Positions 1-64,000 of a stretch of 64,000 nt of DNA are shown here, piece by piece. Within the stretch, counting starts at the first letter, position 1, and each line of letters opens with the position of its first letter. The notes beneath the pieces were generated by a model. It was not told the origin of the DNA. It searched no databases and saw only the letters and a program-made list of their open reading frames with translations. The translations under genes were made by a program, and so were the position numbers. The DNA is from Caenispirillum bisanense (GTDB lineage Bacteria; Pseudomonadota; Alphaproteobacteria; Rhodospirillales; UBA2165): the NCBI GenBank assembly GCA_945877815.1, contig CAMDWJ010000004.1, positions 1 through 64,000 on the forward strand, read 5' to 3'.

Positions 1-2466
1 CTGCCCCGCCCGATGGTCGAGATCTTCGTGCATTCGGCCAGAATGGAGGGCGTTCATCTGCGCGGCGGCAAGGTCGCGCGCGGCGGTATCCGCTGGTCGG
101 ACCGCAAGGAGGATTTCCGCACCGAGATCCTGGGCCTGATGAAGGCGCAGATGGTCAAAAATTCGGTCATCGTGCCGGTCGGTTCCAAAGGCGGCTTCAC
201 GGTGAAACGTCCGCCCGTTGACGGCGGACGCGATGCGATCATGGCCGAGGGCATCGCGTGCTATCGCACCTTCATGTCGGGCCTACTCGACATCACTGAC
301 AATCTGAAGAACGGCAAGATCTTGCCGCCGAAGGACGTCGTGCGCCTCGACGGCGACGATCCCTATCTGGTGGTCGCCGCCGACAAGGGAACCGCGACCT
401 TCTCCGACATCGCCAACGGCATCGCCATCGATTACGGCTTCTGGCTCGGCGATGCATTCGCGTCGGGCGGCAGCGTTGGCTACGACCACAAGAAAATGGG
501 CATCACCGCGCGCGGCGCTTGGGAATCCGTCAAGCGCCATTTCCGCGAGGTCGGCAAGGATATCCAAAACGAGGATTTCATCTGCGTCGGCGTCGGCGAC
601 ATGTCGGGCGACGTGTTCGGCAACGGCATGATTCTGTCGCGCCATACCAAGCTGATCGGCGCCTTCAACCACATGCATATTTTCGTCGATCCAGATCCAG
701 ATCCTTCGACCAGCTTCAAGGAACGGGTGCGCATGTTCAATTTGCCACGCTCGTCGTGGACGGACTACAACGCAAAGGTGCTGTCGAAGGGCGGCGGCAT
801 CTACGACCGCAAAGCGAAATCGATCGCGCTGTCGGCCGAGGCGCGCGCGCGCTTCGCGATCACCAAGGCGACGGTGACGCCGAACGAGCTGATCAAGGTC
901 ATGCTGCAAGCCGAGGTCGAACTATTGTGGTTCGGCGGCATCGGCACCTATATGAAGGCATCGTTCGAAACCCACGCCGATGCGGACGACCGTTCCAACG
1001 ACGCCGTGCGCGTGAGCGCCAACGAGGTGCGCGCCAAGGTGATCGGGGAAGGGGCCAATCTGGGCGTCACGCAACGCGCACGTATCGAATATGCCTTGAG
1101 AGGCGGGCGCCTGAACGCCGATTCCATCGATAATTCCGCCGGCGTCGATACCTCCGATCACGAGGTCAATATCAAGATCCTGCTCGATGCTGTGGTCGCC
1201 AAGAAGAAGCTCAGCTATGCCCAGCGTAACGTTCAGCTCGCCAAGCTCACTGACGAACTGGCACTATTGGTGCTGCGCGACAATTACATGCAGACCCAGG
1301 CGATCATGCTCAGCCAGGCAAAAAGCGTCGCTCTGCTCGATCTGCAGCAACGCTTCGTGCGCATGCTGGAACGTGCCGGTCGGCTCGACCGGGTGATCGA
1401 ACATCTGCCCGACGACGAGACCTGGGCCGAGCGCGCGCGCGATCGCGTCGGGCTGACACGGCCCGAGATCGCGATCGTCATGCCCTATTCAAAAATGTGG
1501 CTCTACGACACGCTTCTGGCGTCGGACCTGCCGGACGATCCTTTGTTCGAGAACGACTTGGTCAATTATTTCCCGACGGCACTGCGCACTAAATACCGCA
1601 AGGAAATCCTCGCCCATCAATTGCGCCGCGAGATTATCGCCACGGTCGTGACCAACAGCATGATCAACCGGGTCGGCGGCACCTTTGGAATCAATCTGAT
1701 GGAAAAGACCGGTGTGACCCCGGTCGAAGTGGCACGCGCCTATATCGTGGTCCGCGATGCGTTCAATCTGCGCGCCATCTGGAGCGCCATCGAGGCGCTC
1801 GACGCCAAGGTCCATGCCGACGTCCAGATCAAGCTGTTCTACGATATCGAGCAGCTGATCGAGCGCGCCACCTTGTGGGTCTTGCGCAATGTCGCGGCCC
1901 CCATCGATATCGGCAAGACGATCGCCGAGCTAAAGCCCGGCATCTCGCAACTGACACCGTCGATCGACAAGCTGATTCCGAAGGAAGTGACCGAGCATAT
2001 CGAATTCCGCATCAAGCGTTATACCGATGGCGGCGTCCCGGCCCCGCTCGCCAGGCAGATCGCCTTCACGATCTTGATGATCTCGGCACCCGACATCGTG
2101 CGCGCGGCGGCCCAGAGCAAGCGGCCCTTGGCCGACGTTGCACGGCTTTATTTCCAGATCGGCGAGACCTTTAGGCTTGGCTGGCTGCGCTACAACGCGG
2201 AAAAACTGCCGGCCGACAATCATTGGCAGAAGCTCGCCGCCGCGGCCGTCATCGAAGAGCTGTACGCCCATCAGAAGAACCTGGCGCTGCGTATGATGCG
2301 GGGCTCGATCACCGGCGATCCGCTCGAACGCTGGACCAAGGCGAACGCCTCGTCGCTGGAGCAGATGAAGCAGATGCTGACCGAACTGTCGGCCGCAGAC
2401 CTCGTCGATCTGTCCATGCTCGCCGTCGCCAGCCGACATTTGAGTGCATTCTCGGCCGGTGAGTAA
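1..2466 (+). CDS. NAD-specific glutamate dehydrogenase, large type (5' truncated by window)
   Basis: This is the C-terminal 821 residues of the large NAD-dependent glutamate dehydrogenase, a cytoplasmic enzyme that oxidises L-glutamate to 2-oxoglutarate and ammonia. The frame is open from base 1, so the first ATG at 13 is internal and about half of the usual roughly 1,600 residues lies outside the window. Family segments are seen in order: GGKVARGGIRWSDR, GSKGGF, GVGDMSGDVFGNGM, IFVDPDPDPSTSF and GEGANLGVTQRARIEY, followed by the long C-terminal helical region. No frameshift is seen and the stop is TAA. The gene is housekeeping and not functionally linked to the glycan genes downstream. The family call is secure. 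Confidence 0.95.
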   Translation: MPRPMVEIFVHSARMEGVHLRGGKVARGGIRWSDRKEDFRTEILGLMKAQMVKNSVIVPVGSKGGFTVKRPPVDGGRDAIMAEGIACYRTFMSGLLDITDNLKNGKILPPKDVVRLDGDDPYLVVAADKGTATFSDIANGIAIDYGFWLGDAFASGGSVGYDHKKMGITARGAWESVKRHFREVGKDIQNEDFICVGVGDMSGDVFGNGMILSRHTKLIGAFNHMHIFVDPDPDPSTSFKERVRMFNLPRSSWTDYNAKVLSKGGGIYDRKAKSIALSAEARARFAITKATVTPNELIKVMLQAEVELLWFGGIGTYMKASFETHADADDRSNDAVRVSANEVRAKVIGEGANLGVTQRARIEYALRGGRLNADSIDNSAGVDTSDHEVNIKILLDAVVAKKKLSYAQRNVQLAKLTDELALLVLRDNYMQTQAIMLSQAKSVALLDLQQRFVRMLERAGRLDRVIEHLPDDETWAERARDRVGLTRPEIAIVMPYSKMWLYDTLLASDLPDDPLFENDLVNYFPTALRTKYRKEILAHQLRREIIATVVTNSMINRVGGTFGINLMEKTGVTPVEVARAYIVVRDAFNLRAIWSAIEALDAKVHADVQIKLFYDIEQLIERATLWVLRNVAAPIDIGKTIAELKPGISQLTPSIDKLIPKEVTEHIEFRIKRYTDGGVPAPLARQIAFTILMISAPDIVRAAAQSKRPLADVARLYFQIGETFRLGWLRYNAEKLPADNHWQKLAAAAVIEELYAHQKNLALRMMRGSITGDPLERWTKANASSLEQMKQMLTELSAADLVDLSMLAVASRHLSAFSAGE

Positions 2467-2481
2467 ACTGTCGAAACCTTT

Positions 2482-2570
2482 CACCCCCACCCCAACCCTC
2501 CCCCCTCAAGGGGGAGGGTGTTTTATTCTTATTCCCTCCCCCCTTGAGGGGGAGGGTCAGGGAGGGGGGT
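2482..2570. repeat. paired GC palindromes (alphaproteobacterial intergenic repeat)
   Basis: Two near-identical palindromes, at 2496-2518 and 2534-2556, each have C-rich then G-rich arms around TCAAG or TTGAG. They are separated by a T-rich spacer, and outer C-rich and G-rich stretches extend the inverted symmetry. The element fills the gap between the glutamate dehydrogenase and MFS genes. It may end transcription of the first, and its G-rich right end supplies the Shine-Dalgarno-like sequence of the second. No coding capacity is seen. Confidence 0.75.
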
Positions 2571-2572
2571 AG

Positions 2573-3811
2573 ATGTCCCGTCGCACTCCCGCCTCGCGGC
2601 TTGGCATTTTCGCCTGGGCAATGTTCGACTGGGCCAATTCGGCCTTCACGACGGTGGTCATCACTTTCGTCTTCGCGACCTATTTCGCCAAGGGCGTGGT
2701 CGGCGACGAAACCCTCGGCACGTCCTATTGGGGTTATGCGATGAGCCTGTCCGGGCTGTGCATCGCGCTGCTGGCCCCCATCTTCGGCGCGGTCGCCGAT
2801 ATGGGCGGACGGCGCAAGCCGTGGATCGCGGGCTTCACGACGCTGTGCGTAACCGCAACGGCGATGCTGGTCTTCATCGCTCCCGAGCCAGGCTATGCGC
2901 TACCCGCCCTGATCCTGGTGGCGCTCGCCAATATCGGTTTTGAGATGGGAGTCGTGTTCAATAATGCCATGCTGCCCGATATCGCGCGCGCCGACCGCAT
3001 CGGGCGGATCTCCGGCTGGGCCTGGGGCTTCGGCTATGCCGGCGGCCTCGTTTGTCTGGTGATCATCCTCGTTTTTTTCGATCTCGGCTCGACCGACCAT
3101 CTGCGCGCGACCTCGTTGCTGGTCGCGGCCTGGTTCGCGCTGTTCGCCATACCGTTGTTCCTTTGGACACCGGACCAGCCCGACCGGCATATCGGATTCG
3201 GCCGCGCCGTCTTGGACGGGTTGGCGCTGCTCGGGCGTACGCTGAAAGCGCTCCGCAACCAGGGAAATATAGTGCGCTTCCTGCTGGCCCACATGGTCTA
3301 TGGCGACGGGCTGGTGACCTTGTTCGCAATGGGTGGGGTCTTCGCGCAAAGCGCCTTCGGCATGACCACGAACGAGGTTCTCCAATTCGCCGTGGCGATC
3401 AACGTGACGGCGGGGCTGGGCGCGGCTGCGTTCGGCTGGATCGACGACAAGATCGGTCCCAAACCGACCATCCAGATTTCCCTGATCGGGCTTGCGGGCC
3501 TCGGCGTCGCCATCTTGATGGTGCACGACATCATGACCTTCCTCATCCTGGGCGCGGCGCTCGGCATCTTTGTCGGCCCGGCCCAGTCGGCCAGCCGCTC
3601 GTTGCTGGCCCGCATGGTGCCGCAAGGCCAGGAAACCGAAATCTTCGGGCTGTATGCGCTATCGGGCAAAGCGACGGCCTTTTTGGGGCCGCTACTGTTC
3701 GGCCTCGCCACCGCCGCCTTCGGGAGCGCCAGGGCCGGAATGGCGACGATTTTGATGTTTTTTGTGATCGGAGCAGTCATTTTAGGTACCGTCACGGTAC
3801 CGCGGCGTTGA
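2573..3811 (+). CDS. MFS transporter, UMF1 (Atg22-like) family
   Basis: A 412-residue inner-membrane protein with about twelve hydrophobic segments. The N-terminal FAWAMFDWANSAF and the loop 2-3 motif ADMGGRRKPW identify the UMF1 branch of the major facilitator superfamily, whose substrates are mostly unknown. The length is normal for the family. The ATG at 2573 is preceded by a G-rich GGAGGGGGG tract at the end of the intergenic repeat, which works as a strong ribosome-binding site. The gene lies 31 bases upstream of the SIS-domain gene, so the two may be co-transcribed. The substrate cannot be inferred. Confidence 0.88.
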   Translation: MSRRTPASRLGIFAWAMFDWANSAFTTVVITFVFATYFAKGVVGDETLGTSYWGYAMSLSGLCIALLAPIFGAVADMGGRRKPWIAGFTTLCVTATAMLVFIAPEPGYALPALILVALANIGFEMGVVFNNAMLPDIARADRIGRISGWAWGFGYAGGLVCLVIILVFFDLGSTDHLRATSLLVAAWFALFAIPLFLWTPDQPDRHIGFGRAVLDGLALLGRTLKALRNQGNIVRFLLAHMVYGDGLVTLFAMGGVFAQSAFGMTTNEVLQFAVAINVTAGLGAAAFGWIDDKIGPKPTIQISLIGLAGLGVAILMVHDIMTFLILGAALGIFVGPAQSASRSLLARMVPQGQETEIFGLYALSGKATAFLGPLLFGLATAAFGSARAGMATILMFFVIGAVILGTVTVPRR

Positions 3812-3842
3812 AACCCCACCGCCATATCTATAAATAGGCGCC

Positions 3843-4463
3843 ATGACATTCCCCGATGAAAAGTTCCCCGATCCGGCCTCCTACACGGACGCCTATTTCG
3901 ATCAACTCGCCCATGCCGCCGCCAGCGTCGATCGCGGCCGGCTCGCGGCGGCCGTCGCCATCCTGGAAAAAGCCTACGAACGGCGCGCCACATTGTACGT
4001 CTGCGGCAACGGCGGCTCGGCGTCGATCTCGAACCATCTCGAATGCGATCACGGCAAACTCGTGGCCACCGATACGAACCTGTTGCCGCGCGTCCATTCG
4101 CTGGCCGCCAATATCGAGGTGATCACTGCGATCGCCAACGACATCGAATATGCCGAAGTCTTCACCCACCAGCTGCGCCTAAACGCACAGCCCGGCGATG
4201 TGGTGATGACGATTTCCTCGTCCGGCGATTCGGAGAACGTGGTTCGCGTGATCCAATGGGCACGCGACAACGGATGTGAATCGATCGCGTTGACTGGCTT
4301 CAACGGCGGACGCACCGGCAAGCTCGCGACCGTGAACCTGCATGTCGCCGGCGACAATTACGGCGTGATCGAAGACGTGCATCAGTCGCTCATGCACCTG
4401 ATGGGGCAGTTCATCCGCCAGAAGCGCATGAGCCTCGAACTTATCCAGCAGCGGAAGTTTTAG
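3843..4463 (+). CDS. SIS-domain sugar-phosphate isomerase, GmhA-like
   Basis: A 206-residue cytoplasmic SIS-domain protein of the phosphoheptose isomerase (sedoheptulose 7-phosphate isomerase) type. The phosphosugar-binding signatures are visible: VCGNGGSASISNHLE near residues 44-58 and TISSSGDSENVV near 120. A helical tail carries the HQSLMHLMGQ segment. In classical GmhA the isomerisation starts ADP-heptose synthesis for LPS cores. The region after GNGGSAS (NHLECDHGK) differs from textbook GmhA, so a related phosphosugar substrate is possible. No other heptose-pathway gene is in the window. The start is the first ATG after the MFS gene, with an AGG about 8 bases upstream. Confidence 0.85.
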   Translation: MTFPDEKFPDPASYTDAYFDQLAHAAASVDRGRLAAAVAILEKAYERRATLYVCGNGGSASISNHLECDHGKLVATDTNLLPRVHSLAANIEVITAIANDIEYAEVFTHQLRLNAQPGDVVMTISSSGDSENVVRVIQWARDNGCESIALTGFNGGRTGKLATVNLHVAGDNYGVIEDVHQSLMHLMGQFIRQKRMSLELIQQRKF

Positions 4464-4492
4464 GCCGAGATTTCAATTTAGGGCCTTCATGC

Positions 4493-4560
4493 GCGGACTT
4501 GATCCGCGCATCCATCTTCACAGCGCGTCCTGCAAAAAGATGGATGACCGGGTCAAGCCC
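4493..4560. repeat. imperfect palindrome, alphaproteobacterial REP-like
   Basis: The left arm at 4493-4518 and the right arm at 4537-4560 are near-perfect inverted copies sharing cttga-cc-g-catccatctt, around an 18-base loop. The right arm, ggatgaccgggtcaagcc, resembles palindromic repeats scattered through alphaproteobacterial intergenic regions. Confidence 0.7.
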
Positions 4561-4564
4561 ACTA

Positions 4565-4769
4565 CTGTCCGGTTTAAATCGGCCGTCATGCCTCGGCTTG
4601 CCCCGAGATCCTCATCGTGAGCCTGTCGAAGGATGGGCAGCGGCACCCCCATGCTTCGACAGGCTCAGCATGAGGCACATATTGGAGCAAGTCCTCGTCC
4701 GAATCGAGCATGCAAAAAGCATAACCGCCGTAAGGCATTGCGCCGCCTCAGTACATTTTAACCGGACAG
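4565..4769. repeat. possible MITE-like element with 14-base inverted ends
   Basis: The bases ctgtccggtttaaa at 4565-4578 and ttttaaccggacag at 4756-4769 are inverted copies with one mismatch. They enclose about 205 bases with no reading frame. That structure fits a miniature inverted-repeat element or the remnant of an insertion sequence, but I see no target-site duplication, so the call is tentative. Confidence 0.4.
4610..4675. repeat. 26-base inverted repeat, REP-like hairpin
   Basis: The arms at 4610-4635 and 4650-4675 are inverted copies matching at 23 of 26 positions, sharing the core gagcctgtcgaag, with a 14-base loop. This motif is a frequent intergenic repeat in alphaproteobacteria and would form a stable hairpin in transcripts from either strand. 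Confidence 0.75.
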
Positions 4770-4814
4770 CCGTGGGCCAGGCCGGGCCATGACGAGAATA
4801 CTTTGTCCGAGAAC

Positions 4815-6401
4815 TCAGTGCCGGAAATGCCGCATCCCGGTGAAGACCATGGCGAGACCGCGTTCGTCGGCCGCCGCGATGACCTCGACGTCGCGGATCG
4901 AGCCACCCGGTTGGATTACCGCCGTCACGCCGGCATCGGCGGCAGCGATCAATCCATCTGCAAACGGGAAGAACGCATCGGACGCAACGACCGAACCCTT
5001 GGCGCGGCTTATCGTTTCACCTGCGGCGTTCGACGCTTCCTCGGCTTTCCAAGTTGCAATGCGCGACGAATTGACCCGACTCATTTGCCCTGCGCCGACG
5101 CCCACCGTCGTGCCGTTCTTGCAATAGACGATGGCGTTGGATTTCACATGCTTGGCGACCGTAAAGGCGAATTTCAAATCGGCCATTTCCTGCGCGGAAG
5201 GCGCACGCTTGGTGACCACCTTCAACTCGTCACCCGTCACCGCAGCATCGCGCCCCTGCAGCAGATAGCCGCCGGCCAGTGTGCGCACAGTTGGACCCTC
5301 GGCGCGCGGATCGGGCAGGCCGCCGGCTTCGAGTACGCGCAAATTCTTCTTGGCCGCGAAAACGGCACGCGCCTCGTCCGTCACTTTGGGCGCGATGATC
5401 ACCTCGACGAACAGTTTGGCGATCTCCTCGGCGGTTGCGCGATCGATCGGGCGGTTGAGCGCGACGATGCCGCCGAAAGCGCTTTCCGGATCGCAGGCCA
5501 GCGCCTTGCGATAGGCATCGGCTTGCGTTGCAGCGACCGCAACGCCGCACGGATTGGCGTGTTTGATGATGGCGCAGGCGATCTCGTCGAATTCGGCGAC
5601 CAGTTCGTAGGCCGCATCCGTATCGTTGAGATTGTTGAAGGACAGCTCCTTGCCCTGAAGCTGGATCGCTGAGGCGACGCCGGGACGTTTCTCCTCGCCG
5701 ACATAAAGTGCCGCCGATTGATGCGGGTTCTCACCGTAACGCAGCGTCTGCTGCAAGGCGCCGGCCACCACCAGGCGCTCCGGGAACGCCTCGCCCGCCT
5801 GCGCGGCGAACCAGCCGCCGATGGCGGCATCGTAGGCGGCCGTACGGCGATAGGCGCGGCCCGCAAGGGCGCGGCGGAACTCGATGGTGGTCGCGCCATC
5901 GTGTGTGCGCATCTCGTCCATCAGGCGGGCGTAATCGGCGGTATCGACGATGACTGTGACATCCGTGTGGTTCTTCGATGCACCCCGGATCAATGCCGGC
6001 CCGCCGATATCGATATTCTCGATGCAGGTCTCGAGATCGGCGCCCGAGGCGACCGTTGCCTCGAACGGATATAGATTGACGATGAGAAGATCGATGGGCG
6101 CGATGCCGTGCTCTGCCATGGATGCGACGTCGCCTTTATTGTCGCGTCGCGCCAGCAGGCCGCCATGGATTTTGGGATGCAGGGTTTTGACCCGCCCGTC
6201 CATCATCTCGGGGAAACCGGTATGATCGGACACCTCGACCACCGCGAGCCCTGCATCGCGGAGCGATTTGGCGGTCCCCCCGGTGGACAGGATTTCGACC
6301 CCTCGTTCGGCCAGGAAACGGCCGAGATCGAGCAGGCCGGATTTGTCGGAGACGGAGATGAGGGCGCGGCGGATAGGACGGTTGATCTGATTCTGAAGCA
6401 T
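4815..6401 (-). CDS. purH: bifunctional AICAR formyltransferase / IMP cyclohydrolase
   Basis: PurH (528 residues) catalyses the last two steps of de novo purine synthesis in the cytoplasm: formylation of AICAR with 10-formyl-tetrahydrofolate, then ring closure to IMP. The N-terminal MGS-like cyclohydrolase domain (residues 1 to about 200) begins with [18 protein letters not shown] and contains [10 protein letters not shown]. The C-terminal transformylase domain includes [16 protein letters not shown] and the catalytic [10 protein letters not shown] segment. The protein ends in [10 protein letters not shown], as is typical. Length and both domains are normal. The stop abuts the repeat-bearing intergenic region. 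A metallophosphoesterase gene lies 32 bases upstream on the same strand. Confidence 0.97.
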
Positions 6402-6433
6402 GGGGGGTCTATAGCAAACCGCTTCCCCACGGG

Positions 6434-7345
6434 CTAGTCAGGAACTGACCGCAGTCGGAGAAGCGCGATTTCCGCGGGGCAATTGATCCGGATCGGCAGC
6501 CCGCCGATGCCGAGACCGCGATTGGTATAGCCATGCATGGCACCGATTCGCCAGCGACCCGAAGCCAGCCGTCGGTTCACATCGAGCGCCGTCAAGATCG
6601 GCCGGCCGCTCGGCAGGCAAATCTGACCCCCATGAGTATGACCGGCCAGATAGAGATCATAGCCCGAATCAGCCGCGGCACCGGCGATTTCCGGTGTATG
6701 CACGAGTAAGATGCGAAACCCGTCCGGCGCCGCCCGGAGGGCTTGGTCGGCATGTTCCGTGTAAAAAGCATGGATATCGTCGAGCCCCACGAGATGCAGC
6801 GCAGCTGCGCCCGTGTCGATGGTTACATGCTCGTTGACCAACATGCGCATCCCAATGCTTTCCAGCGGCGCCACCATGCGCCAGCTGTCATGGTTGCCGA
6901 GAACGCCGTAAACACCGGCACGCACATTCATCGCAGCCACCAAGGGCTGCAGAAGCGCGGCCGAACGCGCCGGGTCTGACCTCCTTTCGCCGATCTGAAA
7001 ATCGCCGGTCAGGACCGCGATATCCGCCGTAAGTCCGGTCAGGCATTCGATCGCCTGCGCCGCGACGGCCGGTGTCGCTTCAAGATGCGGGTCGGACAGA
7101 TGGAGGATTGTAAAGCCGTCGAGGTCTCGGGGCAGGCCAGGGCAGGAAAATTCGATCTCGGACAGCGATATCTTGAGAGCACGACGGCCGGCCAATCGCG
7201 AAATGCCGCTCATCCGGCTGAAGAGGCTTGCCCATCGCAAAACCGGCCGCAGCACAGGCGTGGACCGACGACCGACGACACTGGATCGGCCGGACCGCGC
7301 CTCCATCTGCGCCCGTCGTAGCTGCCATTCGTTGCGGGATGTCAT
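6434..7345 (-). CDS. calcineurin-like metallophosphoesterase
   Basis: A 303-residue phosphoesterase of the YkuE-like branch. The dinuclear-metal motifs are all present in order: HLSDPHLE near residue 82, LTGDFQ, LGNHDSW, LLVHTPE and AGHTHGGQ. The first 70 residues are basic with little hydrophobicity and resemble a loosely conserved extension, so a later start cannot be excluded. Relatives act on phospholipid or lipid A precursors (UDP-diacylglucosamine hydrolase LpxI/YkuE-like) or on unknown phosphoesters, and the exact substrate is not visible. The gene sits between purH and the polysaccharide genes and could belong to either transcription unit. Confidence 0.85.
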
Positions 7346-7372
7346 TGCACGTCAGAGATATGCGCGACAAAT

Positions 7373-9277
7373 CTATTCCGCAACCAGACGAGAAGATCCC
7401 GGACCGGCCGAAGTATATTCCGGCACCAGATTGGCAATGACCGAACGCGCGAGACCTTCGTTGCGTTCGACGCAGGCCTGGGACAAGCGGTCGAACTCGA
7501 CGCGGATGGAATTGAGTTCGGCGGCGCGCGGGCGGGCGAAGAGCAGACCGGGCTGCTCCGTCGCCACCAAATCCTCGCTGCCGTGCAGCACTTCTTCGAA
7601 CAACTTCTCGCCGGGCCGGGCACCGACGATTTCGATGGCGATGTCGCGCCCCGGTTCGAAACCGGCGAGACGGATCATTTGGCGCGCGAGATCCATGATG
7701 CGGACCGGTTCGCCCATATCGAGGACATAGATGCCGCCACCACCCGCCGGCTTCTCGGCCCCGAGCGCCGAGGCCATCAACACCAACTCGACCGCCTCAC
7801 GCACGGTCATGAAATAGCGCGTCATAGCGGGGTCGGTCACGGTCAACGGACCACCCTCCTGCAATTGCTGGCGGAACAGCTCGATGACCGAGCCGGTCGA
7901 ACCCAAAACATTGCCGAACCGCACGGTCACGAACCGGGTCCCGGCGGCGCCGGTCAGATCGAGCGCCTGGCAATACATCTCGGCCAGGCGCTTCGAGGCG
8001 CCCATGATATTGGTCGGGTTGACCGCCTTGTCCGTCGAGATTTGAACGAGCACACGAACGCCCGCGCTCCGCGCAGCATCAGCGACATTGACGGTGCCGG
8101 CTACATTGGTGACGAGGCCTTCGAACATATTGGCCTCGACCATCGGCACATGTTTCAACGCCGCAGCATGAAACACGAGATCGGGACGCGTCTCGGCGAA
8201 AGCACTGTGGATGCGGCGCGCGTCGCGAACATCCGCAAGCACCGCCGCGCGCGGCAAGGCTTTGACGATCTTGGCGACCTCGCGATCGATCTTGAACAGA
8301 TTATATTCGGAATTGTCGATCAGGGTCAGATGGGCGGGCGACAGACCGACGATCTGACGCACAAGCTCGCTGCCGATGCTTCCACCGGCGCCAGTCACCA
8401 ACACACGCCTTCCCGCGATCAGACGCTGCATGGCATCGCGGTCGAGCGGCATTTGCGGACGGCCGAGCAGATCCTCGACTTCGACCGGCTTCACGCTCAC
8501 CATATCGGTTATGCCGGTACGAAAGTCGCTCAAGGACGGCAGGCGCGCGAGCGTCATGCCGAGCGAATCAGCGATGTCCAGCAGACGCTGTACTTCCCCC
8601 GGCCCGAACCGTTCCGAAGTGAGGATCAGCTTTTGCGGCGCAGGACCGTCTTGCTTCAATCGTTCGACCACCGACGGGATTTCGTCGATCAATCCGAGGA
8701 TATCGACGCCGTGAATGTTGCGTCCCACTCGTGCCGATGTTGCGGAAATGATTCCAGCGATCGAATAATTCGAATCTCCGCGCGCGACATCGCGGATAAA
8801 AAGCTCGGCCGCATCGCCGGCGCCGACGAGGAGGACCGGTACCCGCGGCCGGCGCTCGCGTTCGAATTTCAGATCGATCCGGCGATCCTTGAACAGCCGA
8901 TAGGCGAAACGCGGGGCACCCAGCAGGGCGATCAGAACGAACCAATTAATGAGCGGCAAGGAGCGCGGGAGAGTTTCCAGACGCGTGATGGTGAACATCA
9001 ACACGAGGAACACCAGGATGGTCAGCGACGCGGCCTTGGTGATGGTGAAAAGATCGTTGAGCGAGGCGTAGCGCCAAACGCCCCGGTACATGTCCGACAG
9101 ACGGAATACAACCGCTGCAACCAGCGTGAAGGCCGCCGCCGAAAGATAAAAACGATCGTCGGGTATGGCATCGAGATCGCCCAGACGCAAAGACAGCGCG
9201 ATGACGAAAGACGTCAGCGCCATGATGACATCGTGGGCAAATACGATATTGGCCCGACTCAGCAGTCTTACAAGCAC
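7373..9277 (-). CDS. membrane-anchored nucleotide-sugar 4,6-dehydratase (CapD/WbpM/PglF-like)
   Basis: This protein of about 634 residues has four N-terminal membrane spans, a first Rossmann segment (LLVGAGDAAELFIRD) and a C-terminal short-chain dehydrogenase domain with TGAGGSIGSELVRQI near residue 294 and the active-site stretch STDKAVNPTNIMGASKRLAE. The family converts UDP-GlcNAc to the 4-keto-6-deoxy sugar, the precursor of QuiNAc, FucNAc and bacillosamine. With the WbpV-, WbuB- and WbpL-like genes upstream it forms an initiation-sugar module. I chose GTG at 9277, which has GGGGC about 8 bases upstream. A TTG at 9289 is the alternative. This is the only clear 4,6-dehydratase in the window. 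Confidence 0.9.
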   Translation of the reverse strand: MLVRLLSRANIVFAHDVIMALTSFVIALSLRLGDLDAIPDDRFYLSAAAFTLVAAVVFRLSDMYRGVWRYASLNDLFTITKAASLTILVFLVLMFTITRLETLPRSLPLINWFVLIALLGAPRFAYRLFKDRRIDLKFERERRPRVPVLLVGAGDAAELFIRDVARGDSNYSIAGIISATSARVGRNIHGVDILGLIDEIPSVVERLKQDGPAPQKLILTSERFGPGEVQRLLDIADSLGMTLARLPSLSDFRTGITDMVSVKPVEVEDLLGRPQMPLDRDAMQRLIAGRRVLVTGAGGSIGSELVRQIVGLSPAHLTLIDNSEYNLFKIDREVAKIVKALPRAAVLADVRDARRIHSAFAETRPDLVFHAAALKHVPMVEANMFEGLVTNVAGTVNVADAARSAGVRVLVQISTDKAVNPTNIMGASKRLAEMYCQALDLTGAAGTRFVTVRFGNVLGSTGSVIELFRQQLQEGGPLTVTDPAMTRYFMTVREAVELVLMASALGAEKPAGGGGIYVLDMGEPVRIMDLARQMIRLAGFEPGRDIAIEIVGARPGEKLFEEVLHGSEDLVATEQPGLLFARPRAAELNSIRVEFDRLSQACVERNEGLARSVIANLVPEYTSAGPGSSRLVAE

Positions 9278-9362
9278 GCCGTGCCCCAAAAGCCTATGAA
9301 TTCAACGCGGCGCCAAGATAACACAACCGACCGGCCTCGCCACGCCCAACACGGATTCCGCG

Positions 9363-10370
9363 TCATCCGACAGCGTAATGATCGCGATACCAGGCTATGA
9401 ACCGCTGTATGCCGTCGTCCACGGTTGTGGTCGGGGCCCAGTCGATCAGCGCCTTCAACGCCGAAACGTCCGGCCAGGACGCCTCGACGTCGCCGGCCTG
9501 CATCGGCATATATTCCTTCTGCGCGGTGCGCCCGAGCGCTTGTTCGATCAGTTCGATGTAGCGCATCAGCGGCACCGAATCCTGGGATCCGATATTCAGG
9601 ACGCGGAATGGCGCACCCGGACTCGTCGCGGGACTTGACGGGCCGCCGCCGGCCATCTTGCCCGGCGCGTGATCGATGAGCCGCAAGACGCATTCCACGA
9701 CATCGTCGATATAGGTGAAGGCGCGCTGCATCTTGCCATGATTGAAGATCTTGATCGGCTTGCCGTCCAGAATCGCCTTGGTAAACAGGAAGAGCGCCAT
9801 GTCGGGGCGACCCCATGGCCCATAGACGGTAAAAAATCTCATGCAGGTCGACGGAATATTGAACAGGTGACTATAGGAATGGACCAGTAACTCGCCCGCC
9901 CGTTTGCTGGCGGCGTAGATACTGATCGGATGATCGACCGGATCATCGACGGAGAAAGGTACTTTCGTATTGAGCCCGTAAACGGAACTCGACGAGGCGA
10001 ATAGAAGATGCTGGCATCCGGTGTGGCGACATCCTTCCAAAATATTGCCAAGGCCGACGATATTGCTGTCGATATAGGCTTCCGGAGCTTCCAAACTATA
10101 ACGCACGCCGGCCTGTGCCGCGAGATGCACGACGGTCTTCGGCCGATAGGTCTTGAACAAATTATCGATTTCTGTGCGATCCTCGATATTGAGGCGCACA
10201 TCGGTGAAACCCGGGAACTGTTTCAGGCGGGCGAGTCGAGCCTCCTTCAAGCGGACGTCATAGTAGGAATTGAGGTTATCCACCCCGACAACGTCGTGGC
10301 CCAATTGAAGCAACCGTTGCGCTACTGAACTGCCGATGAAGCCGGCACTTCCGGTCACGAAATGGGTCAT
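9363..10370 (-). CDS. NAD-dependent epimerase, UDP-glucuronate 4-epimerase-like
   Basis: A 335-residue extended short-chain dehydrogenase with the NAD-binding motif TGSAGFIGS at residues 6-14 and the catalytic Tyr152-x3-Lys156 pair in YAASKRAGE. The segments VDNLNSYYDVRLKEARL and RFFTVYGPWGRPDMALF are characteristic of UDP-glucuronate 4-epimerases (LpsL/Cap1J type), which supply UDP-galacturonate to cell-surface polysaccharides. The length is normal for these enzymes. Gaps of 85 bases downstream and 77 bases upstream separate it from its co-directional neighbours, so it may have its own promoter in the hairpin-bearing upstream gap. The substrate assignment is by family resemblance. Confidence 0.88.
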   Translation of the reverse strand: MTHFVTGSAGFIGSSVAQRLLQLGHDVVGVDNLNSYYDVRLKEARLARLKQFPGFTDVRLNIEDRTEIDNLFKTYRPKTVVHLAAQAGVRYSLEAPEAYIDSNIVGLGNILEGCRHTGCQHLLFASSSSVYGLNTKVPFSVDDPVDHPISIYAASKRAGELLVHSYSHLFNIPSTCMRFFTVYGPWGRPDMALFLFTKAILDGKPIKIFNHGKMQRAFTYIDDVVECVLRLIDHAPGKMAGGGPSSPATSPGAPFRVLNIGSQDSVPLMRYIELIEQALGRTAQKEYMPMQAGDVEASWPDVSALKALIDWAPTTTVDDGIQRFIAWYRDHYAVG

Positions 10371-10447
10371 TTTGAACGCTTACCTGCTCAAATTAAGATC
10401 GTTAATTTCGGGGTCTTTAACCCCGCGAGTTGCGCCGTAGCTGTTTA

Positions 10448-11437
10448 TCAAGTCTCGCGACCCATGGCACCCGTCAATTTACCCTGAGTTGAGACATACC
10501 AGGCGGCCATTTCCGCGAGTCCGTTCTCTAAGGATTGGGGCGGGGTCCAATCCAGGCGGCGGCGAATCGCCCCGGAATCGACCTGTAAAGACCCGGCCAG
10601 ACGGCGAACCTTGTAACCCACCCCGGGGAGGCGGTAGGCCAGGGACAGAAGCGATCGCGGGACGCTGAACAAGCGGGGCTCGCGGCCCATATGATGGGCG
10701 AGACGGCGCAACAAGTCGGCGGTCGAAATATCCTCGCCGTCCGAAACAAAAAAGGTGGCACCTGCGGCACGCGCGTCGAGCGCGCTAACGCCGACGGCGG
10801 ACGCGAGGTTCGCGGCCGAAACCAGGCTGCGCCGATTGTCGACACCCAACAGAGGCAATGGCCAGCCGCGCGCGCACGCCCGCAACAAGGTGAGAAGATT
10901 TCCCTTTGCCTCGGGTCCATAAACCAGCGGTGGGCGCAAGATGACCAGCTCCAACCCGGTGCGGGTCGCGATTTCCGCGAGCCCCTGTTCGGCCTCCCAT
11001 TTCGAGATGCCGTAAGCGTCTTCGGGGATCGGGGGATCGGTTTCGTTGAACGGCGCGCTGTGCGTTTCCTCGCCGACCGCCTTGACCGAACTCATGAACA
11101 CGAACCGTTTCACACCGGCCGCGGCGGCGGCGGCGGCCAAGCGGCACGAACCGTCCCGGTTGGTGGCGCGGTATTTTTTCAGCGCACCGGCTTCGTGTTC
11201 GCGCATGACATGCGCGCGAGCCGCCAGATGAATAACGATATCGGCCCCGGCGACAATCCGGCTCCAATCGGCATCCACCGACAGATCGGGCACATGATAA
11301 AGCGGGACTCCATCCGGGCCTTGGGCGAGATCGGCCTGCCGCGTGGTGCCCGACAAGGTATGGCCGCGAGCGCGCAAGTCGCGAATAACGGCCTTGCCGA
11401 CAAAACCCGTGGCCCCGGTTATGAGAATCCGGCTCAT
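10448..11437 (-). CDS. NAD-dependent epimerase/reductase, WbpV/WreQ-like
   Basis: A 329-residue short-chain dehydrogenase with TGATGFVG at residues 7-14, the active-site Tyr142-x3-Lys146 in YGISKWEAE, and SSVKAVGE before it. This subgroup usually sits beside a WecA/WbpL-type transferase and reduces the 4-keto-6-deoxy intermediate to UDP-QuiNAc, which fits the WbpM-like dehydratase downstream. The ATG at 11437 overlaps the stop of the upstream glycosyltransferase (ATGA), indicating translational coupling. The same frame stays open far upstream inside that glycosyltransferase, but that part has no domain homology. The exact reaction is inferred from context. Confidence 0.86.
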   Translation of the reverse strand: MSRILITGATGFVGKAVIRDLRARGHTLSGTTRQADLAQGPDGVPLYHVPDLSVDADWSRIVAGADIVIHLAARAHVMREHEAGALKKYRATNRDGSCRLAAAAAAAGVKRFVFMSSVKAVGEETHSAPFNETDPPIPEDAYGISKWEAEQGLAEIATRTGLELVILRPPLVYGPEAKGNLLTLLRACARGWPLPLLGVDNRRSLVSAANLASAVGVSALDARAAGATFFVSDGEDISTADLLRRLAHHMGREPRLFSVPRSLLSLAYRLPGVGYKVRRLAGSLQVDSGAIRRRLDWTPPQSLENGLAEMAAWYVSTQGKLTGAMGRET

Positions 11438-12657
11438 GGTGCGATCGCCTTCTCGAACACCGCGAGCATCTCGCGGGCCTGCGTTTCGCGCGAATGATGG
11501 GGTGCCGCGGCGAGCGAGGCGCGGGCGAACCGAGCGAGCGCATCCGCGTCGCCGGCCAGAGTGCGAACCGCCTGGGCGAGTGCCGCAGGCTGCCCCGCCG
11601 GCACGGTCAGGCCGGCGCCGTGGCGCTCGACCAACTCCGTCGCTTCGCCCGTGGGTGCGGCAAACAAGATCGGCAAGCCCATAGCCATCGCCTCGAAAAT
11701 CTTGGACGGAATGACCTCGGCGAAGGCCGGCGAATCCTTGAGGTGGACGAGCGCGACATCGACCACGCTCCAAACCGCGGGCATGGCCTCCTTGGGTTGC
11801 GCAGCCGCGAACACGGCATTCGCGAGGCCACGCGCGCGCGCCGTCTCGATCAACATATCGCGCTCGGCGCCGGCACCGACAAACAGAAACCGGATTCGCG
11901 GATCGTCCTTCAACAATTCGGCGGCATCGAGGACATTGACCAAGCCATGCGCCATGCCGTGGGTGCCGATATAGCCCACGACGAATTTCCCGGCGAGATT
12001 CCAATCGCGTTCGAGCGAGAGATCGCGTGGGCGCGGCGCATAGCGCGGCAGATCGACGCCATTGATGACAACCTCGATTTTGGCAGGATCGATGCCGCGT
12101 TCGACCAAGTTGCGCTTGAAGGCATGCGTCAGGGCCGCGACTCTGGCCGAACGGCGGTAGAGGAATAGCTCGACCTTCTCCACCATGGACAGAGCGAGCC
12201 CTTTCTTCATCGCGCCGACCGCGGAGATCGACAACGGCCACAAATCGCCAAGCTCGAACACGAAGGGTACGCGGCGCAGCGCGCCGACCAGCCAGCCGGC
12301 AACGGCGGCAAAAAATTGCGGCGAGGTCGCGCAGACGATATCGGGACGATCCTCGCGCAATGCGGCGAGCGTGGCGGTCACGCCGTAAGAGACGAAATCG
12401 AGCGTGCGGCGCGCCACGCCGCGATTCAGCGAAATAAATGTCTTCACCCGAACCACGCGGATGCCCGACATTTCCTCGGTTTGGCGCCACGCATTGCGAT
12501 AGCCAGCAAATAGCTTGCCGTGCGGAAAGTTGGGCGCCTGGGTGATGACCGTCACCTGGTGCCCCCAGCTCGCCCAATAGACAGCGCGTTCATAAACGCG
12601 CGTCGCCGCCGCATTGGTTTCGGGCGGAAAATTCTCGCTGAGAAAAAGAATCTTCAC
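11434..12657 (-). CDS. glycosyltransferase family 4, WbuB-like
   Basis: A 407-residue GT-B-fold cytoplasmic glycosyltransferase. The N-terminal SENFPPETNAAATRVYERA and GHQVTVITQAPNFPHG are typical of WbuB-like N-acetylfucosaminyl/quinovosaminyl transferases. The C-terminal nucleotide-sugar domain has VGYIGTHGMAHGL, FVGAGAERDML and the acidic region SKIFEAMAMGLPILFAAP. It probably adds the second sugar to the lipid-linked unit made by the adjacent WecA/WbpL-like protein. It overlaps both neighbours by four bases (ATGA junctions), so the block is one transcript. Sugar specificity is not readable from sequence. Confidence 0.88.
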   Translation of the reverse strand: MKILFLSENFPPETNAAATRVYERAVYWASWGHQVTVITQAPNFPHGKLFAGYRNAWRQTEEMSGIRVVRVKTFISLNRGVARRTLDFVSYGVTATLAALREDRPDIVCATSPQFFAAVAGWLVGALRRVPFVFELGDLWPLSISAVGAMKKGLALSMVEKVELFLYRRSARVAALTHAFKRNLVERGIDPAKIEVVINGVDLPRYAPRPRDLSLERDWNLAGKFVVGYIGTHGMAHGLVNVLDAAELLKDDPRIRFLFVGAGAERDMLIETARARGLANAVFAAAQPKEAMPAVWSVVDVALVHLKDSPAFAEVIPSKIFEAMAMGLPILFAAPTGEATELVERHGAGLTVPAGQPAALAQAVRTLAGDADALARFARASLAAAPHHSRETQAREMLAVFEKAIAP

Positions 12658-13655
12658 GGCCGCACCGCCCGGCCCCGAAGAATGAGCAGCAGCACGCCGG
12701 TGAGCATCGCCGCGCCAACGAGAGCCATCATCACATTAAAAAGCGATGCCACGGCCAGCGCGATGAACAGGCCATTGGCGATGGCGATCAGCGCCGCGAC
12801 ATAACCGTGCGACAGCCCGCGCGCAACGGCACGCTGATAAAAATGCTGGCGATGGGCCTGCCATATCTTTTCGCCGCGACTCAGACGTTTGATCAGGGTC
12901 AATGTCGCGTCGGCGAGATAATAGATCGGTAGGATCAGGGCCGCCGCCCAATAGCCCGCCGCCGCGAGTTCAAGCAGGAACCAGCCCAACAACAGGCCCA
13001 AAGGCACGCTTCCCGAATCGCCGAGAAAGATTTTCGCCGGATGCCAATTGAAAACAAGAAAGCCAAAGGCAACACCGACGAGAACACCGGCAGGCAATGC
13101 GAGACCTACAAGAGCTGGGACAAATGCGGCCATGGTGATCACGCCGAGTCCGATTCCCGCCGTCTCGACCCCGCTGATACCGTCGATCCCATCCATGAAG
13201 TTGAACAGGTTGATGAACCAGACCCAAGCCAGACCGGCGGCGAGGCGATCCGCCCACGACGGCAGCCATCCCTGAAAGTAAAGAAGCTCGCTCGGCTGTC
13301 GAGACAACAAAACGGCGACGACGATCACGTGAAATCCAAAACGCACTAACGGCGAGAGGCCGATCAGATCGTCGATCCACGACAAAGCGCAGAGCAGCAG
13401 CGCGCCCATCGCGATCCAGATCAAAGCATCGTTCTGTCCATTGCCCGCCATAACCGCGATTGCGATCCAAAGCCCTGCGGCAATCGGCACCATCGCCAGG
13501 CCGGCGCCACGCGGTGTGGGCGCGGTATGCGAGGATCGCTCGTTGGGACGGTCTAGAATATTCGTCCGCCGCAGCACCGGAATCAGAAACCGGACGGCTG
13601 CGGCAGATAACATAATGGACACGATCAGACAGACGAAAAGAGCAATCCAATTCAT
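12654..13655 (-). CDS. polyprenyl-phosphate N-acetylhexosamine-1-phosphate transferase, WecA/WbpL-like
   Basis: A 333-residue integral membrane protein of the MraY/WecA family with about ten spans. It transfers HexNAc-1-phosphate from UDP to undecaprenyl phosphate, the first step of Wzy- or ABC-dependent glycan assembly. Key motifs are present: RSSHTAPTPRGAG near residue 45, the Mg-binding SWIDD pair, NLFNFMDGIDG, FLGDSGSVPLG and the final HRQHFYQRAV (HxxHxxxR-like). The substrate is probably UDP-QuiNAc or FucNAc, given the neighbouring dehydratase and reductase. The ATG overlaps the stop of the upstream methyltransferase (ATGA). The length is normal. Confidence 0.92.
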   Translation of the reverse strand: MNWIALFVCLIVSIMLSAAAVRFLIPVLRRTNILDRPNERSSHTAPTPRGAGLAMVPIAAGLWIAIAVMAGNGQNDALIWIAMGALLLCALSWIDDLIGLSPLVRFGFHVIVVAVLLSRQPSELLYFQGWLPSWADRLAAGLAWVWFINLFNFMDGIDGISGVETAGIGLGVITMAAFVPALVGLALPAGVLVGVAFGFLVFNWHPAKIFLGDSGSVPLGLLLGWFLLELAAAGYWAAALILPIYYLADATLTLIKRLSRGEKIWQAHRQHFYQRAVARGLSHGYVAALIAIANGLFIALAVASLFNVMMALVGAAMLTGVLLLILRGRAVRP

Positions 13656-14362
13656 TTGGCGACCGGCTCTTCCCGTCGCCAGATAACGATGATGTTCGGT
13701 GTCCAGACGACCGGGACCGTCGTCAGCATCCGCGACAGAAGACCGAACACCATATCTTCGAGAAACCGCCGCACCGGGCTTCCTCGCCGTTGCGGCAAAA
13801 ACGCGACAGGAACGAATCCGACGGCCCCGCCGAGCTGGCCGAGACTATTGGCGCTATAGGCAGCCTTGTGGGTGATATCGGCGAATTGGTGCAGCCCGCC
13901 CAAGGGCGAACCCATATTCGGCACGCGTGCCACGACGAGGCCGCCCGGCGCCAGAATGGATTTGACGCGCTCCAGAAGTTGCGCGCCCTCGGCGGCGGAA
14001 AAATGCTCGAGCACATCGAGCATGACGACCCGGTCCCAAAGCTGATCCCTGGGCGCTTGATCGAGATAGGCCCAGATATCCCCGATCTGTACGCGCGATT
14101 CGAGACCCGGAGCCATCGCAGCAATCGCGTCACGGTCCATCTCGACCCCGAAGAAGCGCTTAACCCCTTTGCGCTGCATATACAGCAGAAATTCACCGGG
14201 CCCCGAGCCCAGTTCCAGAACCGACATCTCGGGCGTACAGCGTGCCGGGATCCAGAATTCCCGGTCATACCAACGCATATGCTTCGCCTTCAGGGTCGGT
14301 GTACGATATTGCTTCAGCGCGGCATAAAACTGATAGAAATCTTCCGGCTTTTCGATAGCCAT
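13652..14362 (-). CDS. class I SAM-dependent methyltransferase
   Basis: A 236-residue protein with the SAM-binding motif I VLELGSGPGEFLLYM near residue 49 and the post-motif VVMLDVLEHF, typical of Methyltransf_23/11 proteins in polysaccharide loci. The C-terminus is hydrophobic (FLEDMVFGLLSRML). I set the start at ATG 14362 (MAIEKPEDFYQF). The frame runs further upstream, but those 82 residues are antisense to the divergent glycosyltransferase and look non-coding. It is the first gene of the coupled four-gene block down to 10448. The target is unknown; O-methylation of a sugar or cap is plausible. Confidence 0.82.
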   Translation of the reverse strand: MAIEKPEDFYQFYAALKQYRTPTLKAKHMRWYDREFWIPARCTPEMSVLELGSGPGEFLLYMQRKGVKRFFGVEMDRDAIAAMAPGLESRVQIGDIWAYLDQAPRDQLWDRVVMLDVLEHFSAAEGAQLLERVKSILAPGGLVVARVPNMGSPLGGLHQFADITHKAAYSANSLGQLGGAVGFVPVAFLPQRRGSPVRRFLEDMVFGLLSRMLTTVPVVWTPNIIVIWRREEPVAK

Positions 14363-14459
14363 GGATACGAATCCCCTATTCCCGCCAGACCCTAACCGAA
14401 CGGCACTTAACAAGGAACGCCGATCTTGCCCGTATTCGAGGCTTGGCCTAAGAGGGACC

Positions 14460-15365
14460 ATGCCCGAGCCGCAGCACCCCACCATCGCCGATCCCTGGGA
14501 TCGAATCACCATCGTCCTGGTGACGCGCAATTCGGCCGGCGTCCTGCCGATCTCGCTGGGCTCGCTGCCCAACGCACAACGGATCATCCTTGTCGATGCG
14601 AAGAGCACCGATTCGACACTCGAGGTTGCCCGGCGCGTTCATCCCAAGGTCGAAACCATCAGTCTGACCGAGGACCGAGGCCTGGGGGCGGCGACCAATC
14701 GGGGGCTGGCCTTGGTCGAAACCGAGTTCGTGCTCAACATCAATCCGGACACACAGCTGGTGCCCGGCTGCGTCGAGCGCCTGATTGCGACCGCAGATGC
14801 CAATCCGAACGCGGCGGGTGTGGCGCCCCAACTCACCAATGCGCGGGGCAATCCGGAAATCGACGTGATGGGGCCGGGCGAAATCCGTCATGCCGGGATC
14901 GCGGTGCCGCCCGACGGCCCATTCTGTACCTGGTTCATTACAGGCGCAGTTGTGCTGTGGCGCCGCGATGCTCTGAGGGCCGTCAACGGTTTTGACGAAA
15001 ATATTTTCCTCTACAACGAGGATACGGATCTCTGTCTGCGCTCAACCCGGGCCGGCTTCGCGCTGATTCTCGATCCCGATGCGCGCGCCGACCATTTCGG
15101 CGGCCGCTCCGAGGAGGTCACGCTGAAAAGCCGCATGCGGCGCGACTGGAACATGGTCTGGGGGCATCTGATCTACGAGCGTAAGCACGGTAAACCGGGC
15201 GAGGCCGAGGCAATCGCGCGCGATTACGTCATGCGTTGCGGTCGCGAATCCCTCGTCGGATTGCTGACCTTGCGGCGCAAGAAATATCTGACCAACAAAA
15301 CGAAAAAAGCCGCCGCCGAGGGATTTCTACGGGGCGACCCGCCGTGGGGATGGCCCGCAAGGTAG
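14460..15365 (+). CDS. glycosyltransferase family 2
   Basis: A 301-residue GT-A-fold transferase, one of the few plus-strand genes here. It has ITIVLVTRNSAGVLPISL at the N-terminus, VDAKSTDSTLEVA, GLGAATNRGL, NPDTQLVPG at the metal-binding position, and FDENIFLYNEDTDLCLR, typical of rhamnosyltransferase-like GT2 proteins (WbbL type). The ATG at 14460 has AGAGGGA just upstream. An earlier in-frame ATG at 14361 overlaps the divergent methyltransferase start and is less likely. The roughly 97 bases between the two starts must hold divergent promoters, though I see no clear boxes. It is convergent with asnB. Confidence 0.87.
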   Translation: MPEPQHPTIADPWDRITIVLVTRNSAGVLPISLGSLPNAQRIILVDAKSTDSTLEVARRVHPKVETISLTEDRGLGAATNRGLALVETEFVLNINPDTQLVPGCVERLIATADANPNAAGVAPQLTNARGNPEIDVMGPGEIRHAGIAVPPDGPFCTWFITGAVVLWRRDALRAVNGFDENIFLYNEDTDLCLRSTRAGFALILDPDARADHFGGRSEEVTLKSRMRRDWNMVWGHLIYERKHGKPGEAEAIARDYVMRCGRESLVGLLTLRRKKYLTNKTKKAAAEGFLRGDPPWGWPAR

Positions 15366-15394
15366 CGTCGGTCCAACCGGGCATTCTTCCCCCT

Positions 15395-17167
15395 CTAAGC
15401 TGCGACTTGGGCCGAAAAGACATCGCGCGCCCATCCACGCCATCCCAATTCGCGTCCCGACATCCATTGCGGCACCGGCACGAAAAAGCCGGTTTTGGGC
15501 CGCGACAGCACAGCCTCGGGCAACGGTTTGGGTGCAGTCCGCGCCATCCCCTGCTTGTCGCATTCCAGATGGGCGGCGGCCCGATACAGCGTCACATCGA
15601 CGAGCGGTGTACGGATTTCAAGCGAATGGGCCATACCCGCCCAATCGGCATCGCGCAGCAATTGATTGCGCATGTACCAAGCGGTTTCGAGTGCACGGAT
15701 CTTCGCGCGCGGACTTTTATGAGGGTTGGTCGTGGTATCGAGGCGAACCAGCGGATCGAGCGTCCGCCATCCTTCGGCGGCGAAGTCCGGGTCGAGCACC
15801 AATGGCAATTCCCACGGGAGGAAAACCCCGCGTTTCAACAGATAGGCGGAGCCGTAGCCGGTCGCATATTCGAACAGGCTGGCATATTTGGACGACATAA
15901 ATCGTGTAATAGTCGAGCCGGCGACGATGCGAAATCCGCGCCCCATCGTGCCGAGACCGGGGATCCAGCCGATGCCTTCGACCAATTTTGGCAAAGTACG
16001 AAACGTGTCGTAACCGCCAAACAATTCGTCACCTCCGACCCCCGATAGCGCAACCTTCAATCCAACGCTCGCCGCCTCGCGCGCGACGAAATAAGTATTC
16101 ACCCCGTCGATGGTAGGCTGATCCATCGCCGCCATAATTGCCGGTTGTTCCTCGTGAAACGCCGCACCGGTCAAACTGCGTGTCGTATGGTGCGTGCCAT
16201 AATGCGTCGAGAGTGCCGCGGCCAAGGGAGCTTCGTCGCGCGCGCTGCCCGAAAGTTCGGAAAATGCCAAGGTCAGGCTTTGGATGCCGTGATGCGTTTC
16301 GACCGCATGGGCAGCAATCGTCGCCGAATCAAGGCCGGCCGAAAGGAACAATCCAACCGGAACGTCGGAGACCAAATGATGACGTACGCTGTCCGCGATC
16401 GCGGCCGCCAAGACATCTTCGGGATGCCCCGACATTGCTTCGGCGCGTTCGGTCAACGGATCGATCCGCGTTGTTACGTGTACGCCGTCCCGGCCGAACC
16501 ATTCGACGCCGCCCGCTTCGACCGCGCGGATCCCGGCATAGATCGTGTGTGGTTCCGGCACGTAACCGAACAGGAAAAAGCCGACGTGACCGGCGGCATT
16601 GGGCTTATCGGAAATTCGGCCGCCCGCCCGCAGGGCCTTGACCTGGGATGCGACTCGCAAGGTCGAACCATCGTCTGCGACGTAAAGCGGCTTGATGCCA
16701 AAGGGATCGCGCGCCAGCAACAGGCCTTGTTTCAAGCCATCCCAAATCGCGAAGGCATACATGCCACGCAAACGTTCCACCATCCGGGCGCCGTCGCGCT
16801 CGTACAAGTGTAGCAAAACTTCGGTATCCGAGCGCGTACGGAATACGCGCCCTTGCGCTTCCAGTTCACGGCGCAATTCTTGGAAATTGTAAATCTCACC
16901 GTTGTAAGTGATGACTAGGTCGGCGTCGGCCGTTGGCTTCGACGTCGTGCCCAACGGCCCGAGGGCCATCGGTTGAGCACCATCGAGGCCCAGATCTAGG
17001 ATGGCCAATCGGCGATGGCCAAACCCAACCGAGCCGTCGGCCGATGTCCAAAGTCCTTCGCCGTCGGGGCCACGTTTCACCATGGCAGCAGTGATGCGCA
17101 CGAGTTCACTAGCATCAACCCGAGGGGCGTTGAGGCGATAGGCAAAAATAGCGGCCAATCCACACAT
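15395..17167 (-). CDS. asnB: asparagine synthase (glutamine-hydrolysing)
   Basis: A 590-residue AsnB-type amidotransferase. Cys2 (MCGLAAIF) is the glutaminase nucleophile, followed by MVKRGPDGEG, VITYNGEIYNFQELRREL and RSDTEVLLHLYE in the N-terminal domain. The synthetase domain has the ATP-binding SAGLDSATIA loop and SGVGGDELFGGYD. Copies in glycan loci often amidate uronic acids rather than aspartate, which would fit the uronate epimerase and decarboxylase-like genes nearby. The start is fixed by the catalytic Cys2. It lies behind an intrinsic terminator for the upstream unit, so a promoter should lie within 17168-17270. Confidence 0.93.
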   Translation of the reverse strand: MCGLAAIFAYRLNAPRVDASELVRITAAMVKRGPDGEGLWTSADGSVGFGHRRLAILDLGLDGAQPMALGPLGTTSKPTADADLVITYNGEIYNFQELRRELEAQGRVFRTRSDTEVLLHLYERDGARMVERLRGMYAFAIWDGLKQGLLLARDPFGIKPLYVADDGSTLRVASQVKALRAGGRISDKPNAAGHVGFFLFGYVPEPHTIYAGIRAVEAGGVEWFGRDGVHVTTRIDPLTERAEAMSGHPEDVLAAAIADSVRHHLVSDVPVGLFLSAGLDSATIAAHAVETHHGIQSLTLAFSELSGSARDEAPLAAALSTHYGTHHTTRSLTGAAFHEEQPAIMAAMDQPTIDGVNTYFVAREAASVGLKVALSGVGGDELFGGYDTFRTLPKLVEGIGWIPGLGTMGRGFRIVAGSTITRFMSSKYASLFEYATGYGSAYLLKRGVFLPWELPLVLDPDFAAEGWRTLDPLVRLDTTTNPHKSPRAKIRALETAWYMRNQLLRDADWAGMAHSLEIRTPLVDVTLYRAAAHLECDKQGMARTAPKPLPEAVLSRPKTGFFVPVPQWMSGRELGWRGWARDVFSAQVAA

Positions 17168-17273
17168 GTCGGTTTTGAGTTTCCTCGCGCGCTCTATTTT
17201 CGTGGTGTTACTTATTCGGTTTTACGCATTAGGGTCAAACGACGGCCAAGAAGCCTCGACTGTGGAGCAGATC

Positions 17274-17304
17274 AAAGAAAAGCGGCACACCTTGAGTGTG
17301 CCGC
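17274..17304 (-). terminator. Rho-independent terminator
   Basis: Read on the minus strand, a perfect 9-base-pair stem gcggcacac/gtgtgccgc (17282-17290 with 17296-17304) and a 5-base loop are followed directly by a T-rich tract, TTTTCTTT (17281 down to 17274). It starts about 25 bases after the stop of the Gfo/Idh gene. This is the clearest intrinsic terminator in the window and separates the 17.3-29.6 kb unit from asnB. Confidence 0.85.
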
Positions 17305-17329
17305 CGTCGGCCTAACCGATCCATCGGTC

Positions 17330-18211
17330 TCAGAGCATGACTGTTTTTCGGCATGCAATACTTTTCTGGCAGGCAGCAAGGACCTCGATGACGGATAATC
17401 CCGCGTCGAGACCGGATCGCAATACATGGCCCGACCGGATGGATTCGACGAAGGAAAAGATCACTCTTGTCAAAGGTAAATCCGGGGAAATGGAAATCAC
17501 CTTAGAATCAGATCGCAATTTTTCCGGGACGGTGTCGTCATAAATAACGATCTTATCGCTGCAGTCGACCGACAGAGAGCGAATTCGACGATCCAAGCCG
17601 TTGCAGACATCGATGGTCGCGCTGACGCCATTTGCGTAACCAAACATCAACCGGACACGCTCACCACCGCCGGCCGGTTCGGAATATCCACGGACCGATG
17701 TCGGCTTTGCGTTCATAAGATCGAGGATCATCGCGACGTCGTGCGCACCCCAGTCCCATAAGACCGATGCATCTGAACGGACGGGTCCACGATTACCGGC
17801 CTCGGCTCGAATGGATTTAACGGTATCGGGTCCGCCGAGCGTGCCGACAATCGCTTTCAACCCTTCGTAAGCCGGATGAAATAAATGTGTATGATCGACC
17901 ATCGCCGGAACATCAGCCCGCTCGAAATGCTCGGCAAGGTCCCGCGCCTCCGTCAAATCGAGTGTCATTGGTTTTTCGATCAGCACCGGGATGCGGCGTT
18001 CAAGTGCAGCGCGCGCCAATACCGCGTGGCTGGACGGCGGGGTCGCGACGATGAGACCATCTAAGTTATCGCGATCGAGGTCCGTCGGCACAAAAGATGA
18101 ATTGTAGGTCGCCGCAAACGTCACATCCGGCAGTGTTGCGAGGGTACGAATATAGGCTTGGCCCCAACGGCCCGTGCCGACAAGTCCGATCCTAAAAGGC
18201 GAATTCGGCAT
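17330..18211 (-). CDS. Gfo/Idh/MocA family oxidoreductase
   Basis: A 293-residue NAD(P)-dependent sugar oxidoreductase, rather short for a family usually 330-380 residues long. The N-terminal Rossmann motif is IGLVGTGRWGQAY at residues 8-20 and the family signature EKP is in VLIEKPMTLD. The central domain has SDASVLWDWGAHDVAMILDL, matching the usual substrate-domain histidine region. It is the last gene of the minus-strand unit starting at kdsB and is followed by a clear terminator. It lies 22 bases after the epimerase gene and probably oxidises or reduces a nucleotide sugar made within the same unit. The substrate is unknown. Confidence 0.85.
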   Translation of the reverse strand: MPNSPFRIGLVGTGRWGQAYIRTLATLPDVTFAATYNSSFVPTDLDRDNLDGLIVATPPSSHAVLARAALERRIPVLIEKPMTLDLTEARDLAEHFERADVPAMVDHTHLFHPAYEGLKAIVGTLGGPDTVKSIRAEAGNRGPVRSDASVLWDWGAHDVAMILDLMNAKPTSVRGYSEPAGGGERVRLMFGYANGVSATIDVCNGLDRRIRSLSVDCSDKIVIYDDTVPEKLRSDSKVISISPDLPLTRVIFSFVESIRSGHVLRSGLDAGLSVIEVLAACQKSIACRKTVML

Positions 18212-18233
18212 CGGAAGAACCAGACGGATCGCG

Positions 18234-19286
18234 TCAGTTCGTGCCTTTATAGGTCGCGAGTGCCCAGTCCATGAATCGCTTCAGCCCGTCGTCGAGATCG
18301 ACCTTGGGTTCGAATTCTAGCTGGAGGCGCGCCTTGCGAATATCGGGGCTTCGCCGCATCGGTTCATCCGCCGGATAGCTGTCCGGATATTCGATCAAGT
18401 TATACGGGACGGCACGCCCGACGGCAGCACCCAGGGCTTCGACCAACCCAACCATTGAAATTTCCGGGCGCGGATTGCCAATATTATAGGTCTCGCCCGG
18501 AACACCTTTGAGAACTACGAGCAGAAACCCCACAAGCGCATCCGTGATGTAGCAGAACGTCCGGGTTTGGACTCCCGACCCATAAACGTTGAGCGGCTGC
18601 CCTGCCTTGATGCGACTCGCAAAGTTGGGAAGCACACGATAGTCGGCTTCGCCCATGCCCGGACCATAGACATTGAAAGGCCGGATGATCGTCGTCGCCG
18701 TGCCGAACTTCGTATGAAAAATATAGCTGAGCGTCTCGCCGACGCGCTTGCTTTCGTCGTAACAGGCGCGCGGGCCCTGGCTCGCCACATTGCCGCGATA
18801 GCTTTCCTGCATCGGAACATGCTTTGCGTCGGGATCGCCATAGATCTCTGACGACGAAAAGAACGTGAAGCGCGCGCCTTTGGCTTCCGCAAGCGTCAAC
18901 ATGTTGCGCGTGCCATTGATGGCAACGTCGAGGGTCTCAAGCGGATAGGCCCGGTAGTAAAACGGACTTGCAATGCCTGCTGCATGGATGACGTAGTCGA
19001 CGGGACCCGGATGGTCATAGGGCTGAATAACGTCGTGTGCGACGAAGCTCATATGATCGTGGTTCATCGGTGGCGCATGTCGCGACGTGATGAGGTTGTC
19101 GAGTGCGATGACCGTGACAGGCTTTTTCAACATGCCTTTGTTCAGACCGGCGAAGACTTCGACGAAGTAGCGCCCAAGAAACCCACGGCCGCCGGTGATC
19201 AATACCGTCTTGCCCGCAAAGAGCTGCGCACTATCGCCGAGGCGGGTAATGACCTCGCCAATATCGCTTGGAAGCATATCTTGCAT
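18234..19286 (-). CDS. NAD-dependent nucleotide-sugar epimerase/decarboxylase, UXS-like
   Basis: A 350-residue short-chain dehydrogenase with LITGGRGFLGRYFVEVF near residue 30, SSSEIYGDPD, the active-site YDESKRVGETL, and RPFNVYGPGM. The active-site context resembles UDP-glucuronate decarboxylase and dTDP-glucose 4,6-dehydratase relatives, so it may act on a UDP-uronate. Starting at ATG 19286 leaves two bases after the upstream stop (TGATCATG), a tight coupling; the longer frame would need a TTG. It precedes the Gfo/Idh oxidoreductase, and the pair likely acts in sequence on one sugar. The precise reaction is unresolved. Confidence 0.85.
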   Translation of the reverse strand: MQDMLPSDIGEVITRLGDSAQLFAGKTVLITGGRGFLGRYFVEVFAGLNKGMLKKPVTVIALDNLITSRHAPPMNHDHMSFVAHDVIQPYDHPGPVDYVIHAAGIASPFYYRAYPLETLDVAINGTRNMLTLAEAKGARFTFFSSSEIYGDPDAKHVPMQESYRGNVASQGPRACYDESKRVGETLSYIFHTKFGTATTIIRPFNVYGPGMGEADYRVLPNFASRIKAGQPLNVYGSGVQTRTFCYITDALVGFLLVVLKGVPGETYNIGNPRPEISMVGLVEALGAAVGRAVPYNLIEYPDSYPADEPMRRSPDIRKARLQLEFEPKVDLDDGLKRFMDWALATYKGTN

Positions 19287-19288
19287 GA

Positions 19289-20533
19289 TCAAACGATCCT
19301 CAATTCGGGCAAGGGAACGATAAAATGCCCCCCCTTATCCAGATATTCGCGATGATTGGCAATAATCGCATCGGCAAAGTTCCATGCGAGGACAACCATG
19401 TAATCCGGCCGTACGCCCGCGGATTTCGCCCAAGCGACGACCGGGACATGTTTGCCGGGGGTAAACAGACCTTGCTTCAAGGGGCTGTCGTCCACAATAT
19501 AATCAACAACGTCGCCGCCAAGCCCGAAGCGGTACATGAGAGTCGTCGCTTTTGCCGGGGCACCGAAAGCCGCTATGCGTTTCCCCTCGGATTTGAGCTT
19601 GCTCAGCAACTTTGTTAGTTCCTTGCCCAAGTGATCAATGCGGACCGAGAATTCCGTCCAGCTGGCAATCTGGTCAAGCCCGGCCGCATGCTCCGCCCCG
19701 ATCAACGCGGCAACCGAACCATCGGATTTCTGCGGACCGCCGGCACGTTGGACATAACCGCGGAGAGAACCGCCGTGTGTGTTGACGCGTCGCGCCGAAA
19801 ACAGATCAAGCCCGTGCGCGGCAAAGAACCGAACCAGGGGCGCTAGCGTGTGATAATCGAGATGCTCGTGGTAGATGGTATCGAACAGCACGTTCGCATG
19901 CACATCGGCCGCATAAGACACCTCAAACACGAAGACACCGTCGGGCGCCAACAGGTCGCGGATACAGTCGGCCAGACCCGCGAGGTCGTCCACATGGGCA
20001 AAAACATTATTGGCCGTTATAATCGCCGCCGGTCCTTTTTCGCTGAGGACGCGCCGGGCGATATCGGCGTCGAGGAATTCGGGCCAAGTCTCCAATCCAC
20101 GGGCGGTCGCCTCGGCGGCGATCTTTTGCGCAGGATCAACGCCCAGCACCGACATGCCGGCCGCCTTGAAAAATTGCAGCAGAGTTCCGTCGTTGGATCC
20201 GATGTCCATCGCCAGTGCTCCGATGGGTGGCGTGAACCGTGCAATGCAATCTTCCGCGTAGGCCTCAAAATGCCTTACGAAAGACGGCGACGTGCCCGAC
20301 ACATAAACGTAGTCCCGGAACAATATCTCGGGATCAACGACGTCAAGTAGCTGCAGATGCCCGCAAGATTCGCAAAAATAGACGTCGAGAGGATAACATG
20401 TCTGTGGCTCGTCCAGTTTATCGAACGAAACGAACGCGTTCGCCGGTGGGGTCGGCGGCAATTCGAGGACAAGCGCGAGGCGGGCGGCATCGCACAGACG
20501 ACAAGTCGTTCTATGATGGAAATCGCTACTCAC
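19289..20533 (-). CDS. NDP-sugar C-methyltransferase, TylCIII/NovU-like
   Basis: This protein of about 414 residues has three parts: an N-terminal zinc-binding domain with CRLC (Cys11, Cys14) and CESC (Cys54, Cys57), a SAM-binding domain (AMDIGSNDGTLLQFF), and a C-terminal domain beginning near IAAFGAPAKATTLMYRFG. This order is typical of C-3 methyltransferases that make branched deoxysugars on 4-keto nucleotide sugars. I chose GTG at 20533, four bases past the upstream stop. A TTG at 20581 would overlap the glycosyltransferase. It implies a branched or C-methylated sugar in the glycan. The family is well supported; the substrate is not known. Confidence 0.86.
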   Translation of the reverse strand: MSSDFHHRTTCRLCDAARLALVLELPPTPPANAFVSFDKLDEPQTCYPLDVYFCESCGHLQLLDVVDPEILFRDYVYVSGTSPSFVRHFEAYAEDCIARFTPPIGALAMDIGSNDGTLLQFFKAAGMSVLGVDPAQKIAAEATARGLETWPEFLDADIARRVLSEKGPAAIITANNVFAHVDDLAGLADCIRDLLAPDGVFVFEVSYAADVHANVLFDTIYHEHLDYHTLAPLVRFFAAHGLDLFSARRVNTHGGSLRGYVQRAGGPQKSDGSVAALIGAEHAAGLDQIASWTEFSVRIDHLGKELTKLLSKLKSEGKRIAAFGAPAKATTLMYRFGLGGDVVDYIVDDSPLKQGLFTPGKHVPVVAWAKSAGVRPDYMVVLAWNFADAIIANHREYLDKGGHFIVPLPELRIV

Positions 20534-20537
20534 GCAA

Positions 20538-21263
20538 TTACGCCCCAAAACGCTCGCGGAAGATACGAGCGACAACCGCAAAAACGTGATGCCATTTTAT
20601 CTTCTTGCCTTCGGCATAGCTTCGCCCGTGATAGGTGATCGGCGTTTCGTAGATCGTCGTGCTTCGAAGGACGGCTTTCGCCAAAATCTCCGCGTGCTGG
20701 TCCCATCCAAACGCACGCAACTTATGCGGATCGACCAGGGATCGACGATACAGAAGATAGCAGCTGTAGATGTCGGTAAAGGTGGTGTTATAGAGCATAT
20801 TGAAAAGCAAAGTGATGCAGTGGTTGGCCAGCTTGTGCCAGAAATAGTGAACCCGCGTATAGGCCGGCGCAATGAACCGGCTGCCGATGATGATATCGGC
20901 ATTGAATTTAGCAACCGGGAACAATAGGCCTCGATAATCTTTTGGATCGTACTCCAAGTCCGCATCCTGGAAGAGAACATAATCGCCGCTTGCCACCTTC
21001 AGACCGGCAATGACGGCAGCCCCCTTGCCTGCATTGCATTCCATCGTCACGAGGCGGGAATAGAGATGCGGATTTTTCTTGAGCAAGGCGCCCGTATCGT
21101 CGGTCGAACCGTCGTCGACCACAACCACCTCAAACGTGAAACCCTCAATACGCTGCTCGTTGACGATTCCCAGCAACGTGATGATGGTTGCCGACTCATT
21201 ATAAGCCGGCACGATAACGCTCACCGTCACAGCAGACGCATTAGGATTTGAATTAGGCATCAT
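20538..21263 (-). CDS. glycosyltransferase family 2, DPM1-like
   Basis: A 241-residue GT-A transferase with SVIVPAYNESATI, VVVVDDGSTDDTG, GKGAAVIAGLKVASGDYVLFQDADLEYDP and a GSRF segment. This organisation is that of dolichol/polyprenyl-phosphate mannosyl or glucosyl transferases without membrane spans. It would make a polyprenyl-phosphate-linked sugar that a GT-C membrane enzyme can use outside the cytoplasm, which suits the large multi-span proteins encoded nearby. The ATG at 21263 overlaps the stop of the upstream fusion gene (ATGA). The length is normal for the soluble form. Confidence 0.87.
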   Translation of the reverse strand: MMPNSNPNASAVTVSVIVPAYNESATIITLLGIVNEQRIEGFTFEVVVVDDGSTDDTGALLKKNPHLYSRLVTMECNAGKGAAVIAGLKVASGDYVLFQDADLEYDPKDYRGLLFPVAKFNADIIIGSRFIAPAYTRVHYFWHKLANHCITLLFNMLYNTTFTDIYSCYLLYRRSLVDPHKLRAFGWDQHAEILAKAVLRSTTIYETPITYHGRSYAEGKKIKWHHVFAVVARIFRERFGA

Positions 21264-23440
21264 GCGGCAGAGTTCGAGTCGCGGGTCACCCTCTTTGCCG
21301 GCGCTTGCGCCCCCATGGACGACGAGGGGAAGAAAAAGTTACGGGCGATCTTCGCCCATGACTTGCCGTCATAAAGCATGTTCATGGGCGGGGCGCACAT
21401 CCATTCACAATTGCATTTGGTATCGACAATCTCGGTGCGGTGAATGGCATCGATATCGATCGCGCGCTTCATACGATAATAGTCGAAGTCGTGATCTCGG
21501 ATATTGGCCATCGGGCGAGCCGCCAAGACTTCGCATGGGGCGAACGTGCCGTCGTCGTACAGGGTCACGAACTTTTGCGTGGCGACACAAGGCCGGATAA
21601 ATTCCTTAAATTTCTTGATCCGGCGCGTATCTTCGTAGGTCACCGATTGCAGCGCCCTGACCGCGCGCGCCCACAGACCGTCGGGCTTGCGCGCCAGTTC
21701 TTCCGCATCGTTGCGGCTGATAAAATCGACGAAATCGTCTGCGAGATGCGCATTGTCGTCGGAGATCAAAACGCCGTCCTGGCGAAACAGGTAGAAAAAA
21801 TGTTGATCGAAATCGATCTCCTTGCGCATGAACGAGCGGATTGAATCGACCTTGTCGAGATTAAATGTATCGTAGGGCGTATTCACCTGAACCCGCAGAT
21901 TCGGGTAGTAGCGCCGCAGCGTGGAGAGCGCTCGGCCGGTTGCTAGCATTGCCTCGAAGCCGCCGGAGATCTTGCGCGACTTGTCGTGATCGCCATGCAG
22001 AGAATCGACGCTGAACTGAATTGTCAGGAACAGGCGAGGGCATCGCACCAGAATGTCGCGCACACCTTCGACGACACGTTTCGTCAAGGCACCATTGGTC
22101 GGAATCGTAACCCAACGCGTGTGGCAATTCTTGTAGAAGGCTTCGATGACCTCGGCCACGTCGAGGCGCGCAAACGGTTCGCCGCCGGACATCGTAAGAT
22201 ACGGGAGACGTTGGAAATTCGTCGTCAGCTTACGTACTTCATCGAGACTCAGTTCGACTTTCTGCCGTTCGCGCCAATTGACCACGTTTTCCAGATTGAA
22301 GCAGAACGAACAGCGCGCATTGCATTTCGATGTGACAAAATAGAAAAGCTTCGAAATGCGTCCGGGCCGCCAGAAATGAAGGACGGATAAAACGACATCG
22401 ACCAATTGACCTACGCGCTCGGCGAACCAGATACCGAACCCGCGAAAGGTGCCGAGCACCCAGCAGGCGCTACGTAGGCTCAGCAGGACCCGGATACCCA
22501 GATTTTCAGCAAGTGCAATACTGCGGCCGTAGGGCGCGTTTTTATTCGCGCGGATATAGACGAAGAATTTGGCGGCGAGGTTGAAGTGAAGCACTCCGGC
22601 AACCACGGCACCGCCGATAAATGGGGCGGCAACAGACGGTACGGCGAACGCTGCAATCAACAGAAGCGGAACGGCCCAAAGCGCCACGGTCGACCAGAAC
22701 AGCCGCCAGCCACCGAAAAAGCCGAACACGTTGTCTTGACCGACCAAACCATGGCATCGGCCGATCACGCGTGTCGTCGCCCGCGTGATATTGCGCCGGA
22801 TAAACTGCGGAAGGTCGTTCTTCGGCTGATGATAAACGATGAGATCGGGATCGAAGAGGGTCGGGCTCATGGCTCGTATTTCGTTTGCAACAACGGTGTC
22901 TTCGGTGGATGCCACACGCGCGAAATGAATCAATTCACGGCCCGAGCGCGCGGCGTCCCAAATCTGCTTGCGGACGGCCATGTTTCCGCCCGTCAGCGCA
23001 CTCGAATGCGGCATACTGGAAAAAAAATCGTGACCGAATTCTTCCTCGAGTTTTCCGAACAGCGCAACAAGCGTCGGTGCCTCGCGATGGACATATCGCC
23101 CTCCGACCGCACCGAGCTTGGGATCGGCCTCAAAATGTCCGCTCAGGCGTTCGATCCATTCGGGCTGAGGGACACAATCGGAATCGGTGAACGCGATGAT
23201 ATCGCCCTTGGCCGCGCGCACGCCATCGACGCGCGCGATGCCGGCGCCGCCCTGCTGTGCTCGCCCGACGACCCGCACCCCGGCAAATGACCGCGCGACA
23301 TCGCCAGAACCATCGGTTGAACCATCATCGACGACAATAACCTCATACGGAGCAACCGTCTGGCATGCCAAAGCCGCCAGCGTCGCACCCAGCGAAGTTG
23401 CCGAATTGAACGTAGGTATAACGACAGAAATTTTGGTCAT
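21260..23440 (-). CDS. fusion: GT2 glycosyltransferase + membrane region + radical SAM domain
   Basis: A 726-residue protein with two unrelated enzymatic halves. Residues 1 to about 230 form a GT2 domain (KISVVIPTFNSATSL, VIVVDDGSTDGSG, FTDSDCVPQPEW, TGGNMAVRKQIWD). About 245-300 is hydrophobic and probably membrane-associated. From about 365 onward is a radical SAM domain with the cluster motif Cys373-x3-Cys377-x2-Cys380 (CNARCSFC) and MSGGEPF. A cysteine-rich SPASM-like tail follows (CVATQKF, FAPCEV, CNCEWMCAPP). No stop or frame change lies between the halves. Start ATG 23440 begins directly at the GT2 domain; a double ATG at 23476-23479 adds 12-13 residues. Its function is unknown; it could add and then chemically modify a sugar. 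Confidence 0.85.
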   Translation of the reverse strand: MTKISVVIPTFNSATSLGATLAALACQTVAPYEVIVVDDGSTDGSGDVARSFAGVRVVGRAQQGGAGIARVDGVRAAKGDIIAFTDSDCVPQPEWIERLSGHFEADPKLGAVGGRYVHREAPTLVALFGKLEEEFGHDFFSSMPHSSALTGGNMAVRKQIWDAARSGRELIHFARVASTEDTVVANEIRAMSPTLFDPDLIVYHQPKNDLPQFIRRNITRATTRVIGRCHGLVGQDNVFGFFGGWRLFWSTVALWAVPLLLIAAFAVPSVAAPFIGGAVVAGVLHFNLAAKFFVYIRANKNAPYGRSIALAENLGIRVLLSLRSACWVLGTFRGFGIWFAERVGQLVDVVLSVLHFWRPGRISKLFYFVTSKCNARCSFCFNLENVVNWRERQKVELSLDEVRKLTTNFQRLPYLTMSGGEPFARLDVAEVIEAFYKNCHTRWVTIPTNGALTKRVVEGVRDILVRCPRLFLTIQFSVDSLHGDHDKSRKISGGFEAMLATGRALSTLRRYYPNLRVQVNTPYDTFNLDKVDSIRSFMRKEIDFDQHFFYLFRQDGVLISDDNAHLADDFVDFISRNDAEELARKPDGLWARAVRALQSVTYEDTRRIKKFKEFIRPCVATQKFVTLYDDGTFAPCEVLAARPMANIRDHDFDYYRMKRAIDIDAIHRTEIVDTKCNCEWMCAPPMNMLYDGKSWAKIARNFFFPSSSMGAQAPAKRVTRDSNSAA

Positions 23441-23548
23441 GATGAGTTCAGGTGCCGCGCCAGTTGCATCCAACATCATAGGGGGCGGTCGAGCGAGACC
23501 TTATTAACAGGTGGGTTGCCGAACACAAGCGACTTTGGCCCCTAACCG

Positions 23549-25474
23549 TCAATTCATGGCGGGGCATAGCGGTCTCACGACGTTGTAGATCACCAGAGGC
23601 GTTTCATTCGCCGCCGGCATGCGCAACGTGCGCGACCCCATCCGCAGAGACCGAAAATCCTGGATCGGCCGCAAACATCCGATTTCGGTCAACCGTATGG
23701 ACAATATCGACAAGGTGCTTGGATCCGGGTCGGCCAAATCGGGCTCAGCGAGCGCAACTACATGTGTTATGCCCTGAATTTTGATCTGCTGGGCAAATTT
23801 TATAAGGTCTTGATTATGGATCTGCAAATCTACAGCCGCTTGCTTGTAAGGTTGTGCAATAAATATTGGAGTATTGACCAAATAATTGTACCATCTAAAT
23901 TCGGTAATTACTTTTGAGTTCTGATCGAGATGTTTATTGATCCATGCGATTGGTTCGTAAAATGGGACCATTTGTGCGTAATACGCCTCGCGCGACTGCC
24001 CAGACATTAAATGCCGCGCCGAGCCAATAGTGAAGAGAGCATGCCCGGCCAGTTGGATCGCCACAGTCAACACGGCCGCTAGAACCACCGCAGGGCTGGC
24101 CCGGCGGGGCACCGCCCAACGCTCGGCTGCCACAACGCAAGCGATCAGGACAAGCGGCAGGACGGGGAGAAGGTGCCGGATCCGTTGAGATATGCCGCTG
24201 AAGAACCAAAGGACATAAAACAACCCGGCGATCGCCAAGTAGATCGACGCGTCGCTCGAGCGAATAGAACCACGGCGGAGCCACAGGCCCGCAAGCGCGA
24301 ACGGCCCGATCAGCAGCAGCAACGGCCCGAACCCGGTTCGCCCCGATTCAAAGATCGGCAAGCCGTTGATGGTCGCCTTGAGCGGATAGGCGACGAGCCA
24401 GAACAACGATGCGGGCACTCCCGTCTCGTATTGAAAGATCGACTTGAATGCCGCTTGGCTTTCATGAGTCCATATCCCGACTTGAGGCCGTCCAAGAAGA
24501 ACGAATAGCGCGGGGAAAAACGGATCGCCTGTGTGGATCCAATTCCATGCGTACCATTGAAACCCCGCTAACAGTGCGCAGCCGCCGAAAACCGTGCCGC
24601 GCATGAACCAACGACGATCGAACAGAACGATCAGTCCAGCCGCCGCGACAAGCGCGAGGCCAAAATATTTCCCGGCGGCGCAAAATCCGGAACACAGACC
24701 CGCCACCGCGATCAATGCGAGATCAGCACGAGTCCCCCTGACCTTGTTGGCGAGCGCGATGGCGATCGCAGCACCCACGGCGAACAGCGCTGCGCGCATT
24801 TCGACTTGACCCGACCCCGCCCCATAGACGACGGCTGGAGTCGTGGCAAAAATCAATGCGATCGTCAGCGACCAAGGCCGATCCAATAATCGCCGCGCGG
24901 CGCCATAGACCAGCGCCACGGCAAACCAGCCGCTCACGAACACCCAAAGAGTCATCGCCCGTTCGCCGCCCAATGCGAACGCGGGAAGATATGTAAGCTG
25001 AACCAGCAGCGGAACGGCGCCATCGACCGCGACGGGAACAAAATCGATGCCGCCGTTTGCGACGAACATTTTCGGGATCGCAAAATGGTAGGTGAGCGAG
25101 TCCGCATCAGCCGGCGGAGTCAGCCCTTCGATAAAATCGAAGACGATCGCCACAAGTAGGACCGCGACAATCGCGATCTCGATATGCGACAACGATGCGC
25201 GATCGGCGGGCGGAGAGACTGGCCCAAACGCTGGCAAGGTTGCCAGCCCAGCGCAACCGGCCAACATCAACACGATGAGAGGCACTGTCCCGAGCCAACC
25301 AACGACGCCCATCGGAAAAAGCAACCAACCCAAGATACCCGAGCCTATCGCGAAGGCGATGACGGAGGCGCGATCAAGCGGCAAAACACGATGCAGGCTC
25401 ATGGCACGAAGCAACGCCGCGCCGTATCCGATACAGGCGAACACCTGAACAACGACAACCAGCAGGGCAGTCAT
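23549..25474 (-). CDS. large multi-span membrane protein, GT-C-like
   Basis: A 641-residue inner-membrane protein with roughly a dozen hydrophobic spans. After the first spans lies a loop with TPPADADSLTYH near residue 122, placed like the catalytic acidic loop of GT-C glycosyltransferases. A QRIRHLLPVLPL segment follows near residue 430, then a soluble C-terminal tail. The protein encoded at 29816-31786 on the other strand has matching segments. It may transfer a sugar from a polyprenyl phosphate donor in the periplasm, which is inference only. The ATG at 25474 overlaps the upstream GT2 stop (ATGA); the longer open frame upstream is antisense noise. Confidence 0.75.
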   Translation of the reverse strand: MTALLVVVVQVFACIGYGAALLRAMSLHRVLPLDRASVIAFAIGSGILGWLLFPMGVVGWLGTVPLIVLMLAGCAGLATLPAFGPVSPPADRASLSHIEIAIVAVLLVAIVFDFIEGLTPPADADSLTYHFAIPKMFVANGGIDFVPVAVDGAVPLLVQLTYLPAFALGGERAMTLWVFVSGWFAVALVYGAARRLLDRPWSLTIALIFATTPAVVYGAGSGQVEMRAALFAVGAAIAIALANKVRGTRADLALIAVAGLCSGFCAAGKYFGLALVAAAGLIVLFDRRWFMRGTVFGGCALLAGFQWYAWNWIHTGDPFFPALFVLLGRPQVGIWTHESQAAFKSIFQYETGVPASLFWLVAYPLKATINGLPIFESGRTGFGPLLLLIGPFALAGLWLRRGSIRSSDASIYLAIAGLFYVLWFFSGISQRIRHLLPVLPLVLIACVVAAERWAVPRRASPAVVLAAVLTVAIQLAGHALFTIGSARHLMSGQSREAYYAQMVPFYEPIAWINKHLDQNSKVITEFRWYNYLVNTPIFIAQPYKQAAVDLQIHNQDLIKFAQQIKIQGITHVVALAEPDLADPDPSTLSILSIRLTEIGCLRPIQDFRSLRMGSRTLRMPAANETPLVIYNVVRPLCPAMN

Positions 25475-26484
25475 GAAGGCGACAAGACGTTTATGATGGG
25501 GGCGACAAGATCGCGAAATTGATAGAGATAGGCCACCATCGCAATACACACCCAAATCAGACCGACAACCAACCAGCTCGGAATCGTCGCCCGACAAGTA
25601 AGTATCGTCGCACGCGCGAATGTGAACGGGAAGCGAAGCACAGTGGACACAACATCAGCGAACTGGCCTCGGCCCCAATGGGCCCTAACCGCCTCTACGT
25701 GGACTGCGGCGATGCGAAACCATAGCCCCCGCAACGGCGAGGCCCCATGCCGCGCCAATGACGGCGCGTGACGAATAGCGATTTCCATCGTGCTATCGAG
25801 CCGTCTGCGGGTATGGCTCGTAATACTGCCACCGACGATGTGAAAACGCGTTAGTGGCGTTTCGAAGACCGCAAATCGCGCCTCGGCACGATCCAGGAGC
25901 CGCAGCCACAAATCGAAATCCTGTCCGGTCCCCAACGTTTCGTCGAAACCGCCAACCTGCATGACCGCATCGCGGCGGGCGACCACCGAACTCGTCCCGA
26001 GAAAGCCGCGCCGATACAATCCGTCATATAGGCGAGGATGCGCCGCGTGGAACCGTCGGGTGCAATCGAGATAGGTTTCGGTTTTGCCATCGACGATCCA
26101 ACCGTTGTGGCCGATCAAAACGAAGTCGTCACCAACCAACCAGGACATGCAATTGGCTAGTTTTTCCGGCAACCATTCATCGTCAGCATCGAGAAAGGCA
26201 ACGTATTCGCTGCGAGCTTCGGCGAGAGCGCGATTGCGGGCGGCGCCGGCACCCAAGTTGGATTGCCGCACCACGCGGATCGAGATGCCTTCGATTTTCC
26301 GCGCGACCTGCTCGGCCACATCGGGCGTTCCATCCGTCGATCCATCGTCGACAACGATCACGTCGTGCGGGCGAAGGGTCTGGCCGGCAATACTGCGCAG
26401 AGCCCGGCTAATCGTCGCCGAAGCATTGAACGCCGGTATTATCACGCTTACCGGGGCGAGCGGATCGTGATCGTCGATTGCCAT
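25471..26484 (-). CDS. glycosyltransferase family 2
   Basis: A 337-residue GT2 protein with VSVIIPAFNASATISRAL, DVIVVDDGSTDGT, GAGAARNRALAEARSEYVAF, LDADDEWLP at the metal-binding position and GTGQDFDLWLRL. A C-terminal hydrophobic segment near residues 305-325 may anchor it to the inner membrane. The ATG at 26484 lies inside the tail of the upstream heparinase-like gene (37-base overlap). The N-terminus begins only about ten residues before the conserved motif, so this start is reasonable. It probably acts in the same glycan-assembly unit as kdsB. Donor and acceptor are unknown. Confidence 0.88.
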   Translation of the reverse strand: MAIDDHDPLAPVSVIIPAFNASATISRALRSIAGQTLRPHDVIVVDDGSTDGTPDVAEQVARKIEGISIRVVRQSNLGAGAARNRALAEARSEYVAFLDADDEWLPEKLANCMSWLVGDDFVLIGHNGWIVDGKTETYLDCTRRFHAAHPRLYDGLYRRGFLGTSSVVARRDAVMQVGGFDETLGTGQDFDLWLRLLDRAEARFAVFETPLTRFHIVGGSITSHTRRRLDSTMEIAIRHAPSLARHGASPLRGLWFRIAAVHVEAVRAHWGRGQFADVVSTVLRFPFTFARATILTCRATIPSWLVVGLIWVCIAMVAYLYQFRDLVAPIINVLSPS

Positions 26485-28145
26485 GGCAAAGCGGCTTCAG
26501 TGTTGATTTTGATGGATGTCGCAGGTTCGGATCGACCGTAGGCCGTCCATCGGCGCGAGGGGCGGATAGTGACATGTCCATCGACCGCGACGGCATGCCC
26601 CCCGATGGCGAGACCATCCGAAGTTGTAGCGACGGGAAGTGTCGTCTGCAGATATCGGGTAATGGAGTGGCGTCCGTGCCCTTCGATTCGATCGACGATC
26701 GAGAACATATCCGATGATGCTGTCCAAGTTCGACGCCATTGGCCGACGTATGTCACACCCGGAAAAGCTGGGACTTCAACGGACGCGCTTTGCGCCGACC
26801 AAGTTCGATACGGCGGCGCCACAATCTTCGAACGGAACGCGTCGGCATAATACGGCCGATTGATCGGATATGCCGCCCGGCCGTCGACCGTGAGCGTGGC
26901 ATGACTCGACGCAGCAACAGCGTCGCTACCCGACTCTTCATAGCTTCCCCGGCCGAGATCGCAGATCACGGGAACAGTCCCATGATGCAGTTCGAAGCCG
27001 CCAAAATCGTAATGCGCGTGGCCCGGCATCGGATGCCATCCATTGGGCGCCGCATAGGCAAGCATCGCCCAGCGATCGGATTCGATCCGCATCCAGCCAT
27101 CCTCTGCCAAACGATCGAGCGGAATATCGAAAAGTCCGGACAGCGCTTTCATTGCGCTGACGTCAGGCTCGCGAAGGCTCGCCAGCCAACCGTCGGATGT
27201 ATCGCGCGTGAGTCCGGTGAGATACTCGGGTTTGCAGTCCGGCGAGATGTCGCCGATGAATGGGAAGCCGCCGGGGAGGTTCAGATGACGCGCCGCCGCC
27301 AAAGCAAGTGCCGCAATAGATTCAAACCGCGATGCGGATGCCCGCCCATGCCGATGCGAAAACAACCAAGCTTCAAGATACCAACGCGTAACCAGCAGAT
27401 GATAGTGGCTGGATCCTTCGCGCAGCAGGCCGGACGCGGTGAAAAGCCGGCCAGCCTCCTCGAGAAGGATGCGTTCGCCGATCTCGACCCAATCAGCATA
27501 GCCCAGCCACAGACCACCCAGAAACAACCCACGGCCGTTGTTGGCGAGGTGATTGCCGGTCCCCTCCGTGCCAAAATATTCGAGCCGATCGTAAATCGCG
27601 CCGCCGTGCGCGCCTAAGATATGGAGGGTTTCCTCGCGCAGTCCGGGTAAGCCGTACTGCGCGGCAAAATACAGCAGATTGATGAGACGTTCAGCCGCGG
27701 TGTAGGGATGCCAGGCCCAACCCGCGCGGTCTGCGCCGTATCGCCGCATCCATGCCACCCAAATCTCGCCGACCCACGCCGGATCACACGCCGGCCCAAG
27801 CCCCGAAATCCAAGCGAAGCGATGCATAGCCAACAGACTTTCGCGATCGTCGTAGGTTCCCGCGACCAAAGCATCCGCTTCGCCCGGCCGAAGCCTAATC
27901 CTAAAACCAGCGAGATCGAGTTCGACAGATGCACTCGGCGCATCGGAAATCAAATCGCCCGAAGGCACCCTGGCGATCCGACGATTTTCGATGACGTACC
28001 CCGCTAAGTACGGCGGCCGGGCAAGGAGCGGCCCGCGCCCGATCGGCGAACGACCGGTTAGAATGCGTTGCATCATCCATCGCCGAAGCACCGGGTCTTC
28101 GACGACATGCGCAAATTTTCTCGAAAGGCCGGAAAGTAGATTCAC
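26448..28145 (-). CDS. heparinase II/III-like protein
   Basis: A 565-residue protein with the two-part layout of the heparinase II/III family: an N-terminal alpha/alpha toroid (WVAWMRRYGADRAGWAWHPYTAAERL, TGNHLANNGRGLFLGGLWLG) and a C-terminal beta-sandwich (GHAHYDFGGFELHHG near residue 375, SHATLTVDGRAAYPIN). No signal peptide is visible, so it may work in the cytoplasm. Family members are lyases of uronate-containing polysaccharides, and related proteins are often encoded in glycan synthesis loci with unclear roles. The start is GTG at 28145, four bases after the HAD gene stop. It may edit or trim the product. Confidence 0.85.
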   Translation of the reverse strand: MNLLSGLSRKFAHVVEDPVLRRWMMQRILTGRSPIGRGPLLARPPYLAGYVIENRRIARVPSGDLISDAPSASVELDLAGFRIRLRPGEADALVAGTYDDRESLLAMHRFAWISGLGPACDPAWVGEIWVAWMRRYGADRAGWAWHPYTAAERLINLLYFAAQYGLPGLREETLHILGAHGGAIYDRLEYFGTEGTGNHLANNGRGLFLGGLWLGYADWVEIGERILLEEAGRLFTASGLLREGSSHYHLLVTRWYLEAWLFSHRHGRASASRFESIAALALAAARHLNLPGGFPFIGDISPDCKPEYLTGLTRDTSDGWLASLREPDVSAMKALSGLFDIPLDRLAEDGWMRIESDRWAMLAYAAPNGWHPMPGHAHYDFGGFELHHGTVPVICDLGRGSYEESGSDAVAASSHATLTVDGRAAYPINRPYYADAFRSKIVAPPYRTWSAQSASVEVPAFPGVTYVGQWRRTWTASSDMFSIVDRIEGHGRHSITRYLQTTLPVATTSDGLAIGGHAVAVDGHVTIRPSRRWTAYGRSEPATSIKINTEAALPWQSTITIRSPR

Positions 28146-28149
28146 GCGC

Positions 28150-28851
28150 TCATGAAATCAGCATTCGCGTGATGCTTCGGACCGCATCTGGCAGATCGGC
28201 GAAGTGATCGATTACGATATCGGCGCGTTCTTCCGCAATCGGACCTCTTCGATAGCCATGCGTCAGTAGGATCGTTTTCAATCCGGCGTCACTGCCGGCG
28301 AGGACGTCGGTCTCACTATCGCCGATCAAGATCGCGACTTTGTCGAAGACCTTCATTTCGCGCAAGGTCGCATGAATGTGGCGGCCATCGGGTTTGCGAT
28401 GCTCGGTATCATCAGGCGAAACAACAGCACAAAAAAACCGACTTAGCCGAAGATGATGCAGTACTGCGTTTGCGAGCGCGCCGGGCTTATTCGTGCAAAC
28501 GCCCATCGTTATGCCACTCCGACGGAATTCCTCCAAGACTTCAACAACTCCCGGAAAGATCCTCGTATGGGTCGCGGGATCGTCAAGATACGCAGCGATA
28601 TAACGCTCGACACAACGCTGGACCAGCGCATCGTCGAGCGTCAGCCCGCCGCTCGCCAGAACGCTCGAGATCATATGCAGAGCGCCTTCGCCAACATGTT
28701 CTTTGGTCTGTTCTATCGTCAACGGCAGCAGCCCCTCGGCGGCGACTGCCGCGTTGACCGCCGCGGCAACTGAACCCACGCTATCGACCAGGGTACCATC
28801 GAGGTCGAACACTAGGGCCGCCGGCAAATCCTCTCCGGTTGTCTTGGACAT
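28150..28851 (-). CDS. HAD-superfamily phosphatase, Gph-like
   Basis: A 233-residue HAD hydrolase with the nucleophile motif VFDLDGTLVDS (Asp16, Asp18), a helical cap domain, motif II in VCTNKPGALA and motif IV in GDSETDVLAGSDAG. It resembles phosphoglycolate phosphatases more than the capless KdsC. Between kdsB and the heparinase-like gene it could supply the phosphatase step of an ulosonic acid pathway, but this is inferred only from position. Its ATG at 28851 shares a base with the kdsB stop (TGATG). An alternative start at 28866 would overlap kdsB more. Confidence 0.85.
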   Translation of the reverse strand: MSKTTGEDLPAALVFDLDGTLVDSVGSVAAAVNAAVAAEGLLPLTIEQTKEHVGEGALHMISSVLASGGLTLDDALVQRCVERYIAAYLDDPATHTRIFPGVVEVLEEFRRSGITMGVCTNKPGALANAVLHHLRLSRFFCAVVSPDDTEHRKPDGRHIHATLREMKVFDKVAILIGDSETDVLAGSDAGLKTILLTHGYRRGPIAEERADIVIDHFADLPDAVRSITRMLIS

Positions 28852-29621
28852 CAATACTTGCCCCACAGAGTATCTGTTTTCATTGCCTTTTCGACCTCTG
28901 CAATATCGGCAGGACTATCGACCGATATGTAAGGACGCCACGGAACCAAGGCCATTCGTTGCCGACGCCCGTTGTCGCAGATTCGGTTCGAATCGCAAGA
29001 TTCCATTTTCTCCAGGTTGGATTCCGGGGTACGCGTGAACCAGTCAAGGAACGCCCATCGGAAACCAAAGATTCCACCGACACGCTTGGCACCGAGTTCG
29101 AGCGAGAATTTTCCGGGCCGACAATAAGGAACTGGCGCACGAGAAGTATAGAGAACGTCGCCGTTGAGATCGTGCACAATTTTCACAATATCAGGATTGA
29201 GGAACACATGTTCTTCATGGATCGGCATTGCCAACATCGTGCCTTCGATTTTTGGGTCGTTCTCAAGCGGCCGTATCACGGCTTCCAGCACATCGGGACC
29301 CAAAAGCGGTTCGTCTCCTTGAACACAAACCACGATGTCGTCATCGGCGAGGTCAACCCCACATTTGCGGGCTGCTTCCGCCACACGATCAAGCGCGCGC
29401 GTATGGGTATCCGCCGTCATGATAACCGGCCAGTTCTGCCGGCGACCGTATTCGGCAATCTCGGTATCGCACGTCGCGAGCGCCAGGACATCCCAGCGCG
29501 GGAACAACCGCGCCCGCGCGACACAATGTTCGATCATGGGGCGACCGCAGATTGGGTGAAGCGGTTTGCCTGGAAAACGGCTCGCGGCCATCCGCGCGGG
29601 AACAATGCCAACAATTTTCAT
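28851..29621 (-). CDS. kdsB: 3-deoxy-manno-octulosonate cytidylyltransferase
   Basis: A 256-residue CMP-Kdo synthetase family protein. It activates a 3-deoxy-2-ulosonic acid with CTP for transfer to a glycan. Motifs seen: IVPARMAASRFPGKPLHPI at the N-terminus, VIMTADTHTRALDRVAEAA, and VCVQGDEPLLGPDVLEAV, followed by the TSRAPVPY region. It is the first gene of a ten-gene minus-strand unit that ends at 17330, and is divergent from the small-peptide gene at 29670. KdsA, KdsD and WaaA are not in the window. A second KdsB-like gene lies at 43124, so one may serve lipid A-core synthesis and the other a special sugar. Confidence 0.85.
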   Translation of the reverse strand: MKIVGIVPARMAASRFPGKPLHPICGRPMIEHCVARARLFPRWDVLALATCDTEIAEYGRRQNWPVIMTADTHTRALDRVAEAARKCGVDLADDDIVVCVQGDEPLLGPDVLEAVIRPLENDPKIEGTMLAMPIHEEHVFLNPDIVKIVHDLNGDVLYTSRAPVPYCRPGKFSLELGAKRVGGIFGFRWAFLDWFTRTPESNLEKMESCDSNRICDNGRRQRMALVPWRPYISVDSPADIAEVEKAMKTDTLWGKY

Positions 29622-29669
29622 TTTGGAATCTTATGCGATGCGATAAGTAGGCTGCGGGAGGACGGTATC

Positions 29670-29813
29670 ATGCTCGGGACTCGTCTAAAACCAGCGACGC
29701 TTGCCGCGTTGTGGTGCGTGGTCGTGACGGCTTGTTATTACGTCTACAACTACGCCTATTACAAAGAAAAAGTGAGCGTCTTTGGCCGCTTTTTGTTGAA
29801 TTTCCAGGGCTGA
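29670..29813 (+). CDS. 47-residue single-span membrane peptide
   Basis: A short reading frame encodes 47 residues: a basic start (MLGTRLKPAT), a hydrophobic helix (about residues 11-24, LAALWCVVVTACYY), a tyrosine-rich YVYNYAYYKEK stretch and a basic tail. A strong Shine-Dalgarno GGGAGGA ends 8 bases before the ATG. Its stop lies two bases before the ATG of the large membrane protein, which suggests co-translation. I recognise no family. It may be a small partner or assembly factor for that protein. The roughly 48 bases upstream, facing kdsB, must contain both promoters. Confidence 0.65.
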   Translation: MLGTRLKPATLAALWCVVVTACYYVYNYAYYKEKVSVFGRFLLNFQG

Positions 29814-29815
29814 CA

Positions 29816-31786
29816 ATGGTCCAAATCGCCTTTGCAATCGGTTTCGGTTTCGTCGCCATGGGGCTCGGTTGTCTGCCCGTCGCCTGGCTCGATCGTCGCC
29901 ACTCCCTTTCCGACGCCGAACGCCTGACGCTGGGATTCGGTATCGGCTGTTCCGCGATATCCTTGGCAGTTCTTGGACTCGGCATCATCCGCCTTGACCG
30001 TGTCTCCATGGGCGCCTTGATGCTGGTATGTTCGGCGGCTGCGCTCATGGGCTTCGCCGGATTATGGCGTAACGGTTCCATTTCAGAGATAACGCGCAGC
30101 TTCCGAATTTCGTTTGCAGATCCGCTGACATCGTTTCTGTGGCTATGTCTGATCACATGCAGTGTGCTCGTGCTCGTACAGGGGCTGGCGCCTCCCAACG
30201 ACTACGACAGCCTGCTGTATCATCTGTCCCTACCCAAATATGACGTCGAAGCCGGTCGCATGACGCTACCTTGGGATCGCGCAATTGCTCAGGTTGGTTT
30301 TCCCGCATTAGGCGGTAACTTGTCGCGTCTTGCGCTAACCCTGTCCGGTGAAGGCGCAGCCCAAATCATCCATGGCTTGTTCGGGCTTGCGACGGCAAGC
30401 AGCGTTGGATTGCTCACTTATCGGATGAATTTCGGCAGGAACGTTGCTCTTCTTGCCGCAGGGTTCTTCATTGTCATCCGGATGGTCATCTGGCAGATGG
30501 CGAGTGTTGAAACCGATCTTCTCGTCACCTGTTATGCGGTCGGTGCGCTACTTGTGTACAGCAACTGGCGTACCGTCGGCGGATACGGATTGAGCGTCCT
30601 TTTTGGGATATTGATCGGCGCATCGATCTTCGCCAAATATTCCGGCATGGCAATTGCCCTCGCTTTTGCTCCCATCATTCTATTCGATCTGTTGGTGCGG
30701 AAGCGGTCGTGGAGCGAAATGATCGTGGGCGTCTCGGCGAGCGCCGCTGTTATCTTGCCGCACTGCCTTCGCGTCTATTTCGAAACCGGAAATCCGGTTT
30801 TTCCGCTGTTTACGAAAATCTTCAATCCGCAGATGAGCGATCTGAACGATATCGCTTCGGAACTCGGGACCGGCCGAGGGTTGACGGATTTTCTATCCGC
30901 GCCGTGGAATATGTCCGTGCTGCCCATGCACTATTTCGACGGAATGATGCTGGGTGCGCCCTACCTTCTCGCGTTCGCACCTTTGATATTGCTGACCCAC
31001 ACCACGTGGCGGCGATGGTTGCTCCCGGCCTGTATCGCGGCAGTTTATTACGCAATCTGGTTCTGGCTGCTGTCACAGCAGGTCAGATTCTTCCTGCCCG
31101 GTCTTGCAATCCTCTGCGCGTTTGCTGCTGTCGGTTGGAACGCCATGTGGGAAGTCAGTTCAGGGCGGCGCTTCGTCCGTGCAGTTTTCCTCATGACGAC
31201 CGCCGTTCTGGCCCTCAATCAGGCGATGTTCGTCGGCATCTACGCCGCATTGCGCCTGCCTGTCGCCATCGGCTTGATGGATCCAGCCGCTTATCATGCG
31301 CGCACGCCGACCATGACCGGCGCGCACTATCTTACCTGCACCTATGTGACGGAAAATTTAAAACACGGCGAAAGATTCCTGTCCGTCGCGGCGGCCTACA
31401 ATTCGTATTATTGTCCCCAAAAGGCAGCCGTTTATCGCTACTTCCCTGACGAAGGCAGATGGTGGATCATGTCGTTAACGCCTCCGGAAATGTCACTGGA
31501 CACACTCGTCACCCGGTTCGAGCAAGCACACTTTCGCTTTGTGATCATGTCCAAGGGCATGGAATCCCGCCGCGACCATGTTGGAGAGTCCAACAGCTAC
31601 GAAGCGAACGGAAACCTCACGGCACAATCCAGATTGATACCGATAAATCCGCAGATCATCCGATTCGGTACATACCTCTATCCCGTATTCGCTCAGCTCA
31701 AACCGCTTTCCGAAGACAACTTGACCGCCGTTTACGATGGAGCTCAAGTCCTCGCTGGCTTGAAGGCGCTTCAAGGCATCCGCTAA
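29816..31786 (+). CDS. large multi-span membrane protein, GT-C-like
   Basis: A 656-residue inner-membrane protein with about a dozen hydrophobic spans. The loop LAPPNDYDSLLYHLSLPK near residue 126 and the later QQVRFFLPGLAIL match corresponding parts of the minus-strand protein at 23549-25474, so the two look homologous. The conserved acidic loop suggests a GT-C-type glycosyltransferase using a lipid-linked donor in the periplasm, without proof. A soluble C-terminal tail follows the last spans. The start is ATG 29816; an in-frame ATG at 29711 would overlap the small peptide gene. Its stop overlaps the convergent Gfo/Idh stop. Confidence 0.75.
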   Translation: MVQIAFAIGFGFVAMGLGCLPVAWLDRRHSLSDAERLTLGFGIGCSAISLAVLGLGIIRLDRVSMGALMLVCSAAALMGFAGLWRNGSISEITRSFRISFADPLTSFLWLCLITCSVLVLVQGLAPPNDYDSLLYHLSLPKYDVEAGRMTLPWDRAIAQVGFPALGGNLSRLALTLSGEGAAQIIHGLFGLATASSVGLLTYRMNFGRNVALLAAGFFIVIRMVIWQMASVETDLLVTCYAVGALLVYSNWRTVGGYGLSVLFGILIGASIFAKYSGMAIALAFAPIILFDLLVRKRSWSEMIVGVSASAAVILPHCLRVYFETGNPVFPLFTKIFNPQMSDLNDIASELGTGRGLTDFLSAPWNMSVLPMHYFDGMMLGAPYLLAFAPLILLTHTTWRRWLLPACIAAVYYAIWFWLLSQQVRFFLPGLAILCAFAAVGWNAMWEVSSGRRFVRAVFLMTTAVLALNQAMFVGIYAALRLPVAIGLMDPAAYHARTPTMTGAHYLTCTYVTENLKHGERFLSVAAAYNSYYCPQKAAVYRYFPDEGRWWIMSLTPPEMSLDTLVTRFEQAHFRFVIMSKGMESRRDHVGESNSYEANGNLTAQSRLIPINPQIIRFGTYLYPVFAQLKPLSEDNLTAVYDGAQVLAGLKALQGIR

Positions 31787-32838
31787 CCGCCGAGTTTTTC
31801 GTCCGATCTGTTCCAGCGATCCGACCAAGTCGGATCGGCATTATAGATTCGTTCGACCAAGCGCATCGTGAGCAGCGCATCTTTCGACGAACCGTTCAAG
31901 ATATCGGCGCCATGGCGTATCGCCTGGACAAATTCGGCGATTTCGTCCGCCCAGGAGGGGTCGTCGTCATAGGTACTCAGTATTTCTTTTGGATCCCCGG
32001 TATCGTCAGTAGGATCTGCGATCGTGAGGGTCAGAGTCTCCTCGCCATAACTTTTGGATCCCGACAGAATCCCAGACAAGCTGAGCGCCCCCTTGGCCAA
32101 GGTGATATCGAGCTGGAAGCGATGGCGCCATTGTGTCGCCGACGAATGCAGCATGGCAACAATGCCGTCCCCCGTGCGCATGATGGCATAGGCGTTGTCT
32201 TCCACATTGTGACCCCAATATTCGTTCGATATGAAGCTGTGTATCGTTTCGAATTCTCCGGCGAAAAGGCGCATGAGATCGACCATATGAATGCCCTGGT
32301 CGAGCAGGATACCGCCGCCGGCGATCTTACGATTGGTGCGCCAATCCGAATGCGCACCGAAACTGACGAACTTCGACTTCCCATAGACGCCACGCATGTT
32401 GACGACACGGCCAAGTTCGCCTGACCGTATGACGGATAGGGCCTTGCGGACGGAATCATGATAGCGATGGTTGAATCCGTACTTGAGACGTAGCGTCGGA
32501 TATTTTGCTTCCACGCTTCGGACTCGCTCGATGTCGGCGACTGTCCGTCCTGGCGGCTTTTCGCAAAAGACATGGAAGCCCCGCTCCAGGCCCATGATCG
32601 TCGCCGCCGGCGCGACGTCGTTCGGCAAACAAACAAAAAGCGCATCGAGATCGCAGTCCGCCAGTTTGCGGAAATCGCTGAAATAGAGTGTTCCGTCACC
32701 GTGATGCCCATCGTCGGAATAGGTCGCATCGCTAACCGCAATAGTCGTCATGTCGCCACGAGTATCGATGAATTGGCGCCGGCGTTTTCCGACGACGCCA
32801 TACCCGGCGATCCCGATCCGTAGTCGATTGTTGCTCAT
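31783..32838 (-). CDS. Gfo/Idh/MocA family oxidoreductase
   Basis: A 351-residue NAD(P)-dependent oxidoreductase. The Rossmann motif IGIAGYGVVGKRRRQF lies at residues 8-23 and the EKP signature is in FCEKPPGRTV. The central helix contains GGGILLDQGIHMVDLMRLF with the conserved histidine. It is the last gene of the long minus-strand run and follows another member of the same family by 10 bases, so two successive redox steps on a sugar are plausible. I set the start at ATG 32838; the longer frame would run into the upstream gene. The C-terminus (STYDDDPSWADEIAEFVQAI) is normal. Confidence 0.87.
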   Translation of the reverse strand: MSNNRLRIGIAGYGVVGKRRRQFIDTRGDMTTIAVSDATYSDDGHHGDGTLYFSDFRKLADCDLDALFVCLPNDVAPAATIMGLERGFHVFCEKPPGRTVADIERVRSVEAKYPTLRLKYGFNHRYHDSVRKALSVIRSGELGRVVNMRGVYGKSKFVSFGAHSDWRTNRKIAGGGILLDQGIHMVDLMRLFAGEFETIHSFISNEYWGHNVEDNAYAIMRTGDGIVAMLHSSATQWRHRFQLDITLAKGALSLSGILSGSKSYGEETLTLTIADPTDDTGDPKEILSTYDDDPSWADEIAEFVQAIRHGADILNGSSKDALLTMRLVERIYNADPTWSDRWNRSDEKLGG

Positions 32839-32848
32839 CTCCGCAGAT

Positions 32849-33955
32849 TCAATCGACCATAAAATCCGGCGCGCGATACAACGCCGAGATTTTTTCGTTG
32901 GGACGGCCAAGCCGTACGGATTCGGGTTTATCGCCTATGTTGACCCAGCCATCGATCTCGCTCGATCGATAGAATCCGTGAAGCAACGTCAGCGTCCCCA
33001 AGGCATCGGCGCGTGAAACAGGATATGGGCCACGACCAGCAAGGTCGTCCGCGATATCGCGATAAGTGCCGGCATGGCCGAAACCATAGACGGCGCCGTG
33101 CCCTTTGATTCCGACGAAATCCTCGCTGTTGGGCACACACGCCGACGGATCCGGCGTAAATATTTGCAGTTCGTTCACTGCAATGCCGCCGATCTGAGCG
33201 AGCCCCGTGGACCCGACCAGCGAGATCGACGCCTCAAAATCGTCGGGCCGCGCTGCGGTCGTCGCTTCCAAACTGCCAACCGCACCGTTCACGTATGTGA
33301 AGATGCCTGTTGCGGTATCCTCGGCCTCTATTTCAACGCCCAGCGTCTTAGTGACCGCATGTACGCGTTCAACTTCGCCGGCGAGATGACGCAGCAAATC
33401 TATGTGATGGATCGATTGGTTGGTCAGCGCACCGCCGTCGTGGCTCATCGTGCCGCGCCAAGGCGCTAGATCGTAATATCGTTGCGGACGACACCATCGC
33501 ACACGAACATTGACGATCCGGATATCCCCCAACTCGCCGTCCCTGACCGCCTGCCTAATGCGCCGGACCGCCTTGTTGTAGCGATTCTGAAAGATCGGGA
33601 AGACGCGCAAGTTACGGCTCTCGGCTGCGTCGAAAACCTGATTCAGTTGCGACGGGCACATGAACGTCGGCTTCTCGACGATCACGTGACGCCCGAACTG
33701 TTCGATAACATCGAGAGCATGTTCCGCATGCATTCCCGAAGGGGTGACGATCGCCACAACATCGATGTCGGGCTGTTTGGTCAACATTTCACGATAGTTG
33801 TTGTAGTGCGGTACGTTGAAATCGCGCCCAAACTCGGCCGCCTTGCTCTCAACGAGATCGCAGACCGCAGACAACGCGACCCCGTTGGTCTCTTTGATCG
33901 ATCGGCAATGGTGCGCGGCCACGCGGCCGCATCCGATGATGGCTATCTTCAACAT
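32849..33955 (-). CDS. Gfo/Idh/MocA family oxidoreductase
   Basis: A 368-residue NAD(P)-dependent oxidoreductase. It has IAIIGCGRVAAHHCRSI at the N-terminus, VVAIVTPSGMHAEHAL and the EKP signature in VIVEKPTFMCP. The C-terminal domain contains SHDGGALTNQSIHHIDLLRHL with the catalytic-site histidines. This subtype resembles UDP-N-acetylglucosamine 3-dehydrogenases (WlbA/GnnA-like), which begin synthesis of 2,3-diamino sugars, but that substrate is only suggested by resemblance. It precedes the second oxidoreductase by 10 bases and lies 12 bases after a methyltransferase gene. Start ATG 33955 sits right before the Rossmann fold. Confidence 0.88.
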   Translation of the reverse strand: MLKIAIIGCGRVAAHHCRSIKETNGVALSAVCDLVESKAAEFGRDFNVPHYNNYREMLTKQPDIDVVAIVTPSGMHAEHALDVIEQFGRHVIVEKPTFMCPSQLNQVFDAAESRNLRVFPIFQNRYNKAVRRIRQAVRDGELGDIRIVNVRVRWCRPQRYYDLAPWRGTMSHDGGALTNQSIHHIDLLRHLAGEVERVHAVTKTLGVEIEAEDTATGIFTYVNGAVGSLEATTAARPDDFEASISLVGSTGLAQIGGIAVNELQIFTPDPSACVPNSEDFVGIKGHGAVYGFGHAGTYRDIADDLAGRGPYPVSRADALGTLTLLHGFYRSSEIDGWVNIGDKPESVRLGRPNEKISALYRAPDFMVD

Positions 33956-33967
33956 TCTGGGCTGCTC

Positions 33968-34888
33968 TCAGTCCGGTTTACGTGCACTGATATACCAGGC
34001 CCAACCGATGTAGCGGCCAAGCCAGGCTTCGAGCGACGACCATATCGGCCACGGCTCGCCATAGACGATCCACCCGCCTGGATGTTCGCCATAATGTTTG
34101 CGCTGCCATTTCCGATAGATTCGGCCGATCTTGGGGATCAGGTAGAAATAGAATTCCGCTTTGCGCAAATGCACGTCAACGAAATTGCCGAACAGATGCC
34201 GGATACTCTGCCCCGTATAGCAGCGCGTAACCGGGTTTAGGACCGTCTGCTTATCCCGCCCGGCCCATTCGGTTGCGTTGCCCAACCAAGATCTGTTCCG
34301 GAACATGCGGCCGCAGAGCAGCCCAATGCAAAACCACATGTTGAACCAGTAATGAAACGAACTCTTGCAATATAGCATGATGATCGCTTCGCCGCCCGGC
34401 TTCAGGACGCGCAGAACTTCTGATATGGAACGTTCGGTATCCGGCGTGTGATGCAGAACTCCGTTTGAGTATACGATGTCGAAAGATGCATCGGAAAACG
34501 GAAGTCGTTCGGCATCGCCTTGCAATGCCCCGCAGCCGTCTGCCGAATCGCCCAGCAGGCCAAACTTTTCCTGTGTTGCCGCCGCCCGCGCAAATGTTAT
34601 GTCCATCGAGGTGACTAAAGCGCCATACCGCGCGAACAATGACGAATGACCGCCAGCCCCGGGCCCGATCTCCAGGACCCTACGGCCGCGCAAGGCGTGC
34701 AGAGGCATTTCCTCAACCGCCATATGCCGACGAAAGCGGAACATATCCTCGAGATCGTCGAGGGCACGATGGAGAATCTCCGGTGTCAGCCGGCTTTCGA
34801 ATTCGCTATAAGCCGAATCGAACAATGCTTTCCAGAACGTGCGGACGTCTTGTTTGGTGTGATCTGCGGATGACGCCGACAGAGTCAT
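33968..34888 (-). CDS. class I SAM-dependent methyltransferase
   Basis: A 306-residue Methyltransf_11-type protein. Motif I is VLEIGPGAGGHSSLFARYGA near residue 71, followed by LVTSMDITFARAAA, GDAERLPFSDASFDIVYSNGVLHH and VLRVLKPGGEAIIMLY. A C-terminal portion of about 110 aromatic- and basic-rich residues follows, with hydrophobic patches (FNMWFCIGLL), which may contact the membrane or a glycolipid acceptor. The ATG at 34888 overlaps the stop of the upstream FkbM gene (ATGA). The probable role is methylating a glycan or lipid-linked sugar. The acceptor is unknown. Confidence 0.85.
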   Translation of the reverse strand: MTLSASSADHTKQDVRTFWKALFDSAYSEFESRLTPEILHRALDDLEDMFRFRRHMAVEEMPLHALRGRRVLEIGPGAGGHSSLFARYGALVTSMDITFARAAATQEKFGLLGDSADGCGALQGDAERLPFSDASFDIVYSNGVLHHTPDTERSISEVLRVLKPGGEAIIMLYCKSSFHYWFNMWFCIGLLCGRMFRNRSWLGNATEWAGRDKQTVLNPVTRCYTGQSIRHLFGNFVDVHLRKAEFYFYLIPKIGRIYRKWQRKHYGEHPGGWIVYGEPWPIWSSLEAWLGRYIGWAWYISARKPD

Positions 34889-35811
34889 AACAACCGCATC
34901 GACGTCTTTGGCAGCAGCAAGAGGTTCACCGAAATCCTCGGCTCTTCGACGCGCAATGGCTCAAGATGCAGATACGGCTTAGCGCGCGTGACCGAATGGC
35001 TGACCAGGACGTGATAATCGTTGAACGTTTCGAGGAACCAGCGCCAGGACTTTCCGGCTTCCGCAAGACGGTCGGTATGTGCTTCCACGATCATGATCGG
35101 GCGATGTTTGCGAAATGTCTCCAGTCCGCCCTCGAGGACATGCGTGTCGAATCCTTCAGTATCGATCTTTACGAAGCTGATCCGGCCAGGCAGCGCCAAT
35201 CCATCGATGATATCGTCAAGCCGCACCACCTTAACGCGGCGCGGCACATATTGGTCCGGATGATCGGCAACGTTGAAATTGTCCCGAATGAAGGTGCTCG
35301 TGCCCTGAAGGCCCGTGCCGCCGATATTCACCTTCATGTCGAGTTCCGCCGTCTTATCGCCCAAAGCAACGTTGAGAATCGTGACATTGTCGAGGCGGTT
35401 GAGCGCGCAATTTGTCGAATTCTGCTCCGCCATCTCAAGGACGGGTTCGAACGCATACAGATGCCCACGGTGGGCTGCTTTCGCCATCGTAACCGTGTGG
35501 AACCCGACATTGGCGCCGATATCCAGAACAACATCGTCCGCCCGTATCAACGTTTTCATCAGATAGACGATTTCTTCTTCGAAGAGTTCGGGATCGACTT
35601 CTACCATCTTGCTGCGGCCGCTACCGACCGCAATGTAGTTGTCACGGTCGGTCAAGTAGACCCCACCGGCTTGTTCGGTGACGACGTGCGCCATGTACAA
35701 CGGATTGCGAAGGCCGAGAACCGTTGGTGACGGCCGCAGCCAACGCTCGAACAGGCGGAATATCGAGCCCGGCCAACGATCGGCAACGAGCGTCCAGAGA
35801 AATTTTTTCAT
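34885..35811 (-). CDS. FkbM family methyltransferase
   Basis: A 308-residue FkbM-type SAM methyltransferase. It shows VVLDIGANVGFHTVTMAKAA near residue 94, YAFEPVLEMAEQNSTN and the diagnostic FVKIDTEGFDTHVLEGG. The family O-methylates hydroxyl groups of sugars and natural products. A 90-residue N-terminal extension precedes the domain. It lies 19 bases after the radical SAM gene and overlaps the next methyltransferase by four bases, so three modification enzymes are encoded in tandem. A second FkbM gene lies at 42237. The acceptor is unknown. Confidence 0.88.
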   Translation of the reverse strand: MKKFLWTLVADRWPGSIFRLFERWLRPSPTVLGLRNPLYMAHVVTEQAGGVYLTDRDNYIAVGSGRSKMVEVDPELFEEEIVYLMKTLIRADDVVLDIGANVGFHTVTMAKAAHRGHLYAFEPVLEMAEQNSTNCALNRLDNVTILNVALGDKTAELDMKVNIGGTGLQGTSTFIRDNFNVADHPDQYVPRRVKVVRLDDIIDGLALPGRISFVKIDTEGFDTHVLEGGLETFRKHRPIMIVEAHTDRLAEAGKSWRWFLETFNDYHVLVSHSVTRAKPYLHLEPLRVEEPRISVNLLLLPKTSMRLL

Positions 35812-35830
35812 TCAGAAGGTCCGGTTGAAA

Positions 35831-37042
35831 TCAGGAATCTTTTGTGCCGAGGGATTCAAGCTGCCGCGCACGGAAATCTTGCACCCATTTCCCCACGATA
35901 CCGCGAAGCGGATCGGGTAGCTTGCGCAACATCTTGCGGGCCGTATTTTTGACCTTGAACAACATAGGCCGATTGTTGACGATACGATGCTGCAGGATCG
36001 TCGCCCGCAAATGATGCAAGTGCGTTTCCGATCCCAATAGCTGGTGGTCGCGTACCTTGACGATGCTTCGATCGACCTGTTTGAGCATCTCGGCGATGTC
36101 GTCTTGCGAAAATGTCAGATATTGCCGTTGAAACGAATTGGTTTGGTAAGGGTTGGCTACCAACAGCAGGATCGGCTCTGCATCGTGGGATGTCGCCAGA
36201 TCGACGAATTCTTCGATTTCGCGCGCGTTGACCTTGTTGACCGTCATGCTGACGGTGAAGGTGAAACCTTTCCTGCGTTTGAGCGCTTGGAGTTTCTTGA
36301 GATTTCCCAGAACGGTATCCCAACTCGCATTGCGTCCGCGCAGGCGCAATTCCGCAAAACTATGCGCGGTTGCCGCGTCGAGCGAGACCGTGATCGTGGC
36401 GATGTTCGAGGCCTCGAACATCTCATAGATCTGATTGGTCAGAAGGGTCCCATTGGTGATGAAGAAGAACTTTCCCTCGATCTTGCCGGCCAACTTATTG
36501 AGAAGATCCCGTATGGGTGCGAAAAAGAACGGTTCCCCACCGAACGGAAAAAATATCTGTGCGATACGCGCATAGGTCGGCAGTTCGGTCATGAAGCCGT
36601 CAGGCAGCTTACGATGCGCGGTCGCATCTTCGCGCTGATAGCAATGGTAACAATCGAGATTGCAGGCATAACTATAGGTGAAGCGGAACCAGCGCGGTTT
36701 CGATTTGAGCTCGATCACCCCGGCCGCAAATTCATCCTCGTTTAATTCGGCATTCCGTCGGACGGGACTCTGTGGGTCGAGATCCGTATACCAACTCATG
36801 TCCTCGTAGCGCTTGCCGCCCTGCAGGACCGGACAAGTATGCGGGCACATTCCATGGGCGCCTTCCCTCAACATGAGGACGCGCGCCGCGCGAAACCCTT
36901 CGCCGTTCCAGATTTCCTCGACCGTGTTCTTATTCACGTTGCCGAGAACCCAGCCATTGTTGCAGCACATGGTCACATCGCCATTTGGATTATTGATCTC
37001 CAAATGTGACCAAGGGTGCTTGCATACGAATTTTTCCATCAT
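35831..37042 (-). CDS. radical SAM protein with N-terminal SPASM-like cysteines
   Basis: A 403-residue radical SAM protein with unusual domain order. A SPASM-like block comes first: CKHPWSHLEI (Cys7), VTMCCN (Cys26, Cys27), GNVNKNTVEEIWNGEGF and MCPHTCP (Cys66, Cys70). The cluster motif of the radical SAM core, Cys127-x3-Cys131-x2-Cys134 (CNLDCYHC), follows, then FFPFGGEPFFF and FITNGTLL. In most relatives the SPASM block lies after the core. The enzyme probably binds two or more iron-sulfur clusters and performs a radical oxidation or epimerisation on a sugar or peptide. It lies one base after an aminotransferase gene and ahead of an FkbM methyltransferase. Confidence 0.85.
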   Translation of the reverse strand: MMEKFVCKHPWSHLEINNPNGDVTMCCNNGWVLGNVNKNTVEEIWNGEGFRAARVLMLREGAHGMCPHTCPVLQGGKRYEDMSWYTDLDPQSPVRRNAELNEDEFAAGVIELKSKPRWFRFTYSYACNLDCYHCYQREDATAHRKLPDGFMTELPTYARIAQIFFPFGGEPFFFAPIRDLLNKLAGKIEGKFFFITNGTLLTNQIYEMFEASNIATITVSLDAATAHSFAELRLRGRNASWDTVLGNLKKLQALKRRKGFTFTVSMTVNKVNAREIEEFVDLATSHDAEPILLLVANPYQTNSFQRQYLTFSQDDIAEMLKQVDRSIVKVRDHQLLGSETHLHHLRATILQHRIVNNRPMLFKVKNTARKMLRKLPDPLRGIVGKWVQDFRARQLESLGTKDS

Positions 37043-37043
37043 G

Positions 37044-38162
37044 CTATCCGATCTTCGAGCCGTGTATGGTCGAGATTGGTGCGAGACAATCGATCACCCG
37101 CTGCGCCAATTCAGGTGTCGTCGTGGTGAAACGGAAGAAATGAGCCAAAATCGATCCACCAAAAACGCGATATCTCGCTACGGATTTCAAAACCTCGGCA
37201 GCTTCCGCCCGCTTATCAGCGAAATCGACGTGAACGAAATTACAGGCCGTATCGACCGCAAAGAAACCCAGCGCAGAGATCTTGTCCGCAAGCAAGCGCC
37301 GGCCCTCGATCAGCCGGGCAATCGACGCATCGCGCTCGTCCTCGTGATCCAGGATGCGTTCCGCTAGATACATAGATAGGCCCGACGATTCAACCATGGG
37401 GCGGACCTTATGCAAGATTTCGTTGATGTGCGGCTGCGCGACTGTCCAGCCGAGCCGCAATCCGGCAAGTCCCCATCCTTTCGAAAAGCTCCGTGTAACG
37501 ACGAGATGGCCATATTGCGGCACCCAATTGAGGCAGCTCGCCGGATGGAACGGGTAGTAGGCTTCATCGACCAGGATCAGGGCGCCGACGTCGCCGCTGG
37601 CTTCTACGATGGCACGCATCTCGCTTTCTTCAAGTGCATAGCCCGTTGGGTTGTCGGGATATGGAAGTCCAACCAGCTTGGGCCGGTGCTTGCGAATGGC
37701 ATCCACGATCTCAGCGCCGTCGATCCGCGGCACGCCGTTCTCCAGCCGATACGGTACGGTCACGACCTTGACGCCATTCATTCGTGCATAGACGTCGTAC
37801 ATCTGGTAGGTGGGGTCCGTCGTCAACGCGATGTCGCCCGGCTGCGTGAACGTCTGAAACACGGTTCCAATCGCACCGTCGGTGCCCTGTGTCAGGCATA
37901 GCGTATTCTCATCGACCTCGAGGTAGCTTGCGAGCCGGCGATAAAGCGGACCCGGCGTCGGATAGGCGAACAGAGTGTGATCCGGAGCCTCACGAAGTAT
38001 GTGGCCCGCCAGCGCGGTGAATTCGGGGTCGATACATTCGCCGCGATCGAGCCACAAGACGCCGTCTTCACGCAAATGATCCCTATAGGGATCTGGCCGA
38101 TGCAGTTCCGACGACTGAAGAATGGCGCGCGGACGCGGCGACAAGGAACGATCCGTGGTCAT
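37044..38162 (-). CDS. PLP aminotransferase, class I/II (HisC/CobD-like)
   Basis: A 372-residue fold-type I aminotransferase. It has LTQGTDGAIGTVFQTF at the cofactor phosphate site, PYPDNPTGYALEESEM with the conserved Asn-Pro, ILVDEAYYPF with the cofactor-binding Asp and Tyr, and SFSKGWGLAGLRLGW carrying the Schiff-base lysine. It resembles histidinol-phosphate aminotransferases and threonine-phosphate decarboxylases. A biosynthetic HisC seems unlikely in a glycan run, so it may make an amino-alcohol or amino-acid substituent. The ATG at 38162 overlaps the upstream stop (ATGA), which argues against the earlier start at 38186. The substrate is unknown. Confidence 0.87.
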   Translation of the reverse strand: MTTDRSLSPRPRAILQSSELHRPDPYRDHLREDGVLWLDRGECIDPEFTALAGHILREAPDHTLFAYPTPGPLYRRLASYLEVDENTLCLTQGTDGAIGTVFQTFTQPGDIALTTDPTYQMYDVYARMNGVKVVTVPYRLENGVPRIDGAEIVDAIRKHRPKLVGLPYPDNPTGYALEESEMRAIVEASGDVGALILVDEAYYPFHPASCLNWVPQYGHLVVTRSFSKGWGLAGLRLGWTVAQPHINEILHKVRPMVESSGLSMYLAERILDHEDERDASIARLIEGRRLLADKISALGFFAVDTACNFVHVDFADKRAEAAEVLKSVARYRVFGGSILAHFFRFTTTTPELAQRVIDCLAPISTIHGSKIG

Positions 38163-39748
38163 GATGCCGACAAATGCCTCCGCCATACTTCTATATCAAC
38201 GGGAGTGAAGAATTTCGAAACGTCGATCTTCGGCGGTTCTACCGCCTCGTCGAGCGCGGCGCGCAGCCCCTGTCGGGTCACGGTCCGCGCGCGCAATCCG
38301 TCAGGCATGGTCTCGATACCAACTCGATCCGATGGTAGTAGCCGATAAGTCGGTACACCCGCCAGCATCCCTTCGATTCCCGATGTCCCGGTCCCGTAGA
38401 ATAGCGCCGAAACACCCACAGTATCGGCGAAGCGGGTCTTGGTGCTTATCACCGACGAGGATTCCACAATCTGGAACGGATACATCGGATGGGACTTCAC
38501 CAGAAATTTCCGGCTCGCTCCTTCGGTATCGTATACGGCCGCCATCATTTCGCGTGATACATCCGGACTGGACGATAATGCAACAAAGACGGGCCCGTTA
38601 GCGCCGTATCGGCAAACCGGTGCCGCCGGCAATCGGAACGCACCAGCAACAGCCATACGATCGGGCGGTATACCCCAATCGATAAACTGAGACCGATATG
38701 CCGGCCCATTCAACAGAAGATGGTCCGGCAGATCGGCAACACCATTCGGCGTCGCCCGGGGCGACATATTAAATTGATGCGGCCCAGCATCGGTATGCTG
38801 ATATCCGACGGTCGAGACACCTAAACGGCGCGCGGCGCGCACCAGCGCGCGTTCCCACGGATGATTTTCCCAAGGCCAGGCGATGCAATGTGGGCGCCGG
38901 AACTTCAGCCAACGCTCCTGGCAATGGATCTGCCAGGCACTCATAGCGGCCGCGCCGCCGCCGGCTTCACGGATTAACGCTCGCATGATCAGCCAATCGA
39001 TCGATTTGTCTTGATGCACGGAGCACGAACGCCATTTCATAAATGGGATCACGAACAGCGCATAAAGCAGATTGCCGTAAGCATGGAAACTTTCGGTCCG
39101 GCCATCCTTGGCGAGTCGCTCCACCGCTCTAAAATCGTCCGTGTGGACTATTCGTTTGAGCCCCGGAATCTGCGTGAGGAGTTTTCCAAAATAAGCATCG
39201 TGATCCGGGTTGCTGTCGGGATGGCCGTAGACGATCAGCGAGACCGTGCCCGATTCAGTCATGCGAATTGACCGATGCCGTAAAGACGCCGTCACGACGC
39301 GCAGACCGACACGCAAGCCTGCCAGCCAGCCCCGTAGCCAAATCGCCAGAGTGGGAAGCCATCGTCGAGGTGCCTTACGTGCCAATACATTCGGCAAGCA
39401 GGACAACGCGCGAAACACCCAAGGATCGTCGCACAGGACAAGTACAGTTTCAGGCCCGGCCGTCAGATCTGCGACAACCCGACGCCAAGCGAGCATCAAG
39501 CCGAAATCCGAAGCATATGGGGCGCAGGTCGCAGCGTGGGATAAATAACCGCCTTTTCCCCTGGCCAACTCGGCCGACAAAGCCCACCACATATCACGAC
39601 AAGCATCGAATGCACGTTCAAGCACACGCCCACCGTCGGTAAGCCGATTCGCTTCGGGCAGTTTTGATTGGGTGCCAGTCACGGCAATCCATACACCGGT
39701 CCATGCCGTTGCCACGGCATCGCCGTTTGTACATAGGATAATACTCAC
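38159..39748 (-). CDS. unrecognised protein, probable GT-B-like transferase
   Basis: A 529-residue protein of no clearly recognised family. The C-terminal half contains HPMYPFQIVESS, then SALFYGTGTSGIEGMLAGVPTYRLLP, a pattern like the nucleotide-binding end of CDP-glycerol or polysialic acid-type transferases in capsule loci. A basic hydrophobic stretch (LPTLAIWLRGWLAGLRVGLRVV) near residues 130-150 may lie on the membrane. I place the start at GTG 39748, ten bases after the upstream stop, as no ATG fits. It overlaps the aminotransferase by four bases. The role as a glycan transferase is inference. Confidence 0.65.
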   Translation of the reverse strand: MSIILCTNGDAVATAWTGVWIAVTGTQSKLPEANRLTDGGRVLERAFDACRDMWWALSAELARGKGGYLSHAATCAPYASDFGLMLAWRRVVADLTAGPETVLVLCDDPWVFRALSCLPNVLARKAPRRWLPTLAIWLRGWLAGLRVGLRVVTASLRHRSIRMTESGTVSLIVYGHPDSNPDHDAYFGKLLTQIPGLKRIVHTDDFRAVERLAKDGRTESFHAYGNLLYALFVIPFMKWRSCSVHQDKSIDWLIMRALIREAGGGAAAMSAWQIHCQERWLKFRRPHCIAWPWENHPWERALVRAARRLGVSTVGYQHTDAGPHQFNMSPRATPNGVADLPDHLLLNGPAYRSQFIDWGIPPDRMAVAGAFRLPAAPVCRYGANGPVFVALSSSPDVSREMMAAVYDTEGASRKFLVKSHPMYPFQIVESSSVISTKTRFADTVGVSALFYGTGTSGIEGMLAGVPTYRLLPSDRVGIETMPDGLRARTVTRQGLRAALDEAVEPPKIDVSKFFTPVDIEVWRRHLSAS

Positions 39749-39758
39749 GGTGTCCGGA

Positions 39759-40511
39759 CTACCGTGCCTCGAACAGATACCAGTTTGCCCAGCGCACGCG
39801 CCGACGATAAGCCGTACCGCTGAACAAGGAATCGATTGCTTGGAAGAAATCCAACTTCGCGAGTTCATCGGGCCCGCCAGCCAAACGCATTCCGCGTTCG
39901 ACACCAAGCTCGATCATACCTCGCGGGGCCTGATAGGCACGCGCACGAGGCGTATTGTCGATCCTCGGCGCGTAAATCGTTTCGAGAGCCGAACGTGCTG
40001 TCGCAGCGTAACGCCACAACGCCTGCCCAAAAGGAACATAAGAGAAATGCTCAAGACTCATGATCTGATCGAAGAAGACCACTGGCCGATAGGCGAGGAT
40101 CAGGAACCGGCCGCCTGGAACCAGATGACGCTGCGCAAAATCGAACATCTGGTGGACGTGGTCCCCGCGTGCAACCGGCATGAATCCGATAGCGATCATC
40201 GCGTCGATTTTCCCGATCGCGGTTTCCGCCTCGGTCAGCAAGTTGAGAAAGTGAACGTTGGCGAGACCGTTCGATGCGGCCATATCTCGGCCGTGCGCAA
40301 GCTGATGCTCAAGCACATCAATGCCGACAACGTCGTCGTATATCCTACCGCCCACCAGGGACCAAGGCCCCGATCCACAACCGTAATCGACCAGGGTGCC
40401 GAATTTGCCCGTTGATCGCTTATCGTTATGAAGCCACGTCAAAATGCCGTCGATCGCATTTAAGTAAGGCATGAATTCCGCGTGGTCGGCCGGCAGATTC
40501 AAGGGATCCAT
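39759..40511 (-). CDS. class I SAM-dependent methyltransferase
   Basis: A 250-residue methyltransferase-fold protein with LVDYGCGSGPWSLVGGRIYDDVVGIDV (SAM-binding motif I and II), the intermediate NVHFLNLLTEAETAI and HLVPGGRFLILAYRP at motif III. The C-terminal third is basic (APRGMIELGVERGMRLAGG). Start ATG 40511 is nine bases after the upstream isomerase stop; a TTG at 40520 would abut that stop directly. It lies between a TIM-barrel isomerase and the GT-B-like gene. The substrate is not readable and could be a lipid-linked or nucleotide sugar. Confidence 0.8.
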   Translation of the reverse strand: MDPLNLPADHAEFMPYLNAIDGILTWLHNDKRSTGKFGTLVDYGCGSGPWSLVGGRIYDDVVGIDVLEHQLAHGRDMAASNGLANVHFLNLLTEAETAIGKIDAMIAIGFMPVARGDHVHQMFDFAQRHLVPGGRFLILAYRPVVFFDQIMSLEHFSYVPFGQALWRYAATARSALETIYAPRIDNTPRARAYQAPRGMIELGVERGMRLAGGPDELAKLDFFQAIDSLFSGTAYRRRVRWANWYLFEAR

Positions 40512-40520
40512 GATGGGCAA

Positions 40521-41330
40521 TCAGCCGTAGCAACGTTTCATAAGCATGAGACTGCGTTCGATGTCGTCAAAAGGCGCCGCGTCGTTGAGCTGGCGTTGTT
40601 CCAGGGAAACGAAGCCGCTGTAGTCGAGATTGCGCAGCCAATCGCCAAATGCAGCGTGATCGACCGTGCCGCTCGTTCCCAAAACGCCGAGGCCTGGCTC
40701 GTTGGCATGAAAATGAACGAGACGGGCGGCGACGTCGTCGAAAGTTCCACGGCGCGCCTCTCCATTGTCTACCAATGCTTTGGCATCGAGCTGTACGGCG
40801 AACGCCCTATGGTCAATGTCTTGCGCAAGGGCCAGCGCGTCATATGTCGAATTAATGAAATCGCTATCGTTGGGACCGAGCGGCTCGAAGCAAATGCAGG
40901 TACCGTGATCCTCGATCCGGCGGCATAATTCGGTGATGAAGGAGCGAGCTTCATCGCGTGCCTGGTCTAGCGGCATCTGTCCGCGCCGCCGCCCGCCACC
41001 CCAAATCAATGTATGTCCCCCGAGATCGCGGCACACACCTGATAGATGCGTCAGAAAATCGAGGCTGGCAGCTCTCGTCGTACGATCGCGGAATAGCCCG
41101 AGATCGGGATGATCGAAGAACAGCGAATGCAAACCAACGATGGTAAGACCGCATTCTTCCGCCTCCGAGCGCAGCGCTTCGACATCGCCAGCGGAAAGAC
41201 CATGCCACGTATCCTCCCACCGGCGGCTCGGCGCGATCTCCAGCCCATCGATGCCGAATGCCGCCAACTTCTCGAATTCAGCGGCGCCGCCGAATGGCGG
41301 CAGAGCAATGTTTGAAACGGCAAGCCTCAC
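40521..41330 (-). CDS. sugar-phosphate isomerase/epimerase, xylose-isomerase-like TIM barrel
   Basis: A 269-residue TIM-barrel protein of the AP-endonuclease-2 superfamily. Metal-ligand positions are visible: CFEPLGPND, the later VQLDAKAL, VHFHANEPG and VSLEQRQL. It begins MRLAVSNIA, as family members usually do, and the DGLEIAPSRRW segment follows. The family includes sugar isomerases, epimerases and inosose dehydratases. The start is a GTG at 41330 that overlaps the epimerase stop (GTGA). With the epimerase upstream it could shape the sugar used by the aldolase/cytidylyltransferase pair at 43-44.7 kb. This is inference. Confidence 0.83.
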   Translation of the reverse strand: MRLAVSNIALPPFGGAAEFEKLAAFGIDGLEIAPSRRWEDTWHGLSAGDVEALRSEAEECGLTIVGLHSLFFDHPDLGLFRDRTTRAASLDFLTHLSGVCRDLGGHTLIWGGGRRRGQMPLDQARDEARSFITELCRRIEDHGTCICFEPLGPNDSDFINSTYDALALAQDIDHRAFAVQLDAKALVDNGEARRGTFDDVAARLVHFHANEPGLGVLGTSGTVDHAAFGDWLRNLDYSGFVSLEQRQLNDAAPFDDIERSLMLMKRCYG

Positions 41331-42220
41331 GTCGACGAACCGTCCTTTTCAATGTCGCGCAGGATATGAATCATGCAATCCATGAGCCCTTGCCCGAGAT
41401 CGATGAACGGGTTAGCGATCAACTTCGTGCCGAGTTCCGGCTGAAGCGAATAGGGCGTGATCTTGTAATGCCCTTCGCGTTCTTCGTTCGTGTAGATGAT
41501 TTCCAGCTTCCCGTTGGTGATTTCGGAGATCATCTGCAGAATATCTTTATGCTTCAGCCGCTCGACACCGGTCAGCACGACATGGCCATTTGCATAAACG
41601 GCGTTTTCCATGATGTCGACCGAGAGACGGGCGGCATCCACCGCATGGATGTATTCGCGAATTTCTTCACCATCGCCCTTATGCACAATTTTTCCGGTCG
41701 TCATAGCCTGATGAAGCAGACGATGGATTCCATTGCGGCTGTCCGCGCGACTCCCGTAGAGTGAGCCGTAGCGGATGATTGTGAATTCGAGACCGAACCG
41801 ATCCGCATATTCGCGCACGATCCTTTCGGATGCCTGCTTCGAAATTCCGTAGAAGCCGCCTTTGTTGGAGATCGCATATGCGCTCGACGCGAAAATAAAG
41901 CGGCTGACCTTGGCTTTTACACAAGCTTCCAAAACATTGAGATTGCCGAGGATATTGAGTTCAATCGTTTCACGTCGTCGCCCGACGCTATCATCGAGGT
42001 CGGCCTGGCCGGCGAAATTGTAGACTGCCGATGCGCCATCGATGATTGGATCAAGGCTATCCTGCTGCAAAATATCACATTGAGCAAATTTCAAATGCGA
42101 TGGGCCATGGATCGATCTTACCTTATCCGCGACGACAACGTGATGACCACGCCGTGCGAGTTCGTCGCAGACGTAACTTCCCAAGAATCCACTGCCACCA
42201 ATGACGACAATCCGTCCCAA
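41327..42220 (-). CDS. NAD-dependent epimerase/dehydratase
   Basis: A 297-residue short-chain dehydrogenase with IVVIGGSGFLGSYVCDEL at the N-terminus, the catalytic region FASSAYAIS, and the Tyr-x3-Lys in YGISKQASERI, followed by RYGSLYGSRADSR. The start is an unusual TTG at 42220. It is supported by a strong CAGGGAG ribosome-binding sequence six bases upstream and by the Rossmann motif starting at residue 4. It is the likely source of a modified nucleotide sugar. A GTGA overlap couples it to the TIM-barrel isomerase downstream. The exact reaction is unknown. Confidence 0.85.
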   Translation of the reverse strand: MGRIVVIGGSGFLGSYVCDELARRGHHVVVADKVRSIHGPSHLKFAQCDILQQDSLDPIIDGASAVYNFAGQADLDDSVGRRRETIELNILGNLNVLEACVKAKVSRFIFASSAYAISNKGGFYGISKQASERIVREYADRFGLEFTIIRYGSLYGSRADSRNGIHRLLHQAMTTGKIVHKGDGEEIREYIHAVDAARLSVDIMENAVYANGHVVLTGVERLKHKDILQMISEITNGKLEIIYTNEEREGHYKITPYSLQPELGTKLIANPFIDLGQGLMDCMIHILRDIEKDGSST

Positions 42221-42236
42221 GCCCAGCTCCCTGAAA

Positions 42237-43097
42237 TCAGCTTTTAACGAAGAAGTTATTCGTCGAAAAACGCTCTACGTCCGTGCCTTGGTTGGGCGAG
42301 GCAGCGACCGTCCGATCATGACGAAAGCCGAAACGTTTCATATCCTTGACGAAGTTCGCGAAGGAGTCCTTGCCGGGCGTGATCTCGCACATGGCATGCC
42401 GCAAAGTCGGAGAAGACAATACCCTTTCGCCGCCCGACAGAACAAACTGCGGAGGGCCGTCGATATCCATTTTCAAATGCGTCGGCATCGGCAATTGGAA
42501 AATGCTGAAGAAATCATCCAACGAAAATCCCATTGTCGCCAATCGATATTCGGGTTCGTACTCGATACCGTAATTGTCGACCGGTTGACCGAACGAACTG
42601 CCGGCGCCACCCGTCATTGATGCGTCCGGAATCATATGTAGATCCGAAATTCGCGTACGATCCGTCATCGCCACGCAGAAGGCCGAGATTCGGTCGGTTG
42701 CTTGATTGAGGCGGGCGTTGCGAGCCAGCCCCGAAATGTTGAACGGCAACGGATCCAGTGCGATCACGCGCGCCTTGGATGCGACCGCAGCGTAGAGCGT
42801 AAAAACCCCGACATTACAGCCGATGTCGAGCAAGATGTCGTTCGACGTCATCTCTTCGATCCAACGCAGCGTTTCAGGTTCGCGGATCAGCATACCGCGT
42901 GCGCGAATACGCGCAGTTTCCGAATCGCACCAGAATTTGATCGGTCCACGCGGAGTCGCCACCTCGCGTGTTAAATCCATCGATTCCATCGCCACAACGG
43001 CAGTTTTAAGCCACGCGTCGCGGGATATTATTTCCAAACCCCATTCTATGGCGCCGATGCCGGCCCGGAATACGCGATGCTTTAGGGATAGACTCAT
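42237..43097 (-). CDS. FkbM family methyltransferase
   Basis: A 286-residue FkbM-type SAM methyltransferase. It has ILLDIGCNVGVFTLYAAV near residue 88, VIALDPLPFNISGLARN, and THLKMDIDGPPQFVLSGGE, in which the family's usual KIDxEG is replaced by KMDIDG. The N-terminus is basic and helical. It lies 16 bases before the epimerase and 26 bases after the KdsB-like gene, so it may methylate the sugar made there. It differs clearly in sequence from the FkbM protein at 34885, so this is not a simple duplication. The acceptor is unknown. Confidence 0.85.
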   Translation of the reverse strand: MSLSLKHRVFRAGIGAIEWGLEIISRDAWLKTAVVAMESMDLTREVATPRGPIKFWCDSETARIRARGMLIREPETLRWIEEMTSNDILLDIGCNVGVFTLYAAVASKARVIALDPLPFNISGLARNARLNQATDRISAFCVAMTDRTRISDLHMIPDASMTGGAGSSFGQPVDNYGIEYEPEYRLATMGFSLDDFFSIFQLPMPTHLKMDIDGPPQFVLSGGERVLSSPTLRHAMCEITPGKDSFANFVKDMKRFGFRHDRTVAASPNQGTDVERFSTNNFFVKS

Positions 43098-43123
43098 AAA
43101 AATGGCTCCATGTACTGGGAAGT

Positions 43124-43903
43124 CTAGAGGACGGCTTGGCTGCCATATTTTGAGAGAAGGTCGTCGCCCTTCATCATCATCTCGACATAAGCTAGGTCTT
43201 CCGGCGTGTCTACGGAATAGGTCGTCGATGGCGACATGACCATTTTAACGCGCCCACCCGTTTCGATGATTCGCATCATGTCGACCGATTCAATCTGCTC
43301 CAACGGCGTCTGCGGCGTCGCATTGTATTCGAGCAGGAAATCGCGCCGAAACGGAATGATGCAAACCTGCTTCAATCTCGGCCCATCGAGAATGCCTTTA
43401 CGACGCGACGGAATCGGTTCGCGCGAAAAATAGATCGCATAATTATCCGGCGAAACGACGACTTTGACTTCGTTCGGATCCTCAAAATCGTCAAGGTCGT
43501 CAATCGACGCCATCAGATTCACCACATTGGCGTCGTGTGCTGCGACGAGACCATCGACAGCAACGTCGAGCATTTCCGGACGAACCATGGGCTCGTCGCC
43601 CTGCACCATCACCACGATGTCATGACGCTTGCCGCTTGATCGCTCGACCTCTTCCATTGCTTCCGCGATGCGGTCGGAGGCACGTTCATGGGCATCCGAT
43701 GTCATGATGCAGGGGGCTCCGATACGTGCTGCATATCGCGCAATCACCTCATCACAGGTCGCAATATAAGTGGCATCGATTCGCGTGCTCATGGCGGTCC
43801 GGAAATAGCAGTGCCCGATCATTGGAACATTTAAGATGGGCGCCAATGGCTTGCCTGGGAAACGCGACGATCCCATCCTCGCCGGGATAATGGCAATCGT
43901 CAT
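43124..43903 (-). CDS. KdsB-like CMP-ulosonic acid cytidylyltransferase
   Basis: A 259-residue member of the CMP-Kdo synthetase family with IAIIPARMGSSRFPGKPLAPI, CIMTSDAHERASDRIAEAM and VMVQGDEPMVRPEMLDVAV. It is clearly related to the protein at 28851 but has a different middle and C-terminus (FSREPIPSRRKG, TYSVDTPEDLAYVE). Its ATG overlaps the stop of an HpaI-type aldolase gene (ATGA). That pairing suggests it activates the ulosonic acid made by that aldolase instead of Kdo. This role is inferred from context; a second Kdo activation enzyme is the simpler alternative. Confidence 0.83.
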   Translation of the reverse strand: MTIAIIPARMGSSRFPGKPLAPILNVPMIGHCYFRTAMSTRIDATYIATCDEVIARYAARIGAPCIMTSDAHERASDRIAEAMEEVERSSGKRHDIVVMVQGDEPMVRPEMLDVAVDGLVAAHDANVVNLMASIDDLDDFEDPNEVKVVVSPDNYAIYFSREPIPSRRKGILDGPRLKQVCIIPFRRDFLLEYNATPQTPLEQIESVDMMRIIETGGRVKMVMSPSTTYSVDTPEDLAYVEMMMKGDDLLSKYGSQAVL

Positions 43904-44676
43904 GCGGATCGGATCTGACTAAGATGATCGCGGCAGGTATAGTCGAGATACCGAATATCCATACCGTATCCTATGAATTTGAATCCTTCTGCGATGCGGC
44001 GACGTAGATCGCCAAGGACCGGATCGACGACATGGATTCCACCCGGCTTTCCCGTCTTTTCGCCAGCCTTGCGGATCGCATCGATTGCCTGGGAGACACC
44101 AGGATCATCGAATTCTCCAGGCTTGCCCATCGACGAAGACAGGTCGTAAGGACCGATCATGTACCCATCGATTTGATCGAGCGATAGGATCGCCTCGGCT
44201 TGTTCGACGGCGCGGATATTCTCTATCATCGCGATCACCACTGCTTCGCTTTCGAGCCAGGCGCGATAACCGGCAAAATCAGCGCCATATCCCTGGGCGC
44301 GCGCCAAACCGACACCGCGGGCGCCGATCGGCGGATAATATACGGAATCGATCAATTTCTTCGCATCGTCCACGGTGTTGATCGATGGCGCCATCACACC
44401 ACATGCGCCCGCATCCATGACACGCTTGATCAGGTCACGATTGTTGGACGTGAGACGGACGATGGTCGGAACCTTATGGATATCGGTCGCCTGCAAAATC
44501 GCCTGCGCGGCCGCCACATCGATCACGCTGTGTTCCATGTCGATCACCAGCCAATCGAATCCGGCACGCGCCATAATCTCCGCTGTCTCGGGCGAAGCCA
44601 GCGTGATCCAGGAGCCGATCGTCAGCGAACCGGCGCGCAACTTCGTCTTTAAAGAGGATCTTGTCGGATCGGGCAT
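43900..44676 (-). CDS. HpcH/HpaI family aldolase
   Basis: A 258-residue class II pyruvate aldolase of the HpaI/GarL family, which joins pyruvate to an aldehyde (or reverses this) to give a 2-keto-3-deoxy acid. Family positions: LVIDMEHSVID near residue 43, VRLTSNNRDLIKRVMDAGACGVMAPS with the catalytic arginine, VIAMIENIRAVEQ with a metal-binding glutamate, and GPYDLSSSMG. Biosynthetic use is suggested by the coupled cytidylyltransferase gene, since catabolic copies are rarely placed beside one. It lies 14 bases after the methyltransferase gene. Substrate unknown. Confidence 0.87.
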   Translation of the reverse strand: MPDPTRSSLKTKLRAGSLTIGSWITLASPETAEIMARAGFDWLVIDMEHSVIDVAAAQAILQATDIHKVPTIVRLTSNNRDLIKRVMDAGACGVMAPSINTVDDAKKLIDSVYYPPIGARGVGLARAQGYGADFAGYRAWLESEAVVIAMIENIRAVEQAEAILSLDQIDGYMIGPYDLSSSMGKPGEFDDPGVSQAIDAIRKAGEKTGKPGGIHVVDPVLGDLRRRIAEGFKFIGYGMDIRYLDYTCRDHLSQIRSA

Positions 44677-44690
44677 CGGATATTCTTGAG

Positions 44691-45701
44691 TTATTCGGGG
44701 CGCTGAACGACGGCCAGCAAGTGGGACGAAAGGCCATTCTCAGTGAGGAAGGTTTGAAACGCATTTTGCTGCACTTCATCGCAATCAACGATCAGGTGTC
44801 GCACGAATGCGTCTGAGATCGCCGCCGGGTCATCTTTAAGGGCGTTACGTACGATATCTACATCGAGCACGCCAGGAGTCAGAAACAGAACCTCTTTAAG
44901 CCCCAGCCTCCCCAACAATGCCTGCATTCCGCGTCGGCCGGGAAAATTCAAATGGTGAGGAGGACTAATCGCAGTTGCGCGCGGGCCCAGCACGCGAAGG
45001 TCAAACCCATCCCCTGAAACGCCGGTAAACATGATCAAACCGCCTGGGCGAACCAATACCGAAAGTTCGCGCAGGAAATCTTCGGGCGACACGACATGTT
45101 CGAAGACTTCAAACGACACGGCGAGATCCGCCTTGCCCTGCCATGCCGGATCCAGAACGGCCGCAGACGACATGCCTGAAAATGTCTCGAAGCCTCGCTC
45201 CCCACAGAGGCGCGCCAAATCTTTGTTCGCCTCGACCGCAGTCAATGTTCCTTTAAATCCGAGATTGCGCATCTCTTGGAGGAACGTTCCGGTACCGGCA
45301 CCGACATCCACAACGCGGTTCGCGGTGATCTTCATTTTTTGCAGAATATCCAGCACGCTCTTAACGCGCGGACGGAAAATCCGCTCGCGGCGAGCGTCTT
45401 CGACCGCCGGAAAGAACGTATTGACCCAATAACGTTGCGAAGGACTATCGCTATAGAAATCAGCAAGCCTGTCCGGACTTGGAGCCGGCGTCACGTAAAG
45501 CGTGTCGCAAACGGTACAAACCGCCAGGGGAAACCCATTCTTGTGGAATGCGATTCGGTGGGCCCGCGCCCCACATGCAGGACAGGCGCGCAATACCCGG
45601 GTCTCAGGCTGAGAAGCCGGAAAAAAGACCTCCGCGTCGCTCGCACTTATCCGGAGATATTCGCGCAGCAATTCCGCAGGGCGGATATCGCTTTCCTTCA
45701 T
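44691..45701 (-). CDS. class I SAM methyltransferase with N-terminal zinc ribbon
   Basis: A 336-residue protein with an N-terminal zinc-ribbon-like pair, CPAC (Cys40, Cys43) and CTVC (Cys62, Cys65), followed by the methyltransferase core VVDVGAGTGTFLQEMRN near residue 143, LTAVEANKDLA, AVSFEVFEHV and LVRPGGLIMFTGV. This type is common in glycan and lipoglycan clusters and resembles the C-methyltransferase at 19289 without its C-terminal domain. It lies 15 bases after the B12-type radical SAM gene. Methylation of a sugar or of a radical SAM product is possible. The acceptor is unknown. Confidence 0.83.
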   Translation of the reverse strand: MKESDIRPAELLREYLRISASDAEVFFPASQPETRVLRACPACGARAHRIAFHKNGFPLAVCTVCDTLYVTPAPSPDRLADFYSDSPSQRYWVNTFFPAVEDARRERIFRPRVKSVLDILQKMKITANRVVDVGAGTGTFLQEMRNLGFKGTLTAVEANKDLARLCGERGFETFSGMSSAAVLDPAWQGKADLAVSFEVFEHVVSPEDFLRELSVLVRPGGLIMFTGVSGDGFDLRVLGPRATAISPPHHLNFPGRRGMQALLGRLGLKEVLFLTPGVLDVDIVRNALKDDPAAISDAFVRHLIVDCDEVQQNAFQTFLTENGLSSHLLAVVQRPE

Positions 45702-45716
45702 GATCGAAAAACCAGT

Positions 45717-47372
45717 TTACGAGGCCTGCACACTAAGCATTCTTATTTCGACTTCGCTCAAGCGCTTTGGGCTAAAATAGAACGCATCCTTCGGATTGGT
45801 CCTACATCCGGTCGCGCTTTCCACCAAAACTTTGGCCGCGTCTTGATTTTCACGCAAGAAGTCCCGTCGATAAACATCCTGGTAATAGGCCAATATCTCT
45901 TCGGCTTTCTCGCCAGATTCTTCGGCTTGCCGCAACGCGCTCCAATCGCTCTTCGGGAAATAGCAATATAGCGGCAGCACCTTCACAAGCCCATCAATAT
46001 CGTCGCTTGAGAGATAGGGCTTCGGCATGTTGAGCAGCGATTTGGATGTCGTGTGCTTCGTGATTGTCGCGGGATCCAACCAGCCGTTGCGGACGGCGGC
46101 TGCACGAAGATTTGTCCCATGATACGGCGTGAAAATACTCACAGTCAGCGTATCGTAGCCAGCGAACGAGCGAACCAATTCCACAGTATCCATAACAAGT
46201 TCGCGGGTTTCGCCCGGAAATCCTATAATCAGGTTCACGCTAAACGGAATCCCGCTATCCGCGATCGTATGGAAGCTGTTGATCACACTTTCATTAGACA
46301 CGTAGCGCAGAAGAACCTTTCGACGATATTCCTCATTTCCACATTCGACCCCGAATGAAATACGATAGCATCCAACTTCCTTGAGCCGCTTCATGGTGTC
46401 GGCTTCGCAATTCTCAGGCCTCGTATTGAACCAAAATGGCAGCTTGAATTCTTCATACATATCGCAGAAGTCGAAAATTTCTTGCTTCGGACGAGCAAGG
46501 AAACTGTCGTCGACAAAATAGATAAACTCAGGATTCACAGTATCGCGTATTTCGGCAAGTTCATCGCGCAGATTCGCAATAGTCTTGCGGCGAAGAAAGT
46601 TGCCGACGCCTTCGTCCTTGGCCACACTGCGTTGCATCGGAGAATTGCAGAAGGTGCACGCATAAGGACAACCGCGATAGGTTTCAACCGGTACCGTTTT
46701 GAAAACACGCCCACCCATCGGACGATAGAACCGCTCGCTTTCGAATAGCGAAAAGTCCGGCCGCATTAGATTGATATTGACGAGAGGTGGACTAGGATTT
46801 TTTCGTACTTTCCCAACACCCTCCCGGCTCCATACGCCAGGAATATCGTCAAGATCGCCGTGCGTCCGCACCCGCTCACAGAACTCGGCGATAATGGCCT
46901 CTCCTTCGCCGCGGGCAACACGTTGCACGACGGGGAATTCGAGGCATCTGTCGCCGGCGGCGGTTGGGAAAACCCCACCCATGAGGTGCGGAATATTCAG
47001 ATCCTCGATCGCTTCCAGCAATTTCACCGATTGCAGAAACACATCTTCTACGGCCGAAACGATCAAGACATCCGGCTTGTATTCGAGAACCCGACGGCGG
47101 AAATCGGCAAACATGTCGCCTCGGCGACTTGTGATCCCCAAGTCCTTCTCATAGTCAAATTTTCGCGCCTGCATATATTTGACGCGATTAGCCGGACTGG
47201 CCGTCTCCCAATCTTCGTAGCGAGTGGTTTCGAAAAGCTCGACCTGGAAACCCTCGCTTTTAAGCAAACGAGTGAAAATTGCCACCGCCAATGAGGGCAC
47301 CAGCATCATGTACAAATTTGGGTAAACGATCAGCACCCGAAATTCGGACTTGTCCTTAATAGGCGGGGTCAT
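45717..47372 (-). CDS. B12-binding-domain radical SAM protein
   Basis: A 551-residue protein with a Rossmann-like cobalamin-binding-type domain first (VLIVYPNLYMMLVPSLAVAIFTRLLKSEG, LIVSAVEDVFLQS, LMGGVFPTAAGDRC) and then the radical SAM core with Cys235-x3-Cys239-x2-Cys242 (CPYACTFC), followed by FIYFVDDSFLARP and IIGFPGET. Such proteins perform radical methylations or rearrangements. The base-off DxHxxG motif is not visible, so cobalamin binding is unproven. Start ATG 47372 has AAAGGA five bases upstream; a longer frame would overlap the upstream gene. The local GC is lower than in the housekeeping genes. Confidence 0.85.
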   Translation of the reverse strand: MTPPIKDKSEFRVLIVYPNLYMMLVPSLAVAIFTRLLKSEGFQVELFETTRYEDWETASPANRVKYMQARKFDYEKDLGITSRRGDMFADFRRRVLEYKPDVLIVSAVEDVFLQSVKLLEAIEDLNIPHLMGGVFPTAAGDRCLEFPVVQRVARGEGEAIIAEFCERVRTHGDLDDIPGVWSREGVGKVRKNPSPPLVNINLMRPDFSLFESERFYRPMGGRVFKTVPVETYRGCPYACTFCNSPMQRSVAKDEGVGNFLRRKTIANLRDELAEIRDTVNPEFIYFVDDSFLARPKQEIFDFCDMYEEFKLPFWFNTRPENCEADTMKRLKEVGCYRISFGVECGNEEYRRKVLLRYVSNESVINSFHTIADSGIPFSVNLIIGFPGETRELVMDTVELVRSFAGYDTLTVSIFTPYHGTNLRAAAVRNGWLDPATITKHTTSKSLLNMPKPYLSSDDIDGLVKVLPLYCYFPKSDWSALRQAEESGEKAEEILAYYQDVYRRDFLRENQDAAKVLVESATGCRTNPKDAFYFSPKRLSEVEIRMLSVQAS

Positions 47373-47439
47373 GACATCCTTTACCGGCGTTGGTTTCTGC
47401 GATAAGCGCATAGAAACACCATAATAGTGTACTCTAAAT

Positions 47440-49179
47440 TCAGCAAGTTTGGGCGGTTTTCGGCTGTCCGACAGGCGACAGGCCCATCTGGCGACGGACA
47501 ACATCATATCCGACGGATATGTCCAAATTCATCCGACGGCGGAAATCGTCGAACGGATAGGACGTGGGATCGTTTAGAACGGATCCAACGGCAGCAACAA
47601 GCGCTTCAGCGCTACGGATACACAAACCCGGGAACTCACGATAAACACAGTAATCCTGGTCAACTAAATCCGCCACGTAGGTCGGTATTCCGAGATGTAT
47701 GCCTTCCGAGACGATCGTTGAGATATCGCTAACCATACAGGCAGCCAGAGACATTAGGTCATAAATCGACCGATCGGTGCTGACGACGTTGGGGCATGCA
47801 ACGGTCAAGGCTTCCACGATGGCTACGCGGTCGCCTTTAGCCAAAAATTCGACAGATTTGATTTGCACCACGATGGATCGATCCGGGAAAGCACGCGATA
47901 GCATATGAACCATACGATGGTATTCGGGTTCGCCGAAAGCGATCCGCATAGCAACTAGAACAACATCTCCACGTGGCCACCCGGCGTTGATCATATCCCG
48001 GGGAAAGCCAAAGGATCCCACAGAATGAGCGGCCATGTCATTCGGCCAGCGCGATCGAAAAGTCTCAAAAAGCCCCGTTCCGATACAATAATAGTGATCA
48101 AAACTGATATAGCGCGCATTGGGAGCAATCCGAGCGTAAGCGGTGTAGATCCCACCGCTCCATCCATGAGAGACTCCTCCAATTCGATGAAGTTCACTAC
48201 GACGCAAGATATGATCCGGGTTGTATTCGTCCCGTCCCAGATAATGCTTCGTACGATATTGAGTGAAAAGCGCCCGCCATTTTGCGCGCTTCAAAGGCAA
48301 CATTATGATTGCGATAAAGTGTGCGAGAGATATCGTGCGGTGACATCGCCATAAGCGAAAGATATCTCGCGCCGACTCACCCAGGATCACGAATCCATCG
48401 ACTATACCGAAATATCCCTCGCCCCATCGGCAACGTTCATAGGCATCGACGTTCCATTCTCCGGCCGCGCCGGGTGTTCTACGATCCAAAATTACGACAG
48501 ATCCACCGTCGTGCAGCTCTTCCAGCACGTTATGCTCAACCTTATTGCCGAGCGCATCTAACATACAAAAGATACTGCGGCCTGATCGCAAGGGGCGGAT
48601 TCGCTTGACAATCTCCAGCCACGACCACGCGAGCGCACCGCCCGCGATTAACAGATTAGATAAAGCACGCTGGAGACGATAAGCTGGTCGCGCCGAAATT
48701 GCGCGCTCCGCGAAGCTACCCCGATACATGTCGATCGTATCGCTGGGAATTCCAACCGGATCCAATCTATCGCCAGGAAATACGTGCGCGAGTGCATCGA
48801 TAGCATATATGTCGAACACCTGGTCATAGGTGAAATTACAGGTAACGGCCTTAAAGGCGTGGTGAAGCAACGAGTCGTAGATTTTCACATCGCCGAAACC
48901 ATATTTACGCTCTTGCCAAGGTTCGATACGTGAAAAAGCTTCGCAAAAATATAGCTGGCGCGACCATTTCACGTAAGGTGCGAGCTCCGGTGCCATCTCG
49001 ACAACGTTGCATGCCCGGCCACTCGATCGCGCCCAAATCGAGAGGCGCTCAAGCAGGCGCCAAGAGCGCACAAAAATCGGTCTCAGAGAAACGATGACAA
49101 CATCGCGCCGCAACAGGCAGTCAATCGCAAAGCGTACGATCGTCACCTCGTTCAACGAATAAAGGCGGAAAGTTCTCAA
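47440..49179 (-). CDS. unrecognised protein, probable GT-B-like surface-glycan transferase
   Basis: A 579-residue protein with no clear family. The C-terminal third has RSIVVQIKSVEF, STDRSIYDLMSLAACMVSDISTIVSEGIHLGIPTYVADL, a pattern shared with the protein at 38159 and with polysialic acid/CDP-glycerol-type transferases (SxxSEGxxxGxPTY). The middle region is basic with hydrophobic stretches. It overlaps the ABC transporter by four bases and is probably translated with it. It is visibly richer in A and T than most neighbours, consistent with a foreign origin. A glycan role is inferred from context only. Confidence 0.6.
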   Translation of the reverse strand: MRTFRLYSLNEVTIVRFAIDCLLRRDVVIVSLRPIFVRSWRLLERLSIWARSSGRACNVVEMAPELAPYVKWSRQLYFCEAFSRIEPWQERKYGFGDVKIYDSLLHHAFKAVTCNFTYDQVFDIYAIDALAHVFPGDRLDPVGIPSDTIDMYRGSFAERAISARPAYRLQRALSNLLIAGGALAWSWLEIVKRIRPLRSGRSIFCMLDALGNKVEHNVLEELHDGGSVVILDRRTPGAAGEWNVDAYERCRWGEGYFGIVDGFVILGESARDIFRLWRCHRTISLAHFIAIIMLPLKRAKWRALFTQYRTKHYLGRDEYNPDHILRRSELHRIGGVSHGWSGGIYTAYARIAPNARYISFDHYYCIGTGLFETFRSRWPNDMAAHSVGSFGFPRDMINAGWPRGDVVLVAMRIAFGEPEYHRMVHMLSRAFPDRSIVVQIKSVEFLAKGDRVAIVEALTVACPNVVSTDRSIYDLMSLAACMVSDISTIVSEGIHLGIPTYVADLVDQDYCVYREFPGLCIRSAEALVAAVGSVLNDPTSYPFDDFRRRMNLDISVGYDVVRRQMGLSPVGQPKTAQTC

Positions 49180-50975
49180 TCCTGAGCCGCCAACGCACTC
49201 AAATCCACAAGTCGGCGGAAATCTTGATTGGTCGCGCTCAATTCATCGAACGTCCCGATTTCGGCGACGCGTCCTTGCTTCATGAGCACAATCCGATCGC
49301 ATTTGCGCACGGTGCTTAAGCGATGCGCAATGATCAGGATGGTCTTCTTCCCTGCCAAAGCCGTAATTGCTTGGTTGATTTCAAATTCGGTTTCGTTGTC
49401 AAGCGCCGCCGTCGCTTCGTCGAAAACGAGGACGTCCGGATCGCGATAGAGCGCTCGCGCGATCGCAATGCGTTGCTGCTGCCCCCCGGAGAGACGCGAA
49501 CCGAATTCGCCTAGCTTACTTTCGAGCCCGTTAGGTAGCTTGGCAACGACGTCGTTCAAACGGGCAAGATCCAGTACATAAGCAATACGTGCATCGTCGA
49601 TTTCTTCGTCACGTAAGCCGAAGGCGACATTCCGTCGCAGCGTATCGTCGATCAAAAACAGATGCTGCGGAACGAATCCGATGTGTTTCTGCCATCCTTC
49701 GACATTGCCGTTAATATCGTGACCGTCAACTAATATCCGGCCACTTTCGGGCGCCAACAGTCCAAGGACAATATTGAGGAGCGTCGTCTTTCCTGCGCCT
49801 GACGGGCCAACGAAACCGATCGATTGGCCCTTGTGAATCGAAACGGATATCCCACTCAAAATCTGTGGTCCCGACGGCGAATAGGAAAAGGTCACGTTCT
49901 CGAGTCGCAGATCGCGCTCGTACGGGATATCACCGCCGATGCCGGTGCCGCTTGCCTGATAGTCGCGTTCGCCGTCCATGAAGTCACGGTAGAGATCGTC
50001 AACCGCCGCGGTTCGTAGTTTCAATTCAGAGATCGATGTCAGAAGGCGGTTGGCGGATGGCATGAGCCGAAGCGACGCCATGCCGAATAGGCTAAGCGTT
50101 GCCAGGGTGTCCTCGATACGGCCGGCCCCATGGGATAGATAGAGTATGACCGCGACAAACCCGACGATGATCAACGATTCGATCACCAGACGCGGGATAT
50201 GACGCGCCATGTCTCCATTTATTTTGTAATGCACGAGATCGTCGGTCAGCTTGGCAAACGATTCTTTGAGGAAGTCATAACAATTGAGCAACTTGACATC
50301 GCGGATACTGGTCAATGCCTGACCGATTGACTTAATGATAACACGCTCTATTGCGTGACCCCGGGCCCCCCATTCTTGGAAGACCGGCGACGAAATCCGA
50401 TGGAATGCCATACCGAACAGAGCAAGGAGCGCTCCGGCGAGAATCGTCATCGTCGGTTCGACAAACAACAGAAGCAGCAACGTGGCCGTGATGAGAATGG
50501 TTTCAAGAACGATCATCATCAAGAGTCGCAATCCATCGAACGCATAGCTTATGCTTTGGTTCAGATTGCGCATCGTCTCCGAGCTGTGCCGCTGCAGATG
50601 AAACATAAAAGGACGATGCAAATAAAGATCGAACATGTGCTGAGCAAACTTAGCCAATTTGCGCCCAATGACCATATTGATCAGGTAGGTTATTACGAAC
50701 AGCACGATATTCTTGATCACAAACACCGCGCCGAATATGACCGCGATCCAGGTCAGCAGTTCGAGTGACGTCGCATCGGGTAGGAACGGGTCAAGATAGC
50801 GGATGAGCGTCCCTGAACCATCGCGCGTCGTAAGGACATTCATCAGCGGCAAAATGAGGCCAATGCTGAGCATTTCCAGCACCGCCGTCGCCAGCATCGG
50901 CACCAACAATAAAAGCAATGGCAGGCGCGATCGCCGATCCAGGAAGCCAACGATTTTCCGCGCGGTCGTCCACAT
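49176..50975 (-). CDS. ABC transporter, fused permease and ATP-binding protein (lipid-sugar exporter-like)
   Basis: A 599-residue half-transporter. The N-terminal membrane domain has about six spans (residues 1-320). The ATP-binding domain carries Walker A GPSGAGKTTLL near residue 390, the signature LSGGQQQRIAIARAL near 495, Walker B VLVFDEATAALD and the switch histidine in IIAHRLSTV. It resembles MsbA/PglK exporters that flip lipid-linked sugars across the inner membrane. The TGATG junction with the cytidylyltransferase gene places it in the same transcript as the nonulosonate genes. The cargo is most likely a lipid-linked oligosaccharide; this is inferred. Confidence 0.9.
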   Translation of the reverse strand: MWTTARKIVGFLDRRSRLPLLLLLVPMLATAVLEMLSIGLILPLMNVLTTRDGSGTLIRYLDPFLPDATSLELLTWIAVIFGAVFVIKNIVLFVITYLINMVIGRKLAKFAQHMFDLYLHRPFMFHLQRHSSETMRNLNQSISYAFDGLRLLMMIVLETILITATLLLLLFVEPTMTILAGALLALFGMAFHRISSPVFQEWGARGHAIERVIIKSIGQALTSIRDVKLLNCYDFLKESFAKLTDDLVHYKINGDMARHIPRLVIESLIIVGFVAVILYLSHGAGRIEDTLATLSLFGMASLRLMPSANRLLTSISELKLRTAAVDDLYRDFMDGERDYQASGTGIGGDIPYERDLRLENVTFSYSPSGPQILSGISVSIHKGQSIGFVGPSGAGKTTLLNIVLGLLAPESGRILVDGHDINGNVEGWQKHIGFVPQHLFLIDDTLRRNVAFGLRDEEIDDARIAYVLDLARLNDVVAKLPNGLESKLGEFGSRLSGGQQQRIAIARALYRDPDVLVFDEATAALDNETEFEINQAITALAGKKTILIIAHRLSTVRKCDRIVLMKQGRVAEIGTFDELSATNQDFRRLVDLSALAAQD

Positions 50976-51709
50976 CAGATTCGGTTCTTCCTGTTTTCGA
51001 ATTCCTGGAGGCCCAAGTACATGATCTCCGCGCGCTCGAAATCATCGGCATCGTCGATGTCGATGGCCCTAAACGAAGGAAGCACGACCGATAACATGTC
51101 GGTCCCGCCGACGTAGGCTTCATCCAGCAGCTTGGCGGCGGGGAAAAAAGCGAACCCGCCCGTATCGTAATAAAACTTGCCGAGATCCTGGGAGCGGACC
51201 GCAAACATGCCAGGCTCGCGGGCACTCAGAACGCCGTTTTCTCCCCGGCTGTAGGCCCATTCCACAGGAGCGGGATATGGCGCGACACTAAGCACGGGAG
51301 TCTCGTTACGACCGTTTTTCAAGATCTCCAGGCCACCGATGATATCTTCCACCGTGAGCAGCGGGGCGCACGGCATCATCAGGCACACGGCGTCGAAAAT
51401 GCGGCCGCGGCGGCCATACTCCTGCAGTACCCAACGAAGAACGGGAATGAGCGGAGTATGATCGTCGGCCAATTCGGCAGGGCGAAGGAACGGCACGGTA
51501 TAGCCCAAGCCCATGACGATATCGCGAATGGCTTCGCTTTCCGTCGAGACGTGTATCTCGTCGAACGCGCGAGATGCCCCTGCTGCCTCCAACGAATAAG
51601 AAATCATCGGCCGCCCGCAAAAATCCCGGATATTCTTGTTCGCCAAGCGTTTCGAACCGCCGCGTGCTGGGATGATTGCGAGGACGGACAGATTTTTTTT
51701 GTTAGACAT
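50975..51709 (-). CDS. CMP-nonulosonate cytidylyltransferase (NeuA/PseF-like)
   Basis: A 244-residue cytidylyltransferase that activates a nonulosonic acid with CTP. It has IIPARGGSKRLANKNIRDF at the N-terminus, HVSTESEAIRDI, CLMMPCAPLLTVEDIIGGL, and the C-terminal FYYDTGGFAFFPAAKLL and IDIDDADDFERAEIMY. The FYYDTGGF context suggests the PseF (pseudaminic acid) type more than NeuA. I chose ATG 51709; a GTG at 51715 is in frame. The gene overlaps WbqC by eight bases and the ABC transporter by one base. Substrate identity (pseudaminic, legionaminic or other) cannot be fixed. Confidence 0.85.
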   Translation of the reverse strand: MSNKKNLSVLAIIPARGGSKRLANKNIRDFCGRPMISYSLEAAGASRAFDEIHVSTESEAIRDIVMGLGYTVPFLRPAELADDHTPLIPVLRWVLQEYGRRGRIFDAVCLMMPCAPLLTVEDIIGGLEILKNGRNETPVLSVAPYPAPVEWAYSRGENGVLSAREPGMFAVRSQDLGKFYYDTGGFAFFPAAKLLDEAYVGGTDMLSVVLPSFRAIDIDDADDFERAEIMYLGLQEFENRKNRI

Positions 51710-52400
51710 GGACACCTGAACGGAGGATGGAAAGACTTCGCGGACCGGCTTGAAACAGCAAATCGATCGCGCTCATGTAAGGCAGAAATGGATCAGGGCC
51801 CTGCGGATATACAGGATGCTCGTATGCGTGGAACCACACGGCAATGTCGCGAACGGCAAACGCATCAGATTCTTCGATATAATCGGCAGAACCGGGCGCG
51901 GATAGATAAGTATCGGCACCGATATCGCGGCACAAGTCAGCCAACAGATCGGCCTTGTGCCCTTCGGCTTCGAAGGACGAACTCGATACGACCGATGTCG
52001 ATATGCCGAATACCGACATGAGCCATGAGATCAGCGCGACATTCAACTCCGAAAGCCCTCTGTGTCCGTCAGCTAAAATTGCGAAGAGATCATCGGCATA
52101 ATCTGGAAAGAATGGCGCCTTCGCATAGGCCTGGCGGATTGTTGCAATATGCTGGCGCGCGTACGCACTCGCCGGATCGATTTCCACATCCATGATCGCT
52201 TGCTCGCGGCGCCCCTTCGTCAGTACGGGCACCGTCAACATATACTCCCGGCCATCGAGTTTGATGCGGTTGCGTTGCTGCCAGGAACGGCGTGCGAACT
52301 GAACTGAATCGAGGAACACGAACCTGTCGACACGATCGATCATCGCGAAATAGCCGATCCATGGCAGATAAGTCGGCTGCATGATCGCGGCGATCGTCAT
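51702..52400 (-). CDS. WbqC-like protein
   Basis: A 232-residue WbqC family protein (PF08889-type). Its N-terminus IAAIMQPTYLPWIGYFAMIDRVDRFVFLD and then RSWQQRNRIKLDGREYMLTVPVL are diagnostic. The family is frequent in O-antigen and nonulosonate loci. Its biochemical role is not established, though an acyl- or amino-acid-attaching role has been suggested for relatives. No membrane segment or signal peptide is seen. ATG 52400 overlaps the stop of the propeller gene (ATGA), and its own end overlaps the cytidylyltransferase. It sits between two nonulosonate genes, which suggests modification of that sugar. Confidence 0.88.
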   Translation of the reverse strand: MTIAAIMQPTYLPWIGYFAMIDRVDRFVFLDSVQFARRSWQQRNRIKLDGREYMLTVPVLTKGRREQAIMDVEIDPASAYARQHIATIRQAYAKAPFFPDYADDLFAILADGHRGLSELNVALISWLMSVFGISTSVVSSSSFEAEGHKADLLADLCRDIGADTYLSAPGSADYIEESDAFAVRDIAVWFHAYEHPVYPQGPDPFLPYMSAIDLLFQAGPRSLSILRSGVHV

Positions 52401-53308
52401 TCCTCAGTCGCCAAGAAAATGCCGGCGGCGCCGTAATTATTCCCGTTATAGAACATGTACCGCCGATCTTGGTGACGTATTACAGCGGCATATTCGACCA
52501 TTTCAGAATCTTCACCACTGGGCGAGACATCGATGCCGGCCTTGTCGTCCATGCGGCACCACACAACACCGTCATCCGATTCCGCATAGCCGATGCGATA
52601 AGATTTTCCGCGATACGAGTACCACATGCGATAGATGCCCTCCTCGCGCACAACCCATGGGCGCGAGATTGCGTATTCGCTGTCGTCTTTGAAGTCGATC
52701 GCGACTATTCCGTCCCGCCGCCAGGTGATGCCGTCGTCGGATTCGGCATACTTGATATGATATTTGGGCAAAGGCGCACCATCGACGAGGCGCCATTGCG
52801 TATTAGCCGTGTACCACAGACGCCACTGCCCGTTTTCGACATGCACGCAGGGTGCCGCCGTGAAAAAGGGATCGATATCGCTGCGCGGCAACATAGGAGC
52901 TTTCGAAACCTTCGAGAAGCTCTTGCCGTCGTCATGGCTGATCGCCGAACCAATCGACGCATAGAACGGCACGCGTTTGCCCTGCATCCAAGCAACATAG
53001 TAAAGACGCTTTGATTCGCCATCATTCACGATCCACGCCGGCAGGATCGCGCTATCGTCGAAGGCGCCGAGGGGGCCGAGCTCGACAAGCGGCTCGGGGC
53101 TTAGGTCGAGAATCTTGTGCGGTTCGTCGAGATGGATCGTGAAGGCGCCAACCTGACTGAGATTATCCGCGTTGCGTCCGGCGAAATAGATGCGCACATA
53201 GCCATCGCCGAGCGGATCGGGCGTCGGAACCCATGCATGGGTACGCACCCACTCCACGAGATTCTGCGGTGCAAATATGAGGCCCCGTTTGCGCCAGCGC
53301 ATACTCAT
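52397..53308 (-). CDS. beta-propeller glycosidase-like protein (GH43/GH32-type)
   Basis: A 303-residue protein made of repeated blades with the pattern W/YxxWY...YAxSxDGxxW: FYASIGSAISHDDGKSFSK, WRLWYTANTQW with YAESDDGITWRRD, YRMWYSYRG with YAESDDGVVWCRM, and YMFYNGNN. This is the five-bladed propeller of glycosidase clans such as GH43, GH32 and GH130. No signal peptide is visible, so it likely acts in the cytoplasm and may be a phosphorylase or a glycan-modifying protein. The ATG at 53308 is two bases after the upstream stop (TAGGATG). Catalytic acids cannot be assigned with confidence. Confidence 0.8.
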   Translation of the reverse strand: MSMRWRKRGLIFAPQNLVEWVRTHAWVPTPDPLGDGYVRIYFAGRNADNLSQVGAFTIHLDEPHKILDLSPEPLVELGPLGAFDDSAILPAWIVNDGESKRLYYVAWMQGKRVPFYASIGSAISHDDGKSFSKVSKAPMLPRSDIDPFFTAAPCVHVENGQWRLWYTANTQWRLVDGAPLPKYHIKYAESDDGITWRRDGIVAIDFKDDSEYAISRPWVVREEGIYRMWYSYRGKSYRIGYAESDDGVVWCRMDDKAGIDVSPSGEDSEMVEYAAVIRHQDRRYMFYNGNNYGAAGIFLATEE

Positions 53309-53309
53309 C

Positions 53310-53999
53310 CTAGATCTTGAAATAGGATCGCTTGATGGCCCGCGCTCGCCGGTCGTCGGGTAGCAGGATCTCGCTCGGGCTCCCCAACACGACGGAGCCC
53401 GCAGGCACCTCGGCGCTGACTGTAGCCGCCATACCAACAAAGCTGTCGTCGCCGACGATACAGCCATCACGGAACGTCGCATTCACGCCGACGAAACATC
53501 GCTCACCAAATTGGCAGCTTCCCGACACGACAATGTGTGAAGCGAAAAAACTATGATCCCCAATGATCGAATGATGGCCGATGTGGTTTCCGCTCCACAG
53601 CGTGACGTTATTGCCGATAGTGCAGAACGGCTGAATGGTTTGGTTCTCAAGGATGAAGCAATTGTCGCCGATCGGAACATTCCGCGCGACCGCCGCCCGG
53701 CTTGCCACATAGCTGGCGCACCGATAGCCCATTGCCTTGGCAGCAACATATTTCTGCTGACGAAGTTGATTCAGGCGCCCGTATCCAATCGCAATGAAGA
53801 AGTCGAAATTATCCGATGGATAACGATCGGCGACGTTTTCAAACGGAGCGACGGGAAGATCATGAAAGGAGTCCGCCGTCTGACGGTCGGCATCCACAGA
53901 GAAGGCGACAACGTCGTAATCACTATCCTCGGTGAAATAATAATGAGCGAGCTCAGCAATCGCTCCATCGCCGAAGATGACGATTTTTCTGGCGCTCAT
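53310..53999 (-). CDS. sugar N/O-acetyltransferase, NeuD/PglD-like
   Basis: A 229-residue acyltransferase with a Rossmann-like N-terminal domain (KIVIFGDGAIAELAHYYF) and a left-handed beta-helix formed by hexapeptide repeats (IGDNCFI, IGNNVTLWSGNHIGHHSIIGDH, FGERCFVGVNATFRDG, VGDDSFVGMAATV). The catalytic histidine is probably in HIGHH. This is the arrangement of PglD and NeuD, which acetylate amino sugars or sialic acid. It could replace the missing PseH. ATG 53999 overlaps the upstream methyltransferase stop (ATGA); the in-frame start at 54026 would lie inside that gene. Donor is presumably acetyl-CoA. Confidence 0.87.
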   Translation of the reverse strand: MSARKIVIFGDGAIAELAHYYFTEDSDYDVVAFSVDADRQTADSFHDLPVAPFENVADRYPSDNFDFFIAIGYGRLNQLRQQKYVAAKAMGYRCASYVASRAAVARNVPIGDNCFILENQTIQPFCTIGNNVTLWSGNHIGHHSIIGDHSFFASHIVVSGSCQFGERCFVGVNATFRDGCIVGDDSFVGMAATVSAEVPAGSVVLGSPSEILLPDDRRARAIKRSYFKI

Positions 54000-54622
54000 T
54001 TGTAGACGTACACCATGTATTCCCAAAGTGGGTAGTCATGCCGGATGACGACTTTCCGGCTGAGCGCCTTGGCGCAAAACCCCAATACTTCGCCCGGATC
54101 CATATAAAACAAATGGTCATCGCGGTAATCGACGTGGCTTGTCATGATGTTGAAGGCTATCCCTACCCGGGCAAGGTCAAACATCCTACGGATGTAAGAC
54201 TGAACAAATACCCACCATTCCTCCGGATTCGCCGATCCGCGCACAGTAAAAACGCCAGAATTGACGACGTAATCCGCCCCCATCCAAGGCTCCGTGCTCG
54301 CCAAGATGTCCGCGACGTACAATTGCGCAGAACCATCTGAGCGGGCACGGGCGGCGGCAATCATCTGCGCCGAGATGTCCGAGCCGACGTATACGCAGCC
54401 GGGCGCCGTTGCGGCGAGGAAATCGCGGAAGTGGGCAAGCCCGCATCCGACGTCATGAAGTCGATAACCGTTCAGGTCGCCAAGGCCGGTTAAGATCTCG
54501 AATCGCAGATATTGCGCCTCTTTGTCGCGCCAATTGACACCACGCGGGTCGTCGCCGAATTTTCGCAGGGCGTCGTCGTAATAAGCCCGCGCCGCCTGAA
54601 CGAGTCGTTCGCGATCTGTCAC
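53996..54622 (-). CDS. class I SAM-dependent methyltransferase
   Basis: A 208-residue methyltransferase with LHDVGCGLAHFRDFLAA near residue 55 as the SAM-binding motif, YVGSDISAQMIAAA, and the later DYVVNSGVFTV. The N-terminal RERLVQAARAYYDDALRKFG is helical. The start is a GTG at 54622 that forms a GTGA overlap with the neuB stop, an exact coupling; a longer frame using GTG 54634 would overlap neuB by 16 bases. It belongs with the NeuD-like acetyltransferase and the propeller protein as a modification set between neuB and wbqC. The substrate is unknown. Confidence 0.82.
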   Translation of the reverse strand: MTDRERLVQAARAYYDDALRKFGDDPRGVNWRDKEAQYLRFEILTGLGDLNGYRLHDVGCGLAHFRDFLAATAPGCVYVGSDISAQMIAAARARSDGSAQLYVADILASTEPWMGADYVVNSGVFTVRGSANPEEWWVFVQSYIRRMFDLARVGIAFNIMTSHVDYRDDHLFYMDPGEVLGFCAKALSRKVVIRHDYPLWEYMVYVYK

Positions 54623-55629
54623 AGCATATCCCACGTGATCAAGCGATCCGCCGGCACCGCAACCTTCATCGTGCGTCCTAAAACCCGATCCAAGTCGACG
54701 GGTCGGATGCCACCTGGAATGCGCTTCACCGTCAGCATACTTTCGTCGAGCACCGTACCGGCGGCGATCGCCGTTTTGCTCATGATCGCCTTGTTGTTCA
54801 GCTCGATCTTCTCAACGCCATAGAGCGGTTCCTTGACCGTCCGGCCAAGGGCAGCCTCGACTTCGCGGATCGCGGCAACCATCGCCTTAAGATCGTGCGG
54901 CTCCAGTGCGAAATTGTGATCTGGCCCGTCCATTGCGCGATCAAGTGTGATGTGTTTTTCGATGACGCGCGCACCTAGAGCAACCGCTGCTGACGGCAAG
55001 ATCGCGCTCATTGAATGATCCGAAAAACCGACGGGAACAGAAAAGCGCGCTGCAATATCGGTCATCATCCTGAGGTGAACATGTTCCAGCGCGGCCGGAT
55101 ACAATGAAACGCAATGCAGCACGGCGACTGGCGCGCCGCTCGTTTCCGCGACGCAATCGAGCGCGATCCGGATATCGTCCATAGTCGCCATGCCGGTTGA
55201 AATCAGCATCGGCACATTGAGCTTAGCGGCGCGACGAATCAACGGAAGATCGTGGATTTCAGGCGACGCTATTTTGATCAGCGGAGCACCACCATGCCTC
55301 TCCAAAAGATCGACCGCTTCGAGATCGAACGGTGAGGCACAAAACACGATGCCCGCGCGATCGCAGTAATCCACCAAGATTGGCACCCAGTCGCGCGGCA
55401 TCTCCAACGGATGCAGAACGCCATAGGCGTAGGAGCCTAATGGGACAAGTTTGGCCGCGTCGAATATCTGGAACTTCGCGGCATCGCAACCGGCGTCAAC
55501 CGCTACGTCGATCATCTGCTTTGCAATATCGAGCGAGCAATTGTGATTGGAGCCGATTTCAGCGATCACGAAGCTGGGTTGAGCCGGATCTGCGACACGG
55601 CGCGCAATATCGGAAGCATTCATGATCAT
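54619..55629 (-). CDS. neuB: N-acetylneuraminate/nonulosonate synthase with SAF domain
   Basis: A 336-residue NeuB family synthase, which condenses phosphoenolpyruvate with an N-acyl-hexosamine to a nine-carbon 2-keto-3-deoxy acid. The TIM barrel shows FVIAEIGSNHNCSLDIAKQM, FDLEAVDLLE, ISTGMATMDDI, VLHCVSLYP, GFSDHSMSAI and EKHITLDRAMDGPDHNFAL. The C-terminal SAF (antifreeze-like) domain spans MSKTAIAAGTVLDESMLTVKR. It is the core of the nonulosonate module with pseG upstream. Both ends overlap neighbours by four bases. Whether the product is pseudaminic, legionaminic or a variant cannot be told from sequence. Confidence 0.92.
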   Translation of the reverse strand: MIMNASDIARRVADPAQPSFVIAEIGSNHNCSLDIAKQMIDVAVDAGCDAAKFQIFDAAKLVPLGSYAYGVLHPLEMPRDWVPILVDYCDRAGIVFCASPFDLEAVDLLERHGGAPLIKIASPEIHDLPLIRRAAKLNVPMLISTGMATMDDIRIALDCVAETSGAPVAVLHCVSLYPAALEHVHLRMMTDIAARFSVPVGFSDHSMSAILPSAAVALGARVIEKHITLDRAMDGPDHNFALEPHDLKAMVAAIREVEAALGRTVKEPLYGVEKIELNNKAIMSKTAIAAGTVLDESMLTVKRIPGGIRPVDLDRVLGRTMKVAVPADRLITWDML

Positions 55630-56711
55630 ACCGCGCCGGCCAGAACATGTGCGGATAGCACGTCCTGGATCCGGTTCGGACCTAGACCGTCGATCAAGGC
55701 CTTGCCACGATGGCTTTGCTGAGTGCGTCGATCACGGTCATTCAGGAGGGATAGAATATCCACACCGATGCGATCTTGCGTCAGGTTTTGGGCGGCGCCC
55801 ATCAAATCAGCAACTCCAAGCGAGAAATAATGTCGGATAAGCGAACTGTCATGATCGAACTGGGAAATGACCAACGTCGGCATTCCAGTTGCTGCCGCGT
55901 CGAATCGCATGAGTCCTTCACCACACACCAGGACATCGGCCCAATACAGAAGGTCGATATAGCTAGTTCCGAAATCGTGAATCGACGCATCATGCATGGT
56001 TTTGCATATCGCCTTAAGCTCCGCGCGCGACGTTTCTGAGACGCCCGGCCCGATGAGAACGCGCAAGCGCGGCTGGCGGGTTTCCAAGGCCGCAAGAGCT
56101 CGCGTTACGCGCAACGAGAGTTGCAAGGGGTCGCCGCCGCCGATACAGACCAGAACACGATCCGCGACATCGCGGACTTCGCGGTGACGAGATGCCGCCG
56201 CCTCGGCAACCGGTGCCGATAACACGGTGTAGGAAAATCCTGCCAATACCGTACAATTCAAATCCGCCACCCAATCCGGCCGGCCGCATTCGTATGGCAC
56301 GACCGCGATATCGCTAGCCAGTTCCCGACAACGGCAATCCTCGATACTCATCACGAGATGATGTCCGCTTTGGCGTAGCCGGCGGTGATAGGCCGGGAGC
56401 CAGTCGCCGTCAGCCAGCATGTTGCGATGGCAAAGGTCGGTCAGCACAATCCGGACATCGTGCTCGTCGCAAGCCTCCAGTATCATATCCACGTCGGCGG
56501 ACATATCCGCATACTCGGGAAGCGCCACGACGGCCCAGCCCGCCTTACGCCGGCTTTCGGCAACGGCGTCGAACCCGTCGCCCCGACGCATTGCCAAAAC
56601 CGGCTGAACATCAGCTTTCATCTGTTCAAGCAAATTCACGCACCGCAGAATATGACCGAACCCGATGTCCCGGCCTGCATCGGCACGACATAAGATGCGG
56701 TCAGCGATCAT
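55626..56711 (-). CDS. pseG: UDP-2,4-diacetamido-altropyranose hydrolase-like (PseG/SpsG)
   Basis: A 361-residue GT-B-fold protein of the PseG/SpsG family, which cleaves UDP from the hexosamine before NeuB acts. The N-terminus LCRADAGRDIGFGHILRCVNLL has the family's R-D-G-GH-RC pattern. LVCIGGGDPLQLSLRVTRALAAL lies near residue 190, and the C-terminal CGEGLMRFDAAATGMPTLVIS matches the UDP-binding end. It overlaps neuB and the aminotransferase by four bases each. Some relatives are transferases, so the hydrolase role is inferred from neuB adjacency. No PseB or PseC is encoded beside it. Confidence 0.85.
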   Translation of the reverse strand: MIADRILCRADAGRDIGFGHILRCVNLLEQMKADVQPVLAMRRGDGFDAVAESRRKAGWAVVALPEYADMSADVDMILEACDEHDVRIVLTDLCHRNMLADGDWLPAYHRRLRQSGHHLVMSIEDCRCRELASDIAVVPYECGRPDWVADLNCTVLAGFSYTVLSAPVAEAAASRHREVRDVADRVLVCIGGGDPLQLSLRVTRALAALETRQPRLRVLIGPGVSETSRAELKAICKTMHDASIHDFGTSYIDLLYWADVLVCGEGLMRFDAAATGMPTLVISQFDHDSSLIRHYFSLGVADLMGAAQNLTQDRIGVDILSLLNDRDRRTQQSHRGKALIDGLGPNRIQDVLSAHVLAGAV

Positions 56712-58015
56712 GGCTTGCGGAAAATCGGCTCTACAATTTCGCCTTCCATACGCTTGAGAAAATCGTTCGCCACCAACGCTTTTGCGAACAGCGGGATCAC
56801 CTCCCCGTAGACGTCCAGGGTAAATTCAAGCTCCTTCTCGCCGTGCGCAGCCGTGATCAGATGCGGACCAAAGAACAACAGCCCGCGCTTATGGCATTCC
56901 TGCATGAAATAACTGCGGCGAGCGCGATTCTGGAGTTCATCGGCATGTGGGAACACAAGGATCGCGCGCGCATCCAATCCCACGAATTTTAGCGCGTCGC
57001 CGACGTCGTTCTGCTCGATCAGAGCCTCAATGCCTTTGCGCAGTTTCGCGCCATAACGGGCGAGATGTCCGAGCACGTCATCGTTCTGCATGCGTCCGAT
57101 CGTCGCCTTGCATGCGGCGAGTGACAGAGTATCGCCACCGAACGTACCCGAATAGAAGATCTCGTCGAAGACCTCCATCACATCGCGCCTGCCGACCGTT
57201 GCGGACAAGGGCAAGCCGTTGGCCATCGCCTTGCCGTAACAAGCCAAATCCGGCGTAACGCCGAAATATTCCTGGGCTCCGCCGAAGGCGATTCGGAATC
57301 CATTGATGATTTCGTCAAAAATCAAGATTGCGCCGTTGCGATGGCACAATTCCTTTACCCCTTCGAGATATCCGGGCTTCGGCATCTCAATACCGATTGC
57401 TTCCATGATCACGCCGCCGATCTCGCCGGGATACTTTTTGAACAGGGCATCCAAAGCATCGAGATCGTTGTAAGGAAACGTGTCCGTCAGACGCTGCACC
57501 GCTACGGGCACGCCGGCGTTGCGGGTCGTCGTGCCGATGTGCCAATCGTGCCAGCCATGATAACCAGAGCATGCAATCCGCTCGCGTCTAGTGAAGGCGC
57601 GCGCCGCCCTCACAGCCGCCGCCGTCGCATCCGAACCGTTCTTGCCGAACCGAACCATGTCGGCGCACGGAATAAGCTCAACCATTTTTTCGGCGACTTC
57701 GACTTCAAGGGCGTGCATCTGGCTGAATACAGGTCCCTTCTCCAAACGCTCACGAACCGCCGCCGTGACCGCAGGATCGTTGTAACCCAAAACGATCGGC
57801 CCCAGCGCCATGAGGTAGTCGAGGAATTTATTGCCGTCTGCATCCCAGACCCAAGCGCCCTCGCCGCGATCGAGGAAATAAGGAGAGATGCCTCTTACCC
57901 ACTGGTTGGGTCCCTTGGAGAAGGTTTGCGTCGCCGACGGTATGACGGCGCGCGCGCGCGCGAGTAGGGATTCGGAATTAGCACGCTCGATGGGATGATT
58001 TCTCAAATACGCCAT
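56708..58015 (-). CDS. class III aminotransferase, GSA-aminomutase-like
   Basis: A 435-residue PLP enzyme of the glutamate-1-semialdehyde aminomutase group. Seen: GKNGSDATAAAVRAARAF near residue 125, GYHGWHDWHIG at 151-161, ILIFDEIINGFR with cofactor-binding Asp234, and Lys262 in CYGKAMANGLPLSA as the Schiff-base lysine. It lies between pseG and an aldo/keto reductase, where a DegT/PseC-type sugar aminotransferase is usually found in a nonulosonate locus. It therefore may aminate an intermediate of this sugar. Heme synthesis seems unlikely here. Its start overlaps the reductase gene by 13 bases. Confidence 0.87.
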   Translation of the reverse strand: MAYLRNHPIERANSESLLARARAVIPSATQTFSKGPNQWVRGISPYFLDRGEGAWVWDADGNKFLDYLMALGPIVLGYNDPAVTAAVRERLEKGPVFSQMHALEVEVAEKMVELIPCADMVRFGKNGSDATAAAVRAARAFTRRERIACSGYHGWHDWHIGTTTRNAGVPVAVQRLTDTFPYNDLDALDALFKKYPGEIGGVIMEAIGIEMPKPGYLEGVKELCHRNGAILIFDEIINGFRIAFGGAQEYFGVTPDLACYGKAMANGLPLSATVGRRDVMEVFDEIFYSGTFGGDTLSLAACKATIGRMQNDDVLGHLARYGAKLRKGIEALIEQNDVGDALKFVGLDARAILVFPHADELQNRARRSYFMQECHKRGLLFFGPHLITAAHGEKELEFTLDVYGEVIPLFAKALVANDFLKRMEGEIVEPIFRKP

Positions 58016-58908
58016 TGGGATGGATCCACAAGTTTTTCATCGGACAAGGAAAAGACGGATGTATCGAACGGCCGAGCTGCTGCGCGCGGCATAGCCGCCA
58101 GAATATCGTCGAGTTCGCGAGAATGCGTAACCCCAACCAGCAGAACGTCGATCTCGGGCCGGGCAAGCCCAAAAGATAAACAAGCCTCCAACGGCGTAAA
58201 CTCATGAGTCCGCGCCCTATCGGCGATGTCCTGCAACACATCCGCATAGGGCGCAAAGTATGCGGGAAGCGTACCAGGATCGGTCAGCAAGAGACCTTGC
58301 AGAAACAGAGAGCGGGCATGCACCTCGACACCCAACGTATCGAGATGGGCAAGGTGGCCGGAAGCGAGCAACCTTTGATCGACGATATTGATCGGCAATT
58401 GGATGATATCGGGGGTAAATCGTTTCAGAATGCCGTCAATCTCGGCGCCGGTGTAGATTGAAACCCCGATCCGCTCGACAAGACCGGCCTCCTTCAACTC
58501 GCGCAGAACGTCGATTAACGCATCGGCACCAGGTTTTAACAAGTCGCGTCCGTGATGGACCAGCAATCCATAGATCGACTTACGTTTTAGCCGCTCAAGC
58601 GAGCGCGCGAACATTGTACGGAATTCGTTGACGTCCGCTCGCGTCACCACGGCGTCCGGCACCGGCGGCGTCTTGGTTACAATGCGGAAGCCGGCGTTCG
58701 GCGCGATACATTCTCCGAGAACGATTTCACTGTCGCCATAGAGCCCAGCCGTATCCAGGACCGAGATACCTGCCGCCGCTGCGGTATGCAGAACTTTAAC
58801 AACGTCGCTCGGCGGAACACGCCCGCGCGCGTTCGAGACACCGTAATCGAGGCCGAATTGTACGGTGCCGAGCCCAAGCCTGGCGGCCGTGGATGCCGGC
58901 GATTGCAT
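58003..58908 (-). CDS. aldo/keto reductase
   Basis: A 301-residue aldo/keto reductase. It has LGLGTVQFGLDYGVSN, LDTAGLYGDSEIVLGE with the catalytic Asp and Tyr, VTKTPPV with the catalytic Lys, and LLVHHGRDL carrying the catalytic His. The family reduces carbonyls with NAD(P)H. The combination aldo/keto reductase plus class III aminotransferase plus PseG/NeuB recurs as a nonulosonate cassette, so it may reduce a keto-sugar intermediate. Start ATG 58908 shares a base with the upstream stop (TAATG). The frame stays open upstream but that stretch is antisense to the FAD gene. Confidence 0.86.
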   Translation of the reverse strand: MQSPASTAARLGLGTVQFGLDYGVSNARGRVPPSDVVKVLHTAAAAGISVLDTAGLYGDSEIVLGECIAPNAGFRIVTKTPPVPDAVVTRADVNEFRTMFARSLERLKRKSIYGLLVHHGRDLLKPGADALIDVLRELKEAGLVERIGVSIYTGAEIDGILKRFTPDIIQLPINIVDQRLLASGHLAHLDTLGVEVHARSLFLQGLLLTDPGTLPAYFAPYADVLQDIADRARTHEFTPLEACLSFGLARPEIDVLLVGVTHSRELDDILAAMPRAAARPFDTSVFSLSDEKLVDPSQWRI

Positions 58909-60041
58909 TACGCGGTGCGTTCCGCCGGCGGTGCAACAGATAAACTCGCATCCCAACGCTGCGCATTGTCCTCTATACATTGTGTGAGGGCATCCGAACA
59001 TAATGTGCGAACGAATGGACGAAATCGGTTTTCGATCTCCGCGAGCTCAGTCGCCTCCCGATTAGGCCCGTTGAAAGGTACCCAACGATGACCTGCCAGC
59101 TTCACGGATGCGTCGATTAAACCGCGCTGGCATAGTTCCTCAAAAATACACATGACGGCGTCGTATCCGGGCGTAATCTCATGTGTGACCACGATACCTA
59201 TTACGCGATATCCCTTCCTTTGCAGGTCGACCGATAGAGATGAGGTTAGATCGCTCGCCAACCAGACGTTGGGGGAATCGACGAACTGCGCGAAGGAAAA
59301 TGACTGAGTCGGCATATCATCCAGCACCAGCAGCAATTGAACGAGGGAAACGCTCTTGCTATCAACCTGATGCATCTCGCCATCTACTTCGATCCGGTCA
59401 AGCGCTGTGCGCGTCGTCATTACGAATTCGTCTGCCGTAAAGGCGCCGTCTTGAGTTTGCACCGTGACGCGCTTGGCATTGGTATCGATAGAGACGCTAT
59501 CTACCGAGGTCCCTAGAACAACGTCGAGATGGTACGCGTGCGCGAGCTCCTCCAGCCTCTTTGCCAAAACAGGTGTTCCGCCGATCACATTCTCGATCGC
59601 ATTAGAAAATCGCGGGGCGGAATTCACGAGGTCGCGCATGAAATGATAGTAAGGATTTATAACCTTTCTCCATGCAGCAATTGAGCGCGGAAATTCCGCC
59701 TCGATGCGGCCCGCTGCATACGGCCAACGCGCCCGATACGATGCGCGATAAGAACCGAAAACACGCCGCGGCATGACGAAAATCGGATCGGGCGTCATTG
59801 GCTTCAGATCCAGATTGAGTGTTCGGCAGATGAACTCGCGCGTCGGCGGCGAAAAAGATAGCGAGTGCGGTCCGGATTCAACGGTACCGACAAGCGGGAT
59901 ATCAACTCCGCCCCACGCACCGCCGAAGGTTTCGGCGCGGTCGATTAGCAACGGTGAATGGCCGGCGGCCTTGAGGGCGCATCCCTCAAGAACGCAGACC
60001 GGACTAGTGCCGATCAGGATCGAATCAAAATGCCTCGACAT
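58908..60041 (-). CDS. FAD-dependent oxidoreductase-like protein (amine oxidase/UGM-like fold)
   Basis: A 377-residue protein with an N-terminal Rossmann-like FAD region. The usual GxGxxG is altered to Gly11-Thr-Ser13-Pro-Val-Cys16 (ILIGTSPVCVLEG), but LLIDRAETFGGAWGG and ESGPHSLSF match the amine oxidase/UDP-galactopyranose mutase/protoporphyrinogen oxidase fold. The later VTVQTQDGAFTADEFVMTTRT is the second dinucleotide-fold part. It may oxidise a sugar or have become a non-redox FAD protein. It overlaps the aldo/keto reductase by one base. Function unknown. Confidence 0.72.
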   Translation of the reverse strand: MSRHFDSILIGTSPVCVLEGCALKAAGHSPLLIDRAETFGGAWGGVDIPLVGTVESGPHSLSFSPPTREFICRTLNLDLKPMTPDPIFVMPRRVFGSYRASYRARWPYAAGRIEAEFPRSIAAWRKVINPYYHFMRDLVNSAPRFSNAIENVIGGTPVLAKRLEELAHAYHLDVVLGTSVDSVSIDTNAKRVTVQTQDGAFTADEFVMTTRTALDRIEVDGEMHQVDSKSVSLVQLLLVLDDMPTQSFSFAQFVDSPNVWLASDLTSSLSVDLQRKGYRVIGIVVTHEITPGYDAVMCIFEELCQRGLIDASVKLAGHRWVPFNGPNREATELAEIENRFRPFVRTLCSDALTQCIEDNAQRWDASLSVAPPAERTA

Positions 60042-60065
60042 ACGTTTCGGACTCGCGGACCGATC

Positions 60066-60797
60066 TTAAAGCTTGCGCGCTACGAGATTCCACTGCCCCA
60101 AATGATCGTAGGGGCGATGATCCATGATCGCTACATCGATATGCTGCAGCGTCATGACTTCCCAGCCGATCGAGAATAGTTCGAGCACTTGCCGATGGCT
60201 GTAGAAGCAGATCTGACCGACCTTCGCGAAGAGTCCCTCGACATCGAGCGTGACGCCGTCCAGACCGGGCCGCCCGCCGGCGCTCGTGCGATCGCTATAG
60301 ATCTCGCTGTAGATGAGACCTCCTCGCTTCAACGTGCGATGTAACTCGTCGATTGCCTTCCGGCCATTCGTCAACCCGGTCTGTGTCATGGCTGCCCGGT
60401 TGATTGCGAGGTCGAACGTCGAGTCGGCATAGGGCAGCTTCGTAAAGTCTCCAACATCGAGCCGTCCTGTGAGATTATCCTCAGCAAACCGCTTACGCGC
60501 ATACTCGGTCGCGCTCTTGCTTGCATCGATCCCGGTCACGCTGAATCCCTCCCGCGCCGCGAACCACAGATTATTCCCCGCACCGCTGCCGATTTCCAGG
60601 ATCTGGACCTTAGCGCGCGGGATTTTGCGCGGATGATGGCGGAAAATGAAAGATACAACTTGCGAGATCGGGTAGCGGTTGAGGTGTGTCCCATGCGCAT
60701 AGAGCGTTTCCCACGTTTCGTCGAAGGAGGGCGCAACCGCAGTTGGACGCCGCTTGGGCGGTCGGGTCGACTTTCCCCGTGAGGTCTTGATTGCCAT
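60066..60797 (-). CDS. class I SAM-dependent methyltransferase
   Basis: A 243-residue methyltransferase with VQILEIGSGAGNNLWFAAREGFSVTGID (motif I) near residue 64, then DVGDFTKLPYADSTFDLAINRAAM and LHRTLKRGGLIYSEIY. The N-terminal 25 residues are basic and proline-rich (KRRPTAVAP) and likely disordered. It is the first gene of the 28-gene minus-strand run, starting from a divergent promoter region shared with the FemAB-like gene, and lies 24 bases before the FAD protein gene. Its substrate is unknown. Confidence 0.83.
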   Translation of the reverse strand: MAIKTSRGKSTRPPKRRPTAVAPSFDETWETLYAHGTHLNRYPISQVVSFIFRHHPRKIPRAKVQILEIGSGAGNNLWFAAREGFSVTGIDASKSATEYARKRFAEDNLTGRLDVGDFTKLPYADSTFDLAINRAAMTQTGLTNGRKAIDELHRTLKRGGLIYSEIYSDRTSAGGRPGLDGVTLDVEGLFAKVGQICFYSHRQVLELFSIGWEVMTLQHIDVAIMDHRPYDHLGQWNLVARKL

Positions 60798-60907
60798 TCC
60801 CTTTGCTTTTCCTAAATAGTATCCGTAGTTTGTTGTCGCTTCGGAGATTAGAGGGCCGATCCGACTTGACCATCACCGACAACGACAAGCATTTCTATCG
60901 TGGCCGT
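60798..60907. promoter_or_regulatory. divergent promoter region (inferred)
   Basis: About 110 bases separate the start of the minus-strand 28-gene run (60797) from the FemAB-like ATG (60908), so promoters for both directions should lie here. The first 50 bases are richer in A and T than the surroundings (for example cctaaatagtatccgtag). I could not identify convincing -35 and -10 boxes or an operator. Confidence 0.4.
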
Positions 60908-61897
60908 ATGATGGACTTGTCCGACTATCGTCTCGAACGCGGCACGCCTGATTCTGCTTGGGACGCGTTCGTCGATCGCTCTCCCCAAGGCACTCTTTTC
61001 TCGCAAACACCCTTACTCAATGTATTCGGCGATGCCGTCGCCGTCTGGTACTGCCTAAAGGGCAACGATATCAAAGCCGGCATAGCATTGTTGGAAAACG
61101 AGGGTGGAAAATCCTGCTATCGATCAGGCCTACTGGTCTACGGCGGCATTATCTTCGGTTCGTTCGATATCAAGCAGGGCATCGCGCAGATCCGCAGCGA
61201 ACAATTCCGCATCGTCAGCTTTATGGTCGAGGCTTTAGTTGAACGCTATGCTTCGCTTGCCTTCACGACTGCGCCATCGTTCGAGGATCTGCGCCCGTTC
61301 CTCTGGCACAATTACGGATTCGACGGCCCAAAGTTCCAAGTGCAGCCTCGTTATACCAGCCTGCTTGCGATCTCTCCATTGGCACCCGATGCGCCACTCG
61401 ACGAATCGTCCGTTTATCGTGCCTGCAACAAGTCGCGGCGCCAGGAGATTCGCTACGCACGCCGCAGCAATGTGATCACGAGCGACAAGATCGATCACGA
61501 TCTGTTCAAGAACCTCTATCTTGCGACGTTCGCCGAACAGAATCTAACGGTGCCCGCGGATGAACAGCATGCCATTCTGACATCACTCCGCGGACTGGAG
61601 GATGCCGGCAAGCTTCGCATGTTCTTTGCCGAAGACAATCAGGGCAACGTCGGAAGCGTTGCCGCCTTCGGCGTCGATGGCAAGCGGGCATATTATCTGT
61701 TTGGCGCCAACGATCGAACGGTCGCTGCCCAGCACCACACCGGCACCGCGGTCCTGTGGGACGCATTCCAATTGCTCGCCCAAGCCGGCGTCGCCGAGAT
61801 CGATCTTGAAGGCGTCAATAGCCCAGAGCGCGGTTACTTCAAGCTGAGTTTCGGCGGTTCGCTGACCAGCTATTACGCGGTTAGCTATTGCGGCTGA
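60908..61897 (+). CDS. FemAB/GNAT-like peptidoglycan- or glycan-modifying transferase
   Basis: A 329-residue protein with two GNAT-like halves typical of FemAB-related transferases encoded in polysaccharide loci. The N-terminal half has DAFVDRSPQGTLFSQTPLL, and the C-terminal half has NKSRRQEIRYARRSNV, MFFAEDNQGNVGSVAAFGVDGKRAYYLFGAND and LWDAFQLLAQAGVAEIDLEGVNS. It probably adds an acyl or aminoacyl group from a tRNA or CoA. I set the start at ATG 60908, because the earlier TTG at 60791 overlaps the divergent methyltransferase start. It is convergent with the DUF4910-type gene, which ends 9 bases away. Confidence 0.78.
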   Translation: MMDLSDYRLERGTPDSAWDAFVDRSPQGTLFSQTPLLNVFGDAVAVWYCLKGNDIKAGIALLENEGGKSCYRSGLLVYGGIIFGSFDIKQGIAQIRSEQFRIVSFMVEALVERYASLAFTTAPSFEDLRPFLWHNYGFDGPKFQVQPRYTSLLAISPLAPDAPLDESSVYRACNKSRRQEIRYARRSNVITSDKIDHDLFKNLYLATFAEQNLTVPADEQHAILTSLRGLEDAGKLRMFFAEDNQGNVGSVAAFGVDGKRAYYLFGANDRTVAAQHHTGTAVLWDAFQLLAQAGVAEIDLEGVNSPERGYFKLSFGGSLTSYYAVSYCG

Positions 61898-61905
61898 GAC
61901 GACGT

Positions 61906-63195
61906 TCATAACAGCCGCAGAAGGCCTTCGCGTTTTAAGATCGCGACCGATTCGAACAATGTCCAAACCGGCTCGCCGATCAATTCAGCAACCTCGATCA
62001 AATCGCGCGTGCCATCGCAATAGGCGAGCAGATTCGAAAGATTTCGTCGAAACTGTCCCATTTGCGCCGGGCCATAACCCAGATTCGAAATGAGGTTACG
62101 GCGGCCAAGCTGCGGCTCGCACAAAACCGTAGGCCGCAACGTTTCATTCCCTTCCAAGCCCAGGAGACATCGGCGTAAGACCTCGTACCCGCCCGAAAGG
62201 CCCTCCGGCGATATCACACTGAGGTCATCTTCAGAGGTGTGATATTCCGGGTAATCGCCGTAGCGGCTGCGCATGATCGATGCAACGGGAAGGTCGACCC
62301 CTGGCGCGCAATACTGACGTTCATCGCTGCCACGTTGTAGGAATGAGTAAGTCCGATAGCCGGGCGCCCAATGGACAAGAACGTGTTTGGCGACGCGGTC
62401 GGCAACCGTATTGTCGGCACGCGAGGCGAGATAGGAATAGGTGCGATCATCGCCAATGCAGGTAACGTTGAAGCCAGCGACCATATGACGCTTTAGATGG
62501 TCGAGATTTCGGCTGAGATAGGTGATCGAGCCTATCGTCTCCGGAATGAAGATCAAACGATAGGTATATTTGCGGTCCGTCAATCCTGCCAACCATTGCG
62601 CAAGCGCTGCGACAACGACGGGCCCGGACAATTCGTTGTTGGCCATAGACGGATGACACACGTAGGTCGATAGAAAGATTTCTTCTGCGCTTTGGCCCAG
62701 CAGAATGATCTCACCGTAGCTTAGCGATCCCGGCGATAAGGTGCTGTCGATCACGACGCGATAGTCGCCCGGACGCAACGCTTGGCGGACGCGGTGAGTC
62801 AGACAGAAGCCCCATGCCCGCTGATAATAGCTGGTGACGTACGGGATCGTATCGATCCGGTCCGGCAAGGAATGGAGATGCTGCTGCAGTTCGTCTAGCG
62901 GCATGGTGCGATCGATCGGCTCGGAATAGCCGACGACGTGCAAGTTGCTGGCGCGGAAATCGACGACGCGTTCTCCCGACGGATCGAGAATGTAGGCGTC
63001 GCGAATATTCCATTCGTCCGGAATCGTCCAATCGAACGCTTTGCTGCCCGACGGCACTTCATGCACCACCATCTCGGGCACATTTTTTTTCAGATAGGCC
63101 AGCGTTTCGCGTACGCCATTCCCGGTGATACTGCGACAGATCGGGAACAGATCACGCGCCCATCCGTACATCCGCAAGCCTGTCTCGGATGTCAT
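61906..63195 (-). CDS. DUF4910-type aminopeptidase-like protein
   Basis: A 429-residue protein of the DUF4910 group, distantly related to M28 zinc aminopeptidases. It has an N-terminal WARDLFPICRSITGNGVRETLAYL, a DUF2172-like insert (WTIPDEWNIRDAYI), the central FLSTYVCHPSMANNELSG, FIPETIGSITYL, and EYHTSEDDLSVIS. A C-terminal winged-helix-like domain follows (LAYCDGTRDLIEVAELIGE). Histidine and acidic metal ligands appear kept in CHPS, PETIG and YHTSEDD. Members recur in O-antigen and nonulosonate loci; a role in deacylation is conceivable. Start ATG 63195 has GAGGA five bases upstream. Confidence 0.82.
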   Translation of the reverse strand: MTSETGLRMYGWARDLFPICRSITGNGVRETLAYLKKNVPEMVVHEVPSGSKAFDWTIPDEWNIRDAYILDPSGERVVDFRASNLHVVGYSEPIDRTMPLDELQQHLHSLPDRIDTIPYVTSYYQRAWGFCLTHRVRQALRPGDYRVVIDSTLSPGSLSYGEIILLGQSAEEIFLSTYVCHPSMANNELSGPVVVAALAQWLAGLTDRKYTYRLIFIPETIGSITYLSRNLDHLKRHMVAGFNVTCIGDDRTYSYLASRADNTVADRVAKHVLVHWAPGYRTYSFLQRGSDERQYCAPGVDLPVASIMRSRYGDYPEYHTSEDDLSVISPEGLSGGYEVLRRCLLGLEGNETLRPTVLCEPQLGRRNLISNLGYGPAQMGQFRRNLSNLLAYCDGTRDLIEVAELIGEPVWTLFESVAILKREGLLRLL

Positions 63196-63218
63196 AGAAT
63201 CCTCAATGTCGGCCAAGC

Positions 63219-64000
63219 TTATCGCCATTGTTCGCGGCTTAGCCGAAACAGCGCAAAGATCCAATGCCCCAACCAAAATCGGCTGGATCTAGCATAATGG
63301 TCGACCCAGAATTTTCGCGCCGCCTGGGTTTCGGGATCGCTCCACCAGTTTTCGACGTTATCCCAGACCGCATTGACATGGCGGGCTGCATCTTCCGCAC
63401 TGTCGAAATAGATGCCGACCTGCTTCAGCCGGTCGAAATAAGGCGCCGCATCGTCAGACAATTTATTGAAGTCCGGATCCCAGTACGCGACCGTGGGGAC
63501 ATTGGCCGCCAGGGCCAAATGCATCGTGGTGTCCGGCCCCGTCGTCACGAGAAGGCGGCAACGGATCATCGCCTCATGCAGACTGCCGGTCAGCAAATGC
63601 AGCTCGGGGAACGGCCCAGTCACATAATCATGAACGATATCTGTGGCGGTATTCATGTAGGGCCGGAACCATGCCTGCTCGCGAACTGCCGGCGTCAAGG
63701 TTTCGAAGAAGTTGACGACATGACGACAATAATCGAGCCAAGCGCCCCCATTTGGACGAACCGAGATCCGCATCATCCGAAAGCGAATGACGCTGCCGAC
63801 CAGGATCAAACGCCGATCCCGGAAACGATGGCTGTTGGCATGCCCGCTTGGCAGCGGCGCCGGTAAAGGAATGAGACGCTTATTTGCCGTGCGATAACGA
63901 TTCCAACCCCACGTAAACATCGCTCCGTTGCGGCATTCCAATTCCTGGGCATGGATATGCCAGCGCAACAAGGCATAGAATCCGCCATGCTGCGGGATGA
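63219..64000 (-). CDS. LIC12162-family transferase-like protein (5' end beyond window)
   Basis: The C-terminal roughly 260 residues of a protein of the LIC12162 type found with nonulosonate and surface-glycan loci. The frame is open to the edge of the window: the residues before the TTG at 63971 read IPQHGGFYA, a family motif, so the 5' end is missing. Further family marks are FTWGWNRY, VTTGPDTTMHLALAANVPTVAYWDP and a C-terminal WVDHYARSSRFW. It probably acts as a GT-B-like transferase; no substrate can be named. It lies 23 bases before the DUF4910-type gene. Confidence 0.78.
   Translation of the reverse strand, partial: IPQHGGFYALLRWHIHAQELECRNGAMFTWGWNRYRTANKRLIPLPAPLPSGHANSHRFRDRRLILVGSVIRFRMMRISVRPNGGAWLDYCRHVVNFFETLTPAVREQAWFRPYMNTATDIVHDYVTGPFPELHLLTGSLHEAMIRCRLLVTTGPDTTMHLALAANVPTVAYWDPDFNKLSDDAAPYFDRLKQVGIYFDSAEDAARHVNAVWDNVENWWSDPETQAARKFWVDHYARSSRFWLGHWIFALFRLSREQWR

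Follow-up and report, generated by a model that had tools for sequence, protein, structure and literature searches.

A glycosyltransferase–radical SAM fusion in a glycan island of Caenispirillum bisanense, possibly acting on lipid-linked sugars

A single gene of Caenispirillum bisanense joins a family 2 glycosyltransferase (GT2) to a radical SAM (rSAM) enzyme. From its domains and context, the protein may be a membrane-attached enzyme of surface-glycan synthesis with two activities, in which the GT2 half would add a sugar and the rSAM half would oxidise or epimerise the lipid-linked residue; we give this reading about an even chance. The gene occupies positions 21,260 to 23,479 of the window, the 64,000-nucleotide stretch of DNA that was analysed, and lies on the reverse strand, as do all features located below.

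The frame is uninterrupted, as an earlier note on this DNA had stated, and forms one ORF of 739 codons. That note counted from Met14 at 23,440, a later possible start that would give 726 codons, so that its Cys373/377/380 are Cys386/390/393 here. The GT2 and radical SAM domains and motifs it had named were likewise located, with both Pfam domains above their curated cut-offs. The GT2 catalytic domain (PF00535; residues 18–170, 22,970 to 23,428) matches at E 9.7e-34 with 117 bits against a cut-off of 23.3, and the motifs VVIPTFN, DDGSTDG, TDSD and TEDT begin at residues 19, 51, 98 and 192. GT2 enzymes carry a metal motif, DXD, and an acidic pair, ED; the fusion has the former as DSD (99–101) and the latter at 193–194, beyond the PF00535 domain, and with its domain score belongs to the GT2 family on all three counts. 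Between the halves, a Kyte–Doolittle scan (19-residue window) marked two strong hydrophobic spans at residues 265–283 and 291–309 (22,553 to 22,687) and two weak ones at 327–345 and 349–367, and the protein is probably membrane-attached. The rSAM core (PF04055; residues 381–518, 21,926 to 22,339; E 1.4e-11, 45 bits against 29.5) contains CNARCSFC from residue 386, with the CX3CX2C cysteines at 386/390/393, and GGEP at 432; domain score and cysteines together mark it as a radical SAM protein. Its cysteines and GGE, a [4Fe-4S]/SAM site as predicted by sequence, are kept in 47/47 aligned rows. The B12-binding domain PF02310 gave no match in a Pfam scan of the fusion protein, and a whole-fusion structure prediction from the single sequence had a mean pLDDT of 39. 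The source genome holds one copy of the fusion, its remaining matches spanning one half only.

Five cysteines in the tail (631, 649, 689, 691 and 695; 21,395 to 21,589), spaced C-x12-G-x4-C ... C-x-C-x3-C, resemble those of an auxiliary cluster and line up across six aligned rSAM halves; the first four are kept in 47/47 rows and Cys695 in 45/47. The SPASM domain has seven cysteines and two auxiliary clusters, and the tail falls short of this with five conserved cysteines, sufficient for one cluster. As such, the term 'SPASM-like' used in the earlier note holds for the conserved cysteines, which resemble SPASM/Twitch, but not for the domain itself, as PF13186 (SPASM) had no match in the Pfam scan of the window fusion. 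Across 16 scanned relatives, PF13186 was above cut-off in five (two of L043, and L046, L092 and L114), just below in two (L044 and L045) and without a match in nine.

The family sample comprises 51 relatives of the rSAM half; 40 genomes of the window's phylum contributed 50 of them and a plasmid the other. Two matches below 140 bits were omitted (L054 at 103 and the second match of L094 at 71). Seven of the 51, from seven genomes, are GT2–rSAM fusions, 39 adjoin a same-strand GT2 gene (rSAM and GT2 domains at most 0.4 kb apart) and five have no GT2 alongside. The fusion therefore recurs among homologues, a check that had been proposed earlier, and unfused halves mostly lie next to each other; the former statement that known biology keeps both functions in separate proteins was too strong, given fusions in six other genomes. 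All seven fusions pass both Pfam cut-offs and place GT2 before rSAM. This recurrence of one order in a single frame, together with GC3 that is even along the window's frame (0.53–0.75 per 40 codons), makes it extremely improbable that two separate genes were joined in error during sequencing or assembly. The objection foreseen in the earlier note, that the halves might always be separate genes in this genus, did not arise, and G001, the only further genome searched from that genus, had no rSAM-profile match at E 1e-40. In a control on three genomes, a same-strand GT2 lay within 1.3 kb of 5/5 family members vs 4/72 other rSAM matches.

The association is less general elsewhere. Among 17 relatives from two other phyla there is no fusion and only two have a same-strand GT2 as neighbour; four adjoin GT4 genes and one a polysaccharide deacetylase. 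For L058, one of the five without GT2, the scanned neighbours are not glycan genes but encode a histidine kinase and an FeS/FMN membrane protein, and the plasmid relative has one GT1-like gene nearby, away from any evident glycan cluster. A 707-aa frame in L046 was rejected as a further fusion, being an artefact: the GT2 frame has no stop as it runs upstream through the rSAM gene, which sits in a different frame, and L046 was counted as split. A contig scan with the window's fusion protein as the single query gave five loci whose listed matches begin in the GT2 part, and in two of them, where the ORFs were inspected, there were GT2 genes with no partner of the fusion's rSAM family. A phage-record search with the G031 fusion gave a single partial match at 24 % identity.

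The history of the partnership was followed in an alignment and tree of 47 rows, made up of 43 family members from the 51, three viral-contig rows and L054. Of 12 related rows of L062–L073, 8 were left out, and the AU test omits six more. A single clade for the fusions was rejected (AU p 1e-8, with the caveat of long branches), and the halves seem to have fused more than once. Moreover, GT2 and rSAM partners diverge in step, with correlated distances (r 0.88 for 46 pairs and 0.43 for 18 thinned pairs; 0/2000 permutations each). These results bear on the view that the fusion merely joins operon neighbours whose halves act on different molecules, their contact having no role. Split pairs greatly outnumber fusions (39 vs 7) and have GT2 downstream in 32/39, the reverse of the fusion order, as this view would allow; yet a single origin is rejected while all seven fusions share one order, and the partners co-diverge, leaving it very improbable. 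That the halves are mostly adjacent and seem to have fused more than once suggests that radical chemistry may decorate bacterial surface sugars while they are being built.

The fusion gene sits in a glycan island whose initiator and exporter are of types that serve lipid-linked glycans. Directly downstream, ORF and domain scans gave a GT2 gene (20,538 to 21,263) whose ATG overlaps the fusion stop (ATGA). Beyond it are genes like those for a sugar C-methyltransferase (19,289 to 20,581; PF08421, PF13489, PF08484), a family present within 10 kb of 3/7 fusions (window, G082 and G921), and, from domain matches, an NAD-dependent sugar epimerase/dehydratase (18,234 to 19,292), a Gfo/Idh/MocA oxidoreductase (17,330 to 18,211) and an asparagine-synthase-type amidotransferase (15,395 to 17,167). 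Upstream are a gene for a membrane protein with several spans, which matches PMT_2 weakly and below cut-off (23,549 to 25,597; Pfam and hydrophobicity), and a further GT2 gene (25,471 to 26,484; Pfam). A WecA/MraY-type sugar-1-phosphate transferase (12,654 to 13,655; PF00953, E 5.4e-28) is the probable initiator on a polyprenyl carrier, and an MsbA/PglK-type ABC exporter (49,176 to 50,975; NCBIfam MsbA 321 bits and PglK 307 bits, both below cut-offs) is a possible lipid-linked glycan flippase. The cluster's NDP-sugar-type genes could also suit a nucleotide sugar being modified by the rSAM half ahead of its transfer, the fusion handing the altered donor to its GT2 half, and the fold matches of the rSAM half include DesII, which acts on a TDP-sugar. 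However, a soluble donor needs no membrane anchoring, and the relatives beside GT4 or polysaccharide deacetylase genes in other phyla also count against this route; neither point is decisive, and we consider the route unlikely.

Comparison with known enzymes gave a mixed picture. None of 25 NCBIfam matches of the rSAM half (E 1e-6) reaches its cut-off, nor does any among the best 25 of 61 for the whole protein, where MftF leads with 95 bits vs 280; MftC scores 28 bits vs 265 on the rSAM half, and the HpnJ model (TIGR03471) is absent from its 25 matches. By sequence, the best solved relatives of the rSAM half are the peptide maturases SkfB and 5wgg, which we take to be the sactipeptide enzyme CteB. 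A structure model built with 11 viral-contig relatives has a good core and a weak tail, largely under pLDDT 50, and its best fold matches are SkfB and then the sugar enzyme BlsE. BlsE, DesII, SpeY and BtrN match at 11–20 % identity, and overall the fold and sequence matches are divided between peptide and sugar enzymes, with no separation by fold.

The leading positions of MftF and the peptide maturases would agree with an rSAM half that matures a peptide and a GT2 half that glycosylates it, as proposed for mycofactocin MftC/MftF. Nevertheless, a mycofactocin system was rejected, as MftF and MftC are below cut-off and the MftA and MftB models each had matches in 0/8 genomes with the family (no control genome above cut-off). 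Similarly, no precursor-like short ORF was recognised near the rSAM genes at 51 loci (L050–L099 and the window), in a search of groups common to at least three loci, with flanks of ~1.5 kb and the first start codon only, which would miss a farther or unlike precursor. A peptide substrate is thus quite improbable. By eye, the shared short-ORF groups resemble antisense frames or pieces of larger genes; separately, an 85–109 aa membrane-like ORF occurs in seven loci of one group, on the strand opposite to rSAM in the four shown. Tes and HpnH alter membrane lipids, and weak rSAM-half matches to a chain of a tetraether lipid synthase and to the Tes and HpnH models, along with the probable membrane attachment, could point to an rSAM half whose substrate is the lipid carrier or some other lipid of the membrane. 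By itself this would not explain the pairing with different glycosyltransferase types, and we accord it little probability.

The preferred reading, an enzyme working on a lipid-linked glycan, draws on both domains and their motifs, the GT2 pairing and fusion counts, the enrichment over other rSAM matches, the co-divergence of the partners, the rejection of a single fusion origin and the conserved cysteines, as well as the island's initiator and exporter, the HpnI/HpnJ precedent and the lack of MftA/MftB matches and recognisable precursors. Counted against it are the mixed nearest relatives, best by sequence among peptide maturases, the low GT2 pairing in other phyla, the five members without GT2, the contexts of L058 and the plasmid relative, and the reversed gene order of most split pairs. 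Mechanistically, the GT2 half would extend a growing polyprenyl-linked glycan by a sugar on the cytoplasmic side of the membrane. The rSAM half, kept at this membrane too, would cleave SAM and abstract a hydrogen atom from a C–H of the new or a neighbouring sugar. The residue could then be oxidised, the electron leaving via an auxiliary FeS cluster, or epimerised if a hydrogen comes back from the opposite face, perhaps donated by the fifth tail cysteine, which a four-ligand cluster would leave spare. The modified glycan would subsequently be exported. Oxidation, dehydration or epimerisation of a lipid-linked sugar, as the earlier note proposed, would be plausible chemistry.

Should this reading hold, some of the diversity of bacterial surface sugars would arise once a sugar has been transferred, through radical chemistry on its lipid carrier, instead of among the nucleotide sugars. 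More tentatively, this could be a new kind of membrane enzyme, one chain that adds a sugar on a lipid carrier and then radically reworks that sugar, so that surface polysaccharides gain residues beyond those available from nucleotide-sugar chemistry, in a partnership fused several times. The fusion would tie both steps to one polypeptide, making substrate and timing directly testable. Furthermore, the glycosyltransferase-coupled rSAM family reaches no curated cut-off among the matches listed, so some genes in polysaccharide clusters annotated plainly as 'radical SAM protein' could gain a testable role.

No published account of such a fusion was found among the open PMC titles and starts of abstracts listed for it or for rSAM with glycosyltransferases in glycan clusters, which does not imply absence from print. 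SkfB, SuiB and anSME, SPASM/Twitch maturases among the top matches of the rSAM half, act on peptides, whereas the fusion has five conserved tail cysteines and no recognised precursor. BlsE, SpeY, BtrN, DesII, AviX12 and NeoN perform radical chemistry on sugars or sugar-like rings, as proposed for the fusion, and are to our knowledge antibiotic-pathway enzymes without a glycosyltransferase domain. HpnJ has a B12-binding domain, and in the scans made its model matched B12-type rSAM genes of the window and of the neighbourhoods of relatives, not the fusion's rSAM half. AviX12, which the accessible part of PMC8234114 presents as an epimerising enzyme of oligosaccharide synthesis, is likened to the rSAM half by description and not by sequence, as is NeoN. 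On a Brachyspira plasmid, rSAM, glycosyltransferase and epimerase genes stand side by side (available portion of PMC4267127; again a likeness by description). Glycosyltransferase/rSAM pairs on one product are also known, which further weakens the claim of separateness. In mycofactocin, an rSAM gene is partnered with a GT2 gene and the pair is proposed to act with a peptide (PMC3023750, in the text available); the partnership is like that of the fusion, with MftF its top NCBIfam match, but the families are separate, the scores lie far below cut-off and MftA/MftB are unmatched in the eight genomes. In the HpnI/HpnK/HpnJ system, as far as the available text of PMC12583986 describes it, a membrane lipid receives a sugar from a glycosyltransferase, and a radical SAM protein remodels that sugar later. 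Here separate genes are used, with a deacetylase step between, while a glycosyltransferase step followed by an rSAM step on a lipid-linked sugar is what the fusion would share with it.

The fusion gene is a single minus-strand frame of 739 open codons (window 21260-23479, -), in which Pfam places a glycosyltransferase domain (GT2, PF00535) at residues 18-170 and a radical SAM domain (PF04055) at residues 381-518, each above cut-off. The central observation of an earlier note, that both functions share one frame, was therefore right; its cysteine numbering is 13 residues off, having been counted from Met14. GC3 is even along the whole frame, the start of the downstream GT2 gene sits within the stop codon of the fusion, and the gene is single copy in its own genome. 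The nine best matches to the window's PurH-like protein in a plasmid collection (62-66 % identity) carry alphaproteobacterial organism names, so the host is probably an alphaproteobacterium. The linker between the two domains carries four hydrophobic stretches, two of them strong and two weak; an even number of membrane spans is thus likely, which would place both halves on the cytoplasmic side. Past the radical SAM core, cysteines are found at 631, 649, 689, 691 and 695, spaced C-x12-G-x4-C ... C-x-C-x3-C, an arrangement like that seen at the beginning of SPASM and Twitch domains. The same note's SPASM-like tail finds partial support in this cysteine order, but PF13186 has no Pfam match in the fusion protein.

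Relatives of the radical SAM half were collected with a profile of six such halves (A1), which matched 6 of 385 genomes of the class at E 1e-25, and 19 of 398 genomes of the phylum and 18 of 297 genomes of the order at E 1e-40. The window's own genome is among those counted in every search, and the class figure also contains one locus (L054) that was later excluded. All distinct matches of at least 140 bits in these loci, plus one plasmid relative (L100), gave 51 relatives, 50 of them from 40 genomes (window included). The fusion recurs in seven of the 51 (window and genomes G031, G082, G537, G950, G921 and G986), always GT2 first then radical SAM in a single frame and with both domains above the Pfam cut-off. 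A further 39 are split pairs with a same-strand GT2 gene, its domain within 0.4 kb of the radical SAM domain (32 downstream, seven upstream); in twelve of these (L062-L073) the GT2 profile score is only 15-35 bits, and Pfam confirmed GT2 in all three checked. The proposal that known families keep these functions in separate proteins was too strong in view of the fusions. The other five relatives (5/51) have no adjacent GT2, namely L058 (no glycan gene in the two neighbours scanned), L061 (a GT4-type gene one gene off and GT2-like genes more distant), L087 (adjoining a B12-type radical SAM gene and a sugar-epimerase-like gene), L092 and L100. The protein appears to be a fused form of a glycosyltransferase-coupled radical SAM family, and among the matches listed no curated NCBIfam model reached cut-off for its radical SAM half.

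Several loci are worth recording in their own right. The 2.7 Mb genome G031 holds three GT2-radical SAM units (one fused, two split) among 38 radical SAM matches. The plasmid relative lies on a Parabacteroides plasmid, where the family radical SAM gene and an adjoining GT1-like gene make up a two-gene module (L100:7950-10427) close to respiratory and other, unrelated genes. In two IMG/VR contigs classed as viral (L139 and L140), radical SAM relatives directly adjoin GT2 genes, and L139 has further radical SAM-like genes.

As a control, every PF04055 and PF00535 match was listed in three genomes, a small sample, giving 77 radical SAM matches above cut-off, five of them from this family. A same-strand GT2 lay within 1.3 kb of 5/5 family members (two being fusions) versus 4/72 other radical SAM genes (Fisher p 6e-6 over three genomes). 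Four of the five family members, that of the window and three from G031, had themselves served as rows of the search profile, those from G031 having been chosen by radical SAM similarity and not by neighbourhood. At 2 kb the non-family count was 5/72. In two other phyla, represented by an Ignavibacteria-titled and a Verrucomicrobia-titled record, an 18-row profile (A2) matched three of 395 and 12 of 387 genomes, respectively, at E 1e-40, yielding 17 loci (15 reaching 140 bits with A1) and no fusion among them. An adjacent same-strand GT2 was present in two (L158, L164), an opposite-strand GT2 in two (L167, L171), a GT4-type gene next door in four (L160, L162, L163, L165) and a polysaccharide deacetylase in one (L157). 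In the other eight, no glycosyltransferase or deacetylase neighbour was seen, with Pfam run on a neighbour in two (L159, an acyl transferase; L166, a GCV_T protein). Weaker plasmid relatives from Segatella and Pseudobutyrivibrio lie among glycosyltransferases by annotation, the latter also near polysaccharide pyruvyl transferases. Members of the family are thus often accompanied by glycosyltransferases, and tight pairing with GT2 characterises those in the window's phylum.

GT2 and radical SAM distances correlate over 46 pairs (r 0.88) and, after thinning at 45 % identity, over 18 (r 0.43), with 0/2000 permutations as high in either case, so the two partners have moved together through evolution. 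The window's radical SAM half is far from every relative (best identity 31 % over tree columns, 32 % by BLASTP). The 47-row tree implies at least five changes of fused state, only one of which is forced by starred branches alone, and groups the fusions of G031, G082 and G950 in a starred clade. Forcing all seven fusions into one clade (41 rows) cost 78 log units (AU p 1e-8), a test that the long window branch may mislead. Repeated fusion is therefore probable. Within the genus, the single additional genome searched (G001) had no family match, and another genome of the taxonomic family (G012) has a split pair, a patchy distribution that would be consistent with transfer of surface-glycan islands from lineage to lineage.

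Around the fusion lie C-methyltransferase-like, sugar dehydratase/epimerase, Gfo/Idh oxidoreductase, amidotransferase, further GT2 and KdsB-like genes, with a WecA/MraY-type transferase and an MsbA/PglK-type exporter farther out in the window. The island holds two KdsB-like cytidylyltransferase genes (28851-29621 and 43124-43903, -); PseF-like, NeuB/PseI-like and PseG-like genes with an aminotransferase (50975-58015, -) resemble a nonulosonic-acid set, all below model cut-offs. Two more radical SAM genes are present: a Twitch-type gene between aminotransferase and FkbM methyltransferase genes (35831-37042, -; NF033640, 91 bits, below cut-off), and, also within the glycan island, one with similarity to the B12-type HpnJ, PhpK and BchE models, none of which reaches its cut-off (45717-47507, -). 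The C-methyltransferase family recurs in 5/44 neighbourhood stretches, three of which contain fusions (window, G082, G921). A family of B12-type radical SAM genes recurs in 10/44. Both are rough lower counts because the stretches are of unequal length, some share a genome, and any gene masked by a longer antisense frame was discarded.

All 47 rows of the alignment keep the CX3CX2C cysteines and GGE as well as Cys 631, 649, 689 and 691 of the tail; Cys 695 is kept in 45/47. A single four-ligand cluster needs one cysteine fewer than five, and we would guess that the spare one could return a hydrogen atom during epimerisation. The earlier suggestion that the radical SAM half oxidises, dehydrates or epimerises a lipid-linked sugar is a putative chemistry. 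A fold search with that half lists both peptide and sugar enzymes, and in sequence the solved structures nearest to it belong to peptide maturases; action on a peptide is nevertheless improbable, as MftA and MftB models found no match in eight genomes (a search with no positive-control genome) and no precursor was recognised in the short flanks scanned, where a farther or unlike one would escape. For radical chemistry on a sugar there are two parallels: AviX12, described as a radical enzyme that epimerises during oligosaccharide synthesis (PMC8234114), and HpnI followed by HpnJ in hopanoids, where transfer precedes a radical change on the lipid (PMC12583986). The HpnI/HpnJ pair is the strongest precedent for such an order of transfer and then radical change on a lipid.
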